From Rahnella woolbedingensis (lineage in GTDB: Bacteria > Pseudomonadota > Gammaproteobacteria > Enterobacterales > Enterobacteriaceae): a stretch of DNA of 64,000 nucleotides. The notes below the pieces were generated by a model. It searched no databases. It had not been told where the DNA came from and was given only the letters and a program-made list of their open reading frames with translations. Positions 1 to 64,000 of the stretch are shown piece by piece; the first letter of the stretch is position 1, and each line of letters opens with the position of its first letter. The position numbers and the translations under genes were made by a program. The DNA lies in assembly GCF_003602095.1 (NCBI RefSeq), contig NZ_RAHH01000015.1:1-64000 (forward strand). The letters are read 5' to 3'.

Positions 1-47
1 ATGCAAGGGAAGTGAGAGAAAAAAGGTCGAAATATCCTTTAAAAAAC

Positions 48-76
48 AATGCTGGTCACCTTAAGTGACCAGCATT
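48..76 (-). terminator. Rho-independent terminator of the aldo/keto reductase gene
   Basis: A perfect 12-bp inverted repeat (AATGCTGGTCAC / GTGACCAGCATT) with a 5-nt loop lies just beyond the stop codon of the minus-strand reductase gene. Read on the minus strand the hairpin is followed by a run of T (positions 46-41), as in an intrinsic terminator. Confidence 0.85.
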
Positions 77-104
77 ATCCGCGAGGACCCTTTTTTACAT
101 CCGT

Positions 105-1955
<1,851 letters not shown>

Positions 1956-3341
1956 ATGATGACGGATAAAGTCCGTATTGACAGTTTAGGTGCGAATTCA
2001 TTAAACGGAAACAATGAAACCTATTTGGCGAGACAAGCTGAATTTGAATCGAATGTTCGGAGCTATCCTCGTAAATTGCCTCTGGCAATAGCGAAAGCCA
2101 ATGGCGTGTGGATCACTGATGTTGAGAATAATCAATATCTTGATTGCCTGGCAGGCGCGGGTACGCTGGCTCTGGGACATAATCATCCGGACGTGCTGCA
2201 AAGCATCCAAAATGTCATTACCAGCGGCTTGCCGTTACATACACTGGATCTGACAACACCGTTGAAAGATCAGTTCTCCGAATACCTTCTTTCTTTATTG
2301 CCACAACAGGGCAAAGAATATTGCCTTCAGTTCACCGGCCCGTCTGGTGCTGATGCTGTTGAAGCGGCAATGAAACTGGCAAAAAAAGTCACTGGCCGTA
2401 CCGGTATCATCAGTTTCTCTGGTGGCTACCACGGCATGACTCACGCCACTCTGGCTGTCACCGGTAACCTGTCACCGAAAGAAGCGGTTAACGGCATGAT
2501 GCCGGAAGTGCAGTTTATGCCTTACCCGCATCAGTACCGCTGCCCGCTGGGCATTGGCGGTGACGCTGGCGTTAAAGCATTAACTTACTACTTCGAAAAC
2601 CTGATCAACGACGTTGAAAGCGGCGTGCGCAAACCTGCGGCTGTTATTCTGGAAGCCGTTCAGGGTGAAGGCGGCGTGAACCCGGCTCCGGCTGAGTGGT
2701 TGCAGCGCATCCGTAAAGTGACTCAGGAACACGGCATTCTGCTGATCCTCGACGAAGTGCAGGCTGGATTCTGCCGTACCGGCAAACAGTTCGCCTTCGA
2801 ACACGCGGGTATTGAGCCGGACATCATCGTGATGTCTAAAGCGGTGGGCGGTGGTCTGCCACTGGCCGTGCTGGGTATCAAAAAACAGTTCGACGCCTGG
2901 GCGCCGGGTCACCATACCGGGACCTTCCGTGGCAACCAGCTGGCAATGGCGACCGGCCTGACCACGCTGAAAATCCTCAAAGACAACAAGATAGCGGACA
3001 AAGTAGCTGCACAGGGCGAGTGGCTGAAAAGCAAACTGGCTGATATGCACAAACGCTATCCGGTCATCGGTCACGTGCGCGGTCTGGGTCTGATGATCGG
3101 TATTGAAATCGTGAAACCGAACGAAGCGCAGGATCATATGGGTTGCTACCCGGCTGACGGCGAGCTTTCTGCCCTGTTGCAGAAAAAATGCTTCGAAGCG
3201 GGTCTGATCCTCGAACGCGGTGGCCGTAATGGTTGCGTTCTTCGCCTGTTGCCTTCCCTGCTGATCACTAATGATGAGCTGGGTATTTTCCTCGATAAGT
3301 TTGAGCAGGCGCTGTTAGCGGCTGGCATCAAGCCTGTCTGA
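1956..3341 (+). CDS. dat: Diaminobutyrate--2-oxoglutarate aminotransferase
   Basis: A 461-residue class III PLP-dependent aminotransferase that makes L-2,4-diaminobutyrate from aspartate semialdehyde with glutamate as amino donor. The PLP lysine is K295 in [12 protein letters not shown], and the class III pattern [13 protein letters not shown] precedes it. The product call rests on the gene pair: 18 nt downstream lies an L-2,4-diaminobutyrate decarboxylase, and the two enzymes together make 1,3-diaminopropane, as established for Acinetobacter and some enterobacteria. Two adjacent ATG codons (1956, 1959) follow AGGAG at 1947-1951; the second has the better spacing, so two or three residues at the N-terminus are uncertain. 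Confidence 0.9.
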
Positions 3342-3359
3342 GCGGAGTAAGAGATTCTG

Positions 3360-4832
3360 ATGTCCGAGTTAAACCCGATTCTGGCAGGTTCAGCGCAAAG
3401 CACTGAAGCCTATCAGCAAGCCATTGCGCAGAGCACTGAAGCTGTTGTGCAGTGGCTGCAACAACCTGAAATGTATCAGGGTAAAACCGTTGCCCAGTTG
3501 CGTGAACGTATCACACTGGACTTCAATCCAAACGGCCTGGGTAACCAGGCTGCTATTGAACGTGCCATTGAATACTTTTTAAAAGACAGTCTGTCTGTTC
3601 ATCACCCGCAATGTGTGGCGCATCTGCACTGCCCGAGTCTGGTCGTCAGCCAGGCCGCAGAAGTGCTGATCAACGCCACTAACCAGAGTATGGACTCCTG
3701 GGATCAAAGCCCGTCAGCGACCATCATTGAGATGAAACTGATCGAATGGCTGCGTAATCAGGTGGGTTATCAGGCTGGCGATGCGGGCGTGTTCACCAGC
3801 GGCGGCACCCAGAGCAATCTGATGGGGCTGATGCTGGCGCGTGATGCCTTCTTTGCCCGTCAGGGGCATTCCATTCAGCAGGATGGTCTGGTCGGCAATC
3901 TGCGTAAAATTAAAGTGTTATGTTCTGAAAACGCACACTTCTCTGTGCAGAAGAATATGGCATTGCTGGGTCTGGGTTATCAGTGCGTAACACTGGTGAA
4001 AACCGATGAGTTTGCCCGTATGGATCTCAACGATTTGCGCGAGAAAGTTGCACAGGCGCAGGCTAATGGTGACCAGATACTGGCGATCGTGGCGACCGCC
4101 GGAACCACCGACGCCGGTGCTATCGACCCGCTGCGCGCAATTGCTGAACTGGCTGCTGAGCATCAGATTTGGGTTCATGTGGATGCGGCGTGGGGCGGTG
4201 CGTTATTGCTGTCTGAAAAATACCGCGACTATCTGGACGGTATCGAGTTAGTGGATTCCATCACCCTCGACTTCCACAAACAGTTCTTCCAGACCATCAG
4301 CTGCGGCGCGTTCCTGCTCAAAGAAGAGCGTCATTACGAGCTGATGCGCTACCAGGCGGCTTACCTGAACTCTGAGTTCGACGAAGCCGCTGGCGTGCCG
4401 AATCTGGTCTCCAAATCGCTGCAAACCACCCGTCGTTTCGATGCACTGAAACTGTGGATGGGTCTTGAAGCGTTAGGGCAGAAGCAGTATGCCGCGATCA
4501 TCGACCACGGTGTGACGCTGGCACAGGAAGTCGCGCAGCATGTGACGTCTGAGGCTGCGCTGGAACTGGTGATGAAGCCACAGCTGGCGAGCGTTCTGTT
4601 CCGTTATCGTCCTGAGCAACTGGCAGGCAGCAGCGATGCCGCTGTCGCCTTGCTGAACCAGAAAATCGGCGATGCGCTGCTGGAATCCGGTCGCGCGAAC
4701 GTTGGTGTGACCGAACATAACGGCGTGACCTGCCTGAAACTGACTCTGCTGAACCCGACGGTGACGCTGGAAGATGTGAAAATCCTGCTGGCGCTGGTGG
4801 AGAAAACCGCACAGCAACTGCTGAACCAGTAA
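3360..4832 (+). CDS. ddc: L-2,4-diaminobutyrate decarboxylase
   Basis: A 490-residue group II PLP-dependent decarboxylase that converts 2,4-diaminobutyrate to 1,3-diaminopropane, the second step of the two-gene pathway. The PLP lysine is K307 in LDFHKQFFQ, the conserved histidine-lysine pair of this family. The region HVDAAWGGALLLS carries the aspartate that contacts the PLP nitrogen. The gene starts 18 nt after dat and ends at a strong terminator, so the two form one transcript. Relatives include aromatic-amino-acid and glutamate decarboxylases, but linkage to dat makes diaminobutyrate by far the likelier substrate. No siderophore genes lie nearby, so the product probably feeds polyamine metabolism. 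Confidence 0.92.
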   Translation: MSELNPILAGSAQSTEAYQQAIAQSTEAVVQWLQQPEMYQGKTVAQLRERITLDFNPNGLGNQAAIERAIEYFLKDSLSVHHPQCVAHLHCPSLVVSQAAEVLINATNQSMDSWDQSPSATIIEMKLIEWLRNQVGYQAGDAGVFTSGGTQSNLMGLMLARDAFFARQGHSIQQDGLVGNLRKIKVLCSENAHFSVQKNMALLGLGYQCVTLVKTDEFARMDLNDLREKVAQAQANGDQILAIVATAGTTDAGAIDPLRAIAELAAEHQIWVHVDAAWGGALLLSEKYRDYLDGIELVDSITLDFHKQFFQTISCGAFLLKEERHYELMRYQAAYLNSEFDEAAGVPNLVSKSLQTTRRFDALKLWMGLEALGQKQYAAIIDHGVTLAQEVAQHVTSEAALELVMKPQLASVLFRYRPEQLAGSSDAAVALLNQKIGDALLESGRANVGVTEHNGVTCLKLTLLNPTVTLEDVKILLALVEKTAQQLLNQ

Positions 4833-4860
4833 GGTTTAGTTCTGCGTTGAAGCGCAGCAA

Positions 4861-4896
4861 AAAGCCGGTGATACGAAAGTATTGCCGGTTTTTTTT
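4861..4896 (+). terminator. Rho-independent terminator of dat-ddc
   Basis: The arms GCCGGTGATAC and GTATTGCCGGT pair around a GAAA tetraloop, with two or three G-U pairs. The hairpin is followed by eight T residues. It lies 30 nt after the ddc stop codon. Confidence 0.9.
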
Positions 4897-5003
4897 ATGC
4901 TTTTTTACCCTCAATGCCTGACGGCTTATGAACTTTCCTATTCTTCTCCCCGGCTGACCCTCGTTTCCTATACTGGAAGTTTGTGCTGAAAAGAGGAGGG
5001 ACG

Positions 5004-6116
5004 ATGAATTTTCTGTCACATTTCAATTTTATCGCACTGGTGATGACGCCGTTATTCTGGACAGGCGTCGCGTCGATGGTGGTGGTCACGCTGGTGACCT
5101 ACTGGCTGCTCAGCTGGTTACTGTCGTTTCTGCGCAAAGGTGTTAAGAGCTGGGGAGAGATGCATCCGGCGACCAACAGAATGCGGTCCATATTGGGCGA
5201 TGTTCTCGAGCGCACTAATAACCTGCTGATATTTGTTGCGGCATTCCTGTTCAGTCTGCGGTTCGTCAATCTGCCGGACAATCTCTACAACACCATCAGT
5301 CACGCGTGGTTCCTGGTTCTGGCGCTGCAAATGGCGCTGTGGCTCGATCAGGGTGTGGTGTCGTGGCTGCGACATATCATGAGACAGCCGGGCATGAACA
5401 AAAACCCGGTGACGCTGGTGATCACCGGACTGATATTCCGCGCGGTGGTCTGGTCGGTGATGCTGCTGTCGATTCTGGCTAACGTCGGCGTTAACATTAC
5501 CGCGCTGGTCGCCAGTCTGGGTGTCGGCGGTATTGCTATTGCACTGGCCATCCAGACCATTCTGAGCGATGTGTTTGCCTCGCTGTCGATAGGTTTTGAT
5601 AAGCCGTTCGAAATCGGTGATTTTGTGGTGTTCAATGACGTCGCCGGTACGGTGGAACATATCGGTCTGAAAACCACGCGGATCCGCAGTTTAAGTGGCG
5701 AGCAAATTGTCTGCGGGAACGCCATTTTGCTTCAGCAGACGCTGCATAATTACAAACGTATGCAGACCCGCCGCATCGTGTTTAATTTCGGTATCGCCAT
5801 CAATACGCCGCCGGACAAGCTGCGTAATATTGGTGAGATGGTTAAAGAAATTATTATCGATGTCGGCGAAACGAAATTCGACCGGGCACATCTTCTGGGT
5901 TTTGGCACTGACCGACTGAACATCGAAGTGGTGCATATCGTTAATACTGCCGATTACAATAAATACATGGATATCCAGCAGGAAATTAACATCCGCATTA
6001 TCGAAAAGTTAATGGAAAACGGGATAGAGATGGCGCTGCCCAATATGATTGTTAAAACACCGGAGAAAAGCGACGTCGGAGAATGGGAAGCCGCCAGCGT
6101 AAAACCGCAGACATAG
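5004..6116 (+). CDS. Small-conductance mechanosensitive channel (MscS family)
   Basis: A 370-residue inner-membrane channel that opens under membrane tension to release solutes on osmotic downshock. There are about five hydrophobic segments before the MscS core: residues near 13-40, 75-95, 105-120, 140-160 and the pore-lining helix around 165-185, rich in Gly and Ala (GVGGIAIALAIQTILSDVFA). The soluble beta domain follows (FEIGDFVVFNDVAGTVEHIG). The start is ATG 5004, preceded by AGAGGAGGG; a GTG 21 nt upstream is less likely because the ribosome binding site would then lie inside the gene. The length and extra N-terminal helices put it nearer YnaI/YbdG-type homologues than the 286-residue MscS. 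It appears to be a single-gene unit. Confidence 0.88.
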   Translation: MNFLSHFNFIALVMTPLFWTGVASMVVVTLVTYWLLSWLLSFLRKGVKSWGEMHPATNRMRSILGDVLERTNNLLIFVAAFLFSLRFVNLPDNLYNTISHAWFLVLALQMALWLDQGVVSWLRHIMRQPGMNKNPVTLVITGLIFRAVVWSVMLLSILANVGVNITALVASLGVGGIAIALAIQTILSDVFASLSIGFDKPFEIGDFVVFNDVAGTVEHIGLKTTRIRSLSGEQIVCGNAILLQQTLHNYKRMQTRRIVFNFGIAINTPPDKLRNIGEMVKEIIIDVGETKFDRAHLLGFGTDRLNIEVVHIVNTADYNKYMDIQQEINIRIIEKLMENGIEMALPNMIVKTPEKSDVGEWEAASVKPQT

Positions 6117-6122
6117 GATAAA

Positions 6123-6160
6123 AACAGGATTGCCGCGCATCACCGCGCAGCAATCCTGTT
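6123..6160 (-). terminator. Terminator between the convergent mscS-like and serine hydrolase genes
   Basis: An 11-bp inverted repeat (AACAGGATTGC / GCAATCCTGTT) lies between two converging genes. On the minus strand it is followed by TTTTT, so it mainly serves the serine hydrolase gene; it may also act on the plus strand. Confidence 0.75.
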
Positions 6161-6175
6161 GGTTAATGGATCTGA

Positions 6176-7498
6176 TTATCTCAACTGTTGGGCAATCGCG
6201 CTGTACATCAGCGAGGCTTCCAGCGGCTGTGCGCTGAAATCAGGTTCTGCCTGTGGCCATGTTGACCACTGGACAATCACCAGGTTTTCCGCACGGTTCA
6301 CCATAATCACCTGACCATAAATACCCAGCGCCCACATTGAACCTTTTAACGATTCAGACGGTGCTGGCGTCACATTTTTAGCATTGACGGGCACGGCGTT
6401 GTTCCACCACTGATAACCGTATATGCCGTCCGGATGCCCGGCAGAAACCGAATTTTTCGCTTTGTTCCAGTCAGTTGCCTGTGTCAGCCAGTTTTCAGGC
6501 AGGATTTTTTTGCCGTCCGGTAACTGGCCGCCACTCATTACAAACTCACCGAACCGACCCCAGTCTTCTAACGTCGCGTTGAATCCGTGTGCCCCGACAT
6601 CGTGTTTCCCTTGCTGATACGAATGCCAGACGCCATCCTGCGCCATGCCGTAAGGCTGCCAGATAGTTTCTTCCAGATACTTCGCAAGCGGCTTGCCGGT
6701 GGCTTTTTCCAGCACATCGCCCATCAGCCAGGCACCGCCGGAGGAGTACGACCAGGTTTCGCCCGCCGGATGAGCCCGTTTCAACCCGGTAATGATTTTA
6801 CGTACGCAATCGTAAGTCCCGGGATTCGCTTCACATTGCGTGAGATGAGCAAAATCCGAATCGGGATTGGCGTAATCCTCATTCCACGCCACGCCGGAGG
6901 TATGCTGGATAAGCTGGCGCAGCGTCACGCCTTCCCACGCGGTGCCCTTTAGTTCGGGCTCGTAGACTGTGATGAGATCATCTATTGAGCCGATTTTCCC
7001 TTCTTTGATAGCTATCCCGACAAGCGTTGACACCACGGATTTGCCCACGGAACGGGATGTCCACAACGTGTGGTCGGTATTGCCGTCGCCCAGATATTTG
7101 TAAGCGATTTTGCCGTTTTTGAGCACCAGCATACCGGTGACATTTTCGCGTTTCAGGTAATCCGCAAGCGTGTAGGTTTTACCGTTCACGCTGTACGTCG
7201 GATCCTGAAGCTGTTTATCTGCCTGAACAAAAGGTGCGGCCTGGCCGTGACGGAACACGTCACCGGCATAATTACGATAGTCATTACGAAAACCAATAAC
7301 ACGTGCGGCCTGATCCCAGTTCAGCATGTCTTTGGCATCCGGCAGCATCTTATCGAACGGCGTCGGGCAGGTGCTGAGCATGACGCCGCCGCAGTCCTGT
7401 GTCTGCCCTGCAAATGCAGGTGTAATAACCGTGACTGCTGCACTCATGGCCATAGCCAGCATCAGAGGTTTTAAGAGGTGATGATTCCGTGTTTTCAT
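6176..7498 (-). CDS. Periplasmic serine hydrolase of the beta-lactamase/class C fold (6-aminohexanoate-dimer hydrolase-like)
   Basis: A 440-residue protein with a Sec signal peptide (residues 1-30, ending ITPAFA). The SxxK motif is S150-V-G-K153 in TSRSVGKSVVS, and the YxN-equivalent is Y251-S-S in WSYSSGG. The family covers class C beta-lactamases, D,D-peptidases, esterases and nylon-oligomer hydrolases. The YSS rather than YAN motif and the extended N-terminus argue for an esterase or amidase rather than a true beta-lactamase. The gene is divergent from a LysR-type regulator across a 118-bp spacer, the same layout as ampC-ampR, so regulation by that neighbour is plausible. The substrate is unknown. 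Confidence 0.85.
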   Translation of the reverse strand: MKTRNHHLLKPLMLAMAMSAAVTVITPAFAGQTQDCGGVMLSTCPTPFDKMLPDAKDMLNWDQAARVIGFRNDYRNYAGDVFRHGQAAPFVQADKQLQDPTYSVNGKTYTLADYLKRENVTGMLVLKNGKIAYKYLGDGNTDHTLWTSRSVGKSVVSTLVGIAIKEGKIGSIDDLITVYEPELKGTAWEGVTLRQLIQHTSGVAWNEDYANPDSDFAHLTQCEANPGTYDCVRKIITGLKRAHPAGETWSYSSGGAWLMGDVLEKATGKPLAKYLEETIWQPYGMAQDGVWHSYQQGKHDVGAHGFNATLEDWGRFGEFVMSGGQLPDGKKILPENWLTQATDWNKAKNSVSAGHPDGIYGYQWWNNAVPVNAKNVTPAPSESLKGSMWALGIYGQVIMVNRAENLVIVQWSTWPQAEPDFSAQPLEASLMYSAIAQQLR

Positions 7499-7616
7499 GT
7501 TTTTTCTTATCCATCAGAGTATCGGGGAACTTGAGTATAGGGAGGGAAAATGGTTTGAAAAAATCATCTGATGGGGGAAAATACCCCGTAAACATGGCTG
7601 TATTCAGGGAGTGAAG

Positions 7617-8513
7617 ATGTCCGCATTACGTTATTCCATTTCACAAATTGAGGCGTTTGCCTGTGTGGCGGAGCTGGGGAACCTGTCCAAAGCCGCGTTA
7701 TCACTGGGGAAAGACCGCACCACGCTGCGTGATCTCATTGATTACCTGGAAGACGCGCTGGGCTATACGCTGTTTATTCGTCAGGGGCGCACTCTGGTGC
7801 TGACGGAGCAGGGGCAGCAGTTACACCGGCAGGCGCATTTGCTGATGCGTCAGGCTCAGGCATTTGAGTTTTACGCGCAGTCTCTGCCGCAGTCCGGACA
7901 ACAGGAACTGGTGATGGTCTACGATCCTTTCGTATCGCAGGCGTTTATCGACGCGGTGATCGTGATGATGGCGGAAAAAGGGATCCGCTTCAGCGCATGG
8001 AGCGCGTCGAGAGAAGAGGCCGAAGCTGCCCTGAAGGCCGGAACGGCGCAGGTTGCGGTCTGTCAGGCTAACAATCGTGCGCTGGGCATGGATATGGAGT
8101 GGTGCGCGCTGGGACATATCGAACTGGATTTTTACGCCGCCATTGGGTTATTTCAGCATCAGCAACGTCCGCTGACCTTACTCAATCTTTCCCTGAAACC
8201 TCAGCTGGTCATGCATCACAAGCATGATGAACAGATTGCCCAGCGGTTACAGATTTCGGGTCATACTTTGTATGTTAACGAACGCTCAACGCTGCGGTGT
8301 TTGCTGGAGAATGGCCAGGGCTGGGGGTTTTTACCGACGCATTATCAGGCATCCGCGTGGAAGGATGTGCAGGCAATAGAGACGGAAGTGGGCAATCAGG
8401 GACTGAATATTACCATGGTGGCCATCTGGCAGCCCGGTCAGACAAAACAGCCCGTTACCGGCAACTTAATCAGCACGCTCCCCGAATTATGGCGTAACGC
8501 CCTCCACCGCTGA
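7617..8513 (+). CDS. LysR-type transcriptional regulator
   Basis: A 298-residue regulator with an N-terminal winged helix-turn-helix (about residues 5-65; ISQIEAFACVAELGNLSKAA) and a periplasmic-binding-protein-like effector domain. The HTH is somewhat unusual: the recognition region reads LGKDRTTLRDLIDYLEDALG instead of the common QPALSxxI pattern. A GTG at 7611 is also in frame, but AGGGA would then abut it, so ATG 7617 is preferred. It is divergent from the serine hydrolase gene and probably controls it and itself. An alpha/beta hydrolase gene follows 139 nt downstream. Confidence 0.88.
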   Translation: MSALRYSISQIEAFACVAELGNLSKAALSLGKDRTTLRDLIDYLEDALGYTLFIRQGRTLVLTEQGQQLHRQAHLLMRQAQAFEFYAQSLPQSGQQELVMVYDPFVSQAFIDAVIVMMAEKGIRFSAWSASREEAEAALKAGTAQVAVCQANNRALGMDMEWCALGHIELDFYAAIGLFQHQQRPLTLLNLSLKPQLVMHHKHDEQIAQRLQISGHTLYVNERSTLRCLLENGQGWGFLPTHYQASAWKDVQAIETEVGNQGLNITMVAIWQPGQTKQPVTGNLISTLPELWRNALHR

Positions 8514-8652
8514 GTGCCTCCCAGCGAGATAAATATGTCCGGCGGCAGGCAATTTCAGCGGGCTTTGCTACGCTTTCTGAGCATCCGCGTTTTATAAACC
8601 TCACCCTGCATACCGTACTGTTTTCCCGATAATCTGCTGAGGAGTGCATTCT

Positions 8653-9489
8653 ATGCCATTTGTTAAAACCAACGACGGCGTTAATATTTTCTTCAAGGAC
8701 TGGGGGCCAAAAAACAAGCAACCCATTGTTTTCCACCACGGATGGCCGCTGAGTGCTGATGACTGGGACAATCAGATGTTGTTCTTCCTGGCCGAAGGCT
8801 TTCGTGTGATTGCCATCGACCGCCGCGGGCACGGGCGTTCGGATCAGACCAGTGAGGGTAACGATATGGATCACTATGCGTCGGATGCCTCCGCTGTGGC
8901 CGAGCATCTTGATTTGCATGATGCCGTACATATTGGTCATTCCACGGGGGGAGGGCAGGTTGCCCGCTATGTGGCGAAATATGGTCAGCCGCAGGGACGT
9001 GTGGCGAAGGCGGTGCTTATCAGTGCCGTGCCGCCGCTGATGGTCAAGACTGACGCTAATCCCGATGGCACGCCGATCGCCGTTTTCGATGGTTTACGCA
9101 GTGCGCTCGCCGCAAACCGCGCGCAGTTTTATCTGGACGTGGCTTCCGGGCCTTTCTACGGATTTAACCGCGAGGGTGCGCAAGTGTCACAAGGCACCAT
9201 CAATAACTGGTGGCGTCAGGGGATGACCGGCAGTGCTAATGCGCATTATGAAGGGATTAAGGCATTTTCAGAGACGGACCAGACCGGGGATTTGAAAGCC
9301 ATTACCGTGCCGACGCTGGTATTGCAGGGGGATGACGATCAGGTTGTACCGTATAAAGATGCGGCTCTTTTGCAGGATAAGCTGCTGGCGCACAGCACGC
9401 TGAAGATTTATCCGGGTTATCCGCACGGGATGCATACCACGCATGCTGATGTGATCAACAAGGACATTCTGGCGTTTATCCGCGGGTAA
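8653..9489 (+). CDS. Alpha/beta hydrolase, non-haem chloroperoxidase type
   Basis: A 278-residue hydrolase of the cofactor-free haloperoxidase group, whose members act mostly as esterases or perhydrolases in vivo. The nucleophile is S97 in the elbow GHSTGG. The acid is within D227-D229 (QGDDDQVVP) and the base is H258 (YPHGMH). The N-terminal oxyanion region FHHGWPLSADDW is diagnostic of this subgroup. The ATG at 8653 follows GAGGAG at about 9 nt; the in-frame GTG at 8644 overlaps that ribosome binding site and is rejected. A strong terminator follows, so it is transcribed alone or from the upstream LysR gene. Confidence 0.9.
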   Translation: MPFVKTNDGVNIFFKDWGPKNKQPIVFHHGWPLSADDWDNQMLFFLAEGFRVIAIDRRGHGRSDQTSEGNDMDHYASDASAVAEHLDLHDAVHIGHSTGGGQVARYVAKYGQPQGRVAKAVLISAVPPLMVKTDANPDGTPIAVFDGLRSALAANRAQFYLDVASGPFYGFNREGAQVSQGTINNWWRQGMTGSANAHYEGIKAFSETDQTGDLKAITVPTLVLQGDDDQVVPYKDAALLQDKLLAHSTLKIYPGYPHGMHTTHADVINKDILAFIRG

Positions 9490-9515
9490 TTTTTCTGTCG
9501 TTGATGTCTTTCAGG

Positions 9516-9540
9516 AACCCGCCGTCATGGCGGGTTTTTT
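9516..9540 (+). terminator. Rho-independent terminator
   Basis: The arms AACCCGCC and GGCGGGTT with loop GTCAT are followed by T residues, 26 nt after the chloroperoxidase-like gene. Confidence 0.92.
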
Positions 9541-9549
9541 ATCTGTTTT

Positions 9550-9939
9550 TCAGATGAGCGGGCTGAGCTTTTGGTGTATTTCGTCCATTCCCTTCATATC
9601 TTTTTCTGAGTAATACACGGTATTCAGTGCTTGAAACTGTTCGAGACGGGACAGGGCGTTAAATGCCTGCGCGACATCCGTATGCGTATCAAACACCTCT
9701 TCGGTACGGATCTTGTCTGTGCTGGCGGCTTTAATTTTTGATCTGAGTCTTAGGATTAATAACTCATTACTGGAATATTGATTTTCTAAATCGTCGGGTG
9801 AAATGTTTGCCGTTACGCTGGCTGGTTGCTGCGCAGTACGCGTCGGATAAGAAAGCGTATTAATCGCATGGACCGTTTGCGCTTCAGGCGAGCTGCACCC
9901 CGCTAATATCAATGCCAATAACATCATGATCTTTTTCAC
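9550..9939 (-). CDS. Small hypothetical lipoprotein
   Basis: A 129-residue protein with a lipoprotein signal peptide: KK at the N-terminus, a hydrophobic stretch MLLALILAG, and a lipobox ending in C15 (LAGC). Residues SS at +2/+3 after the cysteine predict outer-membrane sorting by the Lol rule. The mature part is polar and probably helical, and I do not recognise a domain. It starts at GTG 9939 with AGGAA upstream. It is convergent with the chloroperoxidase-like gene and has no operon partner. Its function is unknown. Confidence 0.7.
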   Translation of the reverse strand: MKKIMMLLALILAGCSSPEAQTVHAINTLSYPTRTAQQPASVTANISPDDLENQYSSNELLILRLRSKIKAASTDKIRTEEVFDTHTDVAQAFNALSRLEQFQALNTVYYSEKDMKGMDEIHQKLSPLI

Positions 9940-10112
9940 ACGTATTCCTGTCTTTACTCTGAATCTTAATTATTGCGATGCAGTGTACCAGCGCGAAATA
10001 TGGCGATAAAACCGCAGGTTTGTTTAAATCTGGACGTAACAGCGATTGTTTAATCAGGTTTATGGGATTTTTCTCAAGTGCTGAGACGTATAAACGGAAA
10101 GAAAAAGGCATA

Positions 10113-10140
10113 AAAAACCCGTCAGGGGAAACGGGTTTTT
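10113..10140. terminator. Bidirectional Rho-independent terminator
   Basis: The arms AAAAACCCGT and ACGGGTTTTT surround the loop CAGGGGAA. A and T tracts on both sides let it work in either direction. No plus-strand gene ends here, which raises the question of which transcript it stops. Confidence 0.75.
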
Positions 10141-10290
10141 GAAAGTTACGAGGGGAACTCGCGAGGTATCTGTAGGTTGCTACAGAGAGGTTCACTGTAC
10201 ACATCATATGTGACGAAAATGTGTAGGTGAAATCCGCATGTACGCCAAAAGTGGGGCTTTGATCGCACATTCCCCTTTTCACAGACCATA

Positions 10291-10312
10291 AAAAAAGGCC
10301 CGGAGGCCTTTT
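10291..10312 (-). terminator. Terminator of the DUF883 gene
   Basis: The arms AAAAGGCC and GGCCTTTT surround the tetraloop CGGA. On the minus strand a long T run follows. It sits 18 nt beyond the stop codon of the DUF883 gene. Confidence 0.88.
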
Positions 10313-10329
10313 ATCCGGACGATGCCGAC

Positions 10330-10602
10330 CTATTTACGACCGAGCAACAACCCGAGAACTACGCCGATGGCGCCTGCCGCGATTAAGCCGGACAGAGGAT
10401 TTTCTTTGATTTTCTCCGCGACGTCAGAGACGACTTCACTGGCCTGAGCCGAGTATTTACGCGCTGCGCCTTTAATCTGGTGCTTAGGAGAATCAACAAA
10501 ATCGCCAAATTGTTTTTGGGCTTCACCGGCAAGCTGGTTGCCCTTATCTTCGAGCTTATCTGCCAGATGGTTTGCATCTGCATCGATATCATGTGATGAC
10601 AT
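10330..10602 (-). CDS. DUF883 family protein (YqjD/ElaB-like, membrane-anchored)
   Basis: A 90-residue protein with a charged, helical N-terminal part (residues 1-68) and a C-terminal transmembrane segment (about 70-87, GLIAAGAIGVVLGLLLG) ending in RK. This is the architecture of YqjD, ElaB and YgaM, which are inner-membrane tail-anchored proteins reported to associate with ribosomes in stationary phase. A good GGAGAG ribosome binding site precedes the ATG. It is a single-gene unit with its own terminator. Family membership is clear; which paralogue it matches is not. Confidence 0.85.
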   Translation of the reverse strand: MSSHDIDADANHLADKLEDKGNQLAGEAQKQFGDFVDSPKHQIKGAARKYSAQASEVVSDVAEKIKENPLSGLIAAGAIGVVLGLLLGRK

Positions 10603-10704
10603 GGTTCTCTCCTTTTGTTAACCGACTTTAAGACTAGTTGATAATTGACCGCTGCGGATATTATTCCGCTTATTCCTAAAAAATTGCTGATTAAATGAGC
10701 GAAA

Positions 10705-13227
10705 TCAGCGGACCACGGAACACAGCACTACCGGCTCATCACGGGGCCAGGTGCTGAGGTCTATCCGGTCGGTGACCGTGATTTCTCTGCCGCTCTGCAG
10801 ATCCCGGTAGGAACGGTGAGCCAGCGAGTCTGGCAGCAACACCTGCATATCAAATCCGCCTTGTGACTGGCTAAAACTGACCGTTTGCTCATCAAAGACC
10901 AGACGCGGTGCCGCGACAATCACGGCATCGTTCTTTTCCTGTCGCGCAAACGCGATTACGTTTTCAGCGCGATCGCCCGTTGCGGTCAGCGGCACATAAT
11001 CACCCTGCAAAAATAAGGCGGGCTTCTGCTGACGATAACGGGCGAGCACCGCGACAATATGTTGTTTCAACTGCCCGCTCGTCCAGGCGGCTTCGTTGTC
11101 CCACTCCGGTTTTTCTCCCTGTACCAGCAGCCGTTCCAGCTCACTGAAATCTGGCAGACGCCGGTTATCAGGATCCACCAGACTGTCATTGAGCAATTCG
11201 CTGCCCTGATAAATATCCGGTACACCCGGTGCCATCATTTTGATCACTGTCTGGGTCAGACTGTTCACCAGTCCGGCGCGGATAAAAGGCCGGAGTGCGG
11301 CGTAAAAATCATTCAGAAAAACGGGATTGTCCGGTGAAACCAAATGACGGGTATAACCGAGCACCGCGTTTTCATAATCGTCATTACTGTCACCCCAGTT
11401 GGTGCGCAGTTTGGCTTCACGCAGCGCTTTTTCAACGAAAAGCTGAAGTCTTTCATTGAGTTCACTTAACCCTTCTTTGTCGTCCGGACGCAGCGTTGCC
11501 GGCCATGCACCGGCCAGCGCCTGATAGAGCATCCATGCGCCGGTCAGTTTCGGTGCCGGGCCGTCGGGCAACGTGAGCACTTTAGACTGATTCATCTGAT
11601 GCCAGCGGGTGACATTTTCCGCCCAGAGTTCCGGCGCTTCAGTCAGGGTAAACAGTCTGGCGCGGGCATCTTCGCCGCGTTTGGTATCGTGAGTTGAGGT
11701 AGTGGAGAGGGCGGCCGGTTGTTCTTCGAGACGGCGGCTCATTTCCTGATGGAAGCGGTCGGGAGAGAATTTGCGCAGCAGAGGCTCGGCGCCCACTTCG
11801 TTGAGGGCGAGATCCATATGCTGGCGAAAGAACAGGGTATCCTCCACGGATTTCGCCATCAGCGGGCCGGTCAGTTGCTGAAAACGGGTGCGGAACAGAC
11901 TGGCCTGACCGGATGCGCAGGCCGGTGTTTGCGCAGAAATAATGCGTGCCAGAAAATCGAGAATATCCGCAGGCACGTCGAGTGCGGAGGTATTTATCTT
12001 CGCGATAATCTGATGCAGCAGCGCAGCGTCATCTGCGGGCAGTCCCTGTGATGTACCATAGGTGCGATAAACCGGGAAAGCGATCAGCAGTTCCCGCAGC
12101 GCGGCGCGCAGGGTATTGGCATCCCATGCGTGGCATTCTTTTCCCGCAATATCCAGCGCCAGCTGGCAGAGCGTGTTGAATTCCCCTTCGAAATTTTTCT
12201 CGACCATCATCAGTTTGGCGGCGCGTAACTCGTCGCGCATATCAACCGGCTTGCCGACGACGTTCTCATACAGATTGCGCAACACTGCGATGTTTTCATC
12301 TTCGACCAGCACATCGGAAAGCGCGGCGATAAACTCATATCCGGTAGTGCCGGAAACCGGCCAGTCAGCAGGCAACCGCTCGCCTTTGCCGAGGATTTTT
12401 TCCACCGTGATATAGCATTCCGCTCCGGCTTTTTCCCGCAGACGTTCGAGATAGGCTTTCGGATCGGCAAGGCCGTCCACATGATCGACCCGCAGTCCGC
12501 TCACCGCGCCGGAATGCACCAGTTCGAGGATTAACCGGTGCGTATCATCAAACACCGCGTCATCTTCCACCCGTACGCCTGCGAGGCCGGTAATTTCAAA
12601 AAATCGCCGGTAGGAGAGCTCGCGCGGCGCATCCCGCCATGACATCAGCCGGTAGGGCTGGCGCTCATGTAAATCGGCTAAAGCCGCGTGATTTGGTGGG
12701 GTTTCGCCTGACGGATAGGTGTCTGGCGCGAGAGGGTAATACGCATCGAAATAAGCCAGCGCGGGCTGACCGGTTTGGGGATCCGGCTTCAGGGTGATTT
12801 CACCCTTTGCCAGCACCTCTTCAAACGTATCGCCGAGAAATGGCAGGGTAAGCCGCCGCGACCAGTCGATGTCAAAATGCCGCGCATAACGGCTTTTTTC
12901 ACCCTGTTCAATGACGTCACGCCACCACGGATTTTCCAGCGACGCGGCCATGTGATTGGGCACAATATCCAGAATCAGTCCCATACCGGCCGCTTTCAAT
13001 GCCTGCGACAGGCGGTCAAATCCTTCGCGTCCGCCTAATATCGGATCGATTTCATTGGCGTCAGTAATGTCGTAACCGTGCGTAGAGTCGGAGGTCGCGG
13101 TAAAAACCGGCGAGGCATACAAATGGCTGATCCCCAGATGTTTCAAATAAGGGATAAGTGTCGCTGCTTTGTCAAAGTCCATGCCATCGCGGAACTGAAT
13201 TCGGTAGGTCGCAGCGGGTATGTTCAC
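10705..13227 (-). CDS. treY: Malto-oligosyltrehalose synthase
   Basis: An 840-residue GH13 enzyme that isomerises the reducing-end alpha-1,4 bond of a maltodextrin to the alpha-1,1 bond of trehalose. The N-terminal signature TYRIQFRDGMDFDKAATLIP, followed by LGISHLYASPVF and HGYDITDANEIDP, is diagnostic. Catalytic-domain segments include LRVDHVDGLADP (nucleophile region) and TSTHDTKRGEDARAR (conserved HD). It starts with GTG at 13227, only 2 nt after the treZ stop, so the two are translationally coupled in one operon. The partner TreZ releases trehalose. The pair probably draws on glycogen for osmotic, cold or desiccation stress. No glgX/treX debranching gene is adjacent. Confidence 0.95.
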   Translation of the reverse strand: MNIPAATYRIQFRDGMDFDKAATLIPYLKHLGISHLYASPVFTATSDSTHGYDITDANEIDPILGGREGFDRLSQALKAAGMGLILDIVPNHMAASLENPWWRDVIEQGEKSRYARHFDIDWSRRLTLPFLGDTFEEVLAKGEITLKPDPQTGQPALAYFDAYYPLAPDTYPSGETPPNHAALADLHERQPYRLMSWRDAPRELSYRRFFEITGLAGVRVEDDAVFDDTHRLILELVHSGAVSGLRVDHVDGLADPKAYLERLREKAGAECYITVEKILGKGERLPADWPVSGTTGYEFIAALSDVLVEDENIAVLRNLYENVVGKPVDMRDELRAAKLMMVEKNFEGEFNTLCQLALDIAGKECHAWDANTLRAALRELLIAFPVYRTYGTSQGLPADDAALLHQIIAKINTSALDVPADILDFLARIISAQTPACASGQASLFRTRFQQLTGPLMAKSVEDTLFFRQHMDLALNEVGAEPLLRKFSPDRFHQEMSRRLEEQPAALSTTSTHDTKRGEDARARLFTLTEAPELWAENVTRWHQMNQSKVLTLPDGPAPKLTGAWMLYQALAGAWPATLRPDDKEGLSELNERLQLFVEKALREAKLRTNWGDSNDDYENAVLGYTRHLVSPDNPVFLNDFYAALRPFIRAGLVNSLTQTVIKMMAPGVPDIYQGSELLNDSLVDPDNRRLPDFSELERLLVQGEKPEWDNEAAWTSGQLKQHIVAVLARYRQQKPALFLQGDYVPLTATGDRAENVIAFARQEKNDAVIVAAPRLVFDEQTVSFSQSQGGFDMQVLLPDSLAHRSYRDLQSGREITVTDRIDLSTWPRDEPVVLCSVVR

Positions 13228-13229
13228 GT

Positions 13230-15011
13230 TTATTCTCCCCGGGAAAGACGGACGATGATCGAAACGGGTTCTAACTTTCCTGTCGCTTCGGGCCAGGCAA
13301 ACAGCGTGTCACCCGGTTGTTCCGGCAGTGGCTGCGCGGTTTCCCCGAGATTGAAGGCCAGAGAAAGGGTGCCTTTGGGGAATGTCCAGGTGACGGCGAG
13401 AACGTCCCCGCAAGCCTGCACGATTTTGCCGACGTTGCCCTGTGGCGGAGTGAGTAACGGCACCACATATTCCCGGCGCAGCGTGAGCAAGGTTCGGGTC
13501 AGCGCCAGATTGTCCGCACCTTCAGGGCTGGCGGTCTTCTGCCAGTCAAGTTTAGACCTTTCGAAAGTTTTTGCGGCGTTAGGGTCGGGCACGCTCTCAT
13601 TGCCATATCCGCTGTGGCCTTCAAATTCCCGCGCACGTCCTTCGCGAACGGCTTTCGCCAGTTCGCCTTCAAAATCGGTGAAAAACAGAAACGGATGGGT
13701 TTCGCCATACTCTTCACCCATAAACAGCAGCGGGATATGGGGCGACAGCAGTAACGCCGCCAGCAGGACGCGTGTTTTGCGCACACCGGCCAGCGTAATA
13801 AGCCGGTCGCCCTGTGCGCGGTTACCAATCTGATCGTGGTTTTGAATGAAATCCACAAAGGCAACCGGGGGCTGACCGTGGCTCTTTTCCCCGCGAGGCT
13901 TGCCGCTTTGCGGGGAAATCTCCCCCTGATAGGCGAACCCTTCAGCAAACGCGCGGGCGGCCATGCCCGTAGGGTCAGCGGCGAAATCCTGATAGTAAGC
14001 ATGCGTTTCGCCGGTGCTGAGAACATGGATGGCGTTATGCAAATCGTCATTCCATTCGGCGGTGAACAGCGGAACCTCGCCTTCCGGCGTGCGCGGATGC
14101 AACAAGGTAACATTGCGGCTGTCTTCGGTGGTCAGATGGAGGGGGCGATCGGTGATTTCAGCGCGGATCCGCCGGGCGATCTGCGGCAGGATGTGCGGTT
14201 CGGAGGCATCTTCCATCTGATCGACGGCGTCAAAACGCAGCCCGTCGAGGTGGTACTCTTTCAGCCAGTAAAGCGGCGCTTCCAGAATGTACTGACGGGC
14301 GCCATCCTGATCATAGGCGATGCCTGCGCCCCAGGCCGTCTGGCGTACCGGATCGAAGAACTGCGGTGCCAGCAAAGGCAGATAGTTGCCCTCCGGGCCA
14401 AAGTGGTTGAGCACGATATCCAGCACCACGGAAATGCCGTGACCGTGTGCCGCATCGACAAACGCTTTGAAATGATCCGGCGTGCCGTAAGCGGAGTGCG
14501 GCGCATAAAGCAAAACACCGTCATATCCCCAGCCACGATGACCACCAAACTGCGCGAGCGGCAGCACCTCTATCATGGTGATGCCGGTTTCGGCGAGATA
14601 AGGCAGTTTTTCCATCGCTGCCCGAAACGTTCCCTGCGGGGTAAACGTGCCGATATGCAGTTCATAAATGACCGATTCTTCCCACGGACGTCCTGCCCAG
14701 TCAGGGTTTTGCCACTGATAGCTTTCTGATGACATGACAAGCGAAGGGCCGTTAACGTCCGCCTGCTGGCTACGTGAAGCCGGATCAGGCACCGTCATGC
14801 CATCCGCCAGCACAAACTGGTACGCCTCACCGGCAGACACACCGGTAGCCTCGGTCTCAAACCAGCCGTTTTCAGCGGCGGTCATTTCTTTATCCTGACC
14901 CGAGAGCCGCAGGGTTAATTTCGCCTGACCCGGTGCCCAGACCCGAAAGTGAACCGTACCGGCGGCAATGAAATTAGCCCCCCAGCTGGTGGTGAATGCG
15001 CTGAAATACAT
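13230..15011 (-). CDS. treZ: Malto-oligosyltrehalose trehalohydrolase
   Basis: A 593-residue GH13 enzyme that cleaves trehalose from maltooligosyl-trehalose made by TreY. An N-terminal CBM48-like beta domain (FRVWAPGQAKLTLRLSG) precedes the catalytic barrel. Barrel motifs are DIVLNHFGPEGNYL, GLRFDAVDQM (nucleophile Asp), LTTEDSRN (acid Glu region) and FIQNHDQIGNRA. The ATG at 15011 has a GAGG-containing leader; a second in-frame ATG at 15026 would add five residues and place that ribosome binding site inside the gene. It is first in the treZ-treY operon. The plant-type trehalose-6-phosphate route (otsAB) is not in this window. Confidence 0.95.
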   Translation of the reverse strand: MYFSAFTTSWGANFIAAGTVHFRVWAPGQAKLTLRLSGQDKEMTAAENGWFETEATGVSAGEAYQFVLADGMTVPDPASRSQQADVNGPSLVMSSESYQWQNPDWAGRPWEESVIYELHIGTFTPQGTFRAAMEKLPYLAETGITMIEVLPLAQFGGHRGWGYDGVLLYAPHSAYGTPDHFKAFVDAAHGHGISVVLDIVLNHFGPEGNYLPLLAPQFFDPVRQTAWGAGIAYDQDGARQYILEAPLYWLKEYHLDGLRFDAVDQMEDASEPHILPQIARRIRAEITDRPLHLTTEDSRNVTLLHPRTPEGEVPLFTAEWNDDLHNAIHVLSTGETHAYYQDFAADPTGMAARAFAEGFAYQGEISPQSGKPRGEKSHGQPPVAFVDFIQNHDQIGNRAQGDRLITLAGVRKTRVLLAALLLSPHIPLLFMGEEYGETHPFLFFTDFEGELAKAVREGRAREFEGHSGYGNESVPDPNAAKTFERSKLDWQKTASPEGADNLALTRTLLTLRREYVVPLLTPPQGNVGKIVQACGDVLAVTWTFPKGTLSLAFNLGETAQPLPEQPGDTLFAWPEATGKLEPVSIIVRLSRGE

Positions 15012-15168
15012 CTCTTTACCTCGCATAAAAATGGGCGATGAAACGGTCAGTTAGCAAACGAATAATAATCATAGACGAGGATGACGGAGCCGGGGACTTG
15101 TCGCATAACTTGCCGGATGACTGGCCCCGGTTATGGCCGGGGCGTTAACGGAAAATATCCGGCTGAAA

Positions 15169-15360
15169 TCAGGATGAGGAGGTGAAAAATACGATGGAAA
15201 TAACGAAAGAGACGACAGTTCCGATGAGCAACATGCATTTGCTCGGCGTGAAGAACTTCTTGTTCTGATTGGCTTTATAGGCCTTGATTAATAACCACAG
15301 CATCACTATGCCAATGATAATAAATATTATGCCACCTGATAGACTTGCGACGGGAGCCAT
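15169..15360 (-). CDS. Small two-helix membrane protein, function unknown
   Basis: A 63-residue protein with two predicted transmembrane segments (about residues 8-26, GGIIFIIIGIVMLWLLI, and 43-60, MLLIGTVVSFVISIVFF) joined by a basic loop containing KAYKANQNKK. The positive-inside rule puts the loop in the cytoplasm. The ribosome binding site AGAAGGAT lies 6 nt before the ATG. It is transcribed alone. I do not recognise the family; similar small inner-membrane proteins are often stress-induced in enterobacteria. Confidence 0.65.
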   Translation of the reverse strand: MAPVASLSGGIIFIIIGIVMLWLLIKAYKANQNKKFFTPSKCMLLIGTVVSFVISIVFFTSSS

Positions 15361-15668
15361 ATAAGTATCCTTCTCATCGGTAAAACCTGAATTATAGCTC
15401 AGCCTCAGAGAAGCGTTATAAGGTGAATATCAGCGTTCGTTTTCAAAGTGGGCATCAGACGATATGTCGTGGCCGGCCTGTCAGCGGCAACGCCGCATCC
15501 GGACTGTACTCATGAACCCGACCAAATGTATAATATATCACCGCGATAATGACGCGGCGGAATTACATTTTTGCAGTGACTTAAGTGAAATAAAACGTGG
15601 AATAAATCGTATCTTTAAAAATGGATTTCATCCTCAGATAATAATCTTACAATACCTAAGGGAATAAA
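15361..15668. other. Divergent promoter region upstream of the binding-protein gene
   Basis: The region separates the small membrane protein (minus) from the substrate-binding protein (plus). A 67-codon plus-strand frame (15464-15667) lacks a convincing ribosome binding site and resembles no protein I know, so it is not called. An AT-rich stretch at 15630-15660 has GATAAT-like words but no good Fur box. Confidence 0.4.
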
Positions 15669-16775
15669 ATGAAGTTTCTTCATACTTTGCTTTTCATGCT
15701 GTCAGTCGTGATCGCCGGACAGGCCAGTGCGGCAACCACCACACTGACCGATGTACTGGGAAATAAAATAACCCTAAATACTCCGGTAAAAAGAGCGGTA
15801 TTAGGTTTTTATTTTGAAGATTATATGGCCGTTGGCGGTGAACAGGCCTTTGATCATATTGTCGGCATTTCCCGCGAAGCCTGGCATGGTAAGGTTCCGG
15901 CCAACTGGGATATGTATATTAAACACCGCCCGTCCATTGCCGACATCCCGGATATAGGTGAAATCGACCTGCACAATGTGTCACTGGAAAAAGTGATCAG
16001 CCTGAAACCGGATGTCGTCATTTTAGCCAGCTGGCAGTACGCCGCACTGAAGTATGAAGTTACGCAACTTCAAAGCCTGAACATTCCGGTTGTGGTGCTC
16101 GATTACAACGACCAGACGGTTGAAAATCATGTGAAATCCACGGAAATTATCGGGGTATTAACCGGCCAGACCGCCCGCGCGGATGAACTTGCCCGGCTTT
16201 ATAAAAATAACCTCGCGCTGATTGAAGACCGGATCAAACAGGCAAACCTGCCTGAGCCAAAAGTTTACATTGAATTTGGCAATAAAGGTCCGGCGGAGTA
16301 TTCATTTACCTACGGCGAAAATATGTGGGGTGTGATGCTGCGTCTCGCTGGCGGTGAGAATATCGCGGCACCTTTTGTAAAACAGTGGGGCGAAATTAAT
16401 CCCGAGCAATTACTGGTCGCTAAACCTGATGTCATTTTTATTTCCGGCAGGGAAAATAATAAGGTTGATAACGCATTAGAAATGGGTATTGGGGTCAATG
16501 AAGCCACGGCGAGAACAAAACTCAACGGGTTCGCGCAACGTAATGGCTGGAGTTCATTACCGGCAATAAAAAATGGCAAACTCTTCGGCGTTTACCAGGG
16601 CGCATCGCGAACGCTGGTTGATTTCACGATGGTGCAGTTTATCGCCAAATCTCTTTATCCTGACTTATTTAAAGATATTGATCCTGTGAAAAGCTATCAC
16701 GATTATTATCAAAAATATCTGCCCGTCACGCCGGTGGGAACCTTTGCTTTATCAGCCAGCGGTGAGCAACCGTGA
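15669..16775 (+). CDS. ABC transporter substrate-binding protein, iron-siderophore/cobalamin type (orphan)
   Basis: A 368-residue class III periplasmic binding protein with a Sec signal peptide ending at ASA (residues 20-22). The mature start TTTLTDVLGNKITLNTPVKRAVL and the segment VSLEKVISLKPDVVILASW are typical of FecB/FepB/BtuF-like proteins that bind metal chelates. The ribosome binding site AAGGGAAT precedes the ATG. No permease or ATPase gene is adjacent, and the next gene is convergent, so this is an orphan binding protein that must use a permease encoded elsewhere or have a sensing role. The ligand (ferric siderophore, haem or cobalamin) cannot be assigned. Confidence 0.87.
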   Translation: MKFLHTLLFMLSVVIAGQASAATTTLTDVLGNKITLNTPVKRAVLGFYFEDYMAVGGEQAFDHIVGISREAWHGKVPANWDMYIKHRPSIADIPDIGEIDLHNVSLEKVISLKPDVVILASWQYAALKYEVTQLQSLNIPVVVLDYNDQTVENHVKSTEIIGVLTGQTARADELARLYKNNLALIEDRIKQANLPEPKVYIEFGNKGPAEYSFTYGENMWGVMLRLAGGENIAAPFVKQWGEINPEQLLVAKPDVIFISGRENNKVDNALEMGIGVNEATARTKLNGFAQRNGWSSLPAIKNGKLFGVYQGASRTLVDFTMVQFIAKSLYPDLFKDIDPVKSYHDYYQKYLPVTPVGTFALSASGEQP

Positions 16776-16845
16776 TTGTGGCTGTTTGCTGATAATCAAT
16801 TGCGGCGCTACGTTGCGGTGACGGGATAATCATCCTGCAATCTTC

Positions 16846-16880
16846 AGACGCACCTTACCAAATAAGGTACGTCTTTGCTT
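16846..16880. terminator. Terminator between convergent genes
   Basis: The arms AGACG-c-ACCTTA and TAAGGT-a-CGTCT pair around the loop CCAAA. T residues follow on the plus strand. It lies between the convergent binding-protein and monooxygenase genes. Confidence 0.75.
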
Positions 16881-16881
16881 T

Positions 16882-18009
16882 TCAGAACTGCGGCTGTGTA
16901 AACATTTCCACCAGGCTTTGCGGGGAGTCAGCGCCGAATAAGGTCACTAAAAGTTCCTGAGTTTCCACGGCAACGGCGGCGGTGCGCAGGAACAGCTGTT
17001 TTTCGTATTCGAGGATAGCGGCGCTTAAGTCGTCCGGATTGGCGGCAATCGCTTTGCCCAGTTCTGCACCATCAAACAGGGCGAGATTTGCCCCTTCACC
17101 ATTCGGTGCCATCAGATGTGCCGCATCGCCAATCAGGGTGACACCGGGAACATGTTGCCATTCGTGCCCGTAAGGCAGCGAGTAAACAGGGCGGAAAGCA
17201 GGGGCGGTATCACTTTCTGTTATCAGCGATAACAGTTCCGGTGCCCATCCTGCAAATTCGGCGGCCACTTCAGCCAGCGAAGTTTTGGCTGTAGTGCGGT
17301 CGATACCTTCCGGCCAGTCCAGAGGTTTGTTCAGCGACACATAGGTATGCAACACACTGTCAGGTTCGCGGTGCGCCAGAATGCCTTTGCCGGGAGCCAC
17401 GGCAAACATCGACCCGCCGCCGACCGCCTGTGCGCCCGCCGGATGCCGTTTATCGGCATCCCGCAGCCAGATTTCCACATAGACATTACCGGTATAGGCC
17501 GGAGTCGCGGCCGAAACCAGCGGGCGAACCCTGGACCACGCGCCGTCCGCGCCCACCAGAAGTCCGGTGATTGTCTCTGACCCATTTTCAAATCTCACAA
17601 CGTGCTTCCCGACGCCGTTGGCCGTTACCGACGTCACTTTGTGCCCCCACTGAACGGTTCCGGCGGGCAGGGATCCCAGCAGGATCTGGCGCAGTTCGCC
17701 GCGCAGCACTTCCGGACGGTTGCCGGTTCCGTTATCACCTTCGGCAAAAAGCAGCGCGCCGTTTTTGTCGTAGACTTTTGTGGCTTCACCGCCTGCATGG
17801 ATAAGCCGGGTGAATTCTTCGTATAACCCGGCGTCTTTCAGTGCCAGCTGTCCGTTGTAGTCATGAATGTCCAGCATTCCGCCCTGAGAGCGTGCTCCTG
17901 CCGAGGCATCTGCCTCATAAACTGTCGCCGCGATGCCGTGAACATGCAGTACTCTGGCGAGGACTAATCCGCCAAGCCCTGCGCCAATAATCGTGATAGG
18001 TTGTGTCAT
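16882..18009 (-). CDS. FAD-dependent monooxygenase, TetX-like
   Basis: A 375-residue class A flavoprotein monooxygenase. The Rossmann FAD motif GAGLGGLVLARVLHVHG (residues 9-25) and the second FAD motif GDAAHLMAPNGEGANLALFDG are both intact. The segment ARSQGGMLDIHDYNGQLALKDAGL closely matches the tetracycline-inactivating TetX enzymes as I recall them, so it is a TetX-like homologue. Whether it destroys tetracyclines is not shown; many chromosomal relatives hydroxylate other aromatics. It starts at ATG with AAGGAA upstream. It is divergent from a MarR regulator over two identical operator palindromes, which predicts induction by an aromatic ligand. Confidence 0.9.
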   Translation of the reverse strand: MTQPITIIGAGLGGLVLARVLHVHGIAATVYEADASAGARSQGGMLDIHDYNGQLALKDAGLYEEFTRLIHAGGEATKVYDKNGALLFAEGDNGTGNRPEVLRGELRQILLGSLPAGTVQWGHKVTSVTANGVGKHVVRFENGSETITGLLVGADGAWSRVRPLVSAATPAYTGNVYVEIWLRDADKRHPAGAQAVGGGSMFAVAPGKGILAHREPDSVLHTYVSLNKPLDWPEGIDRTTAKTSLAEVAAEFAGWAPELLSLITESDTAPAFRPVYSLPYGHEWQHVPGVTLIGDAAHLMAPNGEGANLALFDGAELGKAIAANPDDLSAAILEYEKQLFLRTAAVAVETQELLVTLFGADSPQSLVEMFTQPQF

Positions 18010-18052
18010 TTTGTTTCCTTAAGAATGTTGAACAGGCGGGAATGACGCCTGA

Positions 18053-18096
18053 GTTGATATGTCAACATGCTTATCCTTTCGGGTTGATATGTCAAC
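18053..18096. promoter_or_regulatory. Tandem MarR-type operators between monooxygenase and marR
   Basis: Two identical 14-bp sites, GTTGATATGTCAAC, lie at 18053-18066 and 18083-18096. Each has GTTGA/TCAAC arms around TATG. They are exactly 30 bp apart, about three helical turns, so two dimers would bind one face of the DNA. The right copy sits immediately upstream of the marR start and the left copy near the monooxygenase promoter, which fits repression of both genes. Confidence 0.8.
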
Positions 18097-18111
18097 CTTG
18101 TATGATAAACT

Positions 18112-18588
18112 GTGGCTATGAAAACAGAAAAATTAACCGATCAGGAACTCATGGCGTGGCGGGGTTTTCGCCGGATGGCTGAAGTGATTTCATCCAGAAT
18201 TGCCAGCGAGTTACAGAAAGCGACCGGCATTTCCGGGCAGGATTTTGCCATCCTGGCTCTGCTGAAAGCGACCCGCCACGGAGAGCTCCGGCAGCGTGAC
18301 ATTCAGCAGTTTCTTGGCTGGGACAAAAGCCGCCTGTCACATCAGCTGAGCAGGATGGAGACCCGCGAAGTCGTGACCCGTGAGAACCGGTCGGGGCAGG
18401 GCGTGATGGTGTGCATAACCGAAGAGGGCATCAGGCAAATAACTGAGGCAGAACCGCTACATGCCGCCGCAGTCAGACAATATTTTCTGAAATTCCTGAC
18501 CACAGAGGATACCGCCGCGCTGACGGATATCGCCGGCAAACTGCGCAAGGGGAATGAGCCTGACGCCACTTATGAGGATTTCCAGTAA
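18112..18588 (+). CDS. MarR-family transcriptional regulator
   Basis: A 158-residue winged-helix regulator. The DNA-binding core runs about residues 45-105 (DFAILALLKATRHGELRQRDIQQFLGWDKSRLSHQLSRMETREVV), with the wing at NRSGQGVMVCITEEG. Start codons GTG 18112 and ATG 18118 are both possible, differing by two residues. There is no strong ribosome binding site, so the transcript may have a very short leader. It is divergent from the TetX-like gene and presumably represses it and itself through the GTTGATATGTCAAC sites. The inducer is probably a small aromatic compound related to the monooxygenase substrate. Confidence 0.88.
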   Translation: MAMKTEKLTDQELMAWRGFRRMAEVISSRIASELQKATGISGQDFAILALLKATRHGELRQRDIQQFLGWDKSRLSHQLSRMETREVVTRENRSGQGVMVCITEEGIRQITEAEPLHAAAVRQYFLKFLTTEDTAALTDIAGKLRKGNEPDATYEDFQ

Positions 18589-18746
18589 GTGGGGACGCAA
18601 ATGAGCGCTGCTTTATACTCTCATTGCTGATTCATATAAAAACGTAATCCGTCAACAACTGCATTCCCGTTCTTCGGGCGGCTTCAAGGTAAATTTTTGT
18701 TGAGCAAGATATATTACCGGCTTGTTGTATTTTGGATGCTCCGGGA

Positions 18747-20444
18747 ATGTACGAATTTAATCTGATCTTGCTGCTGTTACAGCAAATGTGCGTGTTTTTG
18801 GTGATTGCCTGGCTGATGAGTAAAACGCGGTTATTTATTCCGCTGGTTCAGGTCACGGTGCGCCTGCCGCACAAGCTGTTGTGCTATATCACGTTTTCCA
18901 TTTTTTGCATTATGGGCACCTATTTCGGGCTGCATATCGAAGACTCGATTGCCAACACCCGTGCCATCGGCGCGGTGATGGGCGGATTGCTTGGCGGGCC
19001 GGTGGTCGGGGGATTAGTCGGCCTGACCGGCGGGATCCACCGTTATTCGATGGGCGGCATGACGGCGCTGAGCTGCATGATTTCAACCATCGCCGAGGGA
19101 TTAATAGGCGGTCTGGTTCACAGCGTGTTAATTAAGCGTGGCCGCATCGATAAACTGTTCAATCCTCTGGTAGCGGCTGGCGTGACGTTTGTCGCTGAAA
19201 TGCTGCAAATGCTGATCATCCTGCTTATTGCCCGTCCGTTTCACGATGCGCTAAATCTGGTCGGCAGTATTGCCGCGCCAATGATGGTGACCAACACCCT
19301 CGGCGCTGCGATGTTTATGCGCATTCTGCTGGATAAGCGGGCGATGTTCGAAAAATATACCTCGGCTTTTTCGGCGACGGCGCTGAAGGTGGCGGCCTCA
19401 ACCGAAGGTATTTTAAGGCTCGGTTTTAACGAAGAGAACAGCATGAAAGTGGCGCAGGTGCTGCTTAAAGAGCTGGATATCGGTGCCGTGGCGATTACCG
19501 ATCGCGAGAAATTACTGGCCTTTACCGGTATCGGCGACGATCACCATCTGGTCGGCAAACCGATAGCTTCCGAATATACCTGGCGCGCCATTGAGAACGA
19601 TGAGGTGGTGTACGCCGACGGTAATGAGCTGCCTTACCGCTGTTCACTGCATCCCAACTGCAAGCTGGGTTCAACGCTTGTGATCCCGCTGCGCGGTGAG
19701 AATCAGCGGGTGATCGGCACCATCAAATTATATGAAGTCCGCAACCGGCTGTTCAGTTCCATCAACCGCACATTGGGTGAGGGCATCGCTCAGTTGCTGT
19801 CGGCGCAAATCCTCGCCGGTAAGTTTGAACAACAAAAAGCGCTGCTGGCGCAAGCTGAAATCAAACTTTTGCACGCGCAGGTGAATCCGCATTTTCTGTT
19901 TAACGCCCTTAACACGCTGATGGCGGTGATCCGCCACGACAGCGATAAGGCCGGGCAACTGGTGCAGTATCTCTCGACGTTCTTTCGCAAAAATCTCAAA
20001 CGCTCTTCCGAAGCCGTCACGCTGGCGGATGAACTTGAGCATGTGAATGCCTATCTGCAAATCGAGCTGGCAAGATTTCCGACGCAGCTGAAGGTGGATT
20101 TGCAGGTTCCTGAGGCCTTTTCCAGTCAGAGCTTGCCTGCTTTTACTCTGCAACCGCTGGTGGAAAACGCCATCAAACACGGCACTTCTCAGCTGCTGAG
20201 CAATGGCAATATTGTGATCCGTGCCTACAGCGAGGGGCAGATGGTGATTGTCGAAGTGGAAGATAACGCCGGGCTATATCAGCCGGAAGAGAGCAGTGAC
20301 GGACTGGGTATGAGTCTGGTGGATAAGCGTTTACGGGCGCGATTTGGCGATGATTACGGGATTACCGTTAGCTGTAAGCCTGATGATTTTACCCGGGTGA
20401 CTCTTCGTCTGCCGTCTGAGGGAGCAATATGTTACGAGTTCTGA
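18747..20444 (+). CDS. btsS: Sensor histidine kinase BtsS, LytS type (pyruvate sensor)
   Basis: A 565-residue inner-membrane sensor kinase, close to the 561 residues of Escherichia coli BtsS (YehU). The N-terminal 5TM-5TMR-LYT region (about residues 1-190) carries [24 protein letters not shown] domain (about 215-350) follows, then the His-kinase core with the phospho-acceptor in [16 protein letters not shown] and a HATPase domain ([10 protein letters not shown]). BtsS binds extracellular pyruvate with high affinity and activates BtsR. The start is ATG 18747, matching the known N-terminus MYEFN-L; an upstream TTG at 18732 is rejected. The gene overlaps btsR by 16 nt. Confidence 0.95.
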
Positions 20445-21148
20445 TTATCGATGATGAGCCGCTGGCGCTGGAGAACTTGCGCCTGCTGCTTGAGGACGAA
20501 AGCGATATTGAAATTGTCGGTGAATGTAACAACGCCATTGAAGCTATCGGCATGATCCATAAAATCCGCCCTGACATTGTGTTTCTGGATATTCAGATGC
20601 CGCGTATCAGCGGACTGGAAATGGTCGGTATGCTGGATCAGGAACATCGCCCGCATATCGTTTTTCTCACCGCCTTTGAGGAGTATGCGGTGCAGGCGTT
20701 TGAACAGTGCGCGTTTGATTATCTGCTTAAACCGATCCAGACGGCGCGGCTACAGAAAACCCTGGCGAGACTGCGTCTTGGTTATCAGGAAAAGGATATT
20801 TCCCTGCTGCCGCAATTCCAGCAGCCGCTGAAGTTTATTCCCTGCCTCAGCAGTAACCGTATCTGGTTACTGCAAATGGAAAATGTGGCCTATGTCAGCA
20901 GCCGCATCGGCGGGGTGTACGTGACCGGACAGGATGGCAAAGAGACCTTTACGGAACTGACATTGCGCACGCTTGAAGTCCGCACGCCGTTGTTACGTTG
21001 TCACCGGCAGTATCTGGTGAATATGGATTATCTGAAAGAAATCCGCCTTGAGGATAAAAATCAGGCGGAACTGTTACTGCGCGATGGGCAGATTGTGCCG
21101 GTCAGCCGTCGTTATCTGAAATCATTAAAAGAGACGGTGGGGTTGTAA
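20429..21148 (+). CDS. btsR: LytTR response regulator BtsR
   Basis: A 239-residue response regulator. The receiver domain (residues 1-120) has the phospho-acceptor D54 in IVFLDIQMP and the acidic pocket around D8/D9. The LytTR DNA-binding domain covers about 135-239 ([18 protein letters not shown]). In Escherichia coli BtsR (YehT) activates a single main target, the pyruvate transporter gene btsT, which here lies 3 kb away on the other strand. The start overlaps the btsS 3' end, so the two are translationally coupled. Three candidate BtsR sites are present upstream of btsT. Confidence 0.95.
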
Positions 21149-21161
21149 TCCCCGCCGGTTT

Positions 21162-22136
21162 TTATGAGATAAGGCAGGCCGGTTTCAGCCGGGCAAAGGC
21201 TTCGCGGATCTCTGTCTCGGGCAACTGCATACCGATAAAGACTAACGCGCTGCGCGGTGTTTCGTCCGGTTGCCACGGGCGATCCCAGTCGGCGCTGTAC
21301 AGGCGCTGTACGCCCTGAAACAGCAGGCGGCACGGCTGGTCTTCTATCCACAACATGCCTTTGTAACGCATCAGATTGTCGGCAAAACTGGCCAGCAGTT
21401 CTTCCATCACCTGCGATATCGCCGTCAGCGGCACCGGATAATCCAGTTCCACCACAATTGAGGAAACGGTGTTTTGCTCCGCCGCCACGCGATGAAACAG
21501 CGGTCTGGCGGCGACCACGTTTTCTTCCAGCATAAATCCACGGGTATCAAATAACAGCGCCGGATCGATATCGCCCTGAACCATTTTGTACACCGGCGCG
21601 CGGGCATTAATGCGTTGCAGCCGGTCCGTCAGTGCCGTGCATTCACCGGACACATCCGTTTTGGTCAGCAGGATGCGGTCGGCATAACCAATCTGCGACT
21701 GCGCCAGCGGGAACTGATCCAGCTGCGACATGGCATGAACGGCATCTACCAGCGTGATAACGCCGTCTAAAACATAGCGTTCACAGATAACGTCATGCGC
21801 GAAAAATGCCTGAAGGATCGGGCCGGGATCGGCCATGCCGGTGCATTCAATCATCAGCCGGTCAAACAGCACCTCGCCTTTATCCACGCTGTCGAGCAAA
21901 TCCAGCAGCGCCGCCTCCAGCTCGCCCGAGCGCGTGCAACAGATGCAGCCGTTGGACAAGGTAGTGATACGCGTGGCACGGTCGCCAATCAGCTGGTTAT
22001 CGATAGGCATCTCGCCAAATTCGTTCTCAATGACCGCAATTTTTATCTCTTGCTGCGTATGCAGGATCTGGCGCAAAAGCGTGGTTTTCCCGGCACCCAG
22101 AAAACCGGTTAATACTGTGACTGCAATCGGTGTCAT
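21162..22136 (-). CDS. yjiA: COG0523 GTPase YjiA
   Basis: A 324-residue G3E-family P-loop GTPase of the metallochaperone type. Walker A is GFLGAGKTTLL (residues 11-21); the metal-binding CxCC motif is C64-I-C66-C67. The GTPase specificity motif is LLTKTD. The C-terminal domain (about 220-324) is the usual CobW-C fold. The gene follows yjiX at the end of the btsT-yjiX-yjiA unit, the same order as in Escherichia coli. Its role is unsettled in the literature; related proteins deliver zinc or other metals. A 14-nt gap separates its stop from that of btsR, so the two converge. Confidence 0.93.
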   Translation of the reverse strand: MTPIAVTVLTGFLGAGKTTLLRQILHTQQEIKIAVIENEFGEMPIDNQLIGDRATRITTLSNGCICCTRSGELEAALLDLLDSVDKGEVLFDRLMIECTGMADPGPILQAFFAHDVICERYVLDGVITLVDAVHAMSQLDQFPLAQSQIGYADRILLTKTDVSGECTALTDRLQRINARAPVYKMVQGDIDPALLFDTRGFMLEENVVAARPLFHRVAAEQNTVSSIVVELDYPVPLTAISQVMEELLASFADNLMRYKGMLWIEDQPCRLLFQGVQRLYSADWDRPWQPDETPRSALVFIGMQLPETEIREAFARLKPACLIS

Positions 22137-22165
22137 GGTTCATTCCTCTTCATAGCCGCATCCTC

Positions 22166-22369
22166 TTAGCAACAACGCATTCCGCCTTTACCGTCCCCGC
22201 CGTACCGCGCCTGCTGACGCTCGCGGAAAAACTCCTCGTAGGTCATCGGCGTGGTGTCCGGGTGGTTAGTCTGTATATGCAGAACGTAGGTGTCATAATC
22301 CGGTATGCCCACCAGCATACGTGCGGCCTGGCCGAGGTATTTCTTCGCTGCACCTAAGTTGTCAAACAT
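22166..22369 (-). CDS. yjiX: YbdD/YjiX family small protein (DUF466)
   Basis: A 67-residue protein matching the length of Escherichia coli YjiX. It has the family pattern [21 protein letters not shown] and [12 protein letters not shown], and ends in KGGMRCC. Members always sit beside CstA-type transporters (ybdD beside cstA, yjiX beside btsT) and are reported as needed for pyruvate uptake by them. A strong AAAGGAGG site precedes the ATG, 60 nt after btsT. Confidence 0.93.
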
Positions 22370-22393
22370 ACATCCTCCTTTGAATCTGTGTGG

Positions 22394-22418
22394 AAAAGCC
22401 CCGCGTGTGCGAGGCTTT
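22394..22418 (-). terminator. Hairpin between btsT and yjiX
   Basis: The arms AAAGCC and GGCTTT, extended through CCGC/GCGA, form a hairpin with TTTT on the minus strand. Being inside the btsT-yjiX gap, it may attenuate rather than end transcription and so lower yjiXA relative to btsT. Confidence 0.6.
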
Positions 22419-22429
22419 CAGGCCAACGG

Positions 22430-24583
22430 TTAGTGACCGGAGACGGTTTTTATTCCTTCTGCCGGAACCGGCACGTAAGGCGTTTCCTTATCGGTGCGTT
22501 TGTCGGTTTTACGCGCCTGAAGGCAGGCGCGGATCCCGTAGTAAATGATGCTGTACACCACAATCAGGAACAAAATACTCAGCCCGGCGTTGGTGTAGTT
22601 GTTGATGACAATATGATGCATATTGCTGATCTGTTCCGGTGTCAGGTCAGCGCCACCTGCGCTGATGCGTGCTTTGTACTGACCGGCCATATAGAAGAAG
22701 CCTTCCATCTGCGCATTGGTGCTGAACAGTTTCAGACCCAGCGCCCAGGTGGTGCAAATCAGCAACCAGATGGCAGGCACCATAGTGACCCAGATGTACT
22801 TCGTGCGTTTCATTTTGACCAGAACTACGGTGGCGAGGATCAGCGCGACGGCAGCCAGCATCTGGTTCGAAATCCCGAACAGCGGCCACAGACTTTTCAC
22901 GCCGCCCAGCGGATCGACCACGCCCTGATACAGCAGATAACCCCACAGCCCGACGCAACCCGCTGTGCCGATGATCCCGGCGACCAGTGAATCGGTTTTT
23001 TTCAGGAACGGTACAAAGTTACCCAGCAGATCCTGCAACATAAAGCGGCCGGAACGTGTACCCGCATCCAGAGCGGTCAGGATAAACAACGCTTCAAACA
23101 GAATACCGAAGTGGTACCAGAAGCCCATATCCGCCAGCGGCATGATCTTGTGGAACACATGCGCAATCCCGACGGCAAGCGTAGGTGCGCCACCTGCGCG
23201 GTTCAGTACCGAAGGTTCGCCGATGTCTTTCGCAGTCTGCATAATCTGCTCTGGCGAAATCACAAATCCCCATGAACTGACGGTTGCCGCGGCGTGCGCC
23301 GTGACGTCTTTCAGCTGCGCCAGGATCATCGGTGCATTTTCGCCACCCAGTTCGTGCAGGTTTGGCATGGTGATACCGAGCCCGGCTGGCGGGGTATTCA
23401 TCGCAAAATACAAACCCGGTTCGATAATCGATGCCGCGACCAGTGCCATGACCGCTACGAAAGATTCCATCAGCATGGCGCCGTAACCGATAAACCGTGC
23501 ATCGGTTTCGCAGGCCAGCAGTTTAGGCGTGGTGCCGGAGGCAATCAGTGCATGGAACCCGGACACCGCGCCGCAGGCAATCGTAATAAACAGGAACGGG
23601 AACAGCGCGCCTTTCCACAACGGCCCTGTACCGTCGATGTACTGCGTCAGCGCAGGCATTTTCAGTTCAGGATTGAGGATGACAATCCCGATCGCCAGCC
23701 CGACGATCACGCCGATTTTCAGGAACGTCGCCAGATAGTCACGCGGTGCCAGAATCAGCCAGACCGGCAACAGGGCAGAGACGAACGCATAACCAATCAG
23801 GGTAAAGGTGATGGTGGTGTCTTTGAACGTCAGCGCCGGACCCCAGTACGGATCGCGGGCGATAACGCCGCCGAAATATATGGCAGCAACCAGCAGGACA
23901 ACGCCAATGACCGAGATTTCACCCACGCGCCCTGGCCGGATAAAGCGCATGTAGATGCCCATAAACAGCGCAATCGGCACCGTAGAACACACGGTAAACA
24001 CGCCCCACGGGCTTTCTGCCAGCGCTTTCACCACGATGAGTGCCAGCACCGCCAGAATAATAATCATGATCAGGAAACAACCGAACAGCGCGATAGTGCC
24101 CGGCACCGGCCCCATTTCTTCTTTGATCATCTCGCCCAGAGATGCGCCGTTACGGCGTGAAGAGATGAACAGCACCATGAAGTCCTGCACCGCACCGGCC
24201 AGAACCACACCCGCCAGCAACCACAGCACGCCCGGCAAATACCCCATCTGCGCGGCAAGTACCGGCCCGACTAACGGACCGGCCCCGGCGATGGCGGCAA
24301 AATGGTGGCCGAACAGTACGTTGCGGTTGGTCGGCACGTAGTTCAGACCGTCATTGTTGATAACCGCTGGCGTCGCGCGCGAAGGGTCAAGTTTCATGAC
24401 CTTCTGCGCGATATACAGGCTGTAATAGCGATAGGCCACCAGATAAACCGAGACAGAGGCCACGACTATCCATAAGGCGCTGATGTTTTCACCCCGCCGC
24501 AAAGCGACGACGCCCAGACAGCATGCACCGAGGAGGGCCACAATCATCCACGGTATATGCCTGAGTAATGTTTTTTTATTCAT
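22430..24583 (-). CDS. btsT: Pyruvate/H+ symporter BtsT (CstA family)
   Basis: A 717-residue inner-membrane transporter, nearly the same length as Escherichia coli BtsT (YjiY). It has about 16-18 hydrophobic segments. The N-terminal CstA domain includes the conserved stretches HHFAAIAGAGPLVGPVLAAQ and FHALIASGTTPKLL. It imports pyruvate when amino-acid-rich medium is exhausted. The gene heads btsT-yjiX-yjiA. Upstream lie three ACCGCT repeats (read on the minus strand) with a 20-bp period and a CRP-like site, so it is likely activated by the adjacent BtsS/BtsR pair together with CRP. Confidence 0.96.
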   Translation of the reverse strand: MNKKTLLRHIPWMIVALLGACCLGVVALRRGENISALWIVVASVSVYLVAYRYYSLYIAQKVMKLDPSRATPAVINNDGLNYVPTNRNVLFGHHFAAIAGAGPLVGPVLAAQMGYLPGVLWLLAGVVLAGAVQDFMVLFISSRRNGASLGEMIKEEMGPVPGTIALFGCFLIMIIILAVLALIVVKALAESPWGVFTVCSTVPIALFMGIYMRFIRPGRVGEISVIGVVLLVAAIYFGGVIARDPYWGPALTFKDTTITFTLIGYAFVSALLPVWLILAPRDYLATFLKIGVIVGLAIGIVILNPELKMPALTQYIDGTGPLWKGALFPFLFITIACGAVSGFHALIASGTTPKLLACETDARFIGYGAMLMESFVAVMALVAASIIEPGLYFAMNTPPAGLGITMPNLHELGGENAPMILAQLKDVTAHAAATVSSWGFVISPEQIMQTAKDIGEPSVLNRAGGAPTLAVGIAHVFHKIMPLADMGFWYHFGILFEALFILTALDAGTRSGRFMLQDLLGNFVPFLKKTDSLVAGIIGTAGCVGLWGYLLYQGVVDPLGGVKSLWPLFGISNQMLAAVALILATVVLVKMKRTKYIWVTMVPAIWLLICTTWALGLKLFSTNAQMEGFFYMAGQYKARISAGGADLTPEQISNMHHIVINNYTNAGLSILFLIVVYSIIYYGIRACLQARKTDKRTDKETPYVPVPAEGIKTVSGH

Positions 24584-24701
24584 AAATAACCCGGTTATTT
24601 TGAAAAAATGACGAAATACCCTTCTCTGTTTCTTTATTAAGGATTGCTGTCAGAGAGCGGGGGATCTGTTGACTTGTGCTGTTTGTCTCGCACGTTTCCT
24701 G

Positions 24702-24707
24702 CTTATA
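24702..24707 (-). promoter_or_regulatory. Candidate btsT -10 element
   Basis: On the minus strand TATAAG, preceded by TG at the extended position, lies about 120 nt before the btsT start codon and 43 nt downstream of the nearest BtsR-like site. There is no good -35 at standard spacing, as expected for an activator-dependent promoter. This is an inference from position. Confidence 0.4.
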
Positions 24708-24749
24708 CAGGGTGTCAAAATCCCAGGGGCAGAGGGCGGAAACTTGGTC

Positions 24750-24795
24750 AGCGGTCACAGAGGGAGATAAGCGGTTATCACACGGGATGAGCGGT
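24750..24795 (-). promoter_or_regulatory. Three BtsR-like binding repeats upstream of btsT
   Basis: AGCGGT occurs at 24750-24755, 24770-24775 and 24790-24795, that is, ACCGCT on the btsT strand. The spacers are 14 nt each, giving an exact 20-bp period. The published BtsR motif is a direct repeat ACC(G/A)CT with 13-16 nt between the halves, so all three words fit. Two copies are the known arrangement; a third in phase is extra. Confidence 0.85.
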
Positions 24796-24822
24796 TCAGA
24801 GGGAAATTAAGGCAGGGAAATC

Positions 24823-24838
24823 TGTGAGTTAGATCACG
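24823..24838. promoter_or_regulatory. CRP-like site between btsT and bglA
   Basis: TGTGAGTTAGATCACG matches the CRP consensus TGTGA-N6-TCACA except for the last base. It sits between the divergent btsT and bglA genes and could serve either; both are the kind of carbon-source gene that CRP controls. Confidence 0.75.
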
Positions 24839-24895
24839 CGCACTCCACGCCAGCCAGCCCGGTCGTTACCGTAACTTTTGTGGCACAGCCATCTT

Positions 24896-26399
<1,504 letters not shown>

Positions 26400-26422
26400 T
26401 ATTCTCCGGTCAGTCTGAAAAC

Positions 26423-26443
26423 AGTCCGGGTGATGCCCGGACT
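26423..26443. repeat. Hairpin AGTCCGGG/CCCGGACT, copy 1
   Basis: An 8-bp inverted repeat with loop TGATG lies between the converging bglA and lysR genes. The right arm and flank read CCCGGACTAGACTTTCGC. A near-identical sequence recurs at 29932-29949. It may serve as a terminator, but the T tract is weak. Confidence 0.6.
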
Positions 26444-26488
26444 AGACTTTCGCCTGCAATGATGGCTTTCTCTGTCCTGAAAACGAAA

Positions 26489-27379
26489 TTAACGCTCAAT
26501 CTTTAACGCATCCATCACCAGTGAAAATGCGGGCGAATGCTGTTTTCTGCTCGGGTAATAGAGGTAATAACCGGGGAAAGGCAGGCAATAAGGTTCCAGA
26601 AACCGAATCAGACGTCCTTGCGCAATATGGGGTTCGAACTCTTCTTCCGGTAAAAACGCGACCCCCAGTCCGGCTAATGCAGCGTCGACCATAGGTGCAG
26701 AAGTATTGAATGTCAGCTGTCCGTTAACACGCACATTGACCGGCCCCTCATCATTATCGAACTCCCAGACATACAGCCCGCCCGACGTCGCCATCCGCAT
26801 ATTCATGCAGTTATGTTGCAGCAACTCCTGCGGCGTCAGGGGGATGGCGTGTGAACGCAAATACTCAGGCGATGCCACCGCGGCCATGCGCAACTGAGGG
26901 GTTATCGGCATGGCAATCATATCTTTATCGATGGTGTCACCGAGTCGCACCCCTGCGTCAAACCGGTCAGCGACAATGTTGCGAAAACCGTGGTTGGCAT
27001 CGAACTCCAGTTTTATCTCGGGATATTCGCGCAGCAGTGCTGATAACTTCGGTAACAGAATGGTTGAAAGAACATGCGGCCCACAGGTGATGCGAACTGT
27101 GCCTGCAGGCTTGTCGCGCATTTCTGTCAGCATATCGAGTTCCGCTTCAATCTCATCGAAACGGGTGCCGATGGCCTGCAATAACCGCTCGCCCGCCACC
27201 GTCGGTGAAACATTACGCGTGGTCCGCGTCAGCAGGCGGATATCCATGCGGTTTTCCAGCGCGGTAATGGTCTGGCTCAGGGCTGGCTGCGTGACACCCA
27301 GCTGCGCTGCCGCGCGGGTGAAACTGCCTTCGCGGGCAACGGTTACAAACGCTATAAGGTCATTGAGATTACGTTTCAT
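26489..27379 (-). CDS. LysR-type transcriptional regulator
   Basis: A 296-residue regulator of the CrgA/DsdC-like branch. Its N-terminal HTH is MKRNLNDLIAFVTVAREGSFTRAAAQLGVTQPALSQTITALENRM, and the effector domain covers about 90-296. The ATG follows AAGG at about 5 nt. It is divergent from the MFS efflux gene across a 235-bp spacer, so it likely controls that gene and the hydrolase that follows. The second LysR gene in this window (51860-52753) is a close relative, sharing [11 protein letters not shown] near the C-terminus. Confidence 0.9.
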   Translation of the reverse strand: MKRNLNDLIAFVTVAREGSFTRAAAQLGVTQPALSQTITALENRMDIRLLTRTTRNVSPTVAGERLLQAIGTRFDEIEAELDMLTEMRDKPAGTVRITCGPHVLSTILLPKLSALLREYPEIKLEFDANHGFRNIVADRFDAGVRLGDTIDKDMIAMPITPQLRMAAVASPEYLRSHAIPLTPQELLQHNCMNMRMATSGGLYVWEFDNDEGPVNVRVNGQLTFNTSAPMVDAALAGLGVAFLPEEEFEPHIAQGRLIRFLEPYCLPFPGYYLYYPSRKQHSPAFSLVMDALKIER

Positions 27380-27614
27380 CGCACCTTCTTCAATTCGATT
27401 AATAAGCTGAGCTTATAGACCCATTAAGTATTCATAACCTAGTAGGAATATACCCGTCGTGTAGAATTTTTAGCAAGCCAGAATACGAAAGAACCGGAAT
27501 AATTCCTCCGTTTTATGACGTCAACTTTATGATCTTTATCTTTTATTCTCATTAGTGAGAAGCGACGTCGGCTTGCCAAAAATTCATCCTGCGAACGATA
27601 AAAAGGAACCGCGA

Positions 27615-28808
27615 GTGACGACAGCAGCCCAGAGAAGTGTAGTAAACACCCAAACCTCCGCGCACTGGAACGGGGTATGGGCGATAACGATGTGCGTATT
27701 TGCGCTGGTGGCCTCGGAATTTATGCCAGTGAGTTTGCTGTCGCCGGTAGCCCGCGATCTGGGTGTCAGCGAAGGGCTCGCCGGGCAGGGGATCGCCATT
27801 TCAGGCGGCTTTGCGGTAATAACCAGCCTGTCGATTTCCCGGCTGGCGGGTAACGTCAACCGCAAGGCGCTGCTTTTAGGGCTGACGCTACTGATGGCTT
27901 TTTCCGGCGGGCTGATTGCTTTAGCGCCCGGCTATATGACGTACATGACCGGACGCGCCCTGATCGGCGTGGCCGTTGGCGGATTCTGGTCAATGTCAGC
28001 CGCTGTCGCTATGCGGCTGGTTCCGCAGGATCAGGTCTCCCGCGCACTGGCGATTTTTAACGGCGGCAATGCACTGGCTACTGTGATCGCCGCACCGCTG
28101 GGCAGTTATCTGGGGGGCGTCATCGGCTGGCGAGGAGCCTTTTTGTGTCTCGTCCCCGTCGCGCTGATTGCCTTTATCTGGCAGTGGATCAGTCTGCCTT
28201 CAATGGCGCCGGAAAGCGGTAAACGCCCGACGGGAAATGTGCTGCGTCTGTTCAACAATCCGCTGATTGCGGCGGGTATGGCTGCGTGCGGGATTTTCTT
28301 TATGGGACAGTTTTCACTGTTTACGTTCGTGCGTCCGTTTCTGGAAACCATCACACGGGTCAGCGACGACAGGCTGTCGCTCATTTTGCTGACGATTGGC
28401 GTCGCGGGTTTCGCCGGAACACTGCTTATCGGCGCGTTTCTGGAAAAGCGTTTTTATCTCACGCTCATCGTTATTCCGCTGCTAATGGCCGGGGTCGCCG
28501 TCATGCTGATGGTGCTGGGGCATTCTTTCTGGTTCGTCATCATTCTGCTGGCTTTGTGGGGTTTGGTTGCAACCGCGGCACCTGTTGGCTGGTGGTCCTG
28601 GGTGGCGAGAACCTTCCCTGACAACGCCGAAGCGGGTGGCGGACTGATGGTCGCGGTAGTGCAACTTTCGATAGCGCTGGGGGCAACGGCAGGGGGATTT
28701 GCTTTTGATCACACCGGCTGGCGGAGCACGTTCATCGTCAGCGCTGTGTTGCTGCTCGTGGCCTCCGGACTGACCTATCTCACTTCCCGTAATGAACAAC
28801 GTGCATAA
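27615..28808 (+). CDS. MFS efflux transporter, DHA1 family, NepI-like
   Basis: A 397-residue transporter with about 12 transmembrane segments. Motifs ALVASEFMPVSLLSPVARDLG, VGGFWSMSAAVAMRLVP and WGLVATAAPVGWWSWVAR match Escherichia coli NepI (a purine ribonucleoside exporter) as I recall it, and the YdhP/AraJ-like group. The GTG at 27615 is chosen because AAAAAGGAA lies 7-8 nt upstream; the GTG frame start at 27555 has no ribosome binding site. It is probably co-transcribed with the secreted hydrolase 64 nt downstream and controlled by the divergent LysR gene. The substrate is not known. Confidence 0.87.
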   Translation: MTTAAQRSVVNTQTSAHWNGVWAITMCVFALVASEFMPVSLLSPVARDLGVSEGLAGQGIAISGGFAVITSLSISRLAGNVNRKALLLGLTLLMAFSGGLIALAPGYMTYMTGRALIGVAVGGFWSMSAAVAMRLVPQDQVSRALAIFNGGNALATVIAAPLGSYLGGVIGWRGAFLCLVPVALIAFIWQWISLPSMAPESGKRPTGNVLRLFNNPLIAAGMAACGIFFMGQFSLFTFVRPFLETITRVSDDRLSLILLTIGVAGFAGTLLIGAFLEKRFYLTLIVIPLLMAGVAVMLMVLGHSFWFVIILLALWGLVATAAPVGWWSWVARTFPDNAEAGGGLMVAVVQLSIALGATAGGFAFDHTGWRSTFIVSAVLLLVASGLTYLTSRNEQRA

Positions 28809-28871
28809 CTGCAATTATTCACCGGACGAACTGATGTCCATTCACCGCAATGCCTGATTAAGGATAATTCC

Positions 28872-29900
28872 ATGAAAGTGTTTACGATGTTGTTAGGGCT
28901 GCTGGTCAGCTCGTTCGCTGCCACGGCTGCCGATATGTCTGAAGGTGCAGATAACTTTTATAAAAGCGATAAAGTGACTTTGCAAAAAGTGACGTTTAAA
29001 AACCAGTATCAGATGAATGTGACCGGGAGTCTTTTTATCCCGAAAGGCATGAATGAAAGCGCGAAAAACCCGGCCATTATCGTCGGGCATCCGATGGGAG
29101 CGGTGAAAGAACAAAGCTCCAGTTTGTATGCGCAAAAGTTAGCTGAGCAGGGGTTTGTGACGCTGGCGATAGACATTTCTTTCTGGGGCGAAAGCGAGGG
29201 TAAACCGCGTAATGCAGTCTCGCCGGATATCTATGCCGAGGATTTCAGCGCGGCCGTGGATTATCTCGGTACACGCCCGTATATCGACAAAAATCGTATC
29301 GGGGTACTGGGGATTTGTGGCAGCGGCAGTTTCGTTATCAGTGCGGCGAAAATTGATCCGCGCATGAGAGCGATTGCGACGGTCAGCATGTATGACATGG
29401 GGGCAGCGAATCGTCACGCGCTCAATAACTCGTTAACCCTTGCGCAGCGTAAACAAGTCATTGCTGAGGCTGCGGAGCAACGCTATACCGAATTCACGGG
29501 CGGCGAAACGAAGTATACCAGCGGGACGCCGCACAAAATTGATGAAAATTCTCCGCCGGTGGCCAAAGAGTTTTATGATTTCTATCGCACGCCGCGCGGC
29601 GAGTTTACGCCAGCAGGATCATCTTCCGCGCTGACGACGCACCCGACGCTGACCAGCAACGTAAAATTCATGAACTTCTATCCGTTCAACGATATTGAGA
29701 CTATTTCGCCGCGTCCGATGCTCTTTATCACCGGTGATCAGGCTCATTCAAAAGAATTCAGTGAGGATGCCTATAAACGTGCGGGCCAGCCGAAAGAGTT
29801 ATACATCGTACCGGGTGCCGGTCATGTCGACCTTTACGACCGGACCGATCTGATCCCCTTTGCGAAACTGACCGCGTTCTTTAACGAAAACCTGAAATAA
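28872..29900 (+). CDS. Exported alpha/beta hydrolase (YcjY/xylan-esterase-like)
   Basis: A 342-residue protein with a Sec signal peptide (MKVFTMLLGLLVSSFAATA-A). The hydrolase core shows VGHPMGAVKEQSS (oxyanion region), the nucleophile-elbow region LGICGSGSF, and the late segment ITGDQAHSKEFSE. The acid-base end reads VPGAGHVDLYDR, which supplies the histidine. It resembles dienelactone-hydrolase/YcjY family proteins, where the elbow is GICASGG; the reading C-G-S-G-S leaves the nucleophile ambiguous between Cys and Ser. AAGGATAATTCC precedes the ATG. It lies behind an MFS exporter and probably shares its transcript. Confidence 0.85.
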   Translation: MKVFTMLLGLLVSSFAATAADMSEGADNFYKSDKVTLQKVTFKNQYQMNVTGSLFIPKGMNESAKNPAIIVGHPMGAVKEQSSSLYAQKLAEQGFVTLAIDISFWGESEGKPRNAVSPDIYAEDFSAAVDYLGTRPYIDKNRIGVLGICGSGSFVISAAKIDPRMRAIATVSMYDMGAANRHALNNSLTLAQRKQVIAEAAEQRYTEFTGGETKYTSGTPHKIDENSPPVAKEFYDFYRTPRGEFTPAGSSSALTTHPTLTSNVKFMNFYPFNDIETISPRPMLFITGDQAHSKEFSEDAYKRAGQPKELYIVPGAGHVDLYDRTDLIPFAKLTAFFNENLK

Positions 29901-29918
29901 CCCAAGCCGGTTATCCAC

Positions 29919-29940
29919 AGTCCGGGCCTTTGCCCGGACT
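29919..29940. repeat. Hairpin AGTCCGGGC/GCCCGGACT, copy 2
   Basis: A 9-bp inverted repeat with a 4-nt loop overlaps the umuC stop codon and lies 19 nt after the hydrolase gene. The right side CCCGGACTACACTTTCGC differs by one base from the copy at 26436-26453. It may terminate both converging genes. Confidence 0.6.
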
Positions 29941-31204
29941 ACACTTTCGCTTTCACCAGCTCATTAAATCGTGTCGTATAGGCCGGTGACAGCATTTCGC
30001 GTTTCATCGACCAGCCGCGCTGGATCCCCTGACCGGCGAACCAGACTTTGCCGGTGCCTTTTTTGTGGATTTCGTCAAGCGTAGCCATCAGCTGTTCGCT
30101 GTTTCTTTTGGGCTGATATTCATCAAACAGATTCAGCTGCGCGACGCCCTGACTGAAAAAGTCACCCAGCATCACGCCACCTTTCTGATAGCGATAGCCG
30201 GGTTTCCAGATTTGCTCGAGACAACGTACGGCAGCGGCGAGGATATCGCGGCTGTCCTGCGTCGGCGTCAGAAGTTTGATCCCCGCATGATTGCTGTAAT
30301 AGGGCACTTTCGGGTCGTGCGGACTGGTTTTCACAAACGCCGATACGTAGCGGCAATACTGATGCTCACCGCGCAATTTTTCCGCCGCACGCACGGCATA
30401 GTTACAGATCGCTTCGCGCATATCCTGATAATCCGTAATGCGCTCGCCGAAAGAGCGTGAACAGATAATCTGCTGTTTGGTGGGCACTGATTCTTCAAAA
30501 GCCAGACAGGATTCGCCGCACAACTCCCGCACGGTACGTTCCAGTACTACGCTGAAGTGTTTGCGGATAAGTGCAGAAGGGCAGTCGGCCAGTTGCAGCG
30601 CCGTGGTGATCCCGAGCATGTTGAGCTTTTTGCTGATGCGGCGCCCCACGCCCCAGACTTCTTCCACCGGCACCAGAGCCATCAGCTTTCGCTGACGGAC
30701 AGTTTGCGATAAATCCAGCACGCCACCGGTGCCTTTCCAGGTTTTCGCCGCAAAGTTCGCCAGTTTTGCCAGCGTTTTGGTGGGCGCAATCCCCACGCCG
30801 ACTGAAAGATGCGTCTCTTTCCAGATAGTCTTCTGCACCTCTTTACCGAAGTCATACAGCGAGATGCAGTTTTCGATATTGGTGATATCCAGAAAGGCCT
30901 CATCGATGGAGTAAATATCCACCGCAGGTGCCAGCCTTTCCAGCGTTTCCATCACGCGGCTGGACATATCGGCATACAGCGCGTAGTTCGACGAAAACAC
31001 TGCCACGTTGTGCTGGCGGATCGCATCGCGGGTCTTGAAGAACGGCGCACCCATCGGGATCTGCGCCTTTTTAGCCAGCGCATTGCGGGCAATCACGCAG
31101 CCGTCATTGTTCGATAACACAATCACCGGTCGGCCGCGCAAATCCGGCCTGAACACGGTTTCGCAACTCGCGTAAAAGGAGTTCACATCAACGAGGGCAA
31201 ACAT
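29939..31204 (-). CDS. umuC: Translesion DNA polymerase V subunit UmuC
   Basis: A 421-residue Y-family polymerase (Escherichia coli UmuC has 422). The metal-binding residues are D6 (ALVDVNSFYASCE) and D101-E102 (YSIDEAFLD). Helix-hairpin-helix and little-finger regions follow. The C-terminal DUF4113 region ends SPAYTTRFNELVKAKV. A LexA box lies 58-77 nt upstream, so the gene is SOS-induced directly. No umuD gene precedes it, unlike the umuDC operons of most enterobacteria; an 11-codon reading frame is all that fits in the leader. The ribosome binding site is weak. It needs UmuD encoded elsewhere or works differently. Confidence 0.93.
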   Translation of the reverse strand: MFALVDVNSFYASCETVFRPDLRGRPVIVLSNNDGCVIARNALAKKAQIPMGAPFFKTRDAIRQHNVAVFSSNYALYADMSSRVMETLERLAPAVDIYSIDEAFLDITNIENCISLYDFGKEVQKTIWKETHLSVGVGIAPTKTLAKLANFAAKTWKGTGGVLDLSQTVRQRKLMALVPVEEVWGVGRRISKKLNMLGITTALQLADCPSALIRKHFSVVLERTVRELCGESCLAFEESVPTKQQIICSRSFGERITDYQDMREAICNYAVRAAEKLRGEHQYCRYVSAFVKTSPHDPKVPYYSNHAGIKLLTPTQDSRDILAAAVRCLEQIWKPGYRYQKGGVMLGDFFSQGVAQLNLFDEYQPKRNSEQLMATLDEIHKKGTGKVWFAGQGIQRGWSMKREMLSPAYTTRFNELVKAKV

Positions 31205-31261
31205 GGTTCGGCTGCCGCTTGTCAGGGTTCATTTTCCACATCTGTTTCTGTATCCATAGAA

Positions 31262-31281
31262 TACTGGGTATGCATACAGTA
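31262..31281 (-). promoter_or_regulatory. LexA box (SOS operator) of umuC
   Basis: TACTGGGTATGCATACAGTA matches the LexA consensus TACTG-(TA)5-CAGTA with the invariant CTG-N10-CAG intact. It is 58 nt upstream of umuC, at the expected promoter position. Confidence 0.93.
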
Positions 31282-31362
31282 TAATCATAAGTAGGAGAAA
31301 TAGAAAATTCTTAAGGCAGCGCCACGGAACGCCCTGATCCTGTGGCGGTATTAGAAGCCTCG

Positions 31363-32301
31363 TTAGCCCTGTTGCCGCTTCGCAGACGAAAATGCAGTCA
31401 TGGAGACTCCGGCAAAGACCAGTGCCAGACCGGCGAGAAACAGGCCGGATAAGGACGTGCCCAGCAACACAATGGATGCCAGCGCACCGATAAGCGGCAC
31501 GCCGAGAGTGAAGTTGGACATGGCGAAAACGCTTATCCGGCGGCCATATTCGGAAGAAATCACGAAGCAAACTGAGGTGGCGATGGGGCCAATGAAAAAG
31601 AGTAACCCGAAGAGTCCCTTGCTGAGATGAATGGCCTGCGGGGAACCGTCAATGAGGCGCGCAATAAAAATCAGGGGCAGCGTGGCGATCAGCATTTGCC
31701 ACGGTGCCAGAGACAAAGGCGTCGCCGTCCATTTATGGTGTCTGACATGCACAATCACCAGCGACCAGGAGATGGCGCCCGTGATCAGAAAAGCGCACCC
31801 CATCACCACGCCGGGTTTTGACCAGTCCATTTCCAGCGGTGAACAAATCAAACCGATGCCTGCCAGACCAATAACCAGCGCGCAGATTTGTATGGCCGAG
31901 GGAGTATGGCGCAGCAGCAGCCACGAGGAGACGATGCCCCACAAAGGCGTCGTATAAGCCAGTAAAACCGCATGACTGGTATCGGTATATTGCATGGCAA
32001 TCATGCCCAGACCGGTGAACACCACCATCTGTAACACCCCGATGCTCAGCACAATGGGCAGGTCACTTTTTGCGGGCAAACGCAGCTGTTTTTTGAAGGC
32101 AACGAAGATAAACAGACAAACGCCGGCGCTGCCGAACCGGATAGCCCCGAGCCACAAGGGCGGCACGTCATTGAGTGCCAGTTTCGTTGCAGGCCAGCTC
32201 AACCCCCACAACACCACCATCACCAGAAGCCAGCACACAGTTCCCTTCATTGATGAGGGGCTGGAGTTTACGTTGATTACCGAACTGTTTTCCTGGTGCA
32301 T
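31363..32301 (-). CDS. EamA/DMT-family transporter
   Basis: A 312-residue inner-membrane protein with ten predicted transmembrane helices in two EamA repeats (about residues 20-155 and 165-305). Landmarks are VVLWGLSWPATKLAL in repeat one and SLVIVHVRHHKWTATPLSLAPWQ in repeat two. Proteins of this type mostly export amino acids or metabolites. ATG 32301 is preferred over a GTG three codons upstream. It is divergent from an Lrp/AsnC-type regulator, an arrangement common for amino-acid exporters, so amino-acid efflux under that regulator is the best guess. Confidence 0.88.
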   Translation of the reverse strand: MHQENSSVINVNSSPSSMKGTVCWLLVMVVLWGLSWPATKLALNDVPPLWLGAIRFGSAGVCLFIFVAFKKQLRLPAKSDLPIVLSIGVLQMVVFTGLGMIAMQYTDTSHAVLLAYTTPLWGIVSSWLLLRHTPSAIQICALVIGLAGIGLICSPLEMDWSKPGVVMGCAFLITGAISWSLVIVHVRHHKWTATPLSLAPWQMLIATLPLIFIARLIDGSPQAIHLSKGLFGLLFFIGPIATSVCFVISSEYGRRISVFAMSNFTLGVPLIGALASIVLLGTSLSGLFLAGLALVFAGVSMTAFSSAKRQQG

Positions 32302-32430
32302 ACAGAACACTCTCTATTTTTATCAGAGGGATATTCTATTTTGCTGATGGTGGAAAAACTGTTCTTATTGCCCGCCATAATCACTATTATGGGTAACTCT
32401 GTTCTGTAAAAATGTTTATGGAGAATAATT

Positions 32431-32919
32431 TTGCCTGACAATGCCATTGAGCTGGATGAAACCAGCCTGCATATATTGGATCTGCTGCAGACAAATGCCG
32501 ATATCAGCAATGCAGAATTAGCCGAACGTATCGGTTTGTCTGCGTCTCCCTGCTGGCGAAGAGTCACGGAGATGAAAGAAAAAGGCGTACTGCGTGGCTC
32601 AGTCATGCTGGTTGATCCGCTCAGTCTCGGGCTGGCGGTGAATGTTTTTGTGCATGTGTCCCTGAAGCAGCAGGACAAAGACTCGCTGAATCACTTTACC
32701 GATGCGATAAGCGACCGTCCGGAGGTGATGGAATGTTATCTGATGACCGGAGAATCAGACTTTTTGCTGCGGATCGTGGTGGAAAATCTGCAAAAGTATC
32801 AGTTGCTGATCACCGAGTGCCTCACTCAGATTGAAGGTGTCGCCAGCATTCGCTCGAGTTTTGCCCTCAGTCAGGTGAAATACACCACCGCCTTGCCGAC
32901 AAGACATTTAAGAAAGTGA
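32431..32919 (+). CDS. Lrp/AsnC-family transcriptional regulator
   Basis: A 162-residue regulator: N-terminal HTH (about residues 8-60; LDLLQTNADISNAELAERIGLSASPCWRRVTEMKEKGVL) and C-terminal RAM ligand domain (about 70-150; TGESDFLLRIVVENLQKY). It begins with TTG at 32431 after GGAGAA; no in-frame ATG exists near the start, and the length fits the family. It is divergent from the DMT transporter gene with a 129-bp spacer and probably regulates it in response to an amino acid. Confidence 0.88.
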   Translation: MPDNAIELDETSLHILDLLQTNADISNAELAERIGLSASPCWRRVTEMKEKGVLRGSVMLVDPLSLGLAVNVFVHVSLKQQDKDSLNHFTDAISDRPEVMECYLMTGESDFLLRIVVENLQKYQLLITECLTQIEGVASIRSSFALSQVKYTTALPTRHLRK

Positions 32920-32973
32920 GCAGCTAAGAAGAGGATAAGAAGAAGAGAAATGCTTTCGCACTTATCCCAACCC

Positions 32974-33010
32974 CACAAGGTTATCCACATATTCTGGGGA
33001 TAACCTTGTG
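32974..33010. terminator. Hairpin between convergent lrp-like and cupin genes
   Basis: A perfect 13-bp inverted repeat (CACAAGGTTATCC / GGATAACCTTGTG) with an 11-nt loop lies between convergent genes. There is no strong T tract. The left arm and loop also contain TTATCCACA, a DnaA-box word, which I take as chance. Confidence 0.6.
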
Positions 33011-33041
33011 CAAAGTTGCCCTGAAGGTAGCTGAAACGAGG

Positions 33042-34208
33042 TCAGATGGCGTGCGCGATTTTATCACCCGCTCTTCGCGCGGTGGATGGCAGAAGGCTGG
33101 CAGTGGCGATATAGCCGTCGGGATCGACACAACGATCTTCCTCAGATGCCCGCGCCATGATGTCTGCATCCCAGTAGAGACGTTTGCGATGATCCCCGCG
33201 GGTGGTCAGCGTGGCTTCCATTTCGCCGTCGATGGCGCGATAACGACGCCAGCTGTTAGCCGGTACCGACACCACTGAACCCTCTGCGGCGACGATGGTT
33301 ACTTCTTCGCCATCACGGTTATAGGTCACTTCCAGCGCCCCCTTAAATACCATCAGCACCTGCACATCCGGGCAGAGGTGCCGCCCGACGCAATGCTGGT
33401 TCGAAATTCGCAGCCACTCAACGGAAAATCCGTGCGGATTGAGGATTGGCGGGGCAGAGCGGCGGTCTTGTGAAATACCATAACCAATCACCGGTGCCAG
33501 TTCTCCTCCGTGGCCGGGCAAAACAGAATCCAGCAGAGCGTGTTTTGACCAGGCGCGCTGTTCGCCGGTGACGGCGCGGCGGCTCATCTCCCCGACGGAA
33601 TAATCACGCAGTGCGGCGATATGCTCCGCCGCCAGTGGCGGTAACAGGTCAGCTTTAGCCGGTGGCGGGCTGCCGGCTTCGACTTCAATCAGCATATTAT
33701 CGCGGCTCAGGTACAGGCCGTGTTCGCTGGCAGCATCCAGAATCGACGGATGCCAGATTATCCCGCCGGTGTTGTCACCGCCGAGGACGGTAAATACCAG
33801 TCCGTTAGTTTCCTGCGGGCTGACGTTGGTAAAGCCGCGGAAAATCCAGGTCGGGATCGACAAAATGGCCGGTGCGCTGAACTCAGCTTCATGTTCGCCG
33901 TGCGCGCCCCAGCGGAAACGCCAGCTGCCTTCGTGGATCAGAAACACTTCGGCGGTGAAATGCAGGTGCAGATTGTTGGTCACGCCTTTTGGCATCGCCG
34001 CCGCACCAATGTTGAAACCATGGGCTTCGGGGATATTCACGACCTGAGAGGCGGACTGGGTCACGCCGGGGCCGACAAAGGAAAAATTTTGCTTCAGATT
34101 TGAGCCGGGCAGTTTGCAGTCAATAAACGCCACGCTACAGGAAACCCTGTCTTCGGGACGAACCAGACGGCGCTGTGCTTCTTCTTGTGTCAGGGTGATA
34201 TGTTGCAT
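33042..34208 (-). CDS. Bicupin protein of the LacI/HisD-like catabolic cluster
   Basis: A 388-residue protein with two cupin domains. The first (about residues 65-165) keeps the full metal motif G75-x5-H81-x-H83-x3-E87-x6-G94. The second (about 270-350) is degenerate, reading RHLCPDVQVLMVFKG with one clear histidine. One metal site therefore seems likely. Bicupins of this size include gentisate-type ring-cleaving dioxygenases and several isomerases and lyases; no narrower call is safe. GGAGATAAG precedes the ATG. It is the last gene of the left arm, 47 nt after the aldolase gene across a 12-bp tandem repeat. Confidence 0.75.
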   Translation of the reverse strand: MQHITLTQEEAQRRLVRPEDRVSCSVAFIDCKLPGSNLKQNFSFVGPGVTQSASQVVNIPEAHGFNIGAAAMPKGVTNNLHLHFTAEVFLIHEGSWRFRWGAHGEHEAEFSAPAILSIPTWIFRGFTNVSPQETNGLVFTVLGGDNTGGIIWHPSILDAASEHGLYLSRDNMLIEVEAGSPPPAKADLLPPLAAEHIAALRDYSVGEMSRRAVTGEQRAWSKHALLDSVLPGHGGELAPVIGYGISQDRRSAPPILNPHGFSVEWLRISNQHCVGRHLCPDVQVLMVFKGALEVTYNRDGEEVTIVAAEGSVVSVPANSWRRYRAIDGEMEATLTTRGDHRKRLYWDADIMARASEEDRCVDPDGYIATASLLPSTARRAGDKIAHAI

Positions 34209-34221
34209 GTCTTATCTCCTT

Positions 34222-34257
34222 AATAGCCTGATAAATAGCCTGATAAATAGCCGGATT
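34222..34257. repeat. Three 12-bp tandem repeats between aldolase and cupin genes
   Basis: Two exact copies of AATAGCCTGATA (34222-34233, 34234-34245) and one variant AATAGCCGGATT (34246-34257) run in tandem. The last overlaps the aldolase stop codon. Copy-number change would alter spacing to the cupin ribosome binding site without touching either coding frame's core. Confidence 0.85.
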
Positions 34258-35047
34258 AATAACCAGAAGTGCCGCGAACCGGCGCTGTTTTACCCTGTGC
34301 GGCCGCAATGGCTTCCCGTGCAGCACGACCCAGCTGCATCACGTCATTAGCGGGGGTCACGAAATGGAAGCCTTGCGCCAGACGGCTGGCGGCGGCTTCT
34401 CCCGAGGTGCAGAAGATCCCGGCGAGTTTTTGATGAGCGTGACAGCGGGTGAGAACGCGTTCGATGGCGTCAAGCATCTCAGGATTCTGGGATTCCGCGC
34501 TGGCCTGTCCGGTGAGCGTTAAAGAGAGATCGTTCGGGCCGATGAAAACGCCATCCAGCCCGTCGGTGTCGAGAATGGCATCCAGATGTTCCAGCCCTTC
34601 ACGCGTCTCAATCATCGCCAGCGTCAGGATCTCTTCATTGGCGTATTGCGGATAATCCTTCCCGCCATAAAGCAGCGCACGCGCAGGGCCGAAAGAACGG
34701 TTACCGAGTGGGGGATAACGGCAGGCCGCGACAAATTGTTTCGCCTGTTCAGGAGTGGAAATCATCGGGCAGATAATGCCCCAGGCACCGGCATCCAGCA
34801 GCCGCATAATCTGCGCCGGTTCGTTGCTGCCTACCCGTGCCAGCGGTGTGGCGGGCGTGGCAGAAATGGCCTGCAACATAGACAGTGCGCTGGCGAAGTC
34901 GATCATGCCGTGCTGTAAATCCACGGTGACACAATCGTAGCCCTGATGTCCGGCTATCTCCGCGCTGTAACCGGAGGGAATGGCCAGCCAGCCGTTGATG
35001 ATCGGCTGCTGCTGGCGGAACGCCGCTTTAAGCGGATTTTTTCTCAT
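34256..35047 (-). CDS. HpcH/HpaI-family aldolase
   Basis: A 263-residue class II (metal-dependent) aldolase of the HpaI/YfaU/GarL fold, expected to split a 2-keto-4-hydroxy acid into pyruvate plus an aldehyde. Active-site residues fit the family: H46 (VDLQHGMID), R71 (LARVGSN), metal ligands E147 (MIETREG) and D173 (IGPNDLS). The ATG follows AGGAG at 7 nt, located inside the preceding hydrolase gene; the genes overlap by 20 nt. In context it should carry out a late carbon-carbon cleavage in the cluster's pathway. Confidence 0.9.
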   Translation of the reverse strand: MRKNPLKAAFRQQQPIINGWLAIPSGYSAEIAGHQGYDCVTVDLQHGMIDFASALSMLQAISATPATPLARVGSNEPAQIMRLLDAGAWGIICPMISTPEQAKQFVAACRYPPLGNRSFGPARALLYGGKDYPQYANEEILTLAMIETREGLEHLDAILDTDGLDGVFIGPNDLSLTLTGQASAESQNPEMLDAIERVLTRCHAHQKLAGIFCTSGEAAASRLAQGFHFVTPANDVMQLGRAAREAIAAAQGKTAPVRGTSGY

Positions 35048-35786
35048 GATAAGACTCCTGTATCCAGTGACGAAGAGCGGTGGCGACCGCCTGCGGAGAT
35101 TCTAAGGGCAGAAAATGCCCGCTGTCGGCAAGGGTTAGCCAGCGGGCGCGGGGAGCGGCGCAAGTCACCGCCTGATGATGTTCAGCGGTACAAATCACAT
35201 CGTGAGCGCCGCTCAGCACCAGCACCGGCGCGGTAAACGCCGAAAGTGCTGCACGGTGATCGGCGCGGGTAATGGCAATCTCTGTCTGACGGGCGAAGGT
35301 CTCAGTGCCACATTCCTGCGCCATCTGCACAATGGTGTGATGCAGCACCGCATCATCCAGCCGGTCGGGGGCGACGTAACGCGACCAGAGCGTGGTGCTC
35401 AGCCAGGGTCCGACACCCTGACGCGCGGCATCCTGCACGGCGGCGCGTCGGCTGGCGGCATTGGCGGGCGCATCGCTCAGCGGATTCACCGATAACAGCG
35501 CCAGTCCGGCGAGACGCTCCGGTGCCTGCGCCATCATCTCAAGGGCCACGATGGCACCGAGGGAAAATCCCGCAAGATAAAAGCGCGGCGGCAACACCGT
35601 CAGAAGCTGTTGCGAAAGCGCCGCCGCCGAATCCGCAGCGCAGACCGTGACCGTCTGCACGCTGCTGACATTGAGAAGCCCGATCACCGGTTGCCAGAGG
35701 CGGGCGTTGCATAACGTTCCGCCCAGCAATACCAGCGGAACGTCTTGGTTATCCAGCAAAGGGAAAGGGCTGATGAGTGAGGTCAT
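35028..35786 (-). CDS. Alpha/beta hydrolase of the catabolic cluster
   Basis: A 252-residue hydrolase with nucleophile elbow GFSLGA, acid region LVLSGAHDVICTAEHH and base in DSGHFLPLE. It belongs to the broad MhpC/3-oxoadipate-enol-lactonase-like group, so ester, lactone or C-C bond hydrolysis are all possible. The ATG at 35786 overlaps the SDR stop codon by 4 nt (ATGA), pointing to translational coupling; an ATG four codons upstream is the alternative. It is the fourth gene of the left arm. Confidence 0.85.
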   Translation of the reverse strand: MTSLISPFPLLDNQDVPLVLLGGTLCNARLWQPVIGLLNVSSVQTVTVCAADSAAALSQQLLTVLPPRFYLAGFSLGAIVALEMMAQAPERLAGLALLSVNPLSDAPANAASRRAAVQDAARQGVGPWLSTTLWSRYVAPDRLDDAVLHHTIVQMAQECGTETFARQTEIAITRADHRAALSAFTAPVLVLSGAHDVICTAEHHQAVTCAAPRARWLTLADSGHFLPLESPQAVATALRHWIQESYHEKKSA

Positions 35787-36550
35787 GTGGCTGTCCATCC
35801 CCCGTCTACCATCAGCGACGCGCCGGTGATCAGCGCAGACGCTGATGACGCCAGAAACACCACCGGCCCCATCACATCTTCCAGCGTGCCGAGACGTTTG
35901 AGCTTGATGTTATCCAGCACATAACGACTGAACGCGGGCGAGGCGAGATTTTCGCGCGAGAGCTCGGTCTCTATAAAAGTGGGGCAGAGCGTGTTGACGC
36001 GGATACCCGCCTCGCCGAGCTCCAGCGCCATGGTTTTGGTTAAGCCTTCCAGCGCGAATTTAGAGGCACAGTACACGCTGCGATCCGGGCCACCGACATG
36101 CCCCATCTGCGAGGAGATATGAATGACTGAACCGGCAATCTGCCGTTGTTTCATCCGGCGGGTGACCTGCTGGCTGAGGAAGAACGTTGCCCGCAGGTTA
36201 AGCGCCATCACTGCATCGTAGTTTTCCTCGCTGACCTCAAGAAATGGCTGATGGCGCGCCAGTCCGGCGCTGTTGACCAGAATGTCGAAATCAGGAAGTC
36301 CGGCCAGGGTGTCCGCAACCTGCGCGGTGTCGGTGATATCCAGCGCCACCGTGTGCAGTATCAGCCCGTCAGTGGCGGCCAGCTCAGCGGCTTCCCGCAG
36401 CTGCGCAGCCTGGCGTGCGACTAACCACACCTGCGCACCTGCGCGGGCGAGCGCCACTGCCGCAGCAAAACCGATACCACGGGAACCCCCTGTCACCAGT
36501 GCGCGGCGGTTTTCGAGACGAAAATCCGGCGAACGGGGAAGTGCGGTCAT
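35783..36550 (-). CDS. Short-chain dehydrogenase/reductase of the catabolic cluster
   Basis: A 255-residue classical SDR. The cofactor motif TGGSRGIG is at 20-27, NSAG at 93-96, and the catalytic S147, Y160, K164 triad is intact (SVYCASK). The residue pattern after strand 2 (LVARQ) suggests NADP(H). The start is ATG 36550, which shares one base with the stop of the HisD-like gene (TGATG); a longer frame reaching 36685 runs through that gene and is rejected. It likely oxidises or reduces a hydroxyl/keto group of the cluster's substrate. SDRs also accompany HisD-like HpsN in sulfopropanediol catabolism. Confidence 0.9.
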   Translation of the reverse strand: MTALPRSPDFRLENRRALVTGGSRGIGFAAAVALARAGAQVWLVARQAAQLREAAELAATDGLILHTVALDITDTAQVADTLAGLPDFDILVNSAGLARHQPFLEVSEENYDAVMALNLRATFFLSQQVTRRMKQRQIAGSVIHISSQMGHVGGPDRSVYCASKFALEGLTKTMALELGEAGIRVNTLCPTFIETELSRENLASPAFSRYVLDNIKLKRLGTLEDVMGPVVFLASSASALITGASLMVDGGWTAT

Positions 36551-37881
36551 CACGACGCTTTCCCCAGATCTTGCGCAGGGACGGAACCGGCGTAAGGCAC
36601 TTCCTGATTTCCGTAACGGCGTACACGAATGTTGGCCTGTTCCGCGTGGCCGGAAAAACCTTCTAACTGGCAAAGACGCGAGCAATAACTGCCGATTTCC
36701 GTTGAGGCTTCATCGCTCACGACTTTCTGCCAGGTGCAGGTTTTCATGAATTTACCGACCCACAGACCGCCGGTATAACGCGCGGCTTTCTGCGTGGGTA
36801 GCGTGTGGTTAGTGCCGATCACCTTGTCGCCGTAAGCGACGTTGGTGCGCGGGCCGAGGAACAGCGCGCCGTAGTTGGTCATATTGGCGAGGAACCAATC
36901 GTCGCGATCGGTCATCACCTGAACGTGTTCGGAGGCAATGCGATCTGCTTCCTGAAGCATTTCCTCGTAACTGTCGCAGACGATCACTTCGCCGTAATCG
37001 CGCCACGACTGACGCGCGATATCCGCCGTCGGCAGTTGCGTCAGCAGACGTTCCACTTCGCGCAGTGTCTCGCGGGCGAGTTTCAGGGAATTGGTCAGCA
37101 AAATGGCCGGTGTGGTCACGCCGTGTTCGGCCTGACCGAGCAGATCGGTGGCACACATTTCGGCATCAACGGTTTCATCGGCAATCACCAGCGTTTCGGT
37201 CGGGCCTGCGAACAGGTCGATCCCCACGCGGCCAAACAGCTGGCGCTTGGCTTCGGCAACAAAAGCGTTACCCGGCCCGACCAGCATATCGACGGGTTGC
37301 AGGGTTTGTGTCCCGAGCGCCATCGCGCCAATCGCCTGGATCCCGCCTAATGCGTAGATTTCCGTGGCGCCTGCCATGGCCTGCGCGGCCACAATGGCAG
37401 GCGCGGGCTGACCGTTGAACGGCGGGGCGCAGCTGATAATGCGTGAGCAACCCGCCACATTGGCGGTGATAATGGACATATGCGCCGAGGCGAGCAGCGG
37501 ATATTTGCCGCCCGGCACATAACAGCCGACGGCATTAATCGGAATATTTTTGTGGCCGAGAATAACGCCAGGCCGTGTTTCCACTTCCAGATCTAACAAA
37601 CAGGCACGTTGCTGTGTGGCGAAATTAAATACCTGCTGTTGTGCAAACTCGATGTCTTTAATATTTTGCCGAGTCAGCTGTTTTAAACAGGCATTAATTT
37701 CATTTTGTGACAGGCGATAATCTTTACGGTCATAATGATCAAACTTAAAAGATAATTCCCGCACTGCCTGATCCCCGCGCTGTTCAATATCCGCCAGAAT
37801 ATTTTCGACAGTAATACTGATTTCTTTACTGGCTTGCTGACGTTCAGATAATGATTTGCTGGTTTTTAAATACTGAGTCAT
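36550..37881 (-). CDS. Histidinol-dehydrogenase-like enzyme 1 (HpsN-type branch)
   Basis: A 443-residue HisD-family dehydrogenase. Zinc ligands Q250, H253, D352 and H412 and the catalytic pair E318-H319 are all present, so it should oxidise a primary alcohol twice, to the carboxylate, with NAD. The segment [15 protein letters not shown] replaces the substrate-end sequence of true HisD and is, from memory, shared with sulfopropanediol dehydrogenase HpsN and related catabolic enzymes. No his genes lie nearby. It is the second gene of the left arm, 88 nt after the MFS gene, and is coupled to the SDR. A paralogue lies in the right arm. Confidence 0.88.
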
Positions 37882-37969
37882 GAGTTCTCCTTGCCTGTTT
37901 CAGACGTGGCGACACCGCCAGAATAAACAGGTGAAATAAATCGTTGGGAAATTAAATAACGCCGGATGT

Positions 37970-39220
37970 TTACGCTTTTTTCACGTAATCCTGTGCCGGT
38001 GTCAGATGTACGTGCTCATTCTGTACTGCCGGTTTCTTTACCTGCCGCTGATATACGCTGCGTGCCGCCATCGGCGTGAGCAGGGCAGCCACCACGGACA
38101 GGGCACCAATCAGGTAATAGCCGGAAGATAAATTAATATGTTGCAGCATCAGCCCCATTAATACCGGGCCGACAAACATTCCGCAGGAGTAGATGGTCTG
38201 AAACAGCCCCATGCGCGTGGACTGCTCATCCTCAACCGTATTCACCACGCTCAGCGACATAAATACGGCGAACGCCATACCGAATGAGAACCCGGCAATC
38301 GCCTGCAAGAAGTAGATCACATAAAGATTGGCGGTGAAAGGGATGCCGATACTGGAAATTACCTGCAAAACGATACCTATCAGCGCGGTATTCACCAGGC
38401 CCAGCCGTTTGTAAAACACCGAGCTGCACAGCGCAATAGCCAATGCGTAGAACACCAGATGGATGTTGCTGAGCAGGGTCAGGATCCCGGCTTTAGCGCC
38501 GAGCTGCTGCGCGTAAATCGGCGTCAGCGTATCGCGGGTGGCGAAAGGCACCAGGATCACAATGGTCGCCAGCAGGCCGATTAGCCACACCGAGGGATCA
38601 GCCATCTGGCGTTTCGCGCTGGTCATACAGGCTTTCAGCGTCGGCGCGCTTGCCGCATCGTGAAACTCTTTGATGCGGGTGGTGAGGATCAGCGCCAGCA
38701 GCGCCGCCGCGCTCGAAACAAAGTAACCAATGCTTTTATCGATAAAGTGGATCAGCGCACCACCGATACAGTTGCCCAGAAACACGCCCAGCGGCCCGGC
38801 GAGGGCCAGCAGCGCCACGGCGGCGGGGGCATCTTTTCGGTCGAAATAGCGAATAAACAGAATGTTGTACAGCACCCAGGTGGCGGCGGTGAACCCGTCA
38901 GCCGCTTTGGCCAGATACAGCGTCACGGCGTTCGGTTCCAGATAGGCAATAGGCCAGGTGACCAGCGGCAGCAACAGACTGAACTGGATAAAAATCTTCC
39001 GGCTTTTCACCACATCCGACAGGATGCCAATGGGAAAACGCACGAACAGCGTCGCCAGACCACTGGCGCCCATGATGATCCCCACTATCTCAGGCTGCAT
39101 GCCTTCGCTGATCAACATCGGTGCCAGAAAAGCATCGATACTGTGGATACAGATAAAAAATAACACACTGATAGCAAAAAAAAGTCTGACTTCAGAACGA
39201 CTAAAGAGTGCACGAAACAT
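37970..39220 (-). CDS. MFS transporter of the catabolic cluster
   Basis: A 416-residue transporter with about 12 transmembrane helices in two halves split by a loop near residue 190-210 (TRIKEFHDAASAPTLKACM). The start MFRALFSRSEVRLFF at 39220 has AGAGG upstream; the frame extends to 39334 but through unlikely sequence. It heads the left arm and faces lacI across a 380-bp spacer containing two palindromes. By position it is the uptake (or less likely efflux) system for the compound degraded by the cluster. Confidence 0.87.
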   Translation of the reverse strand: MFRALFSRSEVRLFFAISVLFFICIHSIDAFLAPMLISEGMQPEIVGIIMGASGLATLFVRFPIGILSDVVKSRKIFIQFSLLLPLVTWPIAYLEPNAVTLYLAKAADGFTAATWVLYNILFIRYFDRKDAPAAVALLALAGPLGVFLGNCIGGALIHFIDKSIGYFVSSAAALLALILTTRIKEFHDAASAPTLKACMTSAKRQMADPSVWLIGLLATIVILVPFATRDTLTPIYAQQLGAKAGILTLLSNIHLVFYALAIALCSSVFYKRLGLVNTALIGIVLQVISSIGIPFTANLYVIYFLQAIAGFSFGMAFAVFMSLSVVNTVEDEQSTRMGLFQTIYSCGMFVGPVLMGLMLQHINLSSGYYLIGALSVVAALLTPMAARSVYQRQVKKPAVQNEHVHLTPAQDYVKKA

Positions 39221-39338
39221 GGTGGTAAACCTCTTAAAATTAATGGGTTGTGACCAATCAAGTACGGCATTAACCGGCTCATTCCTTTGGTTGCTGCTCC
39301 CTGTCCCCGGTAAAAATTGACGGCGTGTTTGCATTGCA

Positions 39339-39352
39339 TGAATACGTATTCA
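39339..39352. promoter_or_regulatory. LacI-type operator, left copy
   Basis: TGAATACGTATTCA is a perfect 14-bp palindrome centred on CG, as LacI-family sites are. It lies about 120 bp upstream of the MFS gene. With flanks it aligns to the second site as NTGNATACGNATNCAA. Confidence 0.75.
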
Positions 39353-39426
39353 AAAACTGAAGTTACGAAAAGGTTTCAATTTTGTAAAGGTTAAGATTGT
39401 AAATGTGAAAAAAATATTTTTGGTTG

Positions 39427-39442
39427 TTGCATACGCATGCAA
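39427..39442. promoter_or_regulatory. LacI-type operator, right copy
   Basis: TTGCATACGCATGCAA is a 16-bp palindrome apart from the two bases flanking the central CG. It is centred 89 bp from the left copy, so one tetramer or two dimers could loop the divergent promoter region. Confidence 0.75.
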
Positions 39443-39600
39443 AGATGGTGTAAGTATAAAAAACAGACATTCCTGCAAAGGGGTAAACCGCCAGACTGGC
39501 GTTCTCTGCACGGTACGTTAGACTGATGCAACACTTTGTTTGTAAAAGATGTTTGTAGAAATTAATGCGATAACGGGAATGTTGATAAGGAACAGCGGCA

Positions 39601-40671
39601 ATGAAACGTAAGACTTTTGGGCCCGTGACATCACAACATGTCGCGCAGCTCGCCGGAGTATCACAGTCAGCGGTATCGAGAACCTTCACGCCGGGGGCCA
39701 GTATTTCCCCGGCCACCCGTGAAAAGGTGCTGAAAGCAGCACGCGAGATTGGCTACCGGCCTAATGCCATCGCCCGTTCACTGAACACCGCCCGCTCACG
39801 CATTGTGGGGGTGGTGATGTCCTATTTTGATAATCAGTTTTATCCGCAGGTGCTGGAAGCGCTGGCGCAACAGCTCGATGAGCTGAATTACCACCTGCTG
39901 CTGTTTGTCGGCGATCGTGACGGCAATGTGGACCGGATTTTCGACCAGATCATGCAGTACCGGGTCGATGGCATCGTGCTGGCTTCCGTGTCGCTTTCGC
40001 TCGAGCTTTCCGAAGAGTGTCTGGCGGCGGGGATCCCGGTGGTGCTGTTTAACCGCAGCGAAGAGACCGGCATCGCGTCGAGCGTCAATACCGATAACGT
40101 CGCCGCTTCGCGCCAGATTGCAGAATTTCTGCTTGCCGGTGAGCATAAGCGCTTTGCGTATATGGCCGGGGTTGCCGATTCCTCGGTGAATCTGGCGCGC
40201 CAGCAGGGGTTTGTCAGCGCGCTTGAGGCGAAAGGTGTTCAGGATATTCGGGTGGTGCAGGGCGATTATGACGCGCAGAAAACCGCGCGTGCGGCGCAGG
40301 AACTCTTCTCGTCCTCCGCACCGCCTGATGCGATTTTTGCCGCCAACGATCATATGGCGCTGACGGTGATGGATGTCGCCCGCTATGAGTTTGGGCTGCG
40401 GATTCCTGAGGATGTGTCGGTGATTGGCTATGACGACACCGGTGCGTCGGGCTGGCCTTCTTATGCGCTGACATCCGCCTCACAGCCGGTGACGGCGATG
40501 GTGACGGCCACGGTGGCGCTGCTGATGAAACAGATTGAAAGCGAAAATATCGAGCCGGAGCAGGTGGTGGTCACCGGTGCGCTGATCGTCCGCCATTCCG
40601 CGCGGCGTCCGCATTTCGGCGTAGTCGAAAAAGAGGGATTGTCATTGTTCCAGCCACAGGAGGTTGAATGA
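39601..40671 (+). CDS. LacI-family transcriptional regulator of the catabolic cluster
   Basis: A 356-residue regulator. The N-terminal HTH is shifted by about ten residues (TSQHVAQLAGVSQSAVSRTF, residues 9-28). The hinge helix region is RPNAIARSLNTARS, and a periplasmic-binding-protein-like sugar/ligand domain follows (about 65-335). AAGGAACAG precedes the ATG. It is first in the right arm and overlaps the next gene by 4 nt, so it is co-transcribed with the enzymes it likely controls. Two related palindromes in the 380-bp divergent spacer are its probable operators. Confidence 0.92.
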   Translation: MKRKTFGPVTSQHVAQLAGVSQSAVSRTFTPGASISPATREKVLKAAREIGYRPNAIARSLNTARSRIVGVVMSYFDNQFYPQVLEALAQQLDELNYHLLLFVGDRDGNVDRIFDQIMQYRVDGIVLASVSLSLELSEECLAAGIPVVLFNRSEETGIASSVNTDNVAASRQIAEFLLAGEHKRFAYMAGVADSSVNLARQQGFVSALEAKGVQDIRVVQGDYDAQKTARAAQELFSSSAPPDAIFAANDHMALTVMDVARYEFGLRIPEDVSVIGYDDTGASGWPSYALTSASQPVTAMVTATVALLMKQIESENIEPEQVVVTGALIVRHSARRPHFGVVEKEGLSLFQPQEVE

Positions 40672-41639
40672 GCAGGTTGCCGGGGTTTAGCCCACAGTTT
40701 GATTCGATACAGCAATTTATCCTCACGCTGACCCATGTCGTCTGGGAGCAGAAGGATATCGGCCAGCTGGCTGATTTTTATGCCAATCCGGTGGTGTTCC
40801 ATACCCCCGAGAAGCAGCTGAACGATCTCTCTCAGTTTATGCGCCTGACGCTGGAAGCGATGCACAGCTTTCCGCAGCGTACGGTTCTGACCGAAGACAT
40901 TTTGTGTTCTCACATACCGCAAGACGAGTACTACGCCGCCCAGCGTACGCTGGCCTGTATTCAGCATCAGGGCGAAGGCTTTTTCGGGCATCCGAGCGGT
41001 AAATCCGTGTGGGTGCGGACGTGGGCCGACCGCGTTTGTGCCGATGGCGCGGTGCGTCAGGAGTGGTTATTGCAAGATCGCGCGGCCATTGTTTCGCAGA
41101 TTGGCCTGGATGTGCGTGACTTCGCCCAACAGCTGGCGCGGGTGCGTCAGGAAGCCGGACTTGAGAACGTGTCGCCGGAAGAAATGGATGCCCGCTGGGC
41201 AGGCGGTCCGGAAGGAGATGACGTCGAAGGTCCGCTGGCCGGGCTGGTGGAACGCTATCTGTCGATGTGGGCGGGCGGCAACAGCGGCGTGGTGCCGGGG
41301 TTATATCATCCGGCTGCCACCCTGCACGGGCCGGGGCATGTGCTGCGCACGGGTGAACAGGATATCGGCGGCTATTTATCCGGTTACCGGGCGTCATTTG
41401 CCGATTGCGAAACGCAGCTGCATCATCTGATTGTGCGCCGTGATGCGAACGAGCCGATCCGTCTGTCCCTGCGCTGGTCGATGCTCACCTGGCATGACGG
41501 CTACGGAAAATTTGGTACGCCGACGCGCCGGCCGGTCGCCATCACCGGTATCAGTCAGCTGGAATTGCGCGACGGTCTGATTATCCGCGAATATCTTGGG
41601 GTAGATGAATTAGCCATCTGGTCACAGATTTTTAATTAG
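40668..41639 (+). CDS. SnoaL/NTF2-like protein 1
   Basis: A 323-residue protein made of two SnoaL-like (NTF2-fold) halves, about residues 12-150 and 185-320. Each has the pattern of an aromatic-rich helix, a conserved HGP/HTP histidine (FHTPEKQ; LHGPGHV) and a late Arg-W segment (RTWADRV; LRWSMLTWHDG). SnoaL-fold proteins include polyketide cyclases, isomerases, dehydratases and hydrolases. The ATG overlaps the lacI stop (ATGA), with GGAGG upstream. It is a paralogue of the next gene, sharing HGYGKFGTPT/HGLGKPT-like C-terminal features. The reaction is unknown. Confidence 0.75.
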   Translation: MSRLPGFSPQFDSIQQFILTLTHVVWEQKDIGQLADFYANPVVFHTPEKQLNDLSQFMRLTLEAMHSFPQRTVLTEDILCSHIPQDEYYAAQRTLACIQHQGEGFFGHPSGKSVWVRTWADRVCADGAVRQEWLLQDRAAIVSQIGLDVRDFAQQLARVRQEAGLENVSPEEMDARWAGGPEGDDVEGPLAGLVERYLSMWAGGNSGVVPGLYHPAATLHGPGHVLRTGEQDIGGYLSGYRASFADCETQLHHLIVRRDANEPIRLSLRWSMLTWHDGYGKFGTPTRRPVAITGISQLELRDGLIIREYLGVDELAIWSQIFN

Positions 41640-41655
41640 TAGATCTTTACTTAAT

Positions 41656-41673
41656 AGGGGGGAACTCCCCCCT
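41656..41673 (+). terminator. GC hairpin between the two SnoaL-like genes
   Basis: The arms AGGGGGG and CCCCCCT surround the loop AACT, 17 nt after SnoaL-like gene 1. No T run follows, so it is more likely an mRNA-stabilising or attenuating hairpin than a full terminator. The rest of the 195-bp gap may hold a promoter for the downstream pair. Confidence 0.55.
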
Positions 41674-41834
41674 GAAAAATCATCTTCTGATAAAACGATA
41701 TTAATTTATCGGGGGGTGACTGTTGTCAGAATAACGTAAACGCATTATCGCCATTTTCAGGCGAGGGAGTTCTTCATCCCTAAATAACAGTGCCGGGTAT
41801 TACCACGGCGCATCAATACAACGCAGGAGGTTAT

Positions 41835-42974
41835 ATGTCTTCAACCGAAGCCACAAATAAAACACCGGTAGTTGCTGAGAAAACAAATACTAAATCCGCT
41901 CGCGAAGAGTCTGTATTACAGGTTGAGCGTCGCGACTTCGTTGATTTAGTCCCGGAGAAAAGACCGCGCGCGCAATCATTAAGAGGTTTTGATGACTGTT
42001 ATACCGATATTGTCGATTACATCGTGCGATGCACCCATAAAATATGGGATGAACGTGATGTCGGATTAATTTACACCCACTATACCCACAACTGCGTGTT
42101 ATATAACGCGCTCGGCACCATGTATAACCGTGAGCAGGTGGTACATGACACCCTGCAACGTCTGGTGGCATTCCCGGAACGTCGCGGTATGGCCACGCAG
42201 GTTATCTGGAACGGGAACGACGTCGATGGTTTCTATACCTCGCATCTGGTGACCGGCACTGGCCGCCACACGCAACACAGCCATCTAGGCAAACCGACGC
42301 AGCGTACTTTTGTTACCCGCACCGTTGCCGACTGCATGATCCACGAGAATAAAATTTATCGTGAGTGGGTGGTCAGCGACAACATGTCAGTGATGAAGCA
42401 GCTCGGCCTGAATACCGATGTCATTGCCTACGATATGGCGAAAGAGCAGTTTGATAAAGGTTTCCGCGTGACCGATATCGGCGAGAACCGCCGCATGGTC
42501 GGGCAGTATCCGCCTGAAATGGAGTGCGATGTTTCCATCGCGCACACCGATACCGAAGAACAGTGCCTGCGCTGGCTGCATGAAATCTATAACCGCCGCA
42601 TGCTGGGCAAAATCAAAGATGTCTATGCGCCCAACGTGCAGTGGCACGGTCCGTTGCTGAAAGAGCTGTACGGTCAGGCGGCGGTTATCCACCAGACGCT
42701 CGCACTGATTGGCATGATCCCGGACGGTGCGTGGATGCCGCAGCACATCTGTTCCAACCCCTGTGACGAAGGCGGTACCAAAGTGGCGGTGCGCTGGATT
42801 ATGGAAGGGCATCACCTCGGTTATGGCGAGCTGGGCAAACCGACCGGCGAGCGTCTGTTCGTGATGGGGATGTCTCATTACCACATTGTAAAAGGCAAAA
42901 TCATTGATGAATGGGTGGTGTACGACCATCTGGCACTGCTGGCGCAAATCAAACTGGGACAAATGGAGGAGTAA
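41835..42974 (+). CDS. SnoaL/NTF2-like protein 2
   Basis: A 379-residue two-domain SnoaL-like protein, with halves at about 50-200 and 225-375. Matching elements are VRCTHKIWDERDVGLIYTHY and LGKPTQRTFVTRTVADCM in the first half, and WLHEIYNRRMLGKIKDVYAP, VQWHGPL and LGKPTGERLFVMGMSHYH in the second. The duplicated HLGKPT/ELGKPTGER pattern shows that the halves are internal repeats. The start MSSTEA at 41835 has CAGGAGG upstream; the frame extends 15 codons further without a ribosome binding site. It ends 3 nt before the second HisD-like gene, so the two are coupled. Confidence 0.78.
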   Translation: MSSTEATNKTPVVAEKTNTKSAREESVLQVERRDFVDLVPEKRPRAQSLRGFDDCYTDIVDYIVRCTHKIWDERDVGLIYTHYTHNCVLYNALGTMYNREQVVHDTLQRLVAFPERRGMATQVIWNGNDVDGFYTSHLVTGTGRHTQHSHLGKPTQRTFVTRTVADCMIHENKIYREWVVSDNMSVMKQLGLNTDVIAYDMAKEQFDKGFRVTDIGENRRMVGQYPPEMECDVSIAHTDTEEQCLRWLHEIYNRRMLGKIKDVYAPNVQWHGPLLKELYGQAAVIHQTLALIGMIPDGAWMPQHICSNPCDEGGTKVAVRWIMEGHHLGYGELGKPTGERLFVMGMSHYHIVKGKIIDEWVVYDHLALLAQIKLGQMEE

Positions 42975-42977
42975 GTC

Positions 42978-44288
42978 ATGGGTAAGATTAATGCGGATGA
43001 TGTGCAGTTTCTTAAACGCCCGCAGGGGCAGGATGCGCAGGCTGACCGGTCACTGACGGAAACCGTTCATCAGATTATTGAACAAGTGCGCACACGCGGT
43101 GACGCGGCTCTGCGCGAGTATTCTGCGAAATTCGACCAGACGACGCCGGATCAGTTTGAAGTATCGGAAGCGGAAATTAGCCGGACGCTGGCCGATCTGG
43201 ATCCGCAAACCCGCAAGGACAGTGAGTTTGCCATTGCGCAGGTGAAGCGTTTTGCCCAGGCGCAGCTGGCGACCATGAAACCACTGGAAGTGGAAACGCT
43301 GCCGGGTGTGCATCTGGGTCACCGCATTATTCCTATCCAGACCGTGGGATGTTATGTCCCCGGCGGGCGATACCCGATCCTGTCGGCGCCGGTGATGTCT
43401 ATCGTACCGGCAGTGGTGGCGGGCTGTGATGAAATCATTGCCTGTCTGCCTCCGGGTGCTCATCCGGCGATGATCGCGATTTGTCATCTGGCGGGCGCGC
43501 ACCGCATCTTCAAAGTGGGTGGCGCGCAGGCGATTGCAGCAATGGCGTGGGGCACGGAGTCTGTTCCGGTGGTGGATAAAGTCGTCGGGCCGGGCAATGC
43601 TTTTGTGAATGAAGCGAAAAGGCAGGTATTCGGGAAAGTGGGCATCGACGCGCTGGCGGGCCCAAGTGAGATCTACGTCATCACCGATGACAGCGCCGAC
43701 CCGCGTATGCTGGCTGCCGATCTGCTCGCGCAGGCCGAGCATGACGTGCACACCCGCGTCGGCATGGCGACCACCAGTCAGCGCATCGCCAGTGAAACGC
43801 TGGCTGAAATAGCCCGGCAGCTGGAGACGCTGCCTACCGCAGCGACGGCAGGCGAAGCGTGGAAGCGGCAGGGCGAAATTGTGGTGTGTCAGGATGAAGA
43901 ACAGCTGATTGCCTGGGCCGACCACATGGCGACGGAGCATTTGCAGGTACATACCCGCGATCCTCATGCCACCGCCAGCAAAATCCGCAATTACGGTTCA
44001 CTGTTTATCGGGCAAAACGCCAGCGTGGTGTTCTCGGACAAATGTTGCGGCACCAACCACACGCTGCCGACGATGGCCGCAGCGCGATATACCGGCGGTC
44101 TGTGGGTGGGGGCGTATGTGAAAATCTGTACGCACCAGTGGATCGACGACCACGGCATTGCCTCTGTCGCTGAACCCGCCGTTCGTCAGAGCCGCACCGA
44201 AGGCATGCAGGCACACCGCCGCGCCGCTGAAATCCGCCTGCGCCCGAAGGATATCGATCTCATCACCGGCGGCAAATGCGACCAGTAA
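42978..44288 (+). CDS. Histidinol-dehydrogenase-like enzyme 2
   Basis: A 436-residue HisD-family dehydrogenase paralogous to the left-arm enzyme. Zinc ligands Q252, H255, D354 and H413 and the catalytic E320-H321 are intact. It shares [11 protein letters not shown] with paralogue 1 but differs around it (AYVKICTHQ against KFMKTCTWQ), suggesting a different substrate or stereoisomer. GGAGGAG lies 6 nt before the ATG, inside the end of SnoaL-like gene 2. With no histidine genes around, a catabolic alcohol oxidation is the better reading than histidine synthesis. Confidence 0.88.
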   Translation: MGKINADDVQFLKRPQGQDAQADRSLTETVHQIIEQVRTRGDAALREYSAKFDQTTPDQFEVSEAEISRTLADLDPQTRKDSEFAIAQVKRFAQAQLATMKPLEVETLPGVHLGHRIIPIQTVGCYVPGGRYPILSAPVMSIVPAVVAGCDEIIACLPPGAHPAMIAICHLAGAHRIFKVGGAQAIAAMAWGTESVPVVDKVVGPGNAFVNEAKRQVFGKVGIDALAGPSEIYVITDDSADPRMLAADLLAQAEHDVHTRVGMATTSQRIASETLAEIARQLETLPTAATAGEAWKRQGEIVVCQDEEQLIAWADHMATEHLQVHTRDPHATASKIRNYGSLFIGQNASVVFSDKCCGTNHTLPTMAAARYTGGLWVGAYVKICTHQWIDDHGIASVAEPAVRQSRTEGMQAHRRAAEIRLRPKDIDLITGGKCDQ

Positions 44289-44460
44289 CCGCGTTGGTCT
44301 GACAACACAACACCGTTAAGTCAGCGGAAGTACTGGCTTAACGGTGAGTTTACGAACCTGCTGCTTATGATCCCTGCACTGTCAGGGGTTTCGGCCTCTC
44401 ACGTGTGTGGCCGGTCGGGGAGGGTTCCGCAGGAATGGAAAAATGTTTTTAAAATACCAC

Positions 44461-44475
44461 TAGACGACTGGTCTA
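44461..44475. promoter_or_regulatory. NemR-like operator copy 1
   Basis: TAGACGACTGGTCTA has TAGAC/GTCTA arms. It is the distal of two sites upstream of the DJ-1/PfpI gene. Confidence 0.8.
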
Positions 44476-44579
44476 ATTGTTGTTAGCTTAGCGACAAGGT
44501 GACGGCAGACGGGCGATATCACACTCTTTCCGTTCTGGCCGGATCCAAAGGCTGTTCGACTATTTTTTTACTCGCTAAC

Positions 44580-44594
44580 TAGACGACCGGTCTA
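44580..44594. promoter_or_regulatory. NemR-like operator copy 2
   Basis: TAGACGACCGGTCTA differs by one base from copies 1 and 3. It lies 35 nt before the DJ-1/PfpI start codon, where bound repressor would block the promoter. Confidence 0.85.
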
Positions 44595-44628
44595 ATTTAA
44601 TAATAATTCTACCCACTGGAGATTAACG

Positions 44629-45309
44629 ATGAAGATTCTTATGGTTCTCACCTCGCACGACAAACTGGGCAACACAGGCCGTAAAACGGGTTTCTGGCTG
44701 GAAGAACTGGCCGCGCCTTACTACGCATTTAAAGACGCGGGGGCAGAAATTACCCTCGCTTCTCCAAACGGTGGCAATCCGCCGCTGGATCCAAAAAGCA
44801 ATGAACCGGATTTCCAGACTGAACAGACGCACCGCTTCGAAGCGGATGCTCAGGCAAGCGCCCAGCTCGCCTCAACGGTCCGCCTCGACAGCGTTTCACA
44901 AGCTGATTTCGATGCTGTTTTCTATCCCGGCGGCCACGGTCCGTTGTGGGATCTGGCAGAAGATAAAAATTCCATCGCACTGATTGAAGCATTTCTGGCA
45001 GCAAGCAAGCCTGTGGCACTGGTGTGTCATGCACCGGGCGTACTGCGCCATGTGAAAACGCCTGAAGGAAAACCACTGGTTGAAGGTAAAAAAGTGACCG
45101 GCTTTACCAACACAGAAGAGGAAGCGGTAGGTCTGACCGATGTGGTGCCGTTCCTGGTGGAAGAAGAGCTGATCGCCAAAGGTGGCATTTATTCAAAAGG
45201 ACCGGACTGGGGTTCTTATGTGGTTGCCGACGGTTTGCTGATCACCGGTCAAAACCCGGGTTCTTCTGCTGAAGCGGCAGAACTGCTGATAAAGCAGCTG
45301 GGGGCTTAA
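44629..45309 (+). CDS. DJ-1/PfpI-family protein (Hsp31/glyoxalase III-like)
   Basis: A 226-residue class I glutamine-amidotransferase-fold protein. The nucleophile is C133 followed by H134 in LVCHAPGVL. GGHG (residues 101-104) forms the oxyanion region, and the conserved acidic residue is in FWLEELAAPYY (E25/E26). Proteins of this branch act as glutathione-independent glyoxalases or protein deglycases. Two NemR-like operators precede it and a NemR-like gene follows. This supports a role against methylglyoxal or other reactive electrophiles. The gene is monocistronic by spacing. Confidence 0.88.
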   Translation: MKILMVLTSHDKLGNTGRKTGFWLEELAAPYYAFKDAGAEITLASPNGGNPPLDPKSNEPDFQTEQTHRFEADAQASAQLASTVRLDSVSQADFDAVFYPGGHGPLWDLAEDKNSIALIEAFLAASKPVALVCHAPGVLRHVKTPEGKPLVEGKKVTGFTNTEEEAVGLTDVVPFLVEEELIAKGGIYSKGPDWGSYVVADGLLITGQNPGSSAEAAELLIKQLGA

Positions 45310-45431
45310 CGGCGATTCAGGCGGGGTGACTGGCTTGACTGTCGCCCCGCTGAGCAGACAGCGAAGTGTTGTTATTGCGGGATGATCGAGTGTATCGTCG
45401 CGAGTGAAGAAGTCGCCGTTTCATTCGCTCA

Positions 45432-45446
45432 TAGACGACTGGTCTA
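45432..45446. promoter_or_regulatory. NemR-like operator copy 3
   Basis: TAGACGACTGGTCTA, identical to copy 1, lies 21 nt before the TetR-family gene and predicts autoregulation. Confidence 0.83.
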
Positions 45447-45467
45447 GCTTTTTGGTAAATTTACCCT

Positions 45468-46076
45468 ATGACTACTGCAACTCAGCACCATAACAATGAC
45501 GTCCGCGAGCACATCCTTGCAACAGGCCAGCGTATTATGGCTGGTAAGGGTTTTTCGGCTGTCGGACTGAATGAAATACTCAAAGACGCGGGCGTGCCCA
45601 AAGGGTCTTTCTATCACTATTTCGGCTCGAAAGAGGCATTTGGTGTGGGGATGCTTGAGCGTTATTTTGAAGATTATCTGGATGATCTCGACCGTACGCT
45701 GAGCCAGCCCGGTCTGAATATGGCGCAGCGGTTGATGAACTACTGGCAGCTATGGCAGGAATCACAGTCATTTTCCGACTGTCAGGGCAAATGCCTTGCC
45801 GTGAAACTGGGTGCTGAAGTCGCGGATCTTTCCGATACGATGCGTTTAACACTGCTGTCAGGGACGTCGGGAATTATCTCGCGTCTGGCGCAGGCATTAG
45901 AAACAGGCGTGACGGAAGGATCGCTGACGATTGATGATACCCCCCGCACCGTGGCTGAGAGTTTATATCAGCTGTGGTTGGGTGCCAGCGTTATGGTCAA
46001 GATTGTCCGCAGCATTAGCCCGTTCGATTCCGCGATGGCCACCACGCAAAAAATGATTCACATCCCCCGAAAATAG
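45468..46076 (+). CDS. TetR-family regulator, NemR/AcuR-like
   Basis: A 202-residue regulator with a TetR HTH (residues about 12-60; GLNEILKDAGVPKGSFYHYFGSKEAF). The ligand domain contains C105 and C109 in SDCQGKCLAVKLGAEV. Escherichia coli NemR senses electrophiles and hypochlorous acid through a cysteine at position 106, so the site is conserved. It probably represses itself and the upstream DJ-1/PfpI gene via the three TAGAC/GTCTA palindromes. No nemA or gloA gene follows, unlike Escherichia coli. The ribosome binding site before the ATG is weak. Confidence 0.88.
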   Translation: MTTATQHHNNDVREHILATGQRIMAGKGFSAVGLNEILKDAGVPKGSFYHYFGSKEAFGVGMLERYFEDYLDDLDRTLSQPGLNMAQRLMNYWQLWQESQSFSDCQGKCLAVKLGAEVADLSDTMRLTLLSGTSGIISRLAQALETGVTEGSLTIDDTPRTVAESLYQLWLGASVMVKIVRSISPFDSAMATTQKMIHIPRK

Positions 46077-46603
46077 TCTCTGAATACAATGCCTGCCACC
46101 GCAAGTGACGGGCATTGGCTCGCGAAACTAAATTTTATGAACAGCCGGTTTCATGAAAATCCAATAAACGCATTCTGAACCTGGTTTCCGAAAAGTGCAG
46201 CCGTACTTTTATAGAATCAGGTTTTTGAACAAGGGTGTCATTCTGGCAGAAAACACTTCCCCAATTTTTTGTTATCTTATTGTTGCCAGTCAGTTTAATT
46301 TAGTGTTCTTTTATATTTCCTAATCGCATATTTTCGACCTAATACTTCTCGATTAGTTATTTAATTATTTGTCATTATAGAAACCCCCTCGCCGATATCG
46401 TACTGCTCATGAAGGGAGATGTTGATTTACCGAGACATTTTCCAAGCATTTACTTTGGCTAAATATGTCTTTAAGTAAACCTGCATTTTTAAGTTTAACT
46501 GTTTAATCTATAATTCACGGGTCATTGATATGCTTTCCGAATAAATAACGAGAAGTATTTATTGATAAGCAAATTAAATCATTATTAAGGACTATGCAAA
46601 GTT
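46077..46603. other. AT-rich promoter region of the fimbrial operon
   Basis: This 527-bp region is gene-free and strongly AT-rich from about 46260. That is typical of H-NS-silenced fimbrial promoters. A short dyad (AATGCC / GGCATT, 46088-46117) follows the tetR gene and may be its terminator. I found no invertible-element repeat pair of the fimS kind. Confidence 0.5.
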
Positions 46604-47164
46604 ATGAAAATGAAATTTCTCGGACTGAGTCTTTTGGCTCTTTCTGCATCATCCCTTTCCCCGTTGGCTGCGTTTGCTGCCGATGGTGATATCACCTTTA
46701 TCGGTGTCGTGACCGCTTCTGCCTGTACGTTGAATGGTTTCAACGGTGGCACGACGACATCTGGGGCAACGATGTTTTTACCCTCTGTAACTCCCTCCTC
46801 ATTTTCTAGTTCCGGTGGTGGCTATGCAGCAATGACCGATTTCACTATTGACCTAAAAGACTGTGATATTACCACCATGAAAAATGCCCAGGTTACTTTC
46901 AGCGGCTCACCTGACAGCGTGGATAACGCCATTCTGGCCAACAATGCTTCCAGCCCGGCAAGCGGCGTGGGTGTTGCCATTTTGGAAAACAACGGCACCA
47001 AACTGGTGGATATTAATGGCGGCGACGCGTCAGATGGGCAAGCGCTGAGCGTGGGCAATACTTCACTGAAATTTAAAGTGGCGTATAAAGCCAACACCGC
47101 AACGCCAGCCGTGACCGCCGGTAATGTCAGTGCTAAAAGCTTCGTGAACGTGACGTATTATTAA
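46604..47164 (+). CDS. Fimbrial major subunit (type 1-like pilin)
   Basis: A 186-residue chaperone-usher pilin. It has a Sec signal peptide (residues 1-25, ending AAFA), a cysteine pair for the pilin disulfide (ASACTLNGF and LKDCDITT), and a C-terminal beta strand FVNVTYY with the conserved penultimate tyrosine. The central sequence is rich in Ser, Thr and Gly. AAGGA lies about 12 nt before ATG 46604; the ATG two codons later is an alternative. It is first in the operon, as expected of the most abundant subunit. Confidence 0.9.
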   Translation: MKMKFLGLSLLALSASSLSPLAAFAADGDITFIGVVTASACTLNGFNGGTTTSGATMFLPSVTPSSFSSSGGGYAAMTDFTIDLKDCDITTMKNAQVTFSGSPDSVDNAILANNASSPASGVGVAILENNGTKLVDINGGDASDGQALSVGNTSLKFKVAYKANTATPAVTAGNVSAKSFVNVTYY

Positions 47165-47225
47165 TTCCTATTCTCAATACGAGAAATAGATAAAGCTTAT
47201 TATTCATAATAAAAAGCAGGTTTCC

Positions 47226-49802
47226 TTGAGTAAACTTAATTTTTCATTATTGATGAAAGGTTTCTTTATGGCATCTGCTTTTCTTTCATTCATGTTATTT
47301 GCGGCTGAACCGCCTAAAAATACAGGAGATAACGACTCAGCTTTCGATGCTGATTTTTTACGCAAAGATAACGAGGTAATTCCACAACAATTTTATCATC
47401 CGGAAGATACTTCCGCTGGCGTAAAAACCGCCGATATTGTTTTGAATGATCATATGTTATTTAAAACAAAAATAGATTTTATTTCCATTAACGGAAAGCC
47501 CGGTGCAACGCCTTGTTTAACACAGGCATTACTGCATCAGATGGGATTAGATAATCATCTGGCGGAATTGGCGAAAAGTGGCGATGAAGTTTGCTACGAC
47601 TTTTTAGCCAAATGGCCCGATGCCACGGTTAAATATGATGAATCCATGCAACAGCTGCTGGTCAACGCACCGCAGGCAGCGATGAATGTGGCTTCACAAA
47701 GTGAGATGATCGACCCTTCGCTATGGGACAGCGGTGTGAATGCACTGCGCCTGAGCTATGCCGGTTATGTTTATCACACAGAGAATAAAAGTCATCACTC
47801 CGGCTCTGAGGATGGCAGCAATGACATCAGTAACAATGCTTATCTGAGTCTGAATTCGGCAGTGAATCTCGACAACTGGCGCTTTTATAGTTTTGATACG
47901 TTCGATAAATCCGATCAGGGCTGGGTACATAACCACGACCGTGCTTATGCGGAACGGGATATTGCCTCGCTGGTTTCACGTTTTACCGTCGGGGATGTTT
48001 ACGCCAGCACATCGAGCGACGTGCTGGGTATTCTGCCGGTGCGTGGCGTGACGCTGGAAACCAACAGCCAGATGTTACCGCCTTCGACGTTCAGCTATAC
48101 ACCGGTGATACGCGGCGTAGCGCGCACCAATGCGCGGGTAGTTATCCGCCAGCGCGGAAACACGATTTACAGTACTACGGTGTCTCCGGGCAGTTTTGCC
48201 ATCACTGACCTGACCAACGGCCAAATTGGCGCCGATTTAGATGTGACAGTCGAAGAAAGCGATGGCAGCAAGCAGCAGTTTTCTGTGCCTTATACATCGT
48301 TGCCCAATATGTTGCGGCCTGGAACCTGGCGTTACAGCCTGAGTGGTGGCCGTTATCGTGACGATTCACTCTCCTATCAGCCGCTGGTCGGGCAGGGCAG
48401 CCTGCAATACGGCTTTGATAAATTCACGCTGAGTGACCTGCTGGTCGTCGGTGAAGGTTATCAGTCTATGGCCCTCGGCGGCGCAGTCAATCTGGGCGCG
48501 TGGGGTAGCGTCTCGCTGGACTGGGCGCTGGAACGTCATCAGTCAGTAACGCAAAGAGACATCAGTTCTTACCGTGATAACAGCACGCAGGACGACAGCA
48601 CCGCAGATGCTGGCCGGGCGCTGCGGTTGTTGTATGCCCGGCGTTTTGACAGCACGGATACCTCGCTGCAACTGATGGGTTACCGTTATCAGTCTCCTGA
48701 TTTTATGGATTTTACCGACTATGCCGACTGGCGCTGGGGAAGCAGTGACATGCGTACAGATCGCAAGAATGAAAGTCAGGCCACTATTAATCAGGGGCTT
48801 GGGGCTGCTGGCAGTGGTTATCTGACCTTACAGCGCGACAACTACTATAATTCCAGTGCTACAGATACCTCGCTGACGATGGGATACAGTTTCAACGTCC
48901 GCGCCGTAAACGTTAATGTCAGTTACAGCTATCAAGCCAACAGCAGTTCTGATTCAGGAGACGGCAGCAAACCGGATCGCCAGCTTTCGCTTAACCTCTC
49001 CATACCGCTGGATTTAGGCGAAAAACGCACAAGTACCGTGTCCTTTACCAATAACACCAGTAATAGCTCAGGTGATTCTCAGGTAGTGACGCTTTCCGGC
49101 ACTGAGAAGGAAGGGGAGATGAATTATTCCTTCTCGGCGCAGCGTGACAGCGATGGGTATTCCCCTTCAGGTACGCTCGCTTATCGCAACAGTATTGCCA
49201 ATATGAACGTGGGAGCCAGTGCCGGTCAGAACAGCCGCCAGTACTCGGCGGGGATTTCAGGTGGGATTGTGGCCTATAAAAATGGCGTGGTGCTCTCTCA
49301 GCAACTTGGCGACACCATCGCGATTATTGAAACGCCGGGCGCCAAAGATATCAGTGTAGAAGGTCAGCCAGGCGTGTCGACCAACCGCTGGGGGCGCGCC
49401 GTTGTGCCTTCTATTTCACCGTATCGCGATAATAATTTATCTCTCGATACCCGCCATGCGGCGGATAACGTCGAGCTGGTAGACGACGCAGATAACGTGA
49501 TCCCCACTCACGGTGCCGTGGTGGTCCGGCATTTCCAAACCAAAGTAGGACGCCGGGCACTGGTTATCCTCTCAATGCCTGACGGCAAACCGGCGCCTTT
49601 TGGTGCCGCGGTCTGGCAAGGGAAAGAGCAGGTAGGCATGGTCGCCGATAACGGATTGTTATACCTCAACGGCGTGCTGGCAGAGGGCGACGCTACATTG
49701 CACGTCAGTCTGGAAAATGACGCTCAATGCCAGTTTATTTTACCGATCCCGAAGGACCAGTCTGTCCCCTGGTATCAGCAAGTTAATGCAGTTTGTCACT
49801 GA
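47226..49802 (+). CDS. Fimbrial outer-membrane usher (FimD/PapC family)
   Basis: An 858-residue usher. The N-terminal chaperone-binding domain follows the signal peptide (DADFLRKDNE, then TADIVLNDHMLFKTKIDF), then the beta-barrel with conserved VRGVARTNARVVIRQRGNTIYSTTVSPGSFAITDL plug-region sequence, and two C-terminal domains (ending QVNAVCH, with a cysteine pair near the end). The start is uncertain: TTG 47226 has only AGG upstream, while ATG 47268 has AAAGG at good spacing but leaves a short signal peptide. It exports pilins delivered by the downstream chaperone. Confidence 0.93.
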   Translation: MSKLNFSLLMKGFFMASAFLSFMLFAAEPPKNTGDNDSAFDADFLRKDNEVIPQQFYHPEDTSAGVKTADIVLNDHMLFKTKIDFISINGKPGATPCLTQALLHQMGLDNHLAELAKSGDEVCYDFLAKWPDATVKYDESMQQLLVNAPQAAMNVASQSEMIDPSLWDSGVNALRLSYAGYVYHTENKSHHSGSEDGSNDISNNAYLSLNSAVNLDNWRFYSFDTFDKSDQGWVHNHDRAYAERDIASLVSRFTVGDVYASTSSDVLGILPVRGVTLETNSQMLPPSTFSYTPVIRGVARTNARVVIRQRGNTIYSTTVSPGSFAITDLTNGQIGADLDVTVEESDGSKQQFSVPYTSLPNMLRPGTWRYSLSGGRYRDDSLSYQPLVGQGSLQYGFDKFTLSDLLVVGEGYQSMALGGAVNLGAWGSVSLDWALERHQSVTQRDISSYRDNSTQDDSTADAGRALRLLYARRFDSTDTSLQLMGYRYQSPDFMDFTDYADWRWGSSDMRTDRKNESQATINQGLGAAGSGYLTLQRDNYYNSSATDTSLTMGYSFNVRAVNVNVSYSYQANSSSDSGDGSKPDRQLSLNLSIPLDLGEKRTSTVSFTNNTSNSSGDSQVVTLSGTEKEGEMNYSFSAQRDSDGYSPSGTLAYRNSIANMNVGASAGQNSRQYSAGISGGIVAYKNGVVLSQQLGDTIAIIETPGAKDISVEGQPGVSTNRWGRAVVPSISPYRDNNLSLDTRHAADNVELVDDADNVIPTHGAVVVRHFQTKVGRRALVILSMPDGKPAPFGAAVWQGKEQVGMVADNGLLYLNGVLAEGDATLHVSLENDAQCQFILPIPKDQSVPWYQQVNAVCH

Positions 49803-49811
49803 GTATTGAAA

Positions 49812-50546
49812 ATGAAATTGATGAAAATGATGGTTCCCGTGCTGATGAGCACAATACTGGCCGCGCCGCTGCTTTTATCCGCGACGGCAAATGCCGCAGT
49901 ACGACCGGCGCTGACACGTATTGTTGCGCTGGAAAGTGATAAGGAAACCCCGGTTAAATTATTGAATGACGATAAAGCCCATGATTATCTGGTGCAGTCC
50001 TGGATTGAAGATTTGCAGGGCAGTGATAAAAACATCCCGATCGTCCTGACTCCGCCACTGTTTAAAATCAGCGCCGGACGCGAAGGGAAATTGCGCATGG
50101 TTATCCTGCCGGGAAAAATTCCACAAGATCGCGAATCCGTATACTGGCTGTGGATCCAGGAAATTCCTCCGGTCAGTAAAGCCGCCGGTAATCAGTTGCA
50201 GCTGGCTATCCGTACGCGCCTGAAAATTTTTGTCCGTCCTTCCACATTGAAAGGACAACCGGCTGACACCATCGGGAAATTAACCTGGCAGGTGAGCCAT
50301 GAAGGTGGAAAAAGCTGGCTGATTGCCAATAATCCGACACCTTATTACGCCAGTTTCTCTGAACTAACACTGACGGCAGGCGGGAAAAAAATGGCAGTGG
50401 AAGGCAAAACAACGATGGCGGCAGCCAAAGGCGAAACCCGCTACGCACTGCCTTCCGGCGTTTCCGGTAACGGCACGCTGAACTATTCAGTTATCAATGA
50501 CTTCGGTGGTGAAACACCCGTTCAGCATCAGACAATGACATTCTAA
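49812..50546 (+). CDS. Periplasmic fimbrial chaperone (PapD family)
   Basis: A 244-residue PapD-like chaperone with a signal peptide ending ATANA. The mature N-terminus RPALTRIVALESDKE aligns with the G1 region carrying the conserved Arg. The F-G region is EGKLRMVILPGKIPQDRESVYWLWIQEIPP, the family signature with conserved Arg/Lys for pilin C-terminus binding. ATG 49812 is favoured over TTG 49806. It starts 9 nt after the usher, so the two are coupled. Gene order subunit-usher-chaperone-adhesin differs from the fim order, where the chaperone precedes the usher. Confidence 0.93.
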   Translation: MKLMKMMVPVLMSTILAAPLLLSATANAAVRPALTRIVALESDKETPVKLLNDDKAHDYLVQSWIEDLQGSDKNIPIVLTPPLFKISAGREGKLRMVILPGKIPQDRESVYWLWIQEIPPVSKAAGNQLQLAIRTRLKIFVRPSTLKGQPADTIGKLTWQVSHEGGKSWLIANNPTPYYASFSELTLTAGGKKMAVEGKTTMAAAKGETRYALPSGVSGNGTLNYSVINDFGGETPVQHQTMTF

Positions 50547-50564
50547 CGTCACGGAAAATACATC

Positions 50565-51728
50565 ATGAAAAATTGGCCGGCAATCCGAACCTGTATGTCA
50601 TACGCAGCGCTGACGCTGGCCTGTATTTTCCCCGTTTCCGGCCTGGCGGCATTGCATTGCGATATTGATACCGGCGGTGCGGCACCCTTTTCCCCTTATA
50701 CGCGGGAAAACCCGGTGGCCGTAGATCAGGGTACGCCGGATTACACGGTGATCCTCGCGCTGGACTACGCACAGTTTCTGCCTAATATGCGCCTGACGTG
50801 CAGCTCCGACGGCGCCGATTTCTCTGCGCCGGCTTCGTTTGATGGCACTGTTACCCTGAGCCTGAGTTCAGCCAATGATCAGGCACTCGACTGGGCGGGC
50901 GAGGCTTCAACCGCCAATAACGGCATCAAAATGAAGATGTACATCAAAGCGGTGTCGTATAACGAAGAAACGCTTCCCGACAGTTATGCCCCGGCGGCGC
51001 TGGCCGCAGGCAAACGTCTGGGTGTTGAATACCCGATCTTGAACGGGAAAGATGACACCACATTGTTCCAGTTCGGTGCGCAGTACAACGATGGCAAAAC
51101 ATTGTACAAATTCGACGCGGTGCATAACTATGCGATTGAATCGATGCGGGTGGAATTAATAAAATTTGGCTGGATGGAATACAACACGCAGCAGGTAATC
51201 CCGGCGGGTTCGCATCTGACCTTCACCATCGACGGTATGTCAGGGGTTGCAACCGTTGACGTGCCAATCGGTTCTGGTGTTTTTATCGCCGCACCTTCCT
51301 GTTCGCTGGACCATCAACATCAGACGGTTGGGCTGGGTAATCTGAATAACCATACCGAAGGTACTTTCCCGATTGAAGGGCCGCTTGTGCGATTCGGTGT
51401 CAACTTCACATGCAGTACTTACACGAATAATGTTGAGATAACGTTTGATGATGCGAATTCAGCACTTAACGCAAGCAACACGCTGGTGGCGCATAGCACC
51501 GCTGACGGGAAAGCGTTAACGGGTCTGGGCGTCGGGCTTTATGACAACGACGGTAAAGCCATCCTCACAGGCGTGAAGCAAAGCCTCGGTGTGGCGCAGC
51601 AGGGCAAAAATATCGCCTTTTTTCAGGCGGCAATTGTTCAAACCGCAGCTAATATCACCGATTCCACATCCAACAATTTTACCGGCCAGTTCAGCGCAAA
51701 AGCCAACATGACGATTACGTATTATTAA
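50565..51728 (+). CDS. Fimbrial tip adhesin (two-domain pilin)
   Basis: A 387-residue secreted protein: signal peptide (1-29, ending SGLAA), N-terminal receptor-binding region (about 30-235, unlike FimH in sequence), and C-terminal pilin domain (about 240-387) beginning FIAAPSCSLDHQHQTVGLG and ending SAKANMTITYY. The cysteine pair and the C-terminal beta strand mark a subunit taken up by the chaperone. Last position in the operon, length and domain layout all fit the tip adhesin. The receptor is unknown. Confidence 0.87.
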   Translation: MKNWPAIRTCMSYAALTLACIFPVSGLAALHCDIDTGGAAPFSPYTRENPVAVDQGTPDYTVILALDYAQFLPNMRLTCSSDGADFSAPASFDGTVTLSLSSANDQALDWAGEASTANNGIKMKMYIKAVSYNEETLPDSYAPAALAAGKRLGVEYPILNGKDDTTLFQFGAQYNDGKTLYKFDAVHNYAIESMRVELIKFGWMEYNTQQVIPAGSHLTFTIDGMSGVATVDVPIGSGVFIAAPSCSLDHQHQTVGLGNLNNHTEGTFPIEGPLVRFGVNFTCSTYTNNVEITFDDANSALNASNTLVAHSTADGKALTGLGVGLYDNDGKAILTGVKQSLGVAQQGKNIAFFQAAIVQTAANITDSTSNNFTGQFSAKANMTITYY

Positions 51729-51847
51729 CCGGAGAACAAAAAATGGCCGCGATCGTCCCTCATTCTTCTCATTGTCAGTTCACCTCATAAACATTACATT
51801 CGTTGTCAAAGAACATTGATATGAATATCAGGCATTTTGGCAAATGA

Positions 51848-52753
<906 letters not shown>

Positions 52754-52802
52754 CAGGTCAGCGACATGTTTTACCGTGTCGCTGACGGCAAATCTGTCGG
52801 GA

Positions 52803-54031
<1,229 letters not shown>

Positions 54032-54466
54032 ATGAGTGAAAAATTGGAATTCATGTTGTTGGCGCTTGAATATTCTCGCCGCGCATTATCGGAATGCAGA
54101 CCAAATCCTCCTGTAGGATGCGTGATTGTTCACCGGGGTAATGTGGTTTCGAAAGGTTTCACACAATCTCCAGGCCATAATCACGCTGAGATAGACGCCA
54201 TTTCAAGACTAATGATTCCAATTGGTGAATGTGAAATCTTTGTCACGCTTGAACCCTGCTCCTTTCAAGGCAGAACCCCCTCCTGTGCTTTAACATTTGC
54301 TGAGTTGAAGCCACGACATATCTATGTAGCGTTAGAAGATCCACACCCTGGAAATAGAGGCGCAGGACTCAATATTTTAAAAACTGCAGGTGTCAGTTAC
54401 ACGTTAGGTCTTGGAAAACAAGAAGTAGAGGACTTTCTGTCGCCTTATTTAGTGAGATCATCTTAG
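54032..54466 (+). CDS. Stand-alone RibD-type deaminase domain protein
   Basis: A 144-residue protein equal to the N-terminal deaminase half of RibD, which deaminates the pyrimidine intermediate of riboflavin synthesis. The zinc site is complete: H51-A-E53 and P75-C76 ... C85 (LEPCSFQGRTPSC). The entry motif RPNPPVGCVIV is also present. The reductase half is absent and the gene ends cleanly, with no reductase remnant downstream. Base composition is lower in GC than the flanks. It may be a salvage, secondary-metabolite or mobile copy rather than the housekeeping riboflavin gene. Confidence 0.82.
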   Translation: MSEKLEFMLLALEYSRRALSECRPNPPVGCVIVHRGNVVSKGFTQSPGHNHAEIDAISRLMIPIGECEIFVTLEPCSFQGRTPSCALTFAELKPRHIYVALEDPHPGNRGAGLNILKTAGVSYTLGLGKQEVEDFLSPYLVRSS

Positions 54467-54753
54467 GTTGTCTGAAAATTTTAAAGCTGCTTATTACTGG
54501 AAGGGTTTGGCCTGCTATTAGGTCAAAAATCGCCCTCAAGTCTTGCCTGCTATTGCCTCAGGCTGCTCTGTGCCAGGAGCGGACCTGTTGAATAGCCCAG
54601 AACGATAGTACTTGTCGGTCTGAAAACTTCTCAGCCTGACTTGTTGTTATACCGCACGAATTACTCATCCATCCCTCTTTAACTGACTAAAAGTTTGCTA
54701 TATGCTTTTATCTAGTGCGCTAGATAATCATCAACTAGATAATGGATTAGCAT
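54467..54753. other. Gap before the marR-type gene
   Basis: No gene is seen. The last 50 bp hold the operator palindrome at 54708-54727. The remainder is featureless non-coding sequence. Confidence 0.4.
54708..54727. promoter_or_regulatory. MarR-type operator upstream of the OhrR-like gene
   Basis: TTATCTAGTGCGCTAGATAA is a palindrome with 8-bp arms around TGCG. A further half site CTAGATAA lies at 54735-54742. CTAG is rare in enterobacterial DNA, so a doubled CTAG palindrome is notable. It sits 26 nt before the regulator start. Confidence 0.75.
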
Positions 54754-55188
54754 ATGAACATGCAGTCACGACAGGAAATAGGGACACAACTTTCGTTTGC
54801 GCTCTATGGTGCGGCGAGCCGCATGAACCGGTTACATAAGCCGTTGCTGGACCCGCTGGGACTAACCTTTCCCCAGTATCTGGTCATGCTGGAGTTGTGT
54901 AACGGAACCCCACGCACCGTGGGTGATATCGGGAATAAGCTCGGCATGGATACTGGCACCATTACCCCCCTTCTCAAACGGCTTGAGGCTGCCGGACGCA
55001 TAGTTCGCATGCGGGATCGCGCTGACGAAAGGCGAGTTCTCATTACCCTTACGGATGACGGGCTCGCTTTGCAAAGCGAGCTTTGGCGCGTTACCGAAAA
55101 AATCAAATCAGCCTGTCAGTTATCGGATGCAAAGCTCGAGGAGTTACGAGATACCCTCAATGACTTTGCCCATCCCGCTGATAACTGA
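54754..55188 (+). CDS. MarR/OhrR-like regulator lacking the redox cysteine
   Basis: A 144-residue MarR-family protein closest to OhrR in its N-terminus and HTH (LTFPQYLVMLELCNGTPRTVGDIGNKLGMDTGTITPLLKRLE; wing RADERRVLITLTDDG). OhrR senses organic hydroperoxides with a cysteine in QLCFALY; here the same stretch reads QLSFALYG with S14. It therefore cannot use that chemistry and probably binds another signal. It is first in a likely operon with two NAD(P)-binding proteins (30 nt to the next gene) and should autorepress through the CTAG palindrome. Confidence 0.87.
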   Translation: MNMQSRQEIGTQLSFALYGAASRMNRLHKPLLDPLGLTFPQYLVMLELCNGTPRTVGDIGNKLGMDTGTITPLLKRLEAAGRIVRMRDRADERRVLITLTDDGLALQSELWRVTEKIKSACQLSDAKLEELRDTLNDFAHPADN

Positions 55189-55218
55189 TCATCCTCCACT
55201 CAGACAAAAGGTACTTGT

Positions 55219-55953
55219 ATGAAAATAGGCATTATTGGCGCTGGAAACATTGGTGCGACGCTGGCACATAAGCTCTCTGTGCAGGGCCATGAGGTCAAAC
55301 TGGCGAATTCAAGGGGACCGGAAACAATTGGAGAGTTGGCGCGAAGAGTAGGGGCACTGGCGGTTGAGCGTAAGGAAGCCGTACGAGATGTGGATATCAT
55401 CATCCTCTCTACGCCCTTTGATAAGCATGCTCAACTGGCTGAAATCTTGCGTGATGTTCCGGAAAGCGTCGTCGTCATTGATACCTCTAATTACTACCCC
55501 TTCCGCGACGGGGACATTGAAGAGATCCATGAAGGCAAACCTGAAAGCGTGTACGCCAGTGAAATAGTCAAACGCCCTCTTGTCAAAGCCTGGAATGCTG
55601 TTCTGGCCGAGACGCTTCAAGAGAAAGGGCTGGCTGCCGGTTCACCGTCGCGTATCGCTATCCCGGTTGCCGGCGACAGTCCGGTAGCAAAATCTGTTGC
55701 GCTTGAACTGGTCAGTCAGACCGGTTTCGATGCAGTAGATGCCGGTACGCTTAGCGAATCATGGCGGCAACAGCCCGGCACGCCAGCCTACTGTACTGAG
55801 CTGAAAACCGGAGAGCTTGAAGCAGCCCTTAAGGCAGCGGATAAAACTCGCGCTCCACTGAACAGAGATGCGTTGATCAGGGAGTTTATGTCTGCAGGCG
55901 AACAACTCACTCATGATGCTATCGTCAAACGTAACCGTGCAGTAACGGCCTGA
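55219..55953 (+). CDS. NADPH-dependent F420-reductase-like protein 1
   Basis: A 244-residue protein with an N-terminal Rossmann fold, GAGNIG at residues 7-12 and ANSRGPET (33-40), where S/R side chains bind the 2'-phosphate of NADPH. The family is named for F420:NADPH reductase, but enterobacteria lack F420, so an unidentified carbonyl or flavin-like substrate is likely. The C-terminal half carries LVKAWNAV and SWRQQPGTPAYCTEL. AAAGG precedes the ATG. It is 17 nt upstream of a paralogue and downstream of a MarR gene. Confidence 0.82.
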   Translation: MKIGIIGAGNIGATLAHKLSVQGHEVKLANSRGPETIGELARRVGALAVERKEAVRDVDIIILSTPFDKHAQLAEILRDVPESVVVIDTSNYYPFRDGDIEEIHEGKPESVYASEIVKRPLVKAWNAVLAETLQEKGLAAGSPSRIAIPVAGDSPVAKSVALELVSQTGFDAVDAGTLSESWRQQPGTPAYCTELKTGELEAALKAADKTRAPLNRDALIREFMSAGEQLTHDAIVKRNRAVTA

Positions 55954-55970
55954 GCCAAAAAGGGAAAATT

Positions 55971-56735
55971 ATGATTAGTAATGAAAAGTACCGGATTGCT
56001 GTTCTGGGAACAGGCCATATCGGTAAAACGCTTGCTCGCAGTCTCGCCTCTGCCGGTCACTCCGTTAAGGTCGCAAATTCACGCGGACCAGAAACGATAG
56101 CCCCCGACGTGCTTGAAACGGGCGCTGAAGCAGCCGATGCAGTCAGTGCAATACAGGATGCACAGGTTGTCATCCTGTCCATACCGATGGCAAAGCTTGC
56201 GGATATCGCACCTCTGATCCGGACATTACCCGAGTATGTTATCGTCGCTGATACGTCGAACTATTATCCACATCGCGACGGCAACATTGATGCGTTCTCA
56301 GATGGTCAGGTCGAAAGCGCGTGGGTGGCTCATCTCCTGAACCGTCCGCTGGTGAAGGCCTGGAATGCAATAGGTTCAGATTCCCTCGCTACAAAAGGTA
56401 CTGCAGAAGGCACGGCGGAACGTATTTCAATTCCGGTGGCAGGGAATATCGAAGCACACAAGAAAATGGTTATGAGTCTTGTCAGTGATACGGGGTTCGA
56501 CGCCTTCGATGCAGGTACTGTTGAGGAGTCATGGCGTCAACAGCCGGGTGCACCTTGCTACTGTACTGACCTCACATATGATGAAATGGAGTCAGCGCTT
56601 GCCGCAACGGAAAAAACACGGCTACCTGCGCGTCGGGATATTGCTGTTCAGGCAATTCAGGAGCGAATGGGCGATAAACGATCCAATCCGAGTGCAGATT
56701 ATATTGTTCGATTACACCGCGCTCTTTTTTTGTAA
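55971..56735 (+). CDS. NADPH-dependent F420-reductase-like protein 2
   Basis: A 254-residue paralogue of the preceding gene. Shared elements are the Rossmann motif GTGHIG, ANSRGPET, DTSNYYPHRDGNID, RPLVKAWNA, IPVAG and SWRQQPGAPCYCTDL. The two diverge in their C-terminal 40 residues. The pair may form a heterodimer or act on two related substrates. AAAAGGGAAAA precedes the ATG. It is the last gene before the decayed IS110 element. Confidence 0.82.
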   Translation: MISNEKYRIAVLGTGHIGKTLARSLASAGHSVKVANSRGPETIAPDVLETGAEAADAVSAIQDAQVVILSIPMAKLADIAPLIRTLPEYVIVADTSNYYPHRDGNIDAFSDGQVESAWVAHLLNRPLVKAWNAIGSDSLATKGTAEGTAERISIPVAGNIEAHKKMVMSLVSDTGFDAFDAGTVEESWRQQPGAPCYCTDLTYDEMESALAATEKTRLPARRDIAVQAIQERMGDKRSNPSADYIVRLHRALFL

Positions 56736-56816
56736 ACTGGAAACATGTTTCATTTATCGATGCATGAGCGAAAATGCGAACTTCCGCTTCACGCCCTGAG
56801 ACATTCGACAAGCTTT

Positions 56817-57839
56817 TTATGGCTTCAGTAAGGGCGAGTGTCGCGCTTCGAGAGCCAGCAAATATTTCGCTTCATCGTACTGGGTTCTGGTCTTCCAGCA
56901 GCGGTAAATGATCCTTATCCATTTAAACGCCAAAGCCCGGATGGCTGATTGATGCGATTTCCCTTTTTCTCGCTGCCCCTGGTAATAAAGTCTGGCCCAG
57001 TATGATGAATTAACTGCCTTGGCAGCCCATTCAACAAAGGTCTGCCTGACGAACTTGGCACACTGCCATCGCCAGTGTACCCAGGATTTTTGGCCACTTC
57101 GTTCTGTCACCGGGGCAATACCTGCGTAGTTTTGAATTTCTTCAGCGCTGTTAAACCGGTCACGGTTATCACCAAGTGCAGCAAGCATTCGTGGGCCCAT
57201 ACACGGCCCCATGCCCGGGAGTGATTTGAACAGCCCCGCATCTGGCAACGTGTCAAACAGCGTTTCGATTCGTTCGTCATAGGTTTTGATGATTTCACTC
57301 ACGACTTTAATTTGTGTCGCCAGTGCTGTTGCCATCAAAGCATTAGCCTAAATAACGCTCGGGTCTGTCGTCAATGGGATCGCGTTATCAATACTCGCAA
57401 CACGTTGCTCGGTAAGAGCCATTGCGCGGCCACCTTTGGCATTAAGAAAGTTGCGGACCGTGTCGCGCCTGGCTCGTTGCAGTTGTTGCAGACTGGGCCA
57501 CCGGATAATCAGCTCACACAATAGTAAGCTACCCCGATCCAGGGGCTGGGGATAATACTGTTTAAGCGTGTTGATTATCCGGTTCACAAAACGGCGTTTA
57601 TCTTCAACCAACTGACGGCGCTGCTCAACCAGTTGCTGGAGTAACCGGATATCCGCATTGTCGGGTTCAATGGCTTTTACCTTCTGGTGTAACTCGGTAA
57701 GCCAGACATCAAGCGCTTCTGCTGTATGTTTAATCACATGGAATACGCGTTCACCGTTTTTAAGCTGAACGCAGACATCGTGTTTTTTATCTGCCCAGTC
57801 CAGACCAACATGCGCAGCAAATTGATTAGTCACAGTCAT
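56817..57839 (-). pseudogene. Decayed IS110-family transposase
   Basis: One continuous minus-strand frame of 340 codons, broken by a TAG stop at 57348-57350 (after TDPSVI). The N-terminal part (FAAHVGLDWADKKHDVCV) supplies the first Asp of the DEDD catalytic domain. The sequence then jumps from WLTELHQ to KVKAIEPDNADIRLLQQLVEQRRQLV; the roughly 60-70 residues between, which carry the Glu and the last two Asp residues, are missing. The C-terminal Tnp20 domain is intact (LPGMGPCMGPRMLAALGD, NYAGIAPVTERSGQKSWVHWR, ALAFKWIRIIYRCW). Internal deletion plus nonsense codon make it non-functional. GAAAGGAG precedes the ATG at 57839. Confidence 0.88.
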
Positions 57840-58361
57840 CACCAACTCCTTTCTATCGGGGATTGGTATGCATTCCACGCTCTTCGAAAGAAATATAGCC
57901 AGCAGTTTATCTGCATGCCCTGAGTATTCGTTAGCGAACGTGGAGCACCTACTGGCTCGAAAGAAAAGCGGCGATCATCGCATGATTCTCGCTCAATATT
58001 CGTAACCAGTAAGCGCATACCCTGAATCACTTAAAAGTGTAATTCTCAGGGTGCGAATGACTATACCTCGCTCAAAGCTGCCTGTTATGTCTGCTTAAAA
58101 ACAGGCTTAGTGTAGGATACTCTTTTCCAAGCGGTCCCTACGATGTTGTATGATCTTATGCAATGGGATAACGACAACCATGATGATGGTGAGCGGCAAA
58201 AAACTAGTGAAAAGAAATGAGCTGGCGACAGCCTGATGCACAAAAAAACTTAGGGTTACTATGTTTGCAGATTTAACATTAATTCAGTAAATACGGTGTT
58301 ATTTTCACATCCTCTGGTTGGAATTTTTATTTTTGAATATCTAATTAAAAAGGGAGGCACA
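57840..58361. other. Non-coding end of the IS110 remnant and upstream spacer
   Basis: This 522-bp stretch precedes the transposase on its strand. It contains a hairpin at 58019-58052 (arms ACCCTGA / TCAGGGT with an inner CACTT / AAGTG). IS110-family elements keep a structured bridge RNA in the non-coding end beside the transposase start, and this region is in the right place. No exact element end could be set because the family lacks terminal inverted repeats. A 25-codon frame at 58143-58220 has no ribosome binding site and is not called. Confidence 0.5.
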
Positions 58362-58913
58362 TTGAAATCCAATCTTATTAGAAAAGCAGACGCTGGGGAC
58401 GCAAACCGGGTAGCGCAGATACATATCTGCGGCTGGCGTGATGCCTATGGCAATATACTTGACCCTGAGTTTTTAGAAAATTTTGCAGAAGGGGAACGAC
58501 GCAATCACTGGCAATCGGAACTTACTGTAGCAAGAAAAGATCAGACCATATTTGTCATGGACAATCAGGGTGAATTGACAGGTTTTATTTGCGTCAAGCT
58601 GAAGGAGGATGCTGTATGGGGAACTTACATTGACAGTCTTCATGTCAGCGCCACCGCACGAGGCCAGGGTACAGGAAAAGCATTGCTGCAAAAAGCCGCA
58701 CAATGGATTATGGAAAAGGATGCTGACTCGCCAATCTATCTCTGGGTATTCGAAGATAACTCACGAGCCATCGCATTTTATCAAAGGCTTGGGGGGGACA
58801 TTGTCGAGCAAGCTACCTCTGAAATGCCATTTTCACGTGGTGCTCCGGCCCTGAGGATAGCCTGGAAGAGCCCTGACCGGCTTTTAGAAGCGTTATATGA
58901 GTCCGCTTCGTAA
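58362..58913 (+). CDS. GNAT-family N-acetyltransferase
   Basis: A 183-residue acetyltransferase. Motif A, which binds the acetyl-CoA pyrophosphate, is IDSLHVSATARGQGTGKALL (R-G-Q-G-T-G). Motif B is LWVFEDNSRAIAFYQRLGG. It starts with TTG 58362, 5 nt after AGGGAGG; a frame from 58296 is rejected. The substrate is unknown; close relatives include chromosomal phosphinothricin/toxin-type and ribosomal-protein acetyltransferases. It sits next to a second GNAT gene and an APH-fold kinase in AT-rich accessory sequence. A hairpin (TGCCC / GGGCA, about 58922-58960) follows. Confidence 0.85.
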   Translation: MKSNLIRKADAGDANRVAQIHICGWRDAYGNILDPEFLENFAEGERRNHWQSELTVARKDQTIFVMDNQGELTGFICVKLKEDAVWGTYIDSLHVSATARGQGTGKALLQKAAQWIMEKDADSPIYLWVFEDNSRAIAFYQRLGGDIVEQATSEMPFSRGAPALRIAWKSPDRLLEALYESAS

Positions 58914-59007
58914 ACGGAAAATGCCCCTCGTTAACCCTGTATTTAATCTGGCAGAGGGCAGCTAAGTGCGAATAGCGGACAACCCAGTTGAATGAGAAAA
59001 TTGGATT

Positions 59008-59445
59008 TTATAAGGTTTTTTTCATAAATATCCGGCTTGTTCCTTCCGGCTCGCAGCTGATACGCCCAAACTCTTCCCAACCGTGCTTTTTGTAAAAATC
59101 AGGAGCTTGAAAGCTTATCGTATACAAAAATGCAGCAGAGCAGCCTCTTCTTCGCCCTTCATCCTCGAAGCGATTAAGAATATCTGTACCAAGCCCCATT
59201 CTGCGCAGCTCTGGGGGAAGATAGAAAAGATCTATGAAAAGGAGGCCCAGTGACGAACGTCCCTGCATTCCTCCCAGTACTTCACCAGTTTTGGTTGATT
59301 TTATTAATACAGATAATGGCTTACGGTCACTGATTCCCGTCATTAAATCGTTGAAATCATTAAGCCCTTCTTCAATGGGCAATGATTGTTCCGCATCAGC
59401 ATTTTCACTAATCTCAATACTTATCTCTTCAACAGTGCAATTCAT
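59008..59445 (-). CDS. GNAT-family N-acetyltransferase, small
   Basis: A 145-residue acetyltransferase with motif A LFIDLFYLPPELRRMGLGTDIL (R-R-M-G-L-G-T) and motif B FQAPDFYKKHGWEEFGRI. The layout of the first third (LNDFNDLMTGISDRKPLSVLI) matches GNAT proteins of the toxin-like or resistance-like small class. ATG 59445 follows AGGAC at about 9 nt; 18 extra codons upstream lack a ribosome binding site. It converges with the previous GNAT gene. The substrate is unknown. Confidence 0.82.
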   Translation of the reverse strand: MNCTVEEISIEISENADAEQSLPIEEGLNDFNDLMTGISDRKPLSVLIKSTKTGEVLGGMQGRSSLGLLFIDLFYLPPELRRMGLGTDILNRFEDEGRRRGCSAAFLYTISFQAPDFYKKHGWEEFGRISCEPEGTSRIFMKKTL

Positions 59446-59747
59446 TTCAAATGTCCTATTTAGCTGTATGAATAACTGTTTAAATATACAGCTATACATC
59501 CGAATTTCCAGCCTTGTATTTTTCTGTTTTGCTCTGTCACATTGCGCTAATGTGGCGTCAAGGTCTGCCTTCTGGCACTTAGCAGACTTGTTGCAGCTTC
59601 GCTGTGATTGCTAAGTGCCAAGTGCAGACGTTCTACATTTCACAATTTGCTTACAATAGAGAGGCGATCTGGCTACATGACTTGCAGATTGCGCTAAACT
59701 CAAACTCCTCTGAATTCATTAATCGACCAACGTTAAAGGCAAGATGG
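59446..59747. other. Gap holding a long imperfect inverted repeat
   Basis: The region separates the small GNAT gene from the kinase gene. Its main content is the inverted repeat at 59563-59629. A reading frame from GTG 59604 into the kinase begins inside the repeat and is not favoured. Confidence 0.4.
59563..59629. repeat. Imperfect inverted repeat
   Basis: TGGCACTTAGCA (59573-59584) pairs perfectly with TGCTAAGTGCCA (59609-59620) across a 24-nt loop. An outer pair GTCTGC (59563-59568) and GCAGAC (59624-59629) extends the stem past a small internal loop. A related half (GCTAAGTGCGAATAGCGGAC) occurs at 58961-58980. It could be a mobile-element or cassette end, or a strong mRNA hairpin. Confidence 0.75.
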
Positions 59748-60536
59748 ATGTCTGCTGATAATTTATCACGCATGGGTACTGCCAAAGTGACGCTTTTGGT
59801 GGATGAAACAGGTCATCAGGTGATCGAAAAATTTCCTGTCAGTGATGTCGAGTTTAATTTTTATCAACACGCAGCCAGGCATCTCGCTCAAGTAGACATT
59901 TCCACACCCAAGATGTTGTTTGCCGATCCGTCTACACGCAGGTTAAGACTGGAATATATCCCACACCACGTTGATCAGGACGAAGTGGGACGAGATGAAG
60001 TGTTGTCAATTCTGTCTCGCTTACATGGCTATCGACCTGACCCTTCTTGGGTTTATCACAATCACGCCTGGTCAGAAGCAGCCCTCGAAAAATCTCTCAT
60101 ACTTTTGGCATTACCGGGCAGAGCAGCAAAACAGTTACGGTGCTTTCAGCAGGCAAGTGATGTTCTGTTTAGCGGTCAGTGCTTAATTTCAGGCGACAGT
60201 AATGCGGGTAATTGGGGAAAAAGGGAGGAGGGTGATTTTGTTCTTTTCGACTGGGAAAGATTCAGCACTGGTAGCCCGGCTATTGACCTTGCCCCACTTA
60301 TAAAGGGAATGGGTTCTAAACAAAAATTTATTGAGTTTGCTGAACGCTATACCTGCATATCGCGTAATTATAATCCTAATGATTTAGCTAAAGAAATTGC
60401 GATTGTTAAAGCATGGATTGTTACCGAGGTAGTCGTACTGCTCAATGAACGGCAGAAAAGTGATTTTCAGTTCTATCTCAACTGGTACAGAGAAAATCTC
60501 CCTGCCTGGCTAGATAACACTTTAAAAATGCTTTGA
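59748..60536 (+). CDS. APH-fold kinase (aminoglycoside phosphotransferase family)
   Basis: A 262-residue protein-kinase-like phosphotransferase. The catalytic loop is SGDSNAGNWG with D150 and N155, and the metal-binding Asp is D168 in FVLFDWERFSTGSPAIDLA. The usual HGD is SGD here; the catalytic Asp is kept. The substrate may be a drug, a sugar or a small amine such as choline; resistance is not shown. ATG 59748 is the chosen start (AAGG about 9 nt upstream); the frame extends to GTG 59604, inside a hairpin. It lies in an accessory patch with two GNAT genes. Confidence 0.75.
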   Translation: MSADNLSRMGTAKVTLLVDETGHQVIEKFPVSDVEFNFYQHAARHLAQVDISTPKMLFADPSTRRLRLEYIPHHVDQDEVGRDEVLSILSRLHGYRPDPSWVYHNHAWSEAALEKSLILLALPGRAAKQLRCFQQASDVLFSGQCLISGDSNAGNWGKREEGDFVLFDWERFSTGSPAIDLAPLIKGMGSKQKFIEFAERYTCISRNYNPNDLAKEIAIVKAWIVTEVVVLLNERQKSDFQFYLNWYRENLPAWLDNTLKML

Positions 60537-60911
60537 TGTTTTCAACCCTACTTGTTTACTAAGGGGGTTGAGAGTCAACCGCGCGGGAAACTACGTTAAG
60601 AATCTAACAGCCTGAAATATCAAAACTTATGAGACTGCAATTTGGGGCAATAAAGCGGTAACAAATATCGTTTTTGGACGTTTTGAGACCAGGGCGTATC
60701 AACATCGATTTTTGCTACCGCTCAGCGTGGTTTTTTACATCACTGTACATGGAACCCCCTAATGATGGGGATTCTACTATGAGTAGCGATTTTCGCTTCT
60801 CGCTCAAACTCCCCTTGGTTCTCCAGTTTGTAGCTTTATGCCAGAAGCAATCTTTAAACTGAGAGGATCTGACCAACAGTGACTGATCCCCGGTTTGCGG
60901 ATCCCGTCTGC
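60537..60911. other. Gene-free region between kinase and iclR-type gene
   Basis: This 375-bp AT-rich stretch has no supported gene. A 62-codon plus-strand frame (60674-60862) shows no ribosome binding site or recognisable content. It may be the right edge of the accessory patch. Confidence 0.4.
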
Positions 60912-61685
60912 TCAGACGATGCCGGATTGAGTGGCTGTCATCAATAACGGTAGGAGTTCTTCATTGATGCGCTCTGTTGGCCATTGGCTGATTCGGGTTG
61001 TGATATTAACGGCGGCAACAATCTGGTGATGAACATTGCGCACAGGCGCTGCAATACCCGACTGCCCAACCATAATTTGTTCAAGAGTCATCGCATATCC
61101 CTGCTTCTGAGCCAGTTTGATCTCCTGGAAGAGAATATTTGAATCACACTGTGTTTTTTCCGTATAACGAATCCGCGAGGTGGTTGCCAGGATATTTTGG
61201 ATCTGATCATCTGCCAGCGTAGATAAAAGTACCCTGCCCGCAGAGGTACTCCATGCTGGCATGCGCCGGCCTGGCAGCATTTCAGTAACCGTTTGTCCAG
61301 GCCCCGGAAGACGGGCGATATAAACGATATCGGCGCCGCTCAATAAACTCAGGTTGACTGTAACATCATATTTGTCCCTGATTAGCTTAAGGATTGGCAT
61401 GGCGCGGGTGATTAGAGGGCTTGCATTCAGGTAGAGAAAGCCCAGCTCCAGTGTTTTATGGGTAAGACTATAACGCCGCGTCTGCTCATCCTTAACCAGA
61501 TATCCCAGTTCGCACCAGGTGTGTGTTAATCGCTGGGCGGCACTTTTGGTTATATCACATCCCTCGACCAGTTCTGTAAGACCGACCGTACTACGCCCGT
61601 CACGAAACAATTCCAGCACCCGCATGCCTTTCTCAATAGATTCTATGAATTGGGGATGAACTCTTTTTTCGTTTGAAATGCTCAT
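60912..61685 (-). CDS. IclR-family transcriptional regulator
   Basis: A 257-residue regulator. The N-terminal winged HTH (about residues 15-75; FIESIEKGMRVLELFRDGRSTVGLTELVEGCDITKSAAQRLTHT) is followed by the IclR effector domain (about 85-255), with MPAWSTSAGRVLLS at the usual position. ATG 61685 is chosen; 14 upstream codons without a ribosome binding site are dropped. It is divergent from the amidase gene over 128 bp, so it most likely controls the amidase-transporter unit, with the amide or its acid as effector. Confidence 0.9.
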   Translation of the reverse strand: MSISNEKRVHPQFIESIEKGMRVLELFRDGRSTVGLTELVEGCDITKSAAQRLTHTWCELGYLVKDEQTRRYSLTHKTLELGFLYLNASPLITRAMPILKLIRDKYDVTVNLSLLSGADIVYIARLPGPGQTVTEMLPGRRMPAWSTSAGRVLLSTLADDQIQNILATTSRIRYTEKTQCDSNILFQEIKLAQKQGYAMTLEQIMVGQSGIAAPVRNVHHQIVAAVNITTRISQWPTERINEELLPLLMTATQSGIV

Positions 61686-61813
61686 TTTTTGAACCTGCTC
61701 ATAATCCTGGACAAAAAAACCTACCACTTATTGACCATAAAGTGATCCGTCCGTATAGCTTAGTCTCACTTTAAATACTAAGTATTGCAATGCAATACTT
61801 ATAGCGAGATAGA

Positions 61814-63244
61814 ATGTCGGTGAAACAGAATAGCGAATTAGTAAGCCGTTCGGCATGTGAACTTACGCAAGAGATCCGTAAAGGGCAATTGTCATCACGT
61901 GAGCTGGTGTCCGCCAGCCTTGCGCAAATAGAACGGGTCAATCCACATCTGAATGCATTGGTAACAGTAGATGCCAACAGGGCATTAAAAATGGCCGATG
62001 CAGCCGATCGCCAGCAAGCACAGGGAGAATCTCTGGGGCCACTTCACGGTTTGCCGGTGGCACATAAAGACAGTTTTCTGACCCAGGGAATGCGAACTAC
62101 CTGGGGATCAGAAATTTATGCCGACCATATTCCTGCGGAAAATTCACTCATTGTCAGCCGCCAGATCCAGGCAGGCGCTATCAGCGTAGGCAAATCCAAC
62201 ATGCCAGAGTTTGGCGCTGGCTCTCAGACCTTCAATAAGATCTTTGGTTGCACACGTAACCCGTACAACCCGGCGCTCACTTGCGGGGGCAGCAGTGGGG
62301 GAGCAGCAGTGGCATTGGCTACCGGGATGGTGTCTCTCGCCGATGGCTCAGATATGGGCGGCTCTCTGCGTAATCCGGCCAGTTTCTGCAACGTTGTCGG
62401 ACTTCGCCCTTCTGCAGGGCGGGTACCTCTGTGGCCCAACAGCAACAGTTTTGGGCAACTGGGAGTGGCGGGGCCGATGGGACGTACTGTCGCTGATGTT
62501 GCGCTTTTGCTGAGTGTTATTGCTGGCCCCGACCCGCGTGACCCACTTTCTATTCCCACGCCAGGAAGTGATTTTCGGGTTTCGCTGGATGCCGACTTCA
62601 GGCAGACGCGCGTCGCATTCAGCGCCGATCTCGGTGGGTTGCCTGTCTCTCCGGAAGTTAGAAAGATCACTGAAGAAGGGGTGAAAAGAATTGCCGGAAT
62701 GGTGCAGGCCGTTGATTACGCGGAACCTTCATTTTCTGGTGCAGCTCGTGCTTTTCAGGTTTTGCGTTCGCTGACCTTTGCAGGCAGTTTCGGTGCATTA
62801 CTTAAACAGCATCGTCATCAGATGAAGCGAAGCCTGGTATGGAATATTGAACTGTCTCAGGATTTTTCGGCTGAGGATGTCATTGAAGCGGAAGCGGTGC
62901 GGGCCCGGCTGTTTCAGGACACGAGGGTACTGCTGAACCAATGGGATTTTCTTGTTACCCCCGTCAGTCAGACCCTGCCATTCCCCGTTGAACAGGAGTT
63001 TGTTGAAAACATCAATGGCGAGCCGATGAGTAATTACATCGAATGGATGAACTCCTGTTCATTGATAACTCTGACCGGACATCCGGCAATTTCCATTCCT
63101 TGTGGATTTACTGCGGATGGTCTCCCCGTCGGGATTCAGATAGTTGGCCGTTATCGGGATGAGCTGGCGTTACTTAAATTTGCGCACGCCTGTGAAGCGC
63201 TGAACAAGCCGTGGTGCTCACCGTCTGTCATCTCCGTCATTTAA
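61814..63244 (+). CDS. Amidase (amidase-signature family)
   Basis: A 476-residue amidase of the GatA/AmiE-signature fold that hydrolyses an amide to a carboxylate and ammonia. The Ser-cisSer-Lys triad is visible: K85 (PVAHKDSF), the cis-serine in CGGSSGG (157-163) and the nucleophile S184 in DGSDMGGSLRNPA. The C-terminal substrate-end segment is GHPAISIPCGF. The length fits free-standing amidases rather than GatA in the GatCAB complex, and no gatC/gatB gene is adjacent. A 82-nt gap leads to an MHS transporter, so uptake and cleavage of an amide are probably one unit. Confidence 0.92.
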   Translation: MSVKQNSELVSRSACELTQEIRKGQLSSRELVSASLAQIERVNPHLNALVTVDANRALKMADAADRQQAQGESLGPLHGLPVAHKDSFLTQGMRTTWGSEIYADHIPAENSLIVSRQIQAGAISVGKSNMPEFGAGSQTFNKIFGCTRNPYNPALTCGGSSGGAAVALATGMVSLADGSDMGGSLRNPASFCNVVGLRPSAGRVPLWPNSNSFGQLGVAGPMGRTVADVALLLSVIAGPDPRDPLSIPTPGSDFRVSLDADFRQTRVAFSADLGGLPVSPEVRKITEEGVKRIAGMVQAVDYAEPSFSGAARAFQVLRSLTFAGSFGALLKQHRHQMKRSLVWNIELSQDFSAEDVIEAEAVRARLFQDTRVLLNQWDFLVTPVSQTLPFPVEQEFVENINGEPMSNYIEWMNSCSLITLTGHPAISIPCGFTADGLPVGIQIVGRYRDELALLKFAHACEALNKPWCSPSVISVI

Positions 63245-63326
63245 GCCCTAACAGTCAATGCTCAACAACCTACGTAAACGCATATTTCTGGCGTGATAAT
63301 AATTTCTAAATACACGAGGAATAAGT

Positions 63327-64000
63327 ATGGCTTACCCTGCAAAAACATCGCATTTCCAGCGCCAGCCGACCAGGGCGGCGCTGGGTTCCTTTCTTGGTAC
63401 GCTGATTGAATGGTTTGATTTTTATATCTTTGCCACTGCATCAGCCCTGATTTTCAACCATGTGTTCTTCCCTGAGACAACGCCCGTTATCGGGATACTT
63501 TCTTCCTTCGCGACCCTTGCAGTAGGCTTTTTTGCCCGTCCGCTAGGAGGGATTATTTTCGGTAACATTGGCGATCGCGTAGGGCGAAAGCCTGCACTCG
63601 TAATGACGCTTGTGTTAATGGGCGGTGCGACGGTCGGAATTGGTTTACTTCCCTCCTATGAGCAAGCGGGAATACTGGCGCCTGTTTTACTTGTTTTGCT
63701 GAGGATCCTCCAGGGGATTGCTGTCGGCGGTGAATGGGGCGGGGCGGTATTGCTGGCCAATGAACACGCACCTGAGGGGAAGAAAAGTTTTTATTCTTCT
63801 TTCGCCCAGCTGGGCAGCCCCGCCGGGCTTATTCTCGCGTTACTCGCCTTTCGCTATATCAGCAGTTTGCCAGACGAAGATTTATATAGCTGGGGATGGC
63901 GACTGCCCTTTATCGGCAGCCTGCTGTTATTAATAGTGGCATTTATTATTCGTCGGGGCGTGAACGAATCCCCTGAATTTCAATCAGACAAAATCGCTGA
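63327..64000 (+). CDS. MFS transporter, metabolite:H+ symporter (MHS) family, 3' end outside window
   Basis: The first 224 residues of an MHS-family importer, cut by the window end. The opening AALGSFLGTLIEWFDFYIFATASALIF is the family hallmark, followed by GFFARPLGGIIFGNIGDRVGRKPAL (the loop 2-3 motif) and LRILQGIAVGGEWGGAVLLANEHAP. Relatives such as ProP, ShiA and KgtP carry organic acids or betaines. ACGAGGAATAAGT precedes ATG 63327. It follows the amidase on the same strand, likely importing its substrate or product-related acid. Confidence 0.92.
   Translation, partial: MAYPAKTSHFQRQPTRAALGSFLGTLIEWFDFYIFATASALIFNHVFFPETTPVIGILSSFATLAVGFFARPLGGIIFGNIGDRVGRKPALVMTLVLMGGATVGIGLLPSYEQAGILAPVLLVLLRILQGIAVGGEWGGAVLLANEHAPEGKKSFYSSFAQLGSPAGLILALLAFRYISSLPDEDLYSWGWRLPFIGSLLLLIVAFIIRRGVNESPEFQSDKIA

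Follow-up and report, generated by a model that had tools for sequence, protein, structure and literature searches.

A putative LacI-controlled catabolic regulon with two histidinol dehydrogenase-like enzymes and a double SnoaL protein in Rahnella woolbedingensis

Introduction

Biosynthetic histidinol dehydrogenase (HisD) carries the signature GSAPL, and HpsN is distinguished by the specific motif GRY(A/S)H, with His126 binding sulfonate (excerpt of PMC11382572). Within the NTF2 superfamily, the formaldehyde lyases LdpA and PcfL act in sphingomonad catabolism, as stated in an excerpt of PMC12997858. Here we analyzed a locus combining HisD-like and SnoaL-like proteins in a 64,000-nucleotide stretch of Rahnella woolbedingensis DNA (the window). 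A sequence-only reading had proposed an undescribed catabolic cluster, in agreement with which no characterised pathway with the same gene set was found among the open-access papers searched. No description of a HisD together with SnoaL, cupin, ester cyclase, amidase or RraA was found there either, and an excerpt of PMC11131964 on HpsN in marine bacteria has no cupin or aldolase. The ten-gene regulon is apparently undescribed so far.

Results

The ten open reading frames (ORFs) are all open at their coordinates, intact and arranged in two divergent arms (33042..44288; Table 1). Pfam supports the family assignment of each gene (weakly for the bicupin protein), so the gene set and families named in the sequence-only reading stand. 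The gene contacts it had claimed were all verified on the sequence: a 20-nt overlap of HpaI and abH, TGATG between SDR and HisD1, a 4-nt overlap (ATGA) of lacI and SnoaL1, and a distance of 3 nt from SnoaL2 to HisD2. The abH and SDR genes overlap by 4 nt provided that abH begins at its second ATG (35786). Note that script-derived ORFs were opened at their earliest start codon, which makes some of them too long. The MFS transporter most likely starts at 39220 rather than 39334 (416 aa, as in the related locus L041), which would give a divergent gap of ~380 bp. Judging from relatives, the most likely start of SnoaL2 is the ATG at 41835.

Table 1. Coordinates of the ten genes and the two operator-like palindromes in the window
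Feature	Coordinates	Strand	Remarks
Bicupin protein	33042..34208	-	388 aa
HpaI-family aldolase	34256..35047	-	Pfam HpcH_HpaI 4e-34
Alpha/beta hydrolase (abH)	35028..35798	-	Pfam; likely start 35786
SDR dehydrogenase	35783..36550	-	255 aa from ATG at 36550; Pfam adh_short_C2 3e-58
HisD-like dehydrogenase 1 (HisD1)	36550..37881	-	443 aa; Pfam
MFS transporter	37970..39334	-	Pfam MFS_1; likely start 39220 (416 aa)
Operator-like palindrome O1	39338..39353	.	ATGAATACGTATTCAA
Operator-like palindrome O2	39427..39442	.	TTGCATACGCATGCAA; 89 bp from O1
LacI-family regulator	39601..40671	+	Pfam LacI and Peripla_BP_3
SnoaL-like protein 1 (SnoaL1)	40668..41639	+	Pfam SnoaL (21-145), SnoaL_2 (194-307)
SnoaL-like protein 2 (SnoaL2)	41790..42974	+	two SnoaL/NTF2-fold domains; likely start 41835
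HisD-like dehydrogenase 2 (HisD2)	42978..44288	+	436 aa; Pfam

A scan with one genome per species returned 253 relatives of SnoaL2, with clusters in Pseudomonadota, Deinococcota and Bacillota. Gene order is preserved in Pantoea dispersa, Buttiauxella, Enterobacter, Leclercia and Serratia, and the ten-gene arrangement is therefore more than chance. Genes in the best 80 of the 253 loci, a set in which distant variants are under-represented, were labelled by whichever of 16 reference proteins they matched best in BLAST. These loci contained SnoaL2 (79), the HisD family (70), LacI (67), SDR (56), cupin (53) and amidase (16 + 25 by subtype), every count being depressed by contig-end cuts (19 of the 80 loci are <20 kb). 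In Rahnella ecdela and R. bruchi the cluster and its left flank align at 91-93% DNA identity and the right flank at 88-89%; one congener has the same site without the cluster. DNA matches to SnoaL2-HisD2 were present in 426 of 5426 E. coli genomes, none covering >80% of the query; among the matches listed, they span 5% of it, all within hisD.

The regulator has both a LacI helix-turn-helix and a periplasmic-binding domain (Pfam) and matches 21 NCBIfam models, none above cut-off. A predicted LacI-type operator, TTGMATACGYATKCAA, occurs twice in the divergent gap, and these are the sole sites within 1 mismatch in the genome; within 2 mismatches there is no excess (6 + 4 sites versus 5 + 7 for the reversed control). 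The operator core was present in 60 of the best 80 of 253 loci and missing from the other 20, with 121 of its 126 sites adjoining core gene starts (reversed control, 0); Deinococcus and Priestia clusters also have it. The conserved palindromes share a central CG, and two operators are spaced 88-90 bp apart in 27 of 28 loci, a count in which L048 was entered with one operator, its second site sitting 89 bp away. Sixteen carrier genomes contained 43 sites within 1 mismatch (control, 0), of which 29 lay inside the examined locus, 10 within 7 kb and 4 elsewhere; two of these genomes had no site. Exact TTGMATACGTATKCAA was found in 8 of 398 genomes of a phylum sample, two belonging to the family of the window and six to another family. 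In the latter it lies near apparent TonB receptors and glycoside-hydrolase genes (N-termini judged by eye), and the LacI, in those stretches that contain one (L161, L162, L166), is only 25-27% identical. The palindrome was thus rejected as a stand-alone pathway marker, as a second regulon, in a different family, also uses it.

Joint control of both arms, as suggested earlier, is favored by the shared operator, by the fusion of abH with SnoaL2 across the arms (see below) and by the conserved presence of the genes together among the top 80 of the 253 relatives. The same three observations led us to reject two unrelated neighboring operons. The ten genes look like one regulon at the sequence level and probably constitute a single LacI-controlled, putatively catabolic unit.

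HisD1 and HisD2 both pass the TIGR00069 hisD model (442.8 and 455.9 bits; cut-off 243.8), a broad model on which a divergent third HisD-like protein scores 435.9 bits. Their signatures are GKYPL ... GDKVIGTNH and GRYPI ... SDKCCGTNH, respectively, whereas the biosynthetic HisD of the same genome (C2) has GSAPL/GDYASGTNH, both missing from HisD1 and HisD2. In a tree combining the HisDs of 15 of the 80 loci with other sequences, HisD1 and HisD2 are separate clades, and HpsN pairs with the (R)-DHPS dehydrogenase (100/99). Signatures and tree reject histidine-biosynthesis paralogues, despite the general model being passed.

The closest solved structure is CpHpsN (8v35) for both HisD1 (400.8 bits) and HisD2 (310.4 bits; E. 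coli-type HisD 1k75, 280 bits). Both keep the Zn/catalytic Gln-His, Glu-His and Asp and the equivalent of Lys353. Among relatives, the DK motif (Asp ligand plus Lys353 equivalent) was present in 54/54 HisD1 and 58/58 HisD2, EH in 49/54 and 58/58, and QAEH in 54/54 and 51/58, non-counted sequences being those unmatched by the search expression. As this Lys contacts the sulfonate in HpsN, the presumably polyhydroxylated substrate is perhaps anionic at one stage. The kinship with CpHpsN and the retained Lys would also suit sulfonate (DHPS-type) catabolism by HpsN-like HisDs. However, GRY(A/S)H was found in 0 of 53 typed HisD1 (of 54) and 0 of 57 typed HisD2 (of 58), the HpsN pair stands apart in the tree, and the annotated clusters examined have no sulfolactate or sulfite-releasing gene name, making this route extremely improbable. 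DHPS was rejected by the HpsN motif test; the missing His126 motif in both HisDs bears out the doubt already voiced about sulfopropanediol.

Each half of SnoaL2 has the NTF2 fold, and both sequence family and alpha+beta-barrel fold place the protein in the SnoaL-like/NTF2 group. Among relatives, abH and SnoaL2 are fused in 19 of 20 long ORFs, whereas here the genes sit in opposite arms. The abH protein matches the PcaDC and PcaD models, far under cut-off. Degradation of lignin-like aromatic dimers, in which the SnoaL proteins would serve as LdpA/PcfL-type formaldehyde lyases, is very unlikely. NTF2-family enzymes do perform such chemistry in sphingomonads (excerpt of PMC12997858), and a Novosphingobium plasmid bears a version of the cluster. 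However, no stilbene dioxygenase or beta-etherase name occurs in the annotated clusters examined, Enterobacter and Deinococcus are among the carriers, and several alphaproteobacterial clusters have sugar-type ABC transporters. In the Martelella cluster, the substrate-binding protein has weak matches only, to sugar-binding proteins, and thus points to no particular ligand.

The closest solved relatives of the HpaI protein are 7o5i, 8adq and 6r62 (HpcH/HpaI or hydroxyketoacid aldolases), and it scores 190.5 bits on TIGR02311 (4-hydroxy-2-oxoheptanedioate aldolase), under the cut-off of 368.8. HpaI is present in 25 and an RraA-like protein in 23 of the best 80 of 253 loci, never both; in alphaproteobacteria the RraA-like protein takes the place of HpaI. 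Neither was found in 32 of the 80, partly because loci are cut. For the Martelella RraA, no solved relative was found at 1e-10. The SDR has a mixed set of best NCBIfam models (gluconate 5-dehydrogenase, FabG, glucose 1-dehydrogenase, KduD), all under cut-off among the best 25 of 233 matches. Functions are highly varied in the bicupin, SnoaL and SDR families.

A Dahms-like sugar-acid route is conceivable, although we consider it unlikely. The SDR would convert a sugar to a lactone, abH would open it, SnoaL2 would stand in for the usual dehydratase and form a 2-keto-3-deoxy acid, HpaI/RraA would release pyruvate and an aldehyde from it, and the HisDs would oxidize a terminal alcohol or aldehyde. 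Consistent with this, gluconate, glucose and rhamnose dehydrogenases are among the best SDR models, three sugar-acid aldolase models are among the best NCBIfam models for HpaI, several alphaproteobacteria have the sugar-type transporters, and the abH-SnoaL2 fusion is as expected of consecutive enzymes. Moreover, the sole sugar-acid-type dehydratase name in the annotated stretches examined is that of a Novosphingobium IlvD/Edd gene, ~12 kb away from the ester cyclase. Yet amidase, bicupin and two HisDs are left unexplained, and the models matched by the SDR include FabG and further unrelated types. We know of no NTF2-fold sugar-acid dehydratase.

About half of the related loci include an amidase-family hydrolase, and the parent compound therefore probably carries an amide. 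In Devosia the amidase forms one operon with the transporter, and operators lie upstream of this operon and of HisD1. Thirteen genomes have the cluster without amidase; 4 of the 13 encode one elsewhere, with an operator in front in 4/4, and the remote-amidase locus L171 has one further loose operator match, not upstream of the amidase. An orthologue of the cluster amidase is not present in the genome studied here.

The Pfam match of the bicupin protein is weak (Cupin_2, 30.5 bits, residues 277-332), but the predicted model clearly has a bicupin fold, with tied matches to quercetin dioxygenase, vicilins and oxalate decarboxylase. In its N-terminal cupin, H81 and H83 are nearly invariant, and E87 and R124 are invariant. 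The cupin metal site usually ends in a last His, at the position of R124 here.

Amidase and bicupin would both have a use in the breakdown of mycosporines, metabolites that screen UV light in fungi, lichens, algae and cyanobacteria, by two new HisD subfamilies, amidase, bicupin dioxygenase and aldolase. One HisD would act on the ring C5-hydroxymethyl and the other on the side chain, an amino alcohol such as glutaminol or serinol; the amidase would remove the glutaminol/glutamine amide, and the bicupin would oxidatively open the ring enolone to 4-carboxy-4-hydroxy-2-oxoadipate, which RraA/HpaI would cleave to pyruvate and oxaloacetate. This would occupy both HisDs, the amidase and the pyruvate aldolase. 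Ten of the best 80 of 253 loci have a MetE-like gene (a possible demethylase), the nearest models are indoleacetamide hydrolase for the Pantoea and Priestia amidases and formamidase for the Deinococcus hydrolase (all under cut-off), and quercetin dioxygenase is among the tied bicupin matches. Mycosporine-glutaminol and its glucoside are found in terrestrial fungi (excerpt of PMC4665425). However, the proposal is a chemical inference alone and leaves SDR, hydrolase and SnoaL without an assigned role; the Roseibium amidase is instead nearest to AtzE-family models (under cut-off), RraA matches 4-carboxy-4-hydroxy-2-oxoadipate aldolase models very weakly (32 and 29.5 bits), and vicilins and oxalate decarboxylase fit the bicupin equally. 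No mycosporine-degradation genes were found among the papers listed by the literature searches, and we regard this reading as quite improbable.

Two further substrates were rejected. Pantothenate breakdown requires no SnoaL, cupin or hydrolase; for pyridoxine, transporter and aldolase do not match the pathway. Iminosugars and 3,4-dihydroxybutyrate were also considered as candidate substrates.

Discussion

The cluster looks as if it would import an alcohol-rich natural compound and degrade it to pyruvate. Without inducer, LacI would occupy both operators in the divergent gap and silence both arms. With inducer, the MFS transporter would take up the substrate. Each HisD may use 2 NAD+ (four electrons) to turn a primary alcohol, adjacent to a hydroxyl or amine, into the carboxylate, and the SDR may oxidize a secondary alcohol. 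Two successive reactions would fall to the abH and double SnoaL proteins, namely the hydrolysis of an ester, a lactone or an activated C-C bond and a step of the lyase, dehydration or isomerisation type. The bicupin may work on an enolisable intermediate, and HpaI would release pyruvate from a 4-hydroxy-2-oxo acid. The present genome would use an amide-free form of the compound. Reactions, step order, LacI binding and repression, and substrate class are all predicted.

These findings define a coherent, apparently undescribed regulon and predict its switch sequence. They also define two HisD-family subfamilies that annotation labels 'histidinol dehydrogenase', and a double SnoaL protein, hydrolase-fused in some bacteria, in an apparently catabolic role. 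Given 253 SnoaL2 relatives and clusters in three phyla, a common natural compound is the probable substrate. A growth screen should bring it within reach, helped by the operator, the amidase link and the known carriers (Rahnella, Buttiauxella, Enterobacter, Devosia, Sinorhizobium). Were mycosporines the substrate, the cluster would represent a bacterial pathway for their breakdown, with two new HisD subfamilies.

Compared with known systems, both HisDs share family, Zn/catalytic motifs and the Lys after the Asp ligand with HpsN, the DHPS-3-dehydrogenase of Cupriavidus pinatubonensis, but are without the His126 motif and form separate clades. They have family, active-site motifs and the TIGR00069 pass in common with the biosynthetic HisD, from which their signatures differ. 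The HpaI protein resembles HpaI/hydroxyketoacid aldolases (7o5i, 6r62, 2v5j) in family and nearly full-length match, but is under the NCBIfam equivalog cut-off, and no homoprotocatechuate genes are among the ten. Oxalate decarboxylase, quercetin dioxygenase YxaG and vicilins share the bicupin fold of the predicted model at 7-14% identity (among the matches listed), whereas here an invariant Arg replaces the last cupin His. LdpA and PcfL are, like the SnoaL proteins, NTF2-superfamily members and catabolic (excerpt of PMC12997858), although they belong to an aromatic dimer pathway and the comparison is at the level of the superfamily. Finally, SnoaL-type polyketide cyclases and ketosteroid isomerase have the NTF2 fold of each SnoaL2 half; in contrast to these, SnoaL2 is a tandem double-domain protein, encoded in an apparently catabolic regulon whose ten genes include no polyketide synthase, and in some bacteria it forms a fusion with a hydrolase.

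Gene content and distribution of the cluster

All ten ORFs that the sequence-only reading had placed in the cluster were present as described in the window. Family and profile matches bore out the assigned gene families, and its gene overlaps and contacts held on rechecking the coordinates. Comparison with relatives gave the most likely starts of MFS and SnoaL2 (Table). The genome measures 5.46 Mb. Its nearest named relatives at this locus were Rahnella ecdela and R. bruchi, whose SnoaL2 is 98% identical; DNA identity to them was 91-93% over the cluster and left flank and 88-89% over the right flank. An apparent fimbrial subunit and usher gene, with translations judged by eye, lie to the right of the cluster (Table).

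SnoaL2 matches at E ≤1e-20 were detected in 14 of 295 sampled family genomes, including our own, 13 of them at ≥81% identity and one (G086) at 34%; the sample's three other genomes from this genus gave no match. G086 also encodes a bacterial CdiA-CT RNase A domain protein near a cluster variant lacking HisD (Table). In G255, of the same genus, the sequences matching the two flanks are ~1.0 kb apart, compared to 11.4 kb here. The cluster behaves as a unit that is gained or lost.

Pantoea dispersa carries the same ten gene kinds in unchanged order, plus an amidase gene after HisD2. Mostly the same families, in different order, were found on plasmids of Sinorhizobium medicae, Novosphingobium, Roseibium, Alloyangia, Martelella, Deinococcus and Priestia, with sugar-type ABC or MFS transporters; some of these sets are incomplete, Priestia having one HisD and S. 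medicae no HisD2 among the genes seen. Scanning a single genome for each species returned 253 SnoaL2 relatives. The best 80 of these 253 loci contained SnoaL2 (79 loci), the HisD family (70; 112 members), LacI (67), SDR (56), cupin (53), SnoaL1 (33), HpaI (25), RraA (23) and amidase (two subtypes, 16 and 25). HpaI and RraA were mutually exclusive, with no locus containing both and 32 containing neither. The full core, defined as both HisDs, SDR, cupin, SnoaL2, LacI and an aldolase, was present in 36 of the 80 loci; among the 61 that span at least 20 kb, 32 had it.

Several variants were observed. Ten loci encode a MetE-like protein (PF01717), possibly a demethylase or an alternative lyase; its gene sits between cupin and RraA in eight of these, mostly Devosia, and in the other two (L081, L099) neither aldolase was labelled. 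A second, distinct locus in G258 (L036), devoid of HisD, encodes two SnoaL proteins together with an aspartase/fumarase-type lyase, bicupin, hydrolase, HpaI, MFS and the N-terminal fragment of an asparaginase, and may reveal nitrogen chemistry. SnoaL2 of locus L056 is 89-90% identical to that of the window; left-arm genes other than MFS were not found in L056 or in L060. In the stink-bug symbiont Pantoea sp. Eser, bicupin is split into two ORFs, the lacI and SnoaL ORFs are shortened and no HisD was found within the locus; this cluster looks decayed.

Coordinates of features in the window and in other loci
Feature	Sequence	Position
MFS, likely start	window	39220
SnoaL2, likely start	window	41835
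Palindrome O1	window	39338..39353
Palindrome O2	window	39427..39442
Left flank matched in G255	window	30807-33015
Right flank matched in G255	window	44434-46127
Apparent fimbrial subunit and usher gene	window	46604-49802
Distant amidase match	window	61922-62578
MetE-like protein (example)	L121	3909-5147
HisD-less variant with lyase	L036	1651-10449
CdiA-CT RNase A domain protein	L037	13690-14568
Third HisD-like gene	L035 (C12, own genome)	9867-11207

Operator motif and putative regulon

The divergent gap contains the palindromes ATGAATACGTATTCAA and TTGCATACGCATGCAA, 89 bp apart; of 28 enterobacterial loci having the gap, 27 place the pair at a distance of 88-90 bp. The genome contains no other place within one mismatch. 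At ≤2 mismatches it yielded 6 and 4 matches, versus 5 and 7 for the reversed control, and at ≤3 mismatches the window yielded 9, where 3.95 were expected and 5 of 100 shuffles gave at least as many. Looser matching loses the signal, and the case for a regulon rests on close matches and conservation. Sixty of the 80 loci contain the core TGNATACGNATNCA, with 126 occurrences in all (reversed control, 0); it was not found in the other 20. Nearly all occurrences (121/126) fall near the start of a core gene, at most 450 bp upstream of it or 120 bp inside. Among 16 whole carrier genomes, 14 have sites within one mismatch, at 43 places (control, 0): 29 in the cluster locus, 10 on its contig within 7 kb of it, and 4 elsewhere, one of which precedes a second HisD1/LacI copy in Devosia riboflavina. 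In the Devosia loci L141 and L142, putative operators precede an ABC-transporter/amidase operon and HisD1, and in L142 one lies by the cupin gene.

Thirteen genomes without an amidase in the cluster locus were compared. Four have an orthologue elsewhere (63-66% identity), each with the motif 15-104 bp upstream of the aligned start; the other nine have none at E ≤1e-60. The best match in our own genome is only 37% identical. The window itself contains a distant match (37%, aligned to residues 20-237 of that amidase; Table), which is not an orthologue.

From these data we infer that the ten genes form one regulon under a LacI-type operator. In another family of the order, an identical palindrome marks loci (L161-L169) with apparent TonB receptors and glycoside hydrolases, some of which carry an unrelated LacI. 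It is not unique to the cluster and apparently serves a different regulon there.

Two HisD subtypes

CpHpsN, the DHPS-3-dehydrogenase of Cupriavidus pinatubonensis, is the closest solved relative of both HisD1 and HisD2. Against the broad NCBIfam hisD model the two score 442.8 and 455.9 bits, above its cut-off of 243.8. According to the paper on CpHpsN (PMC11382572), His126 in GRY(A/S)H marks HpsN and GSAPL marks HisD. HisD1 relatives contain GK(Y/F)P(L/M) (53/54) and GDKVIGTNH (54/54), HisD2 relatives GR(Y/F)P(I/L) (57/58) and SDKxxGTNH (58/58), and our biosynthetic HisD GSAPL and GDYASGTNH. In a 37-row tree, the Pseudomonadota HisD1 (100/100) and HisD2 (100/99) rows formed separate clades, and the pair of HpsN and (R)-DHPS dehydrogenase stood apart from both (100/99). 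One Deinococcus type grouped with HisD1 (100/97) and Priestia with HisD2 (98/91), the placement of long branches (Priestia, our third and biosynthetic HisDs) being unsure. Signature and tree indicate that HisD1 and HisD2 are neither HpsN nor biosynthetic HisD. From their Zn and catalytic motifs, both are predicted to carry out the same four-electron oxidation of alcohol to acid.

The genome encodes a third non-biosynthetic HisD-like protein, on a very long tree branch (Table). Beside it are an ABC transporter, aminotransferase-like and alcohol-dehydrogenase-like genes, and apparent hutU and hutH (N-termini judged by eye).

Hydrolase-SnoaL2 fusion and proposed pathway

Stand-alone hydrolase genes were present in 31 of the 80 loci and long SnoaL2 ORFs, for example in Devosia and Rhizobium, in 20; no locus had both and 29 had neither. 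In 19 of the 20 long ORFs, with L078 the sole exception, the N-terminal part matches the cluster alpha/beta hydrolase (39-46% identity). Hydrolase and SnoaL2 are encoded in opposite arms here, so their fusion elsewhere is evidence for a single pathway involving both arms.

Sequence analysis itself shows the gene kinds, the operator motif, the fusion and the alternation of HpaI with RraA. We infer a sequence of reactions that would begin with substrate import. Two oxidations of an alcohol to an acid and one of a secondary alcohol would come next, then hydrolysis combined with a SnoaL step, a reaction by the cupin and retro-aldol cleavage setting pyruvate free. Clusters with amidase would add an early amide hydrolysis. 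Our boldest reading, which we consider improbable, is that the regulon encodes mycosporine breakdown. It is based on chemistry, the glutaminol side chain of mycosporines (described in PMC4665425) and the optional amidase and MetE-like gene.

Title-level listings of the open-access literature contained no paper joining these genes. LacI-controlled catabolic clusters are a known kind of system; to our knowledge, this combination of genes appears to be new, as do the HisD subtypes and the SnoaL-hydrolase unit.
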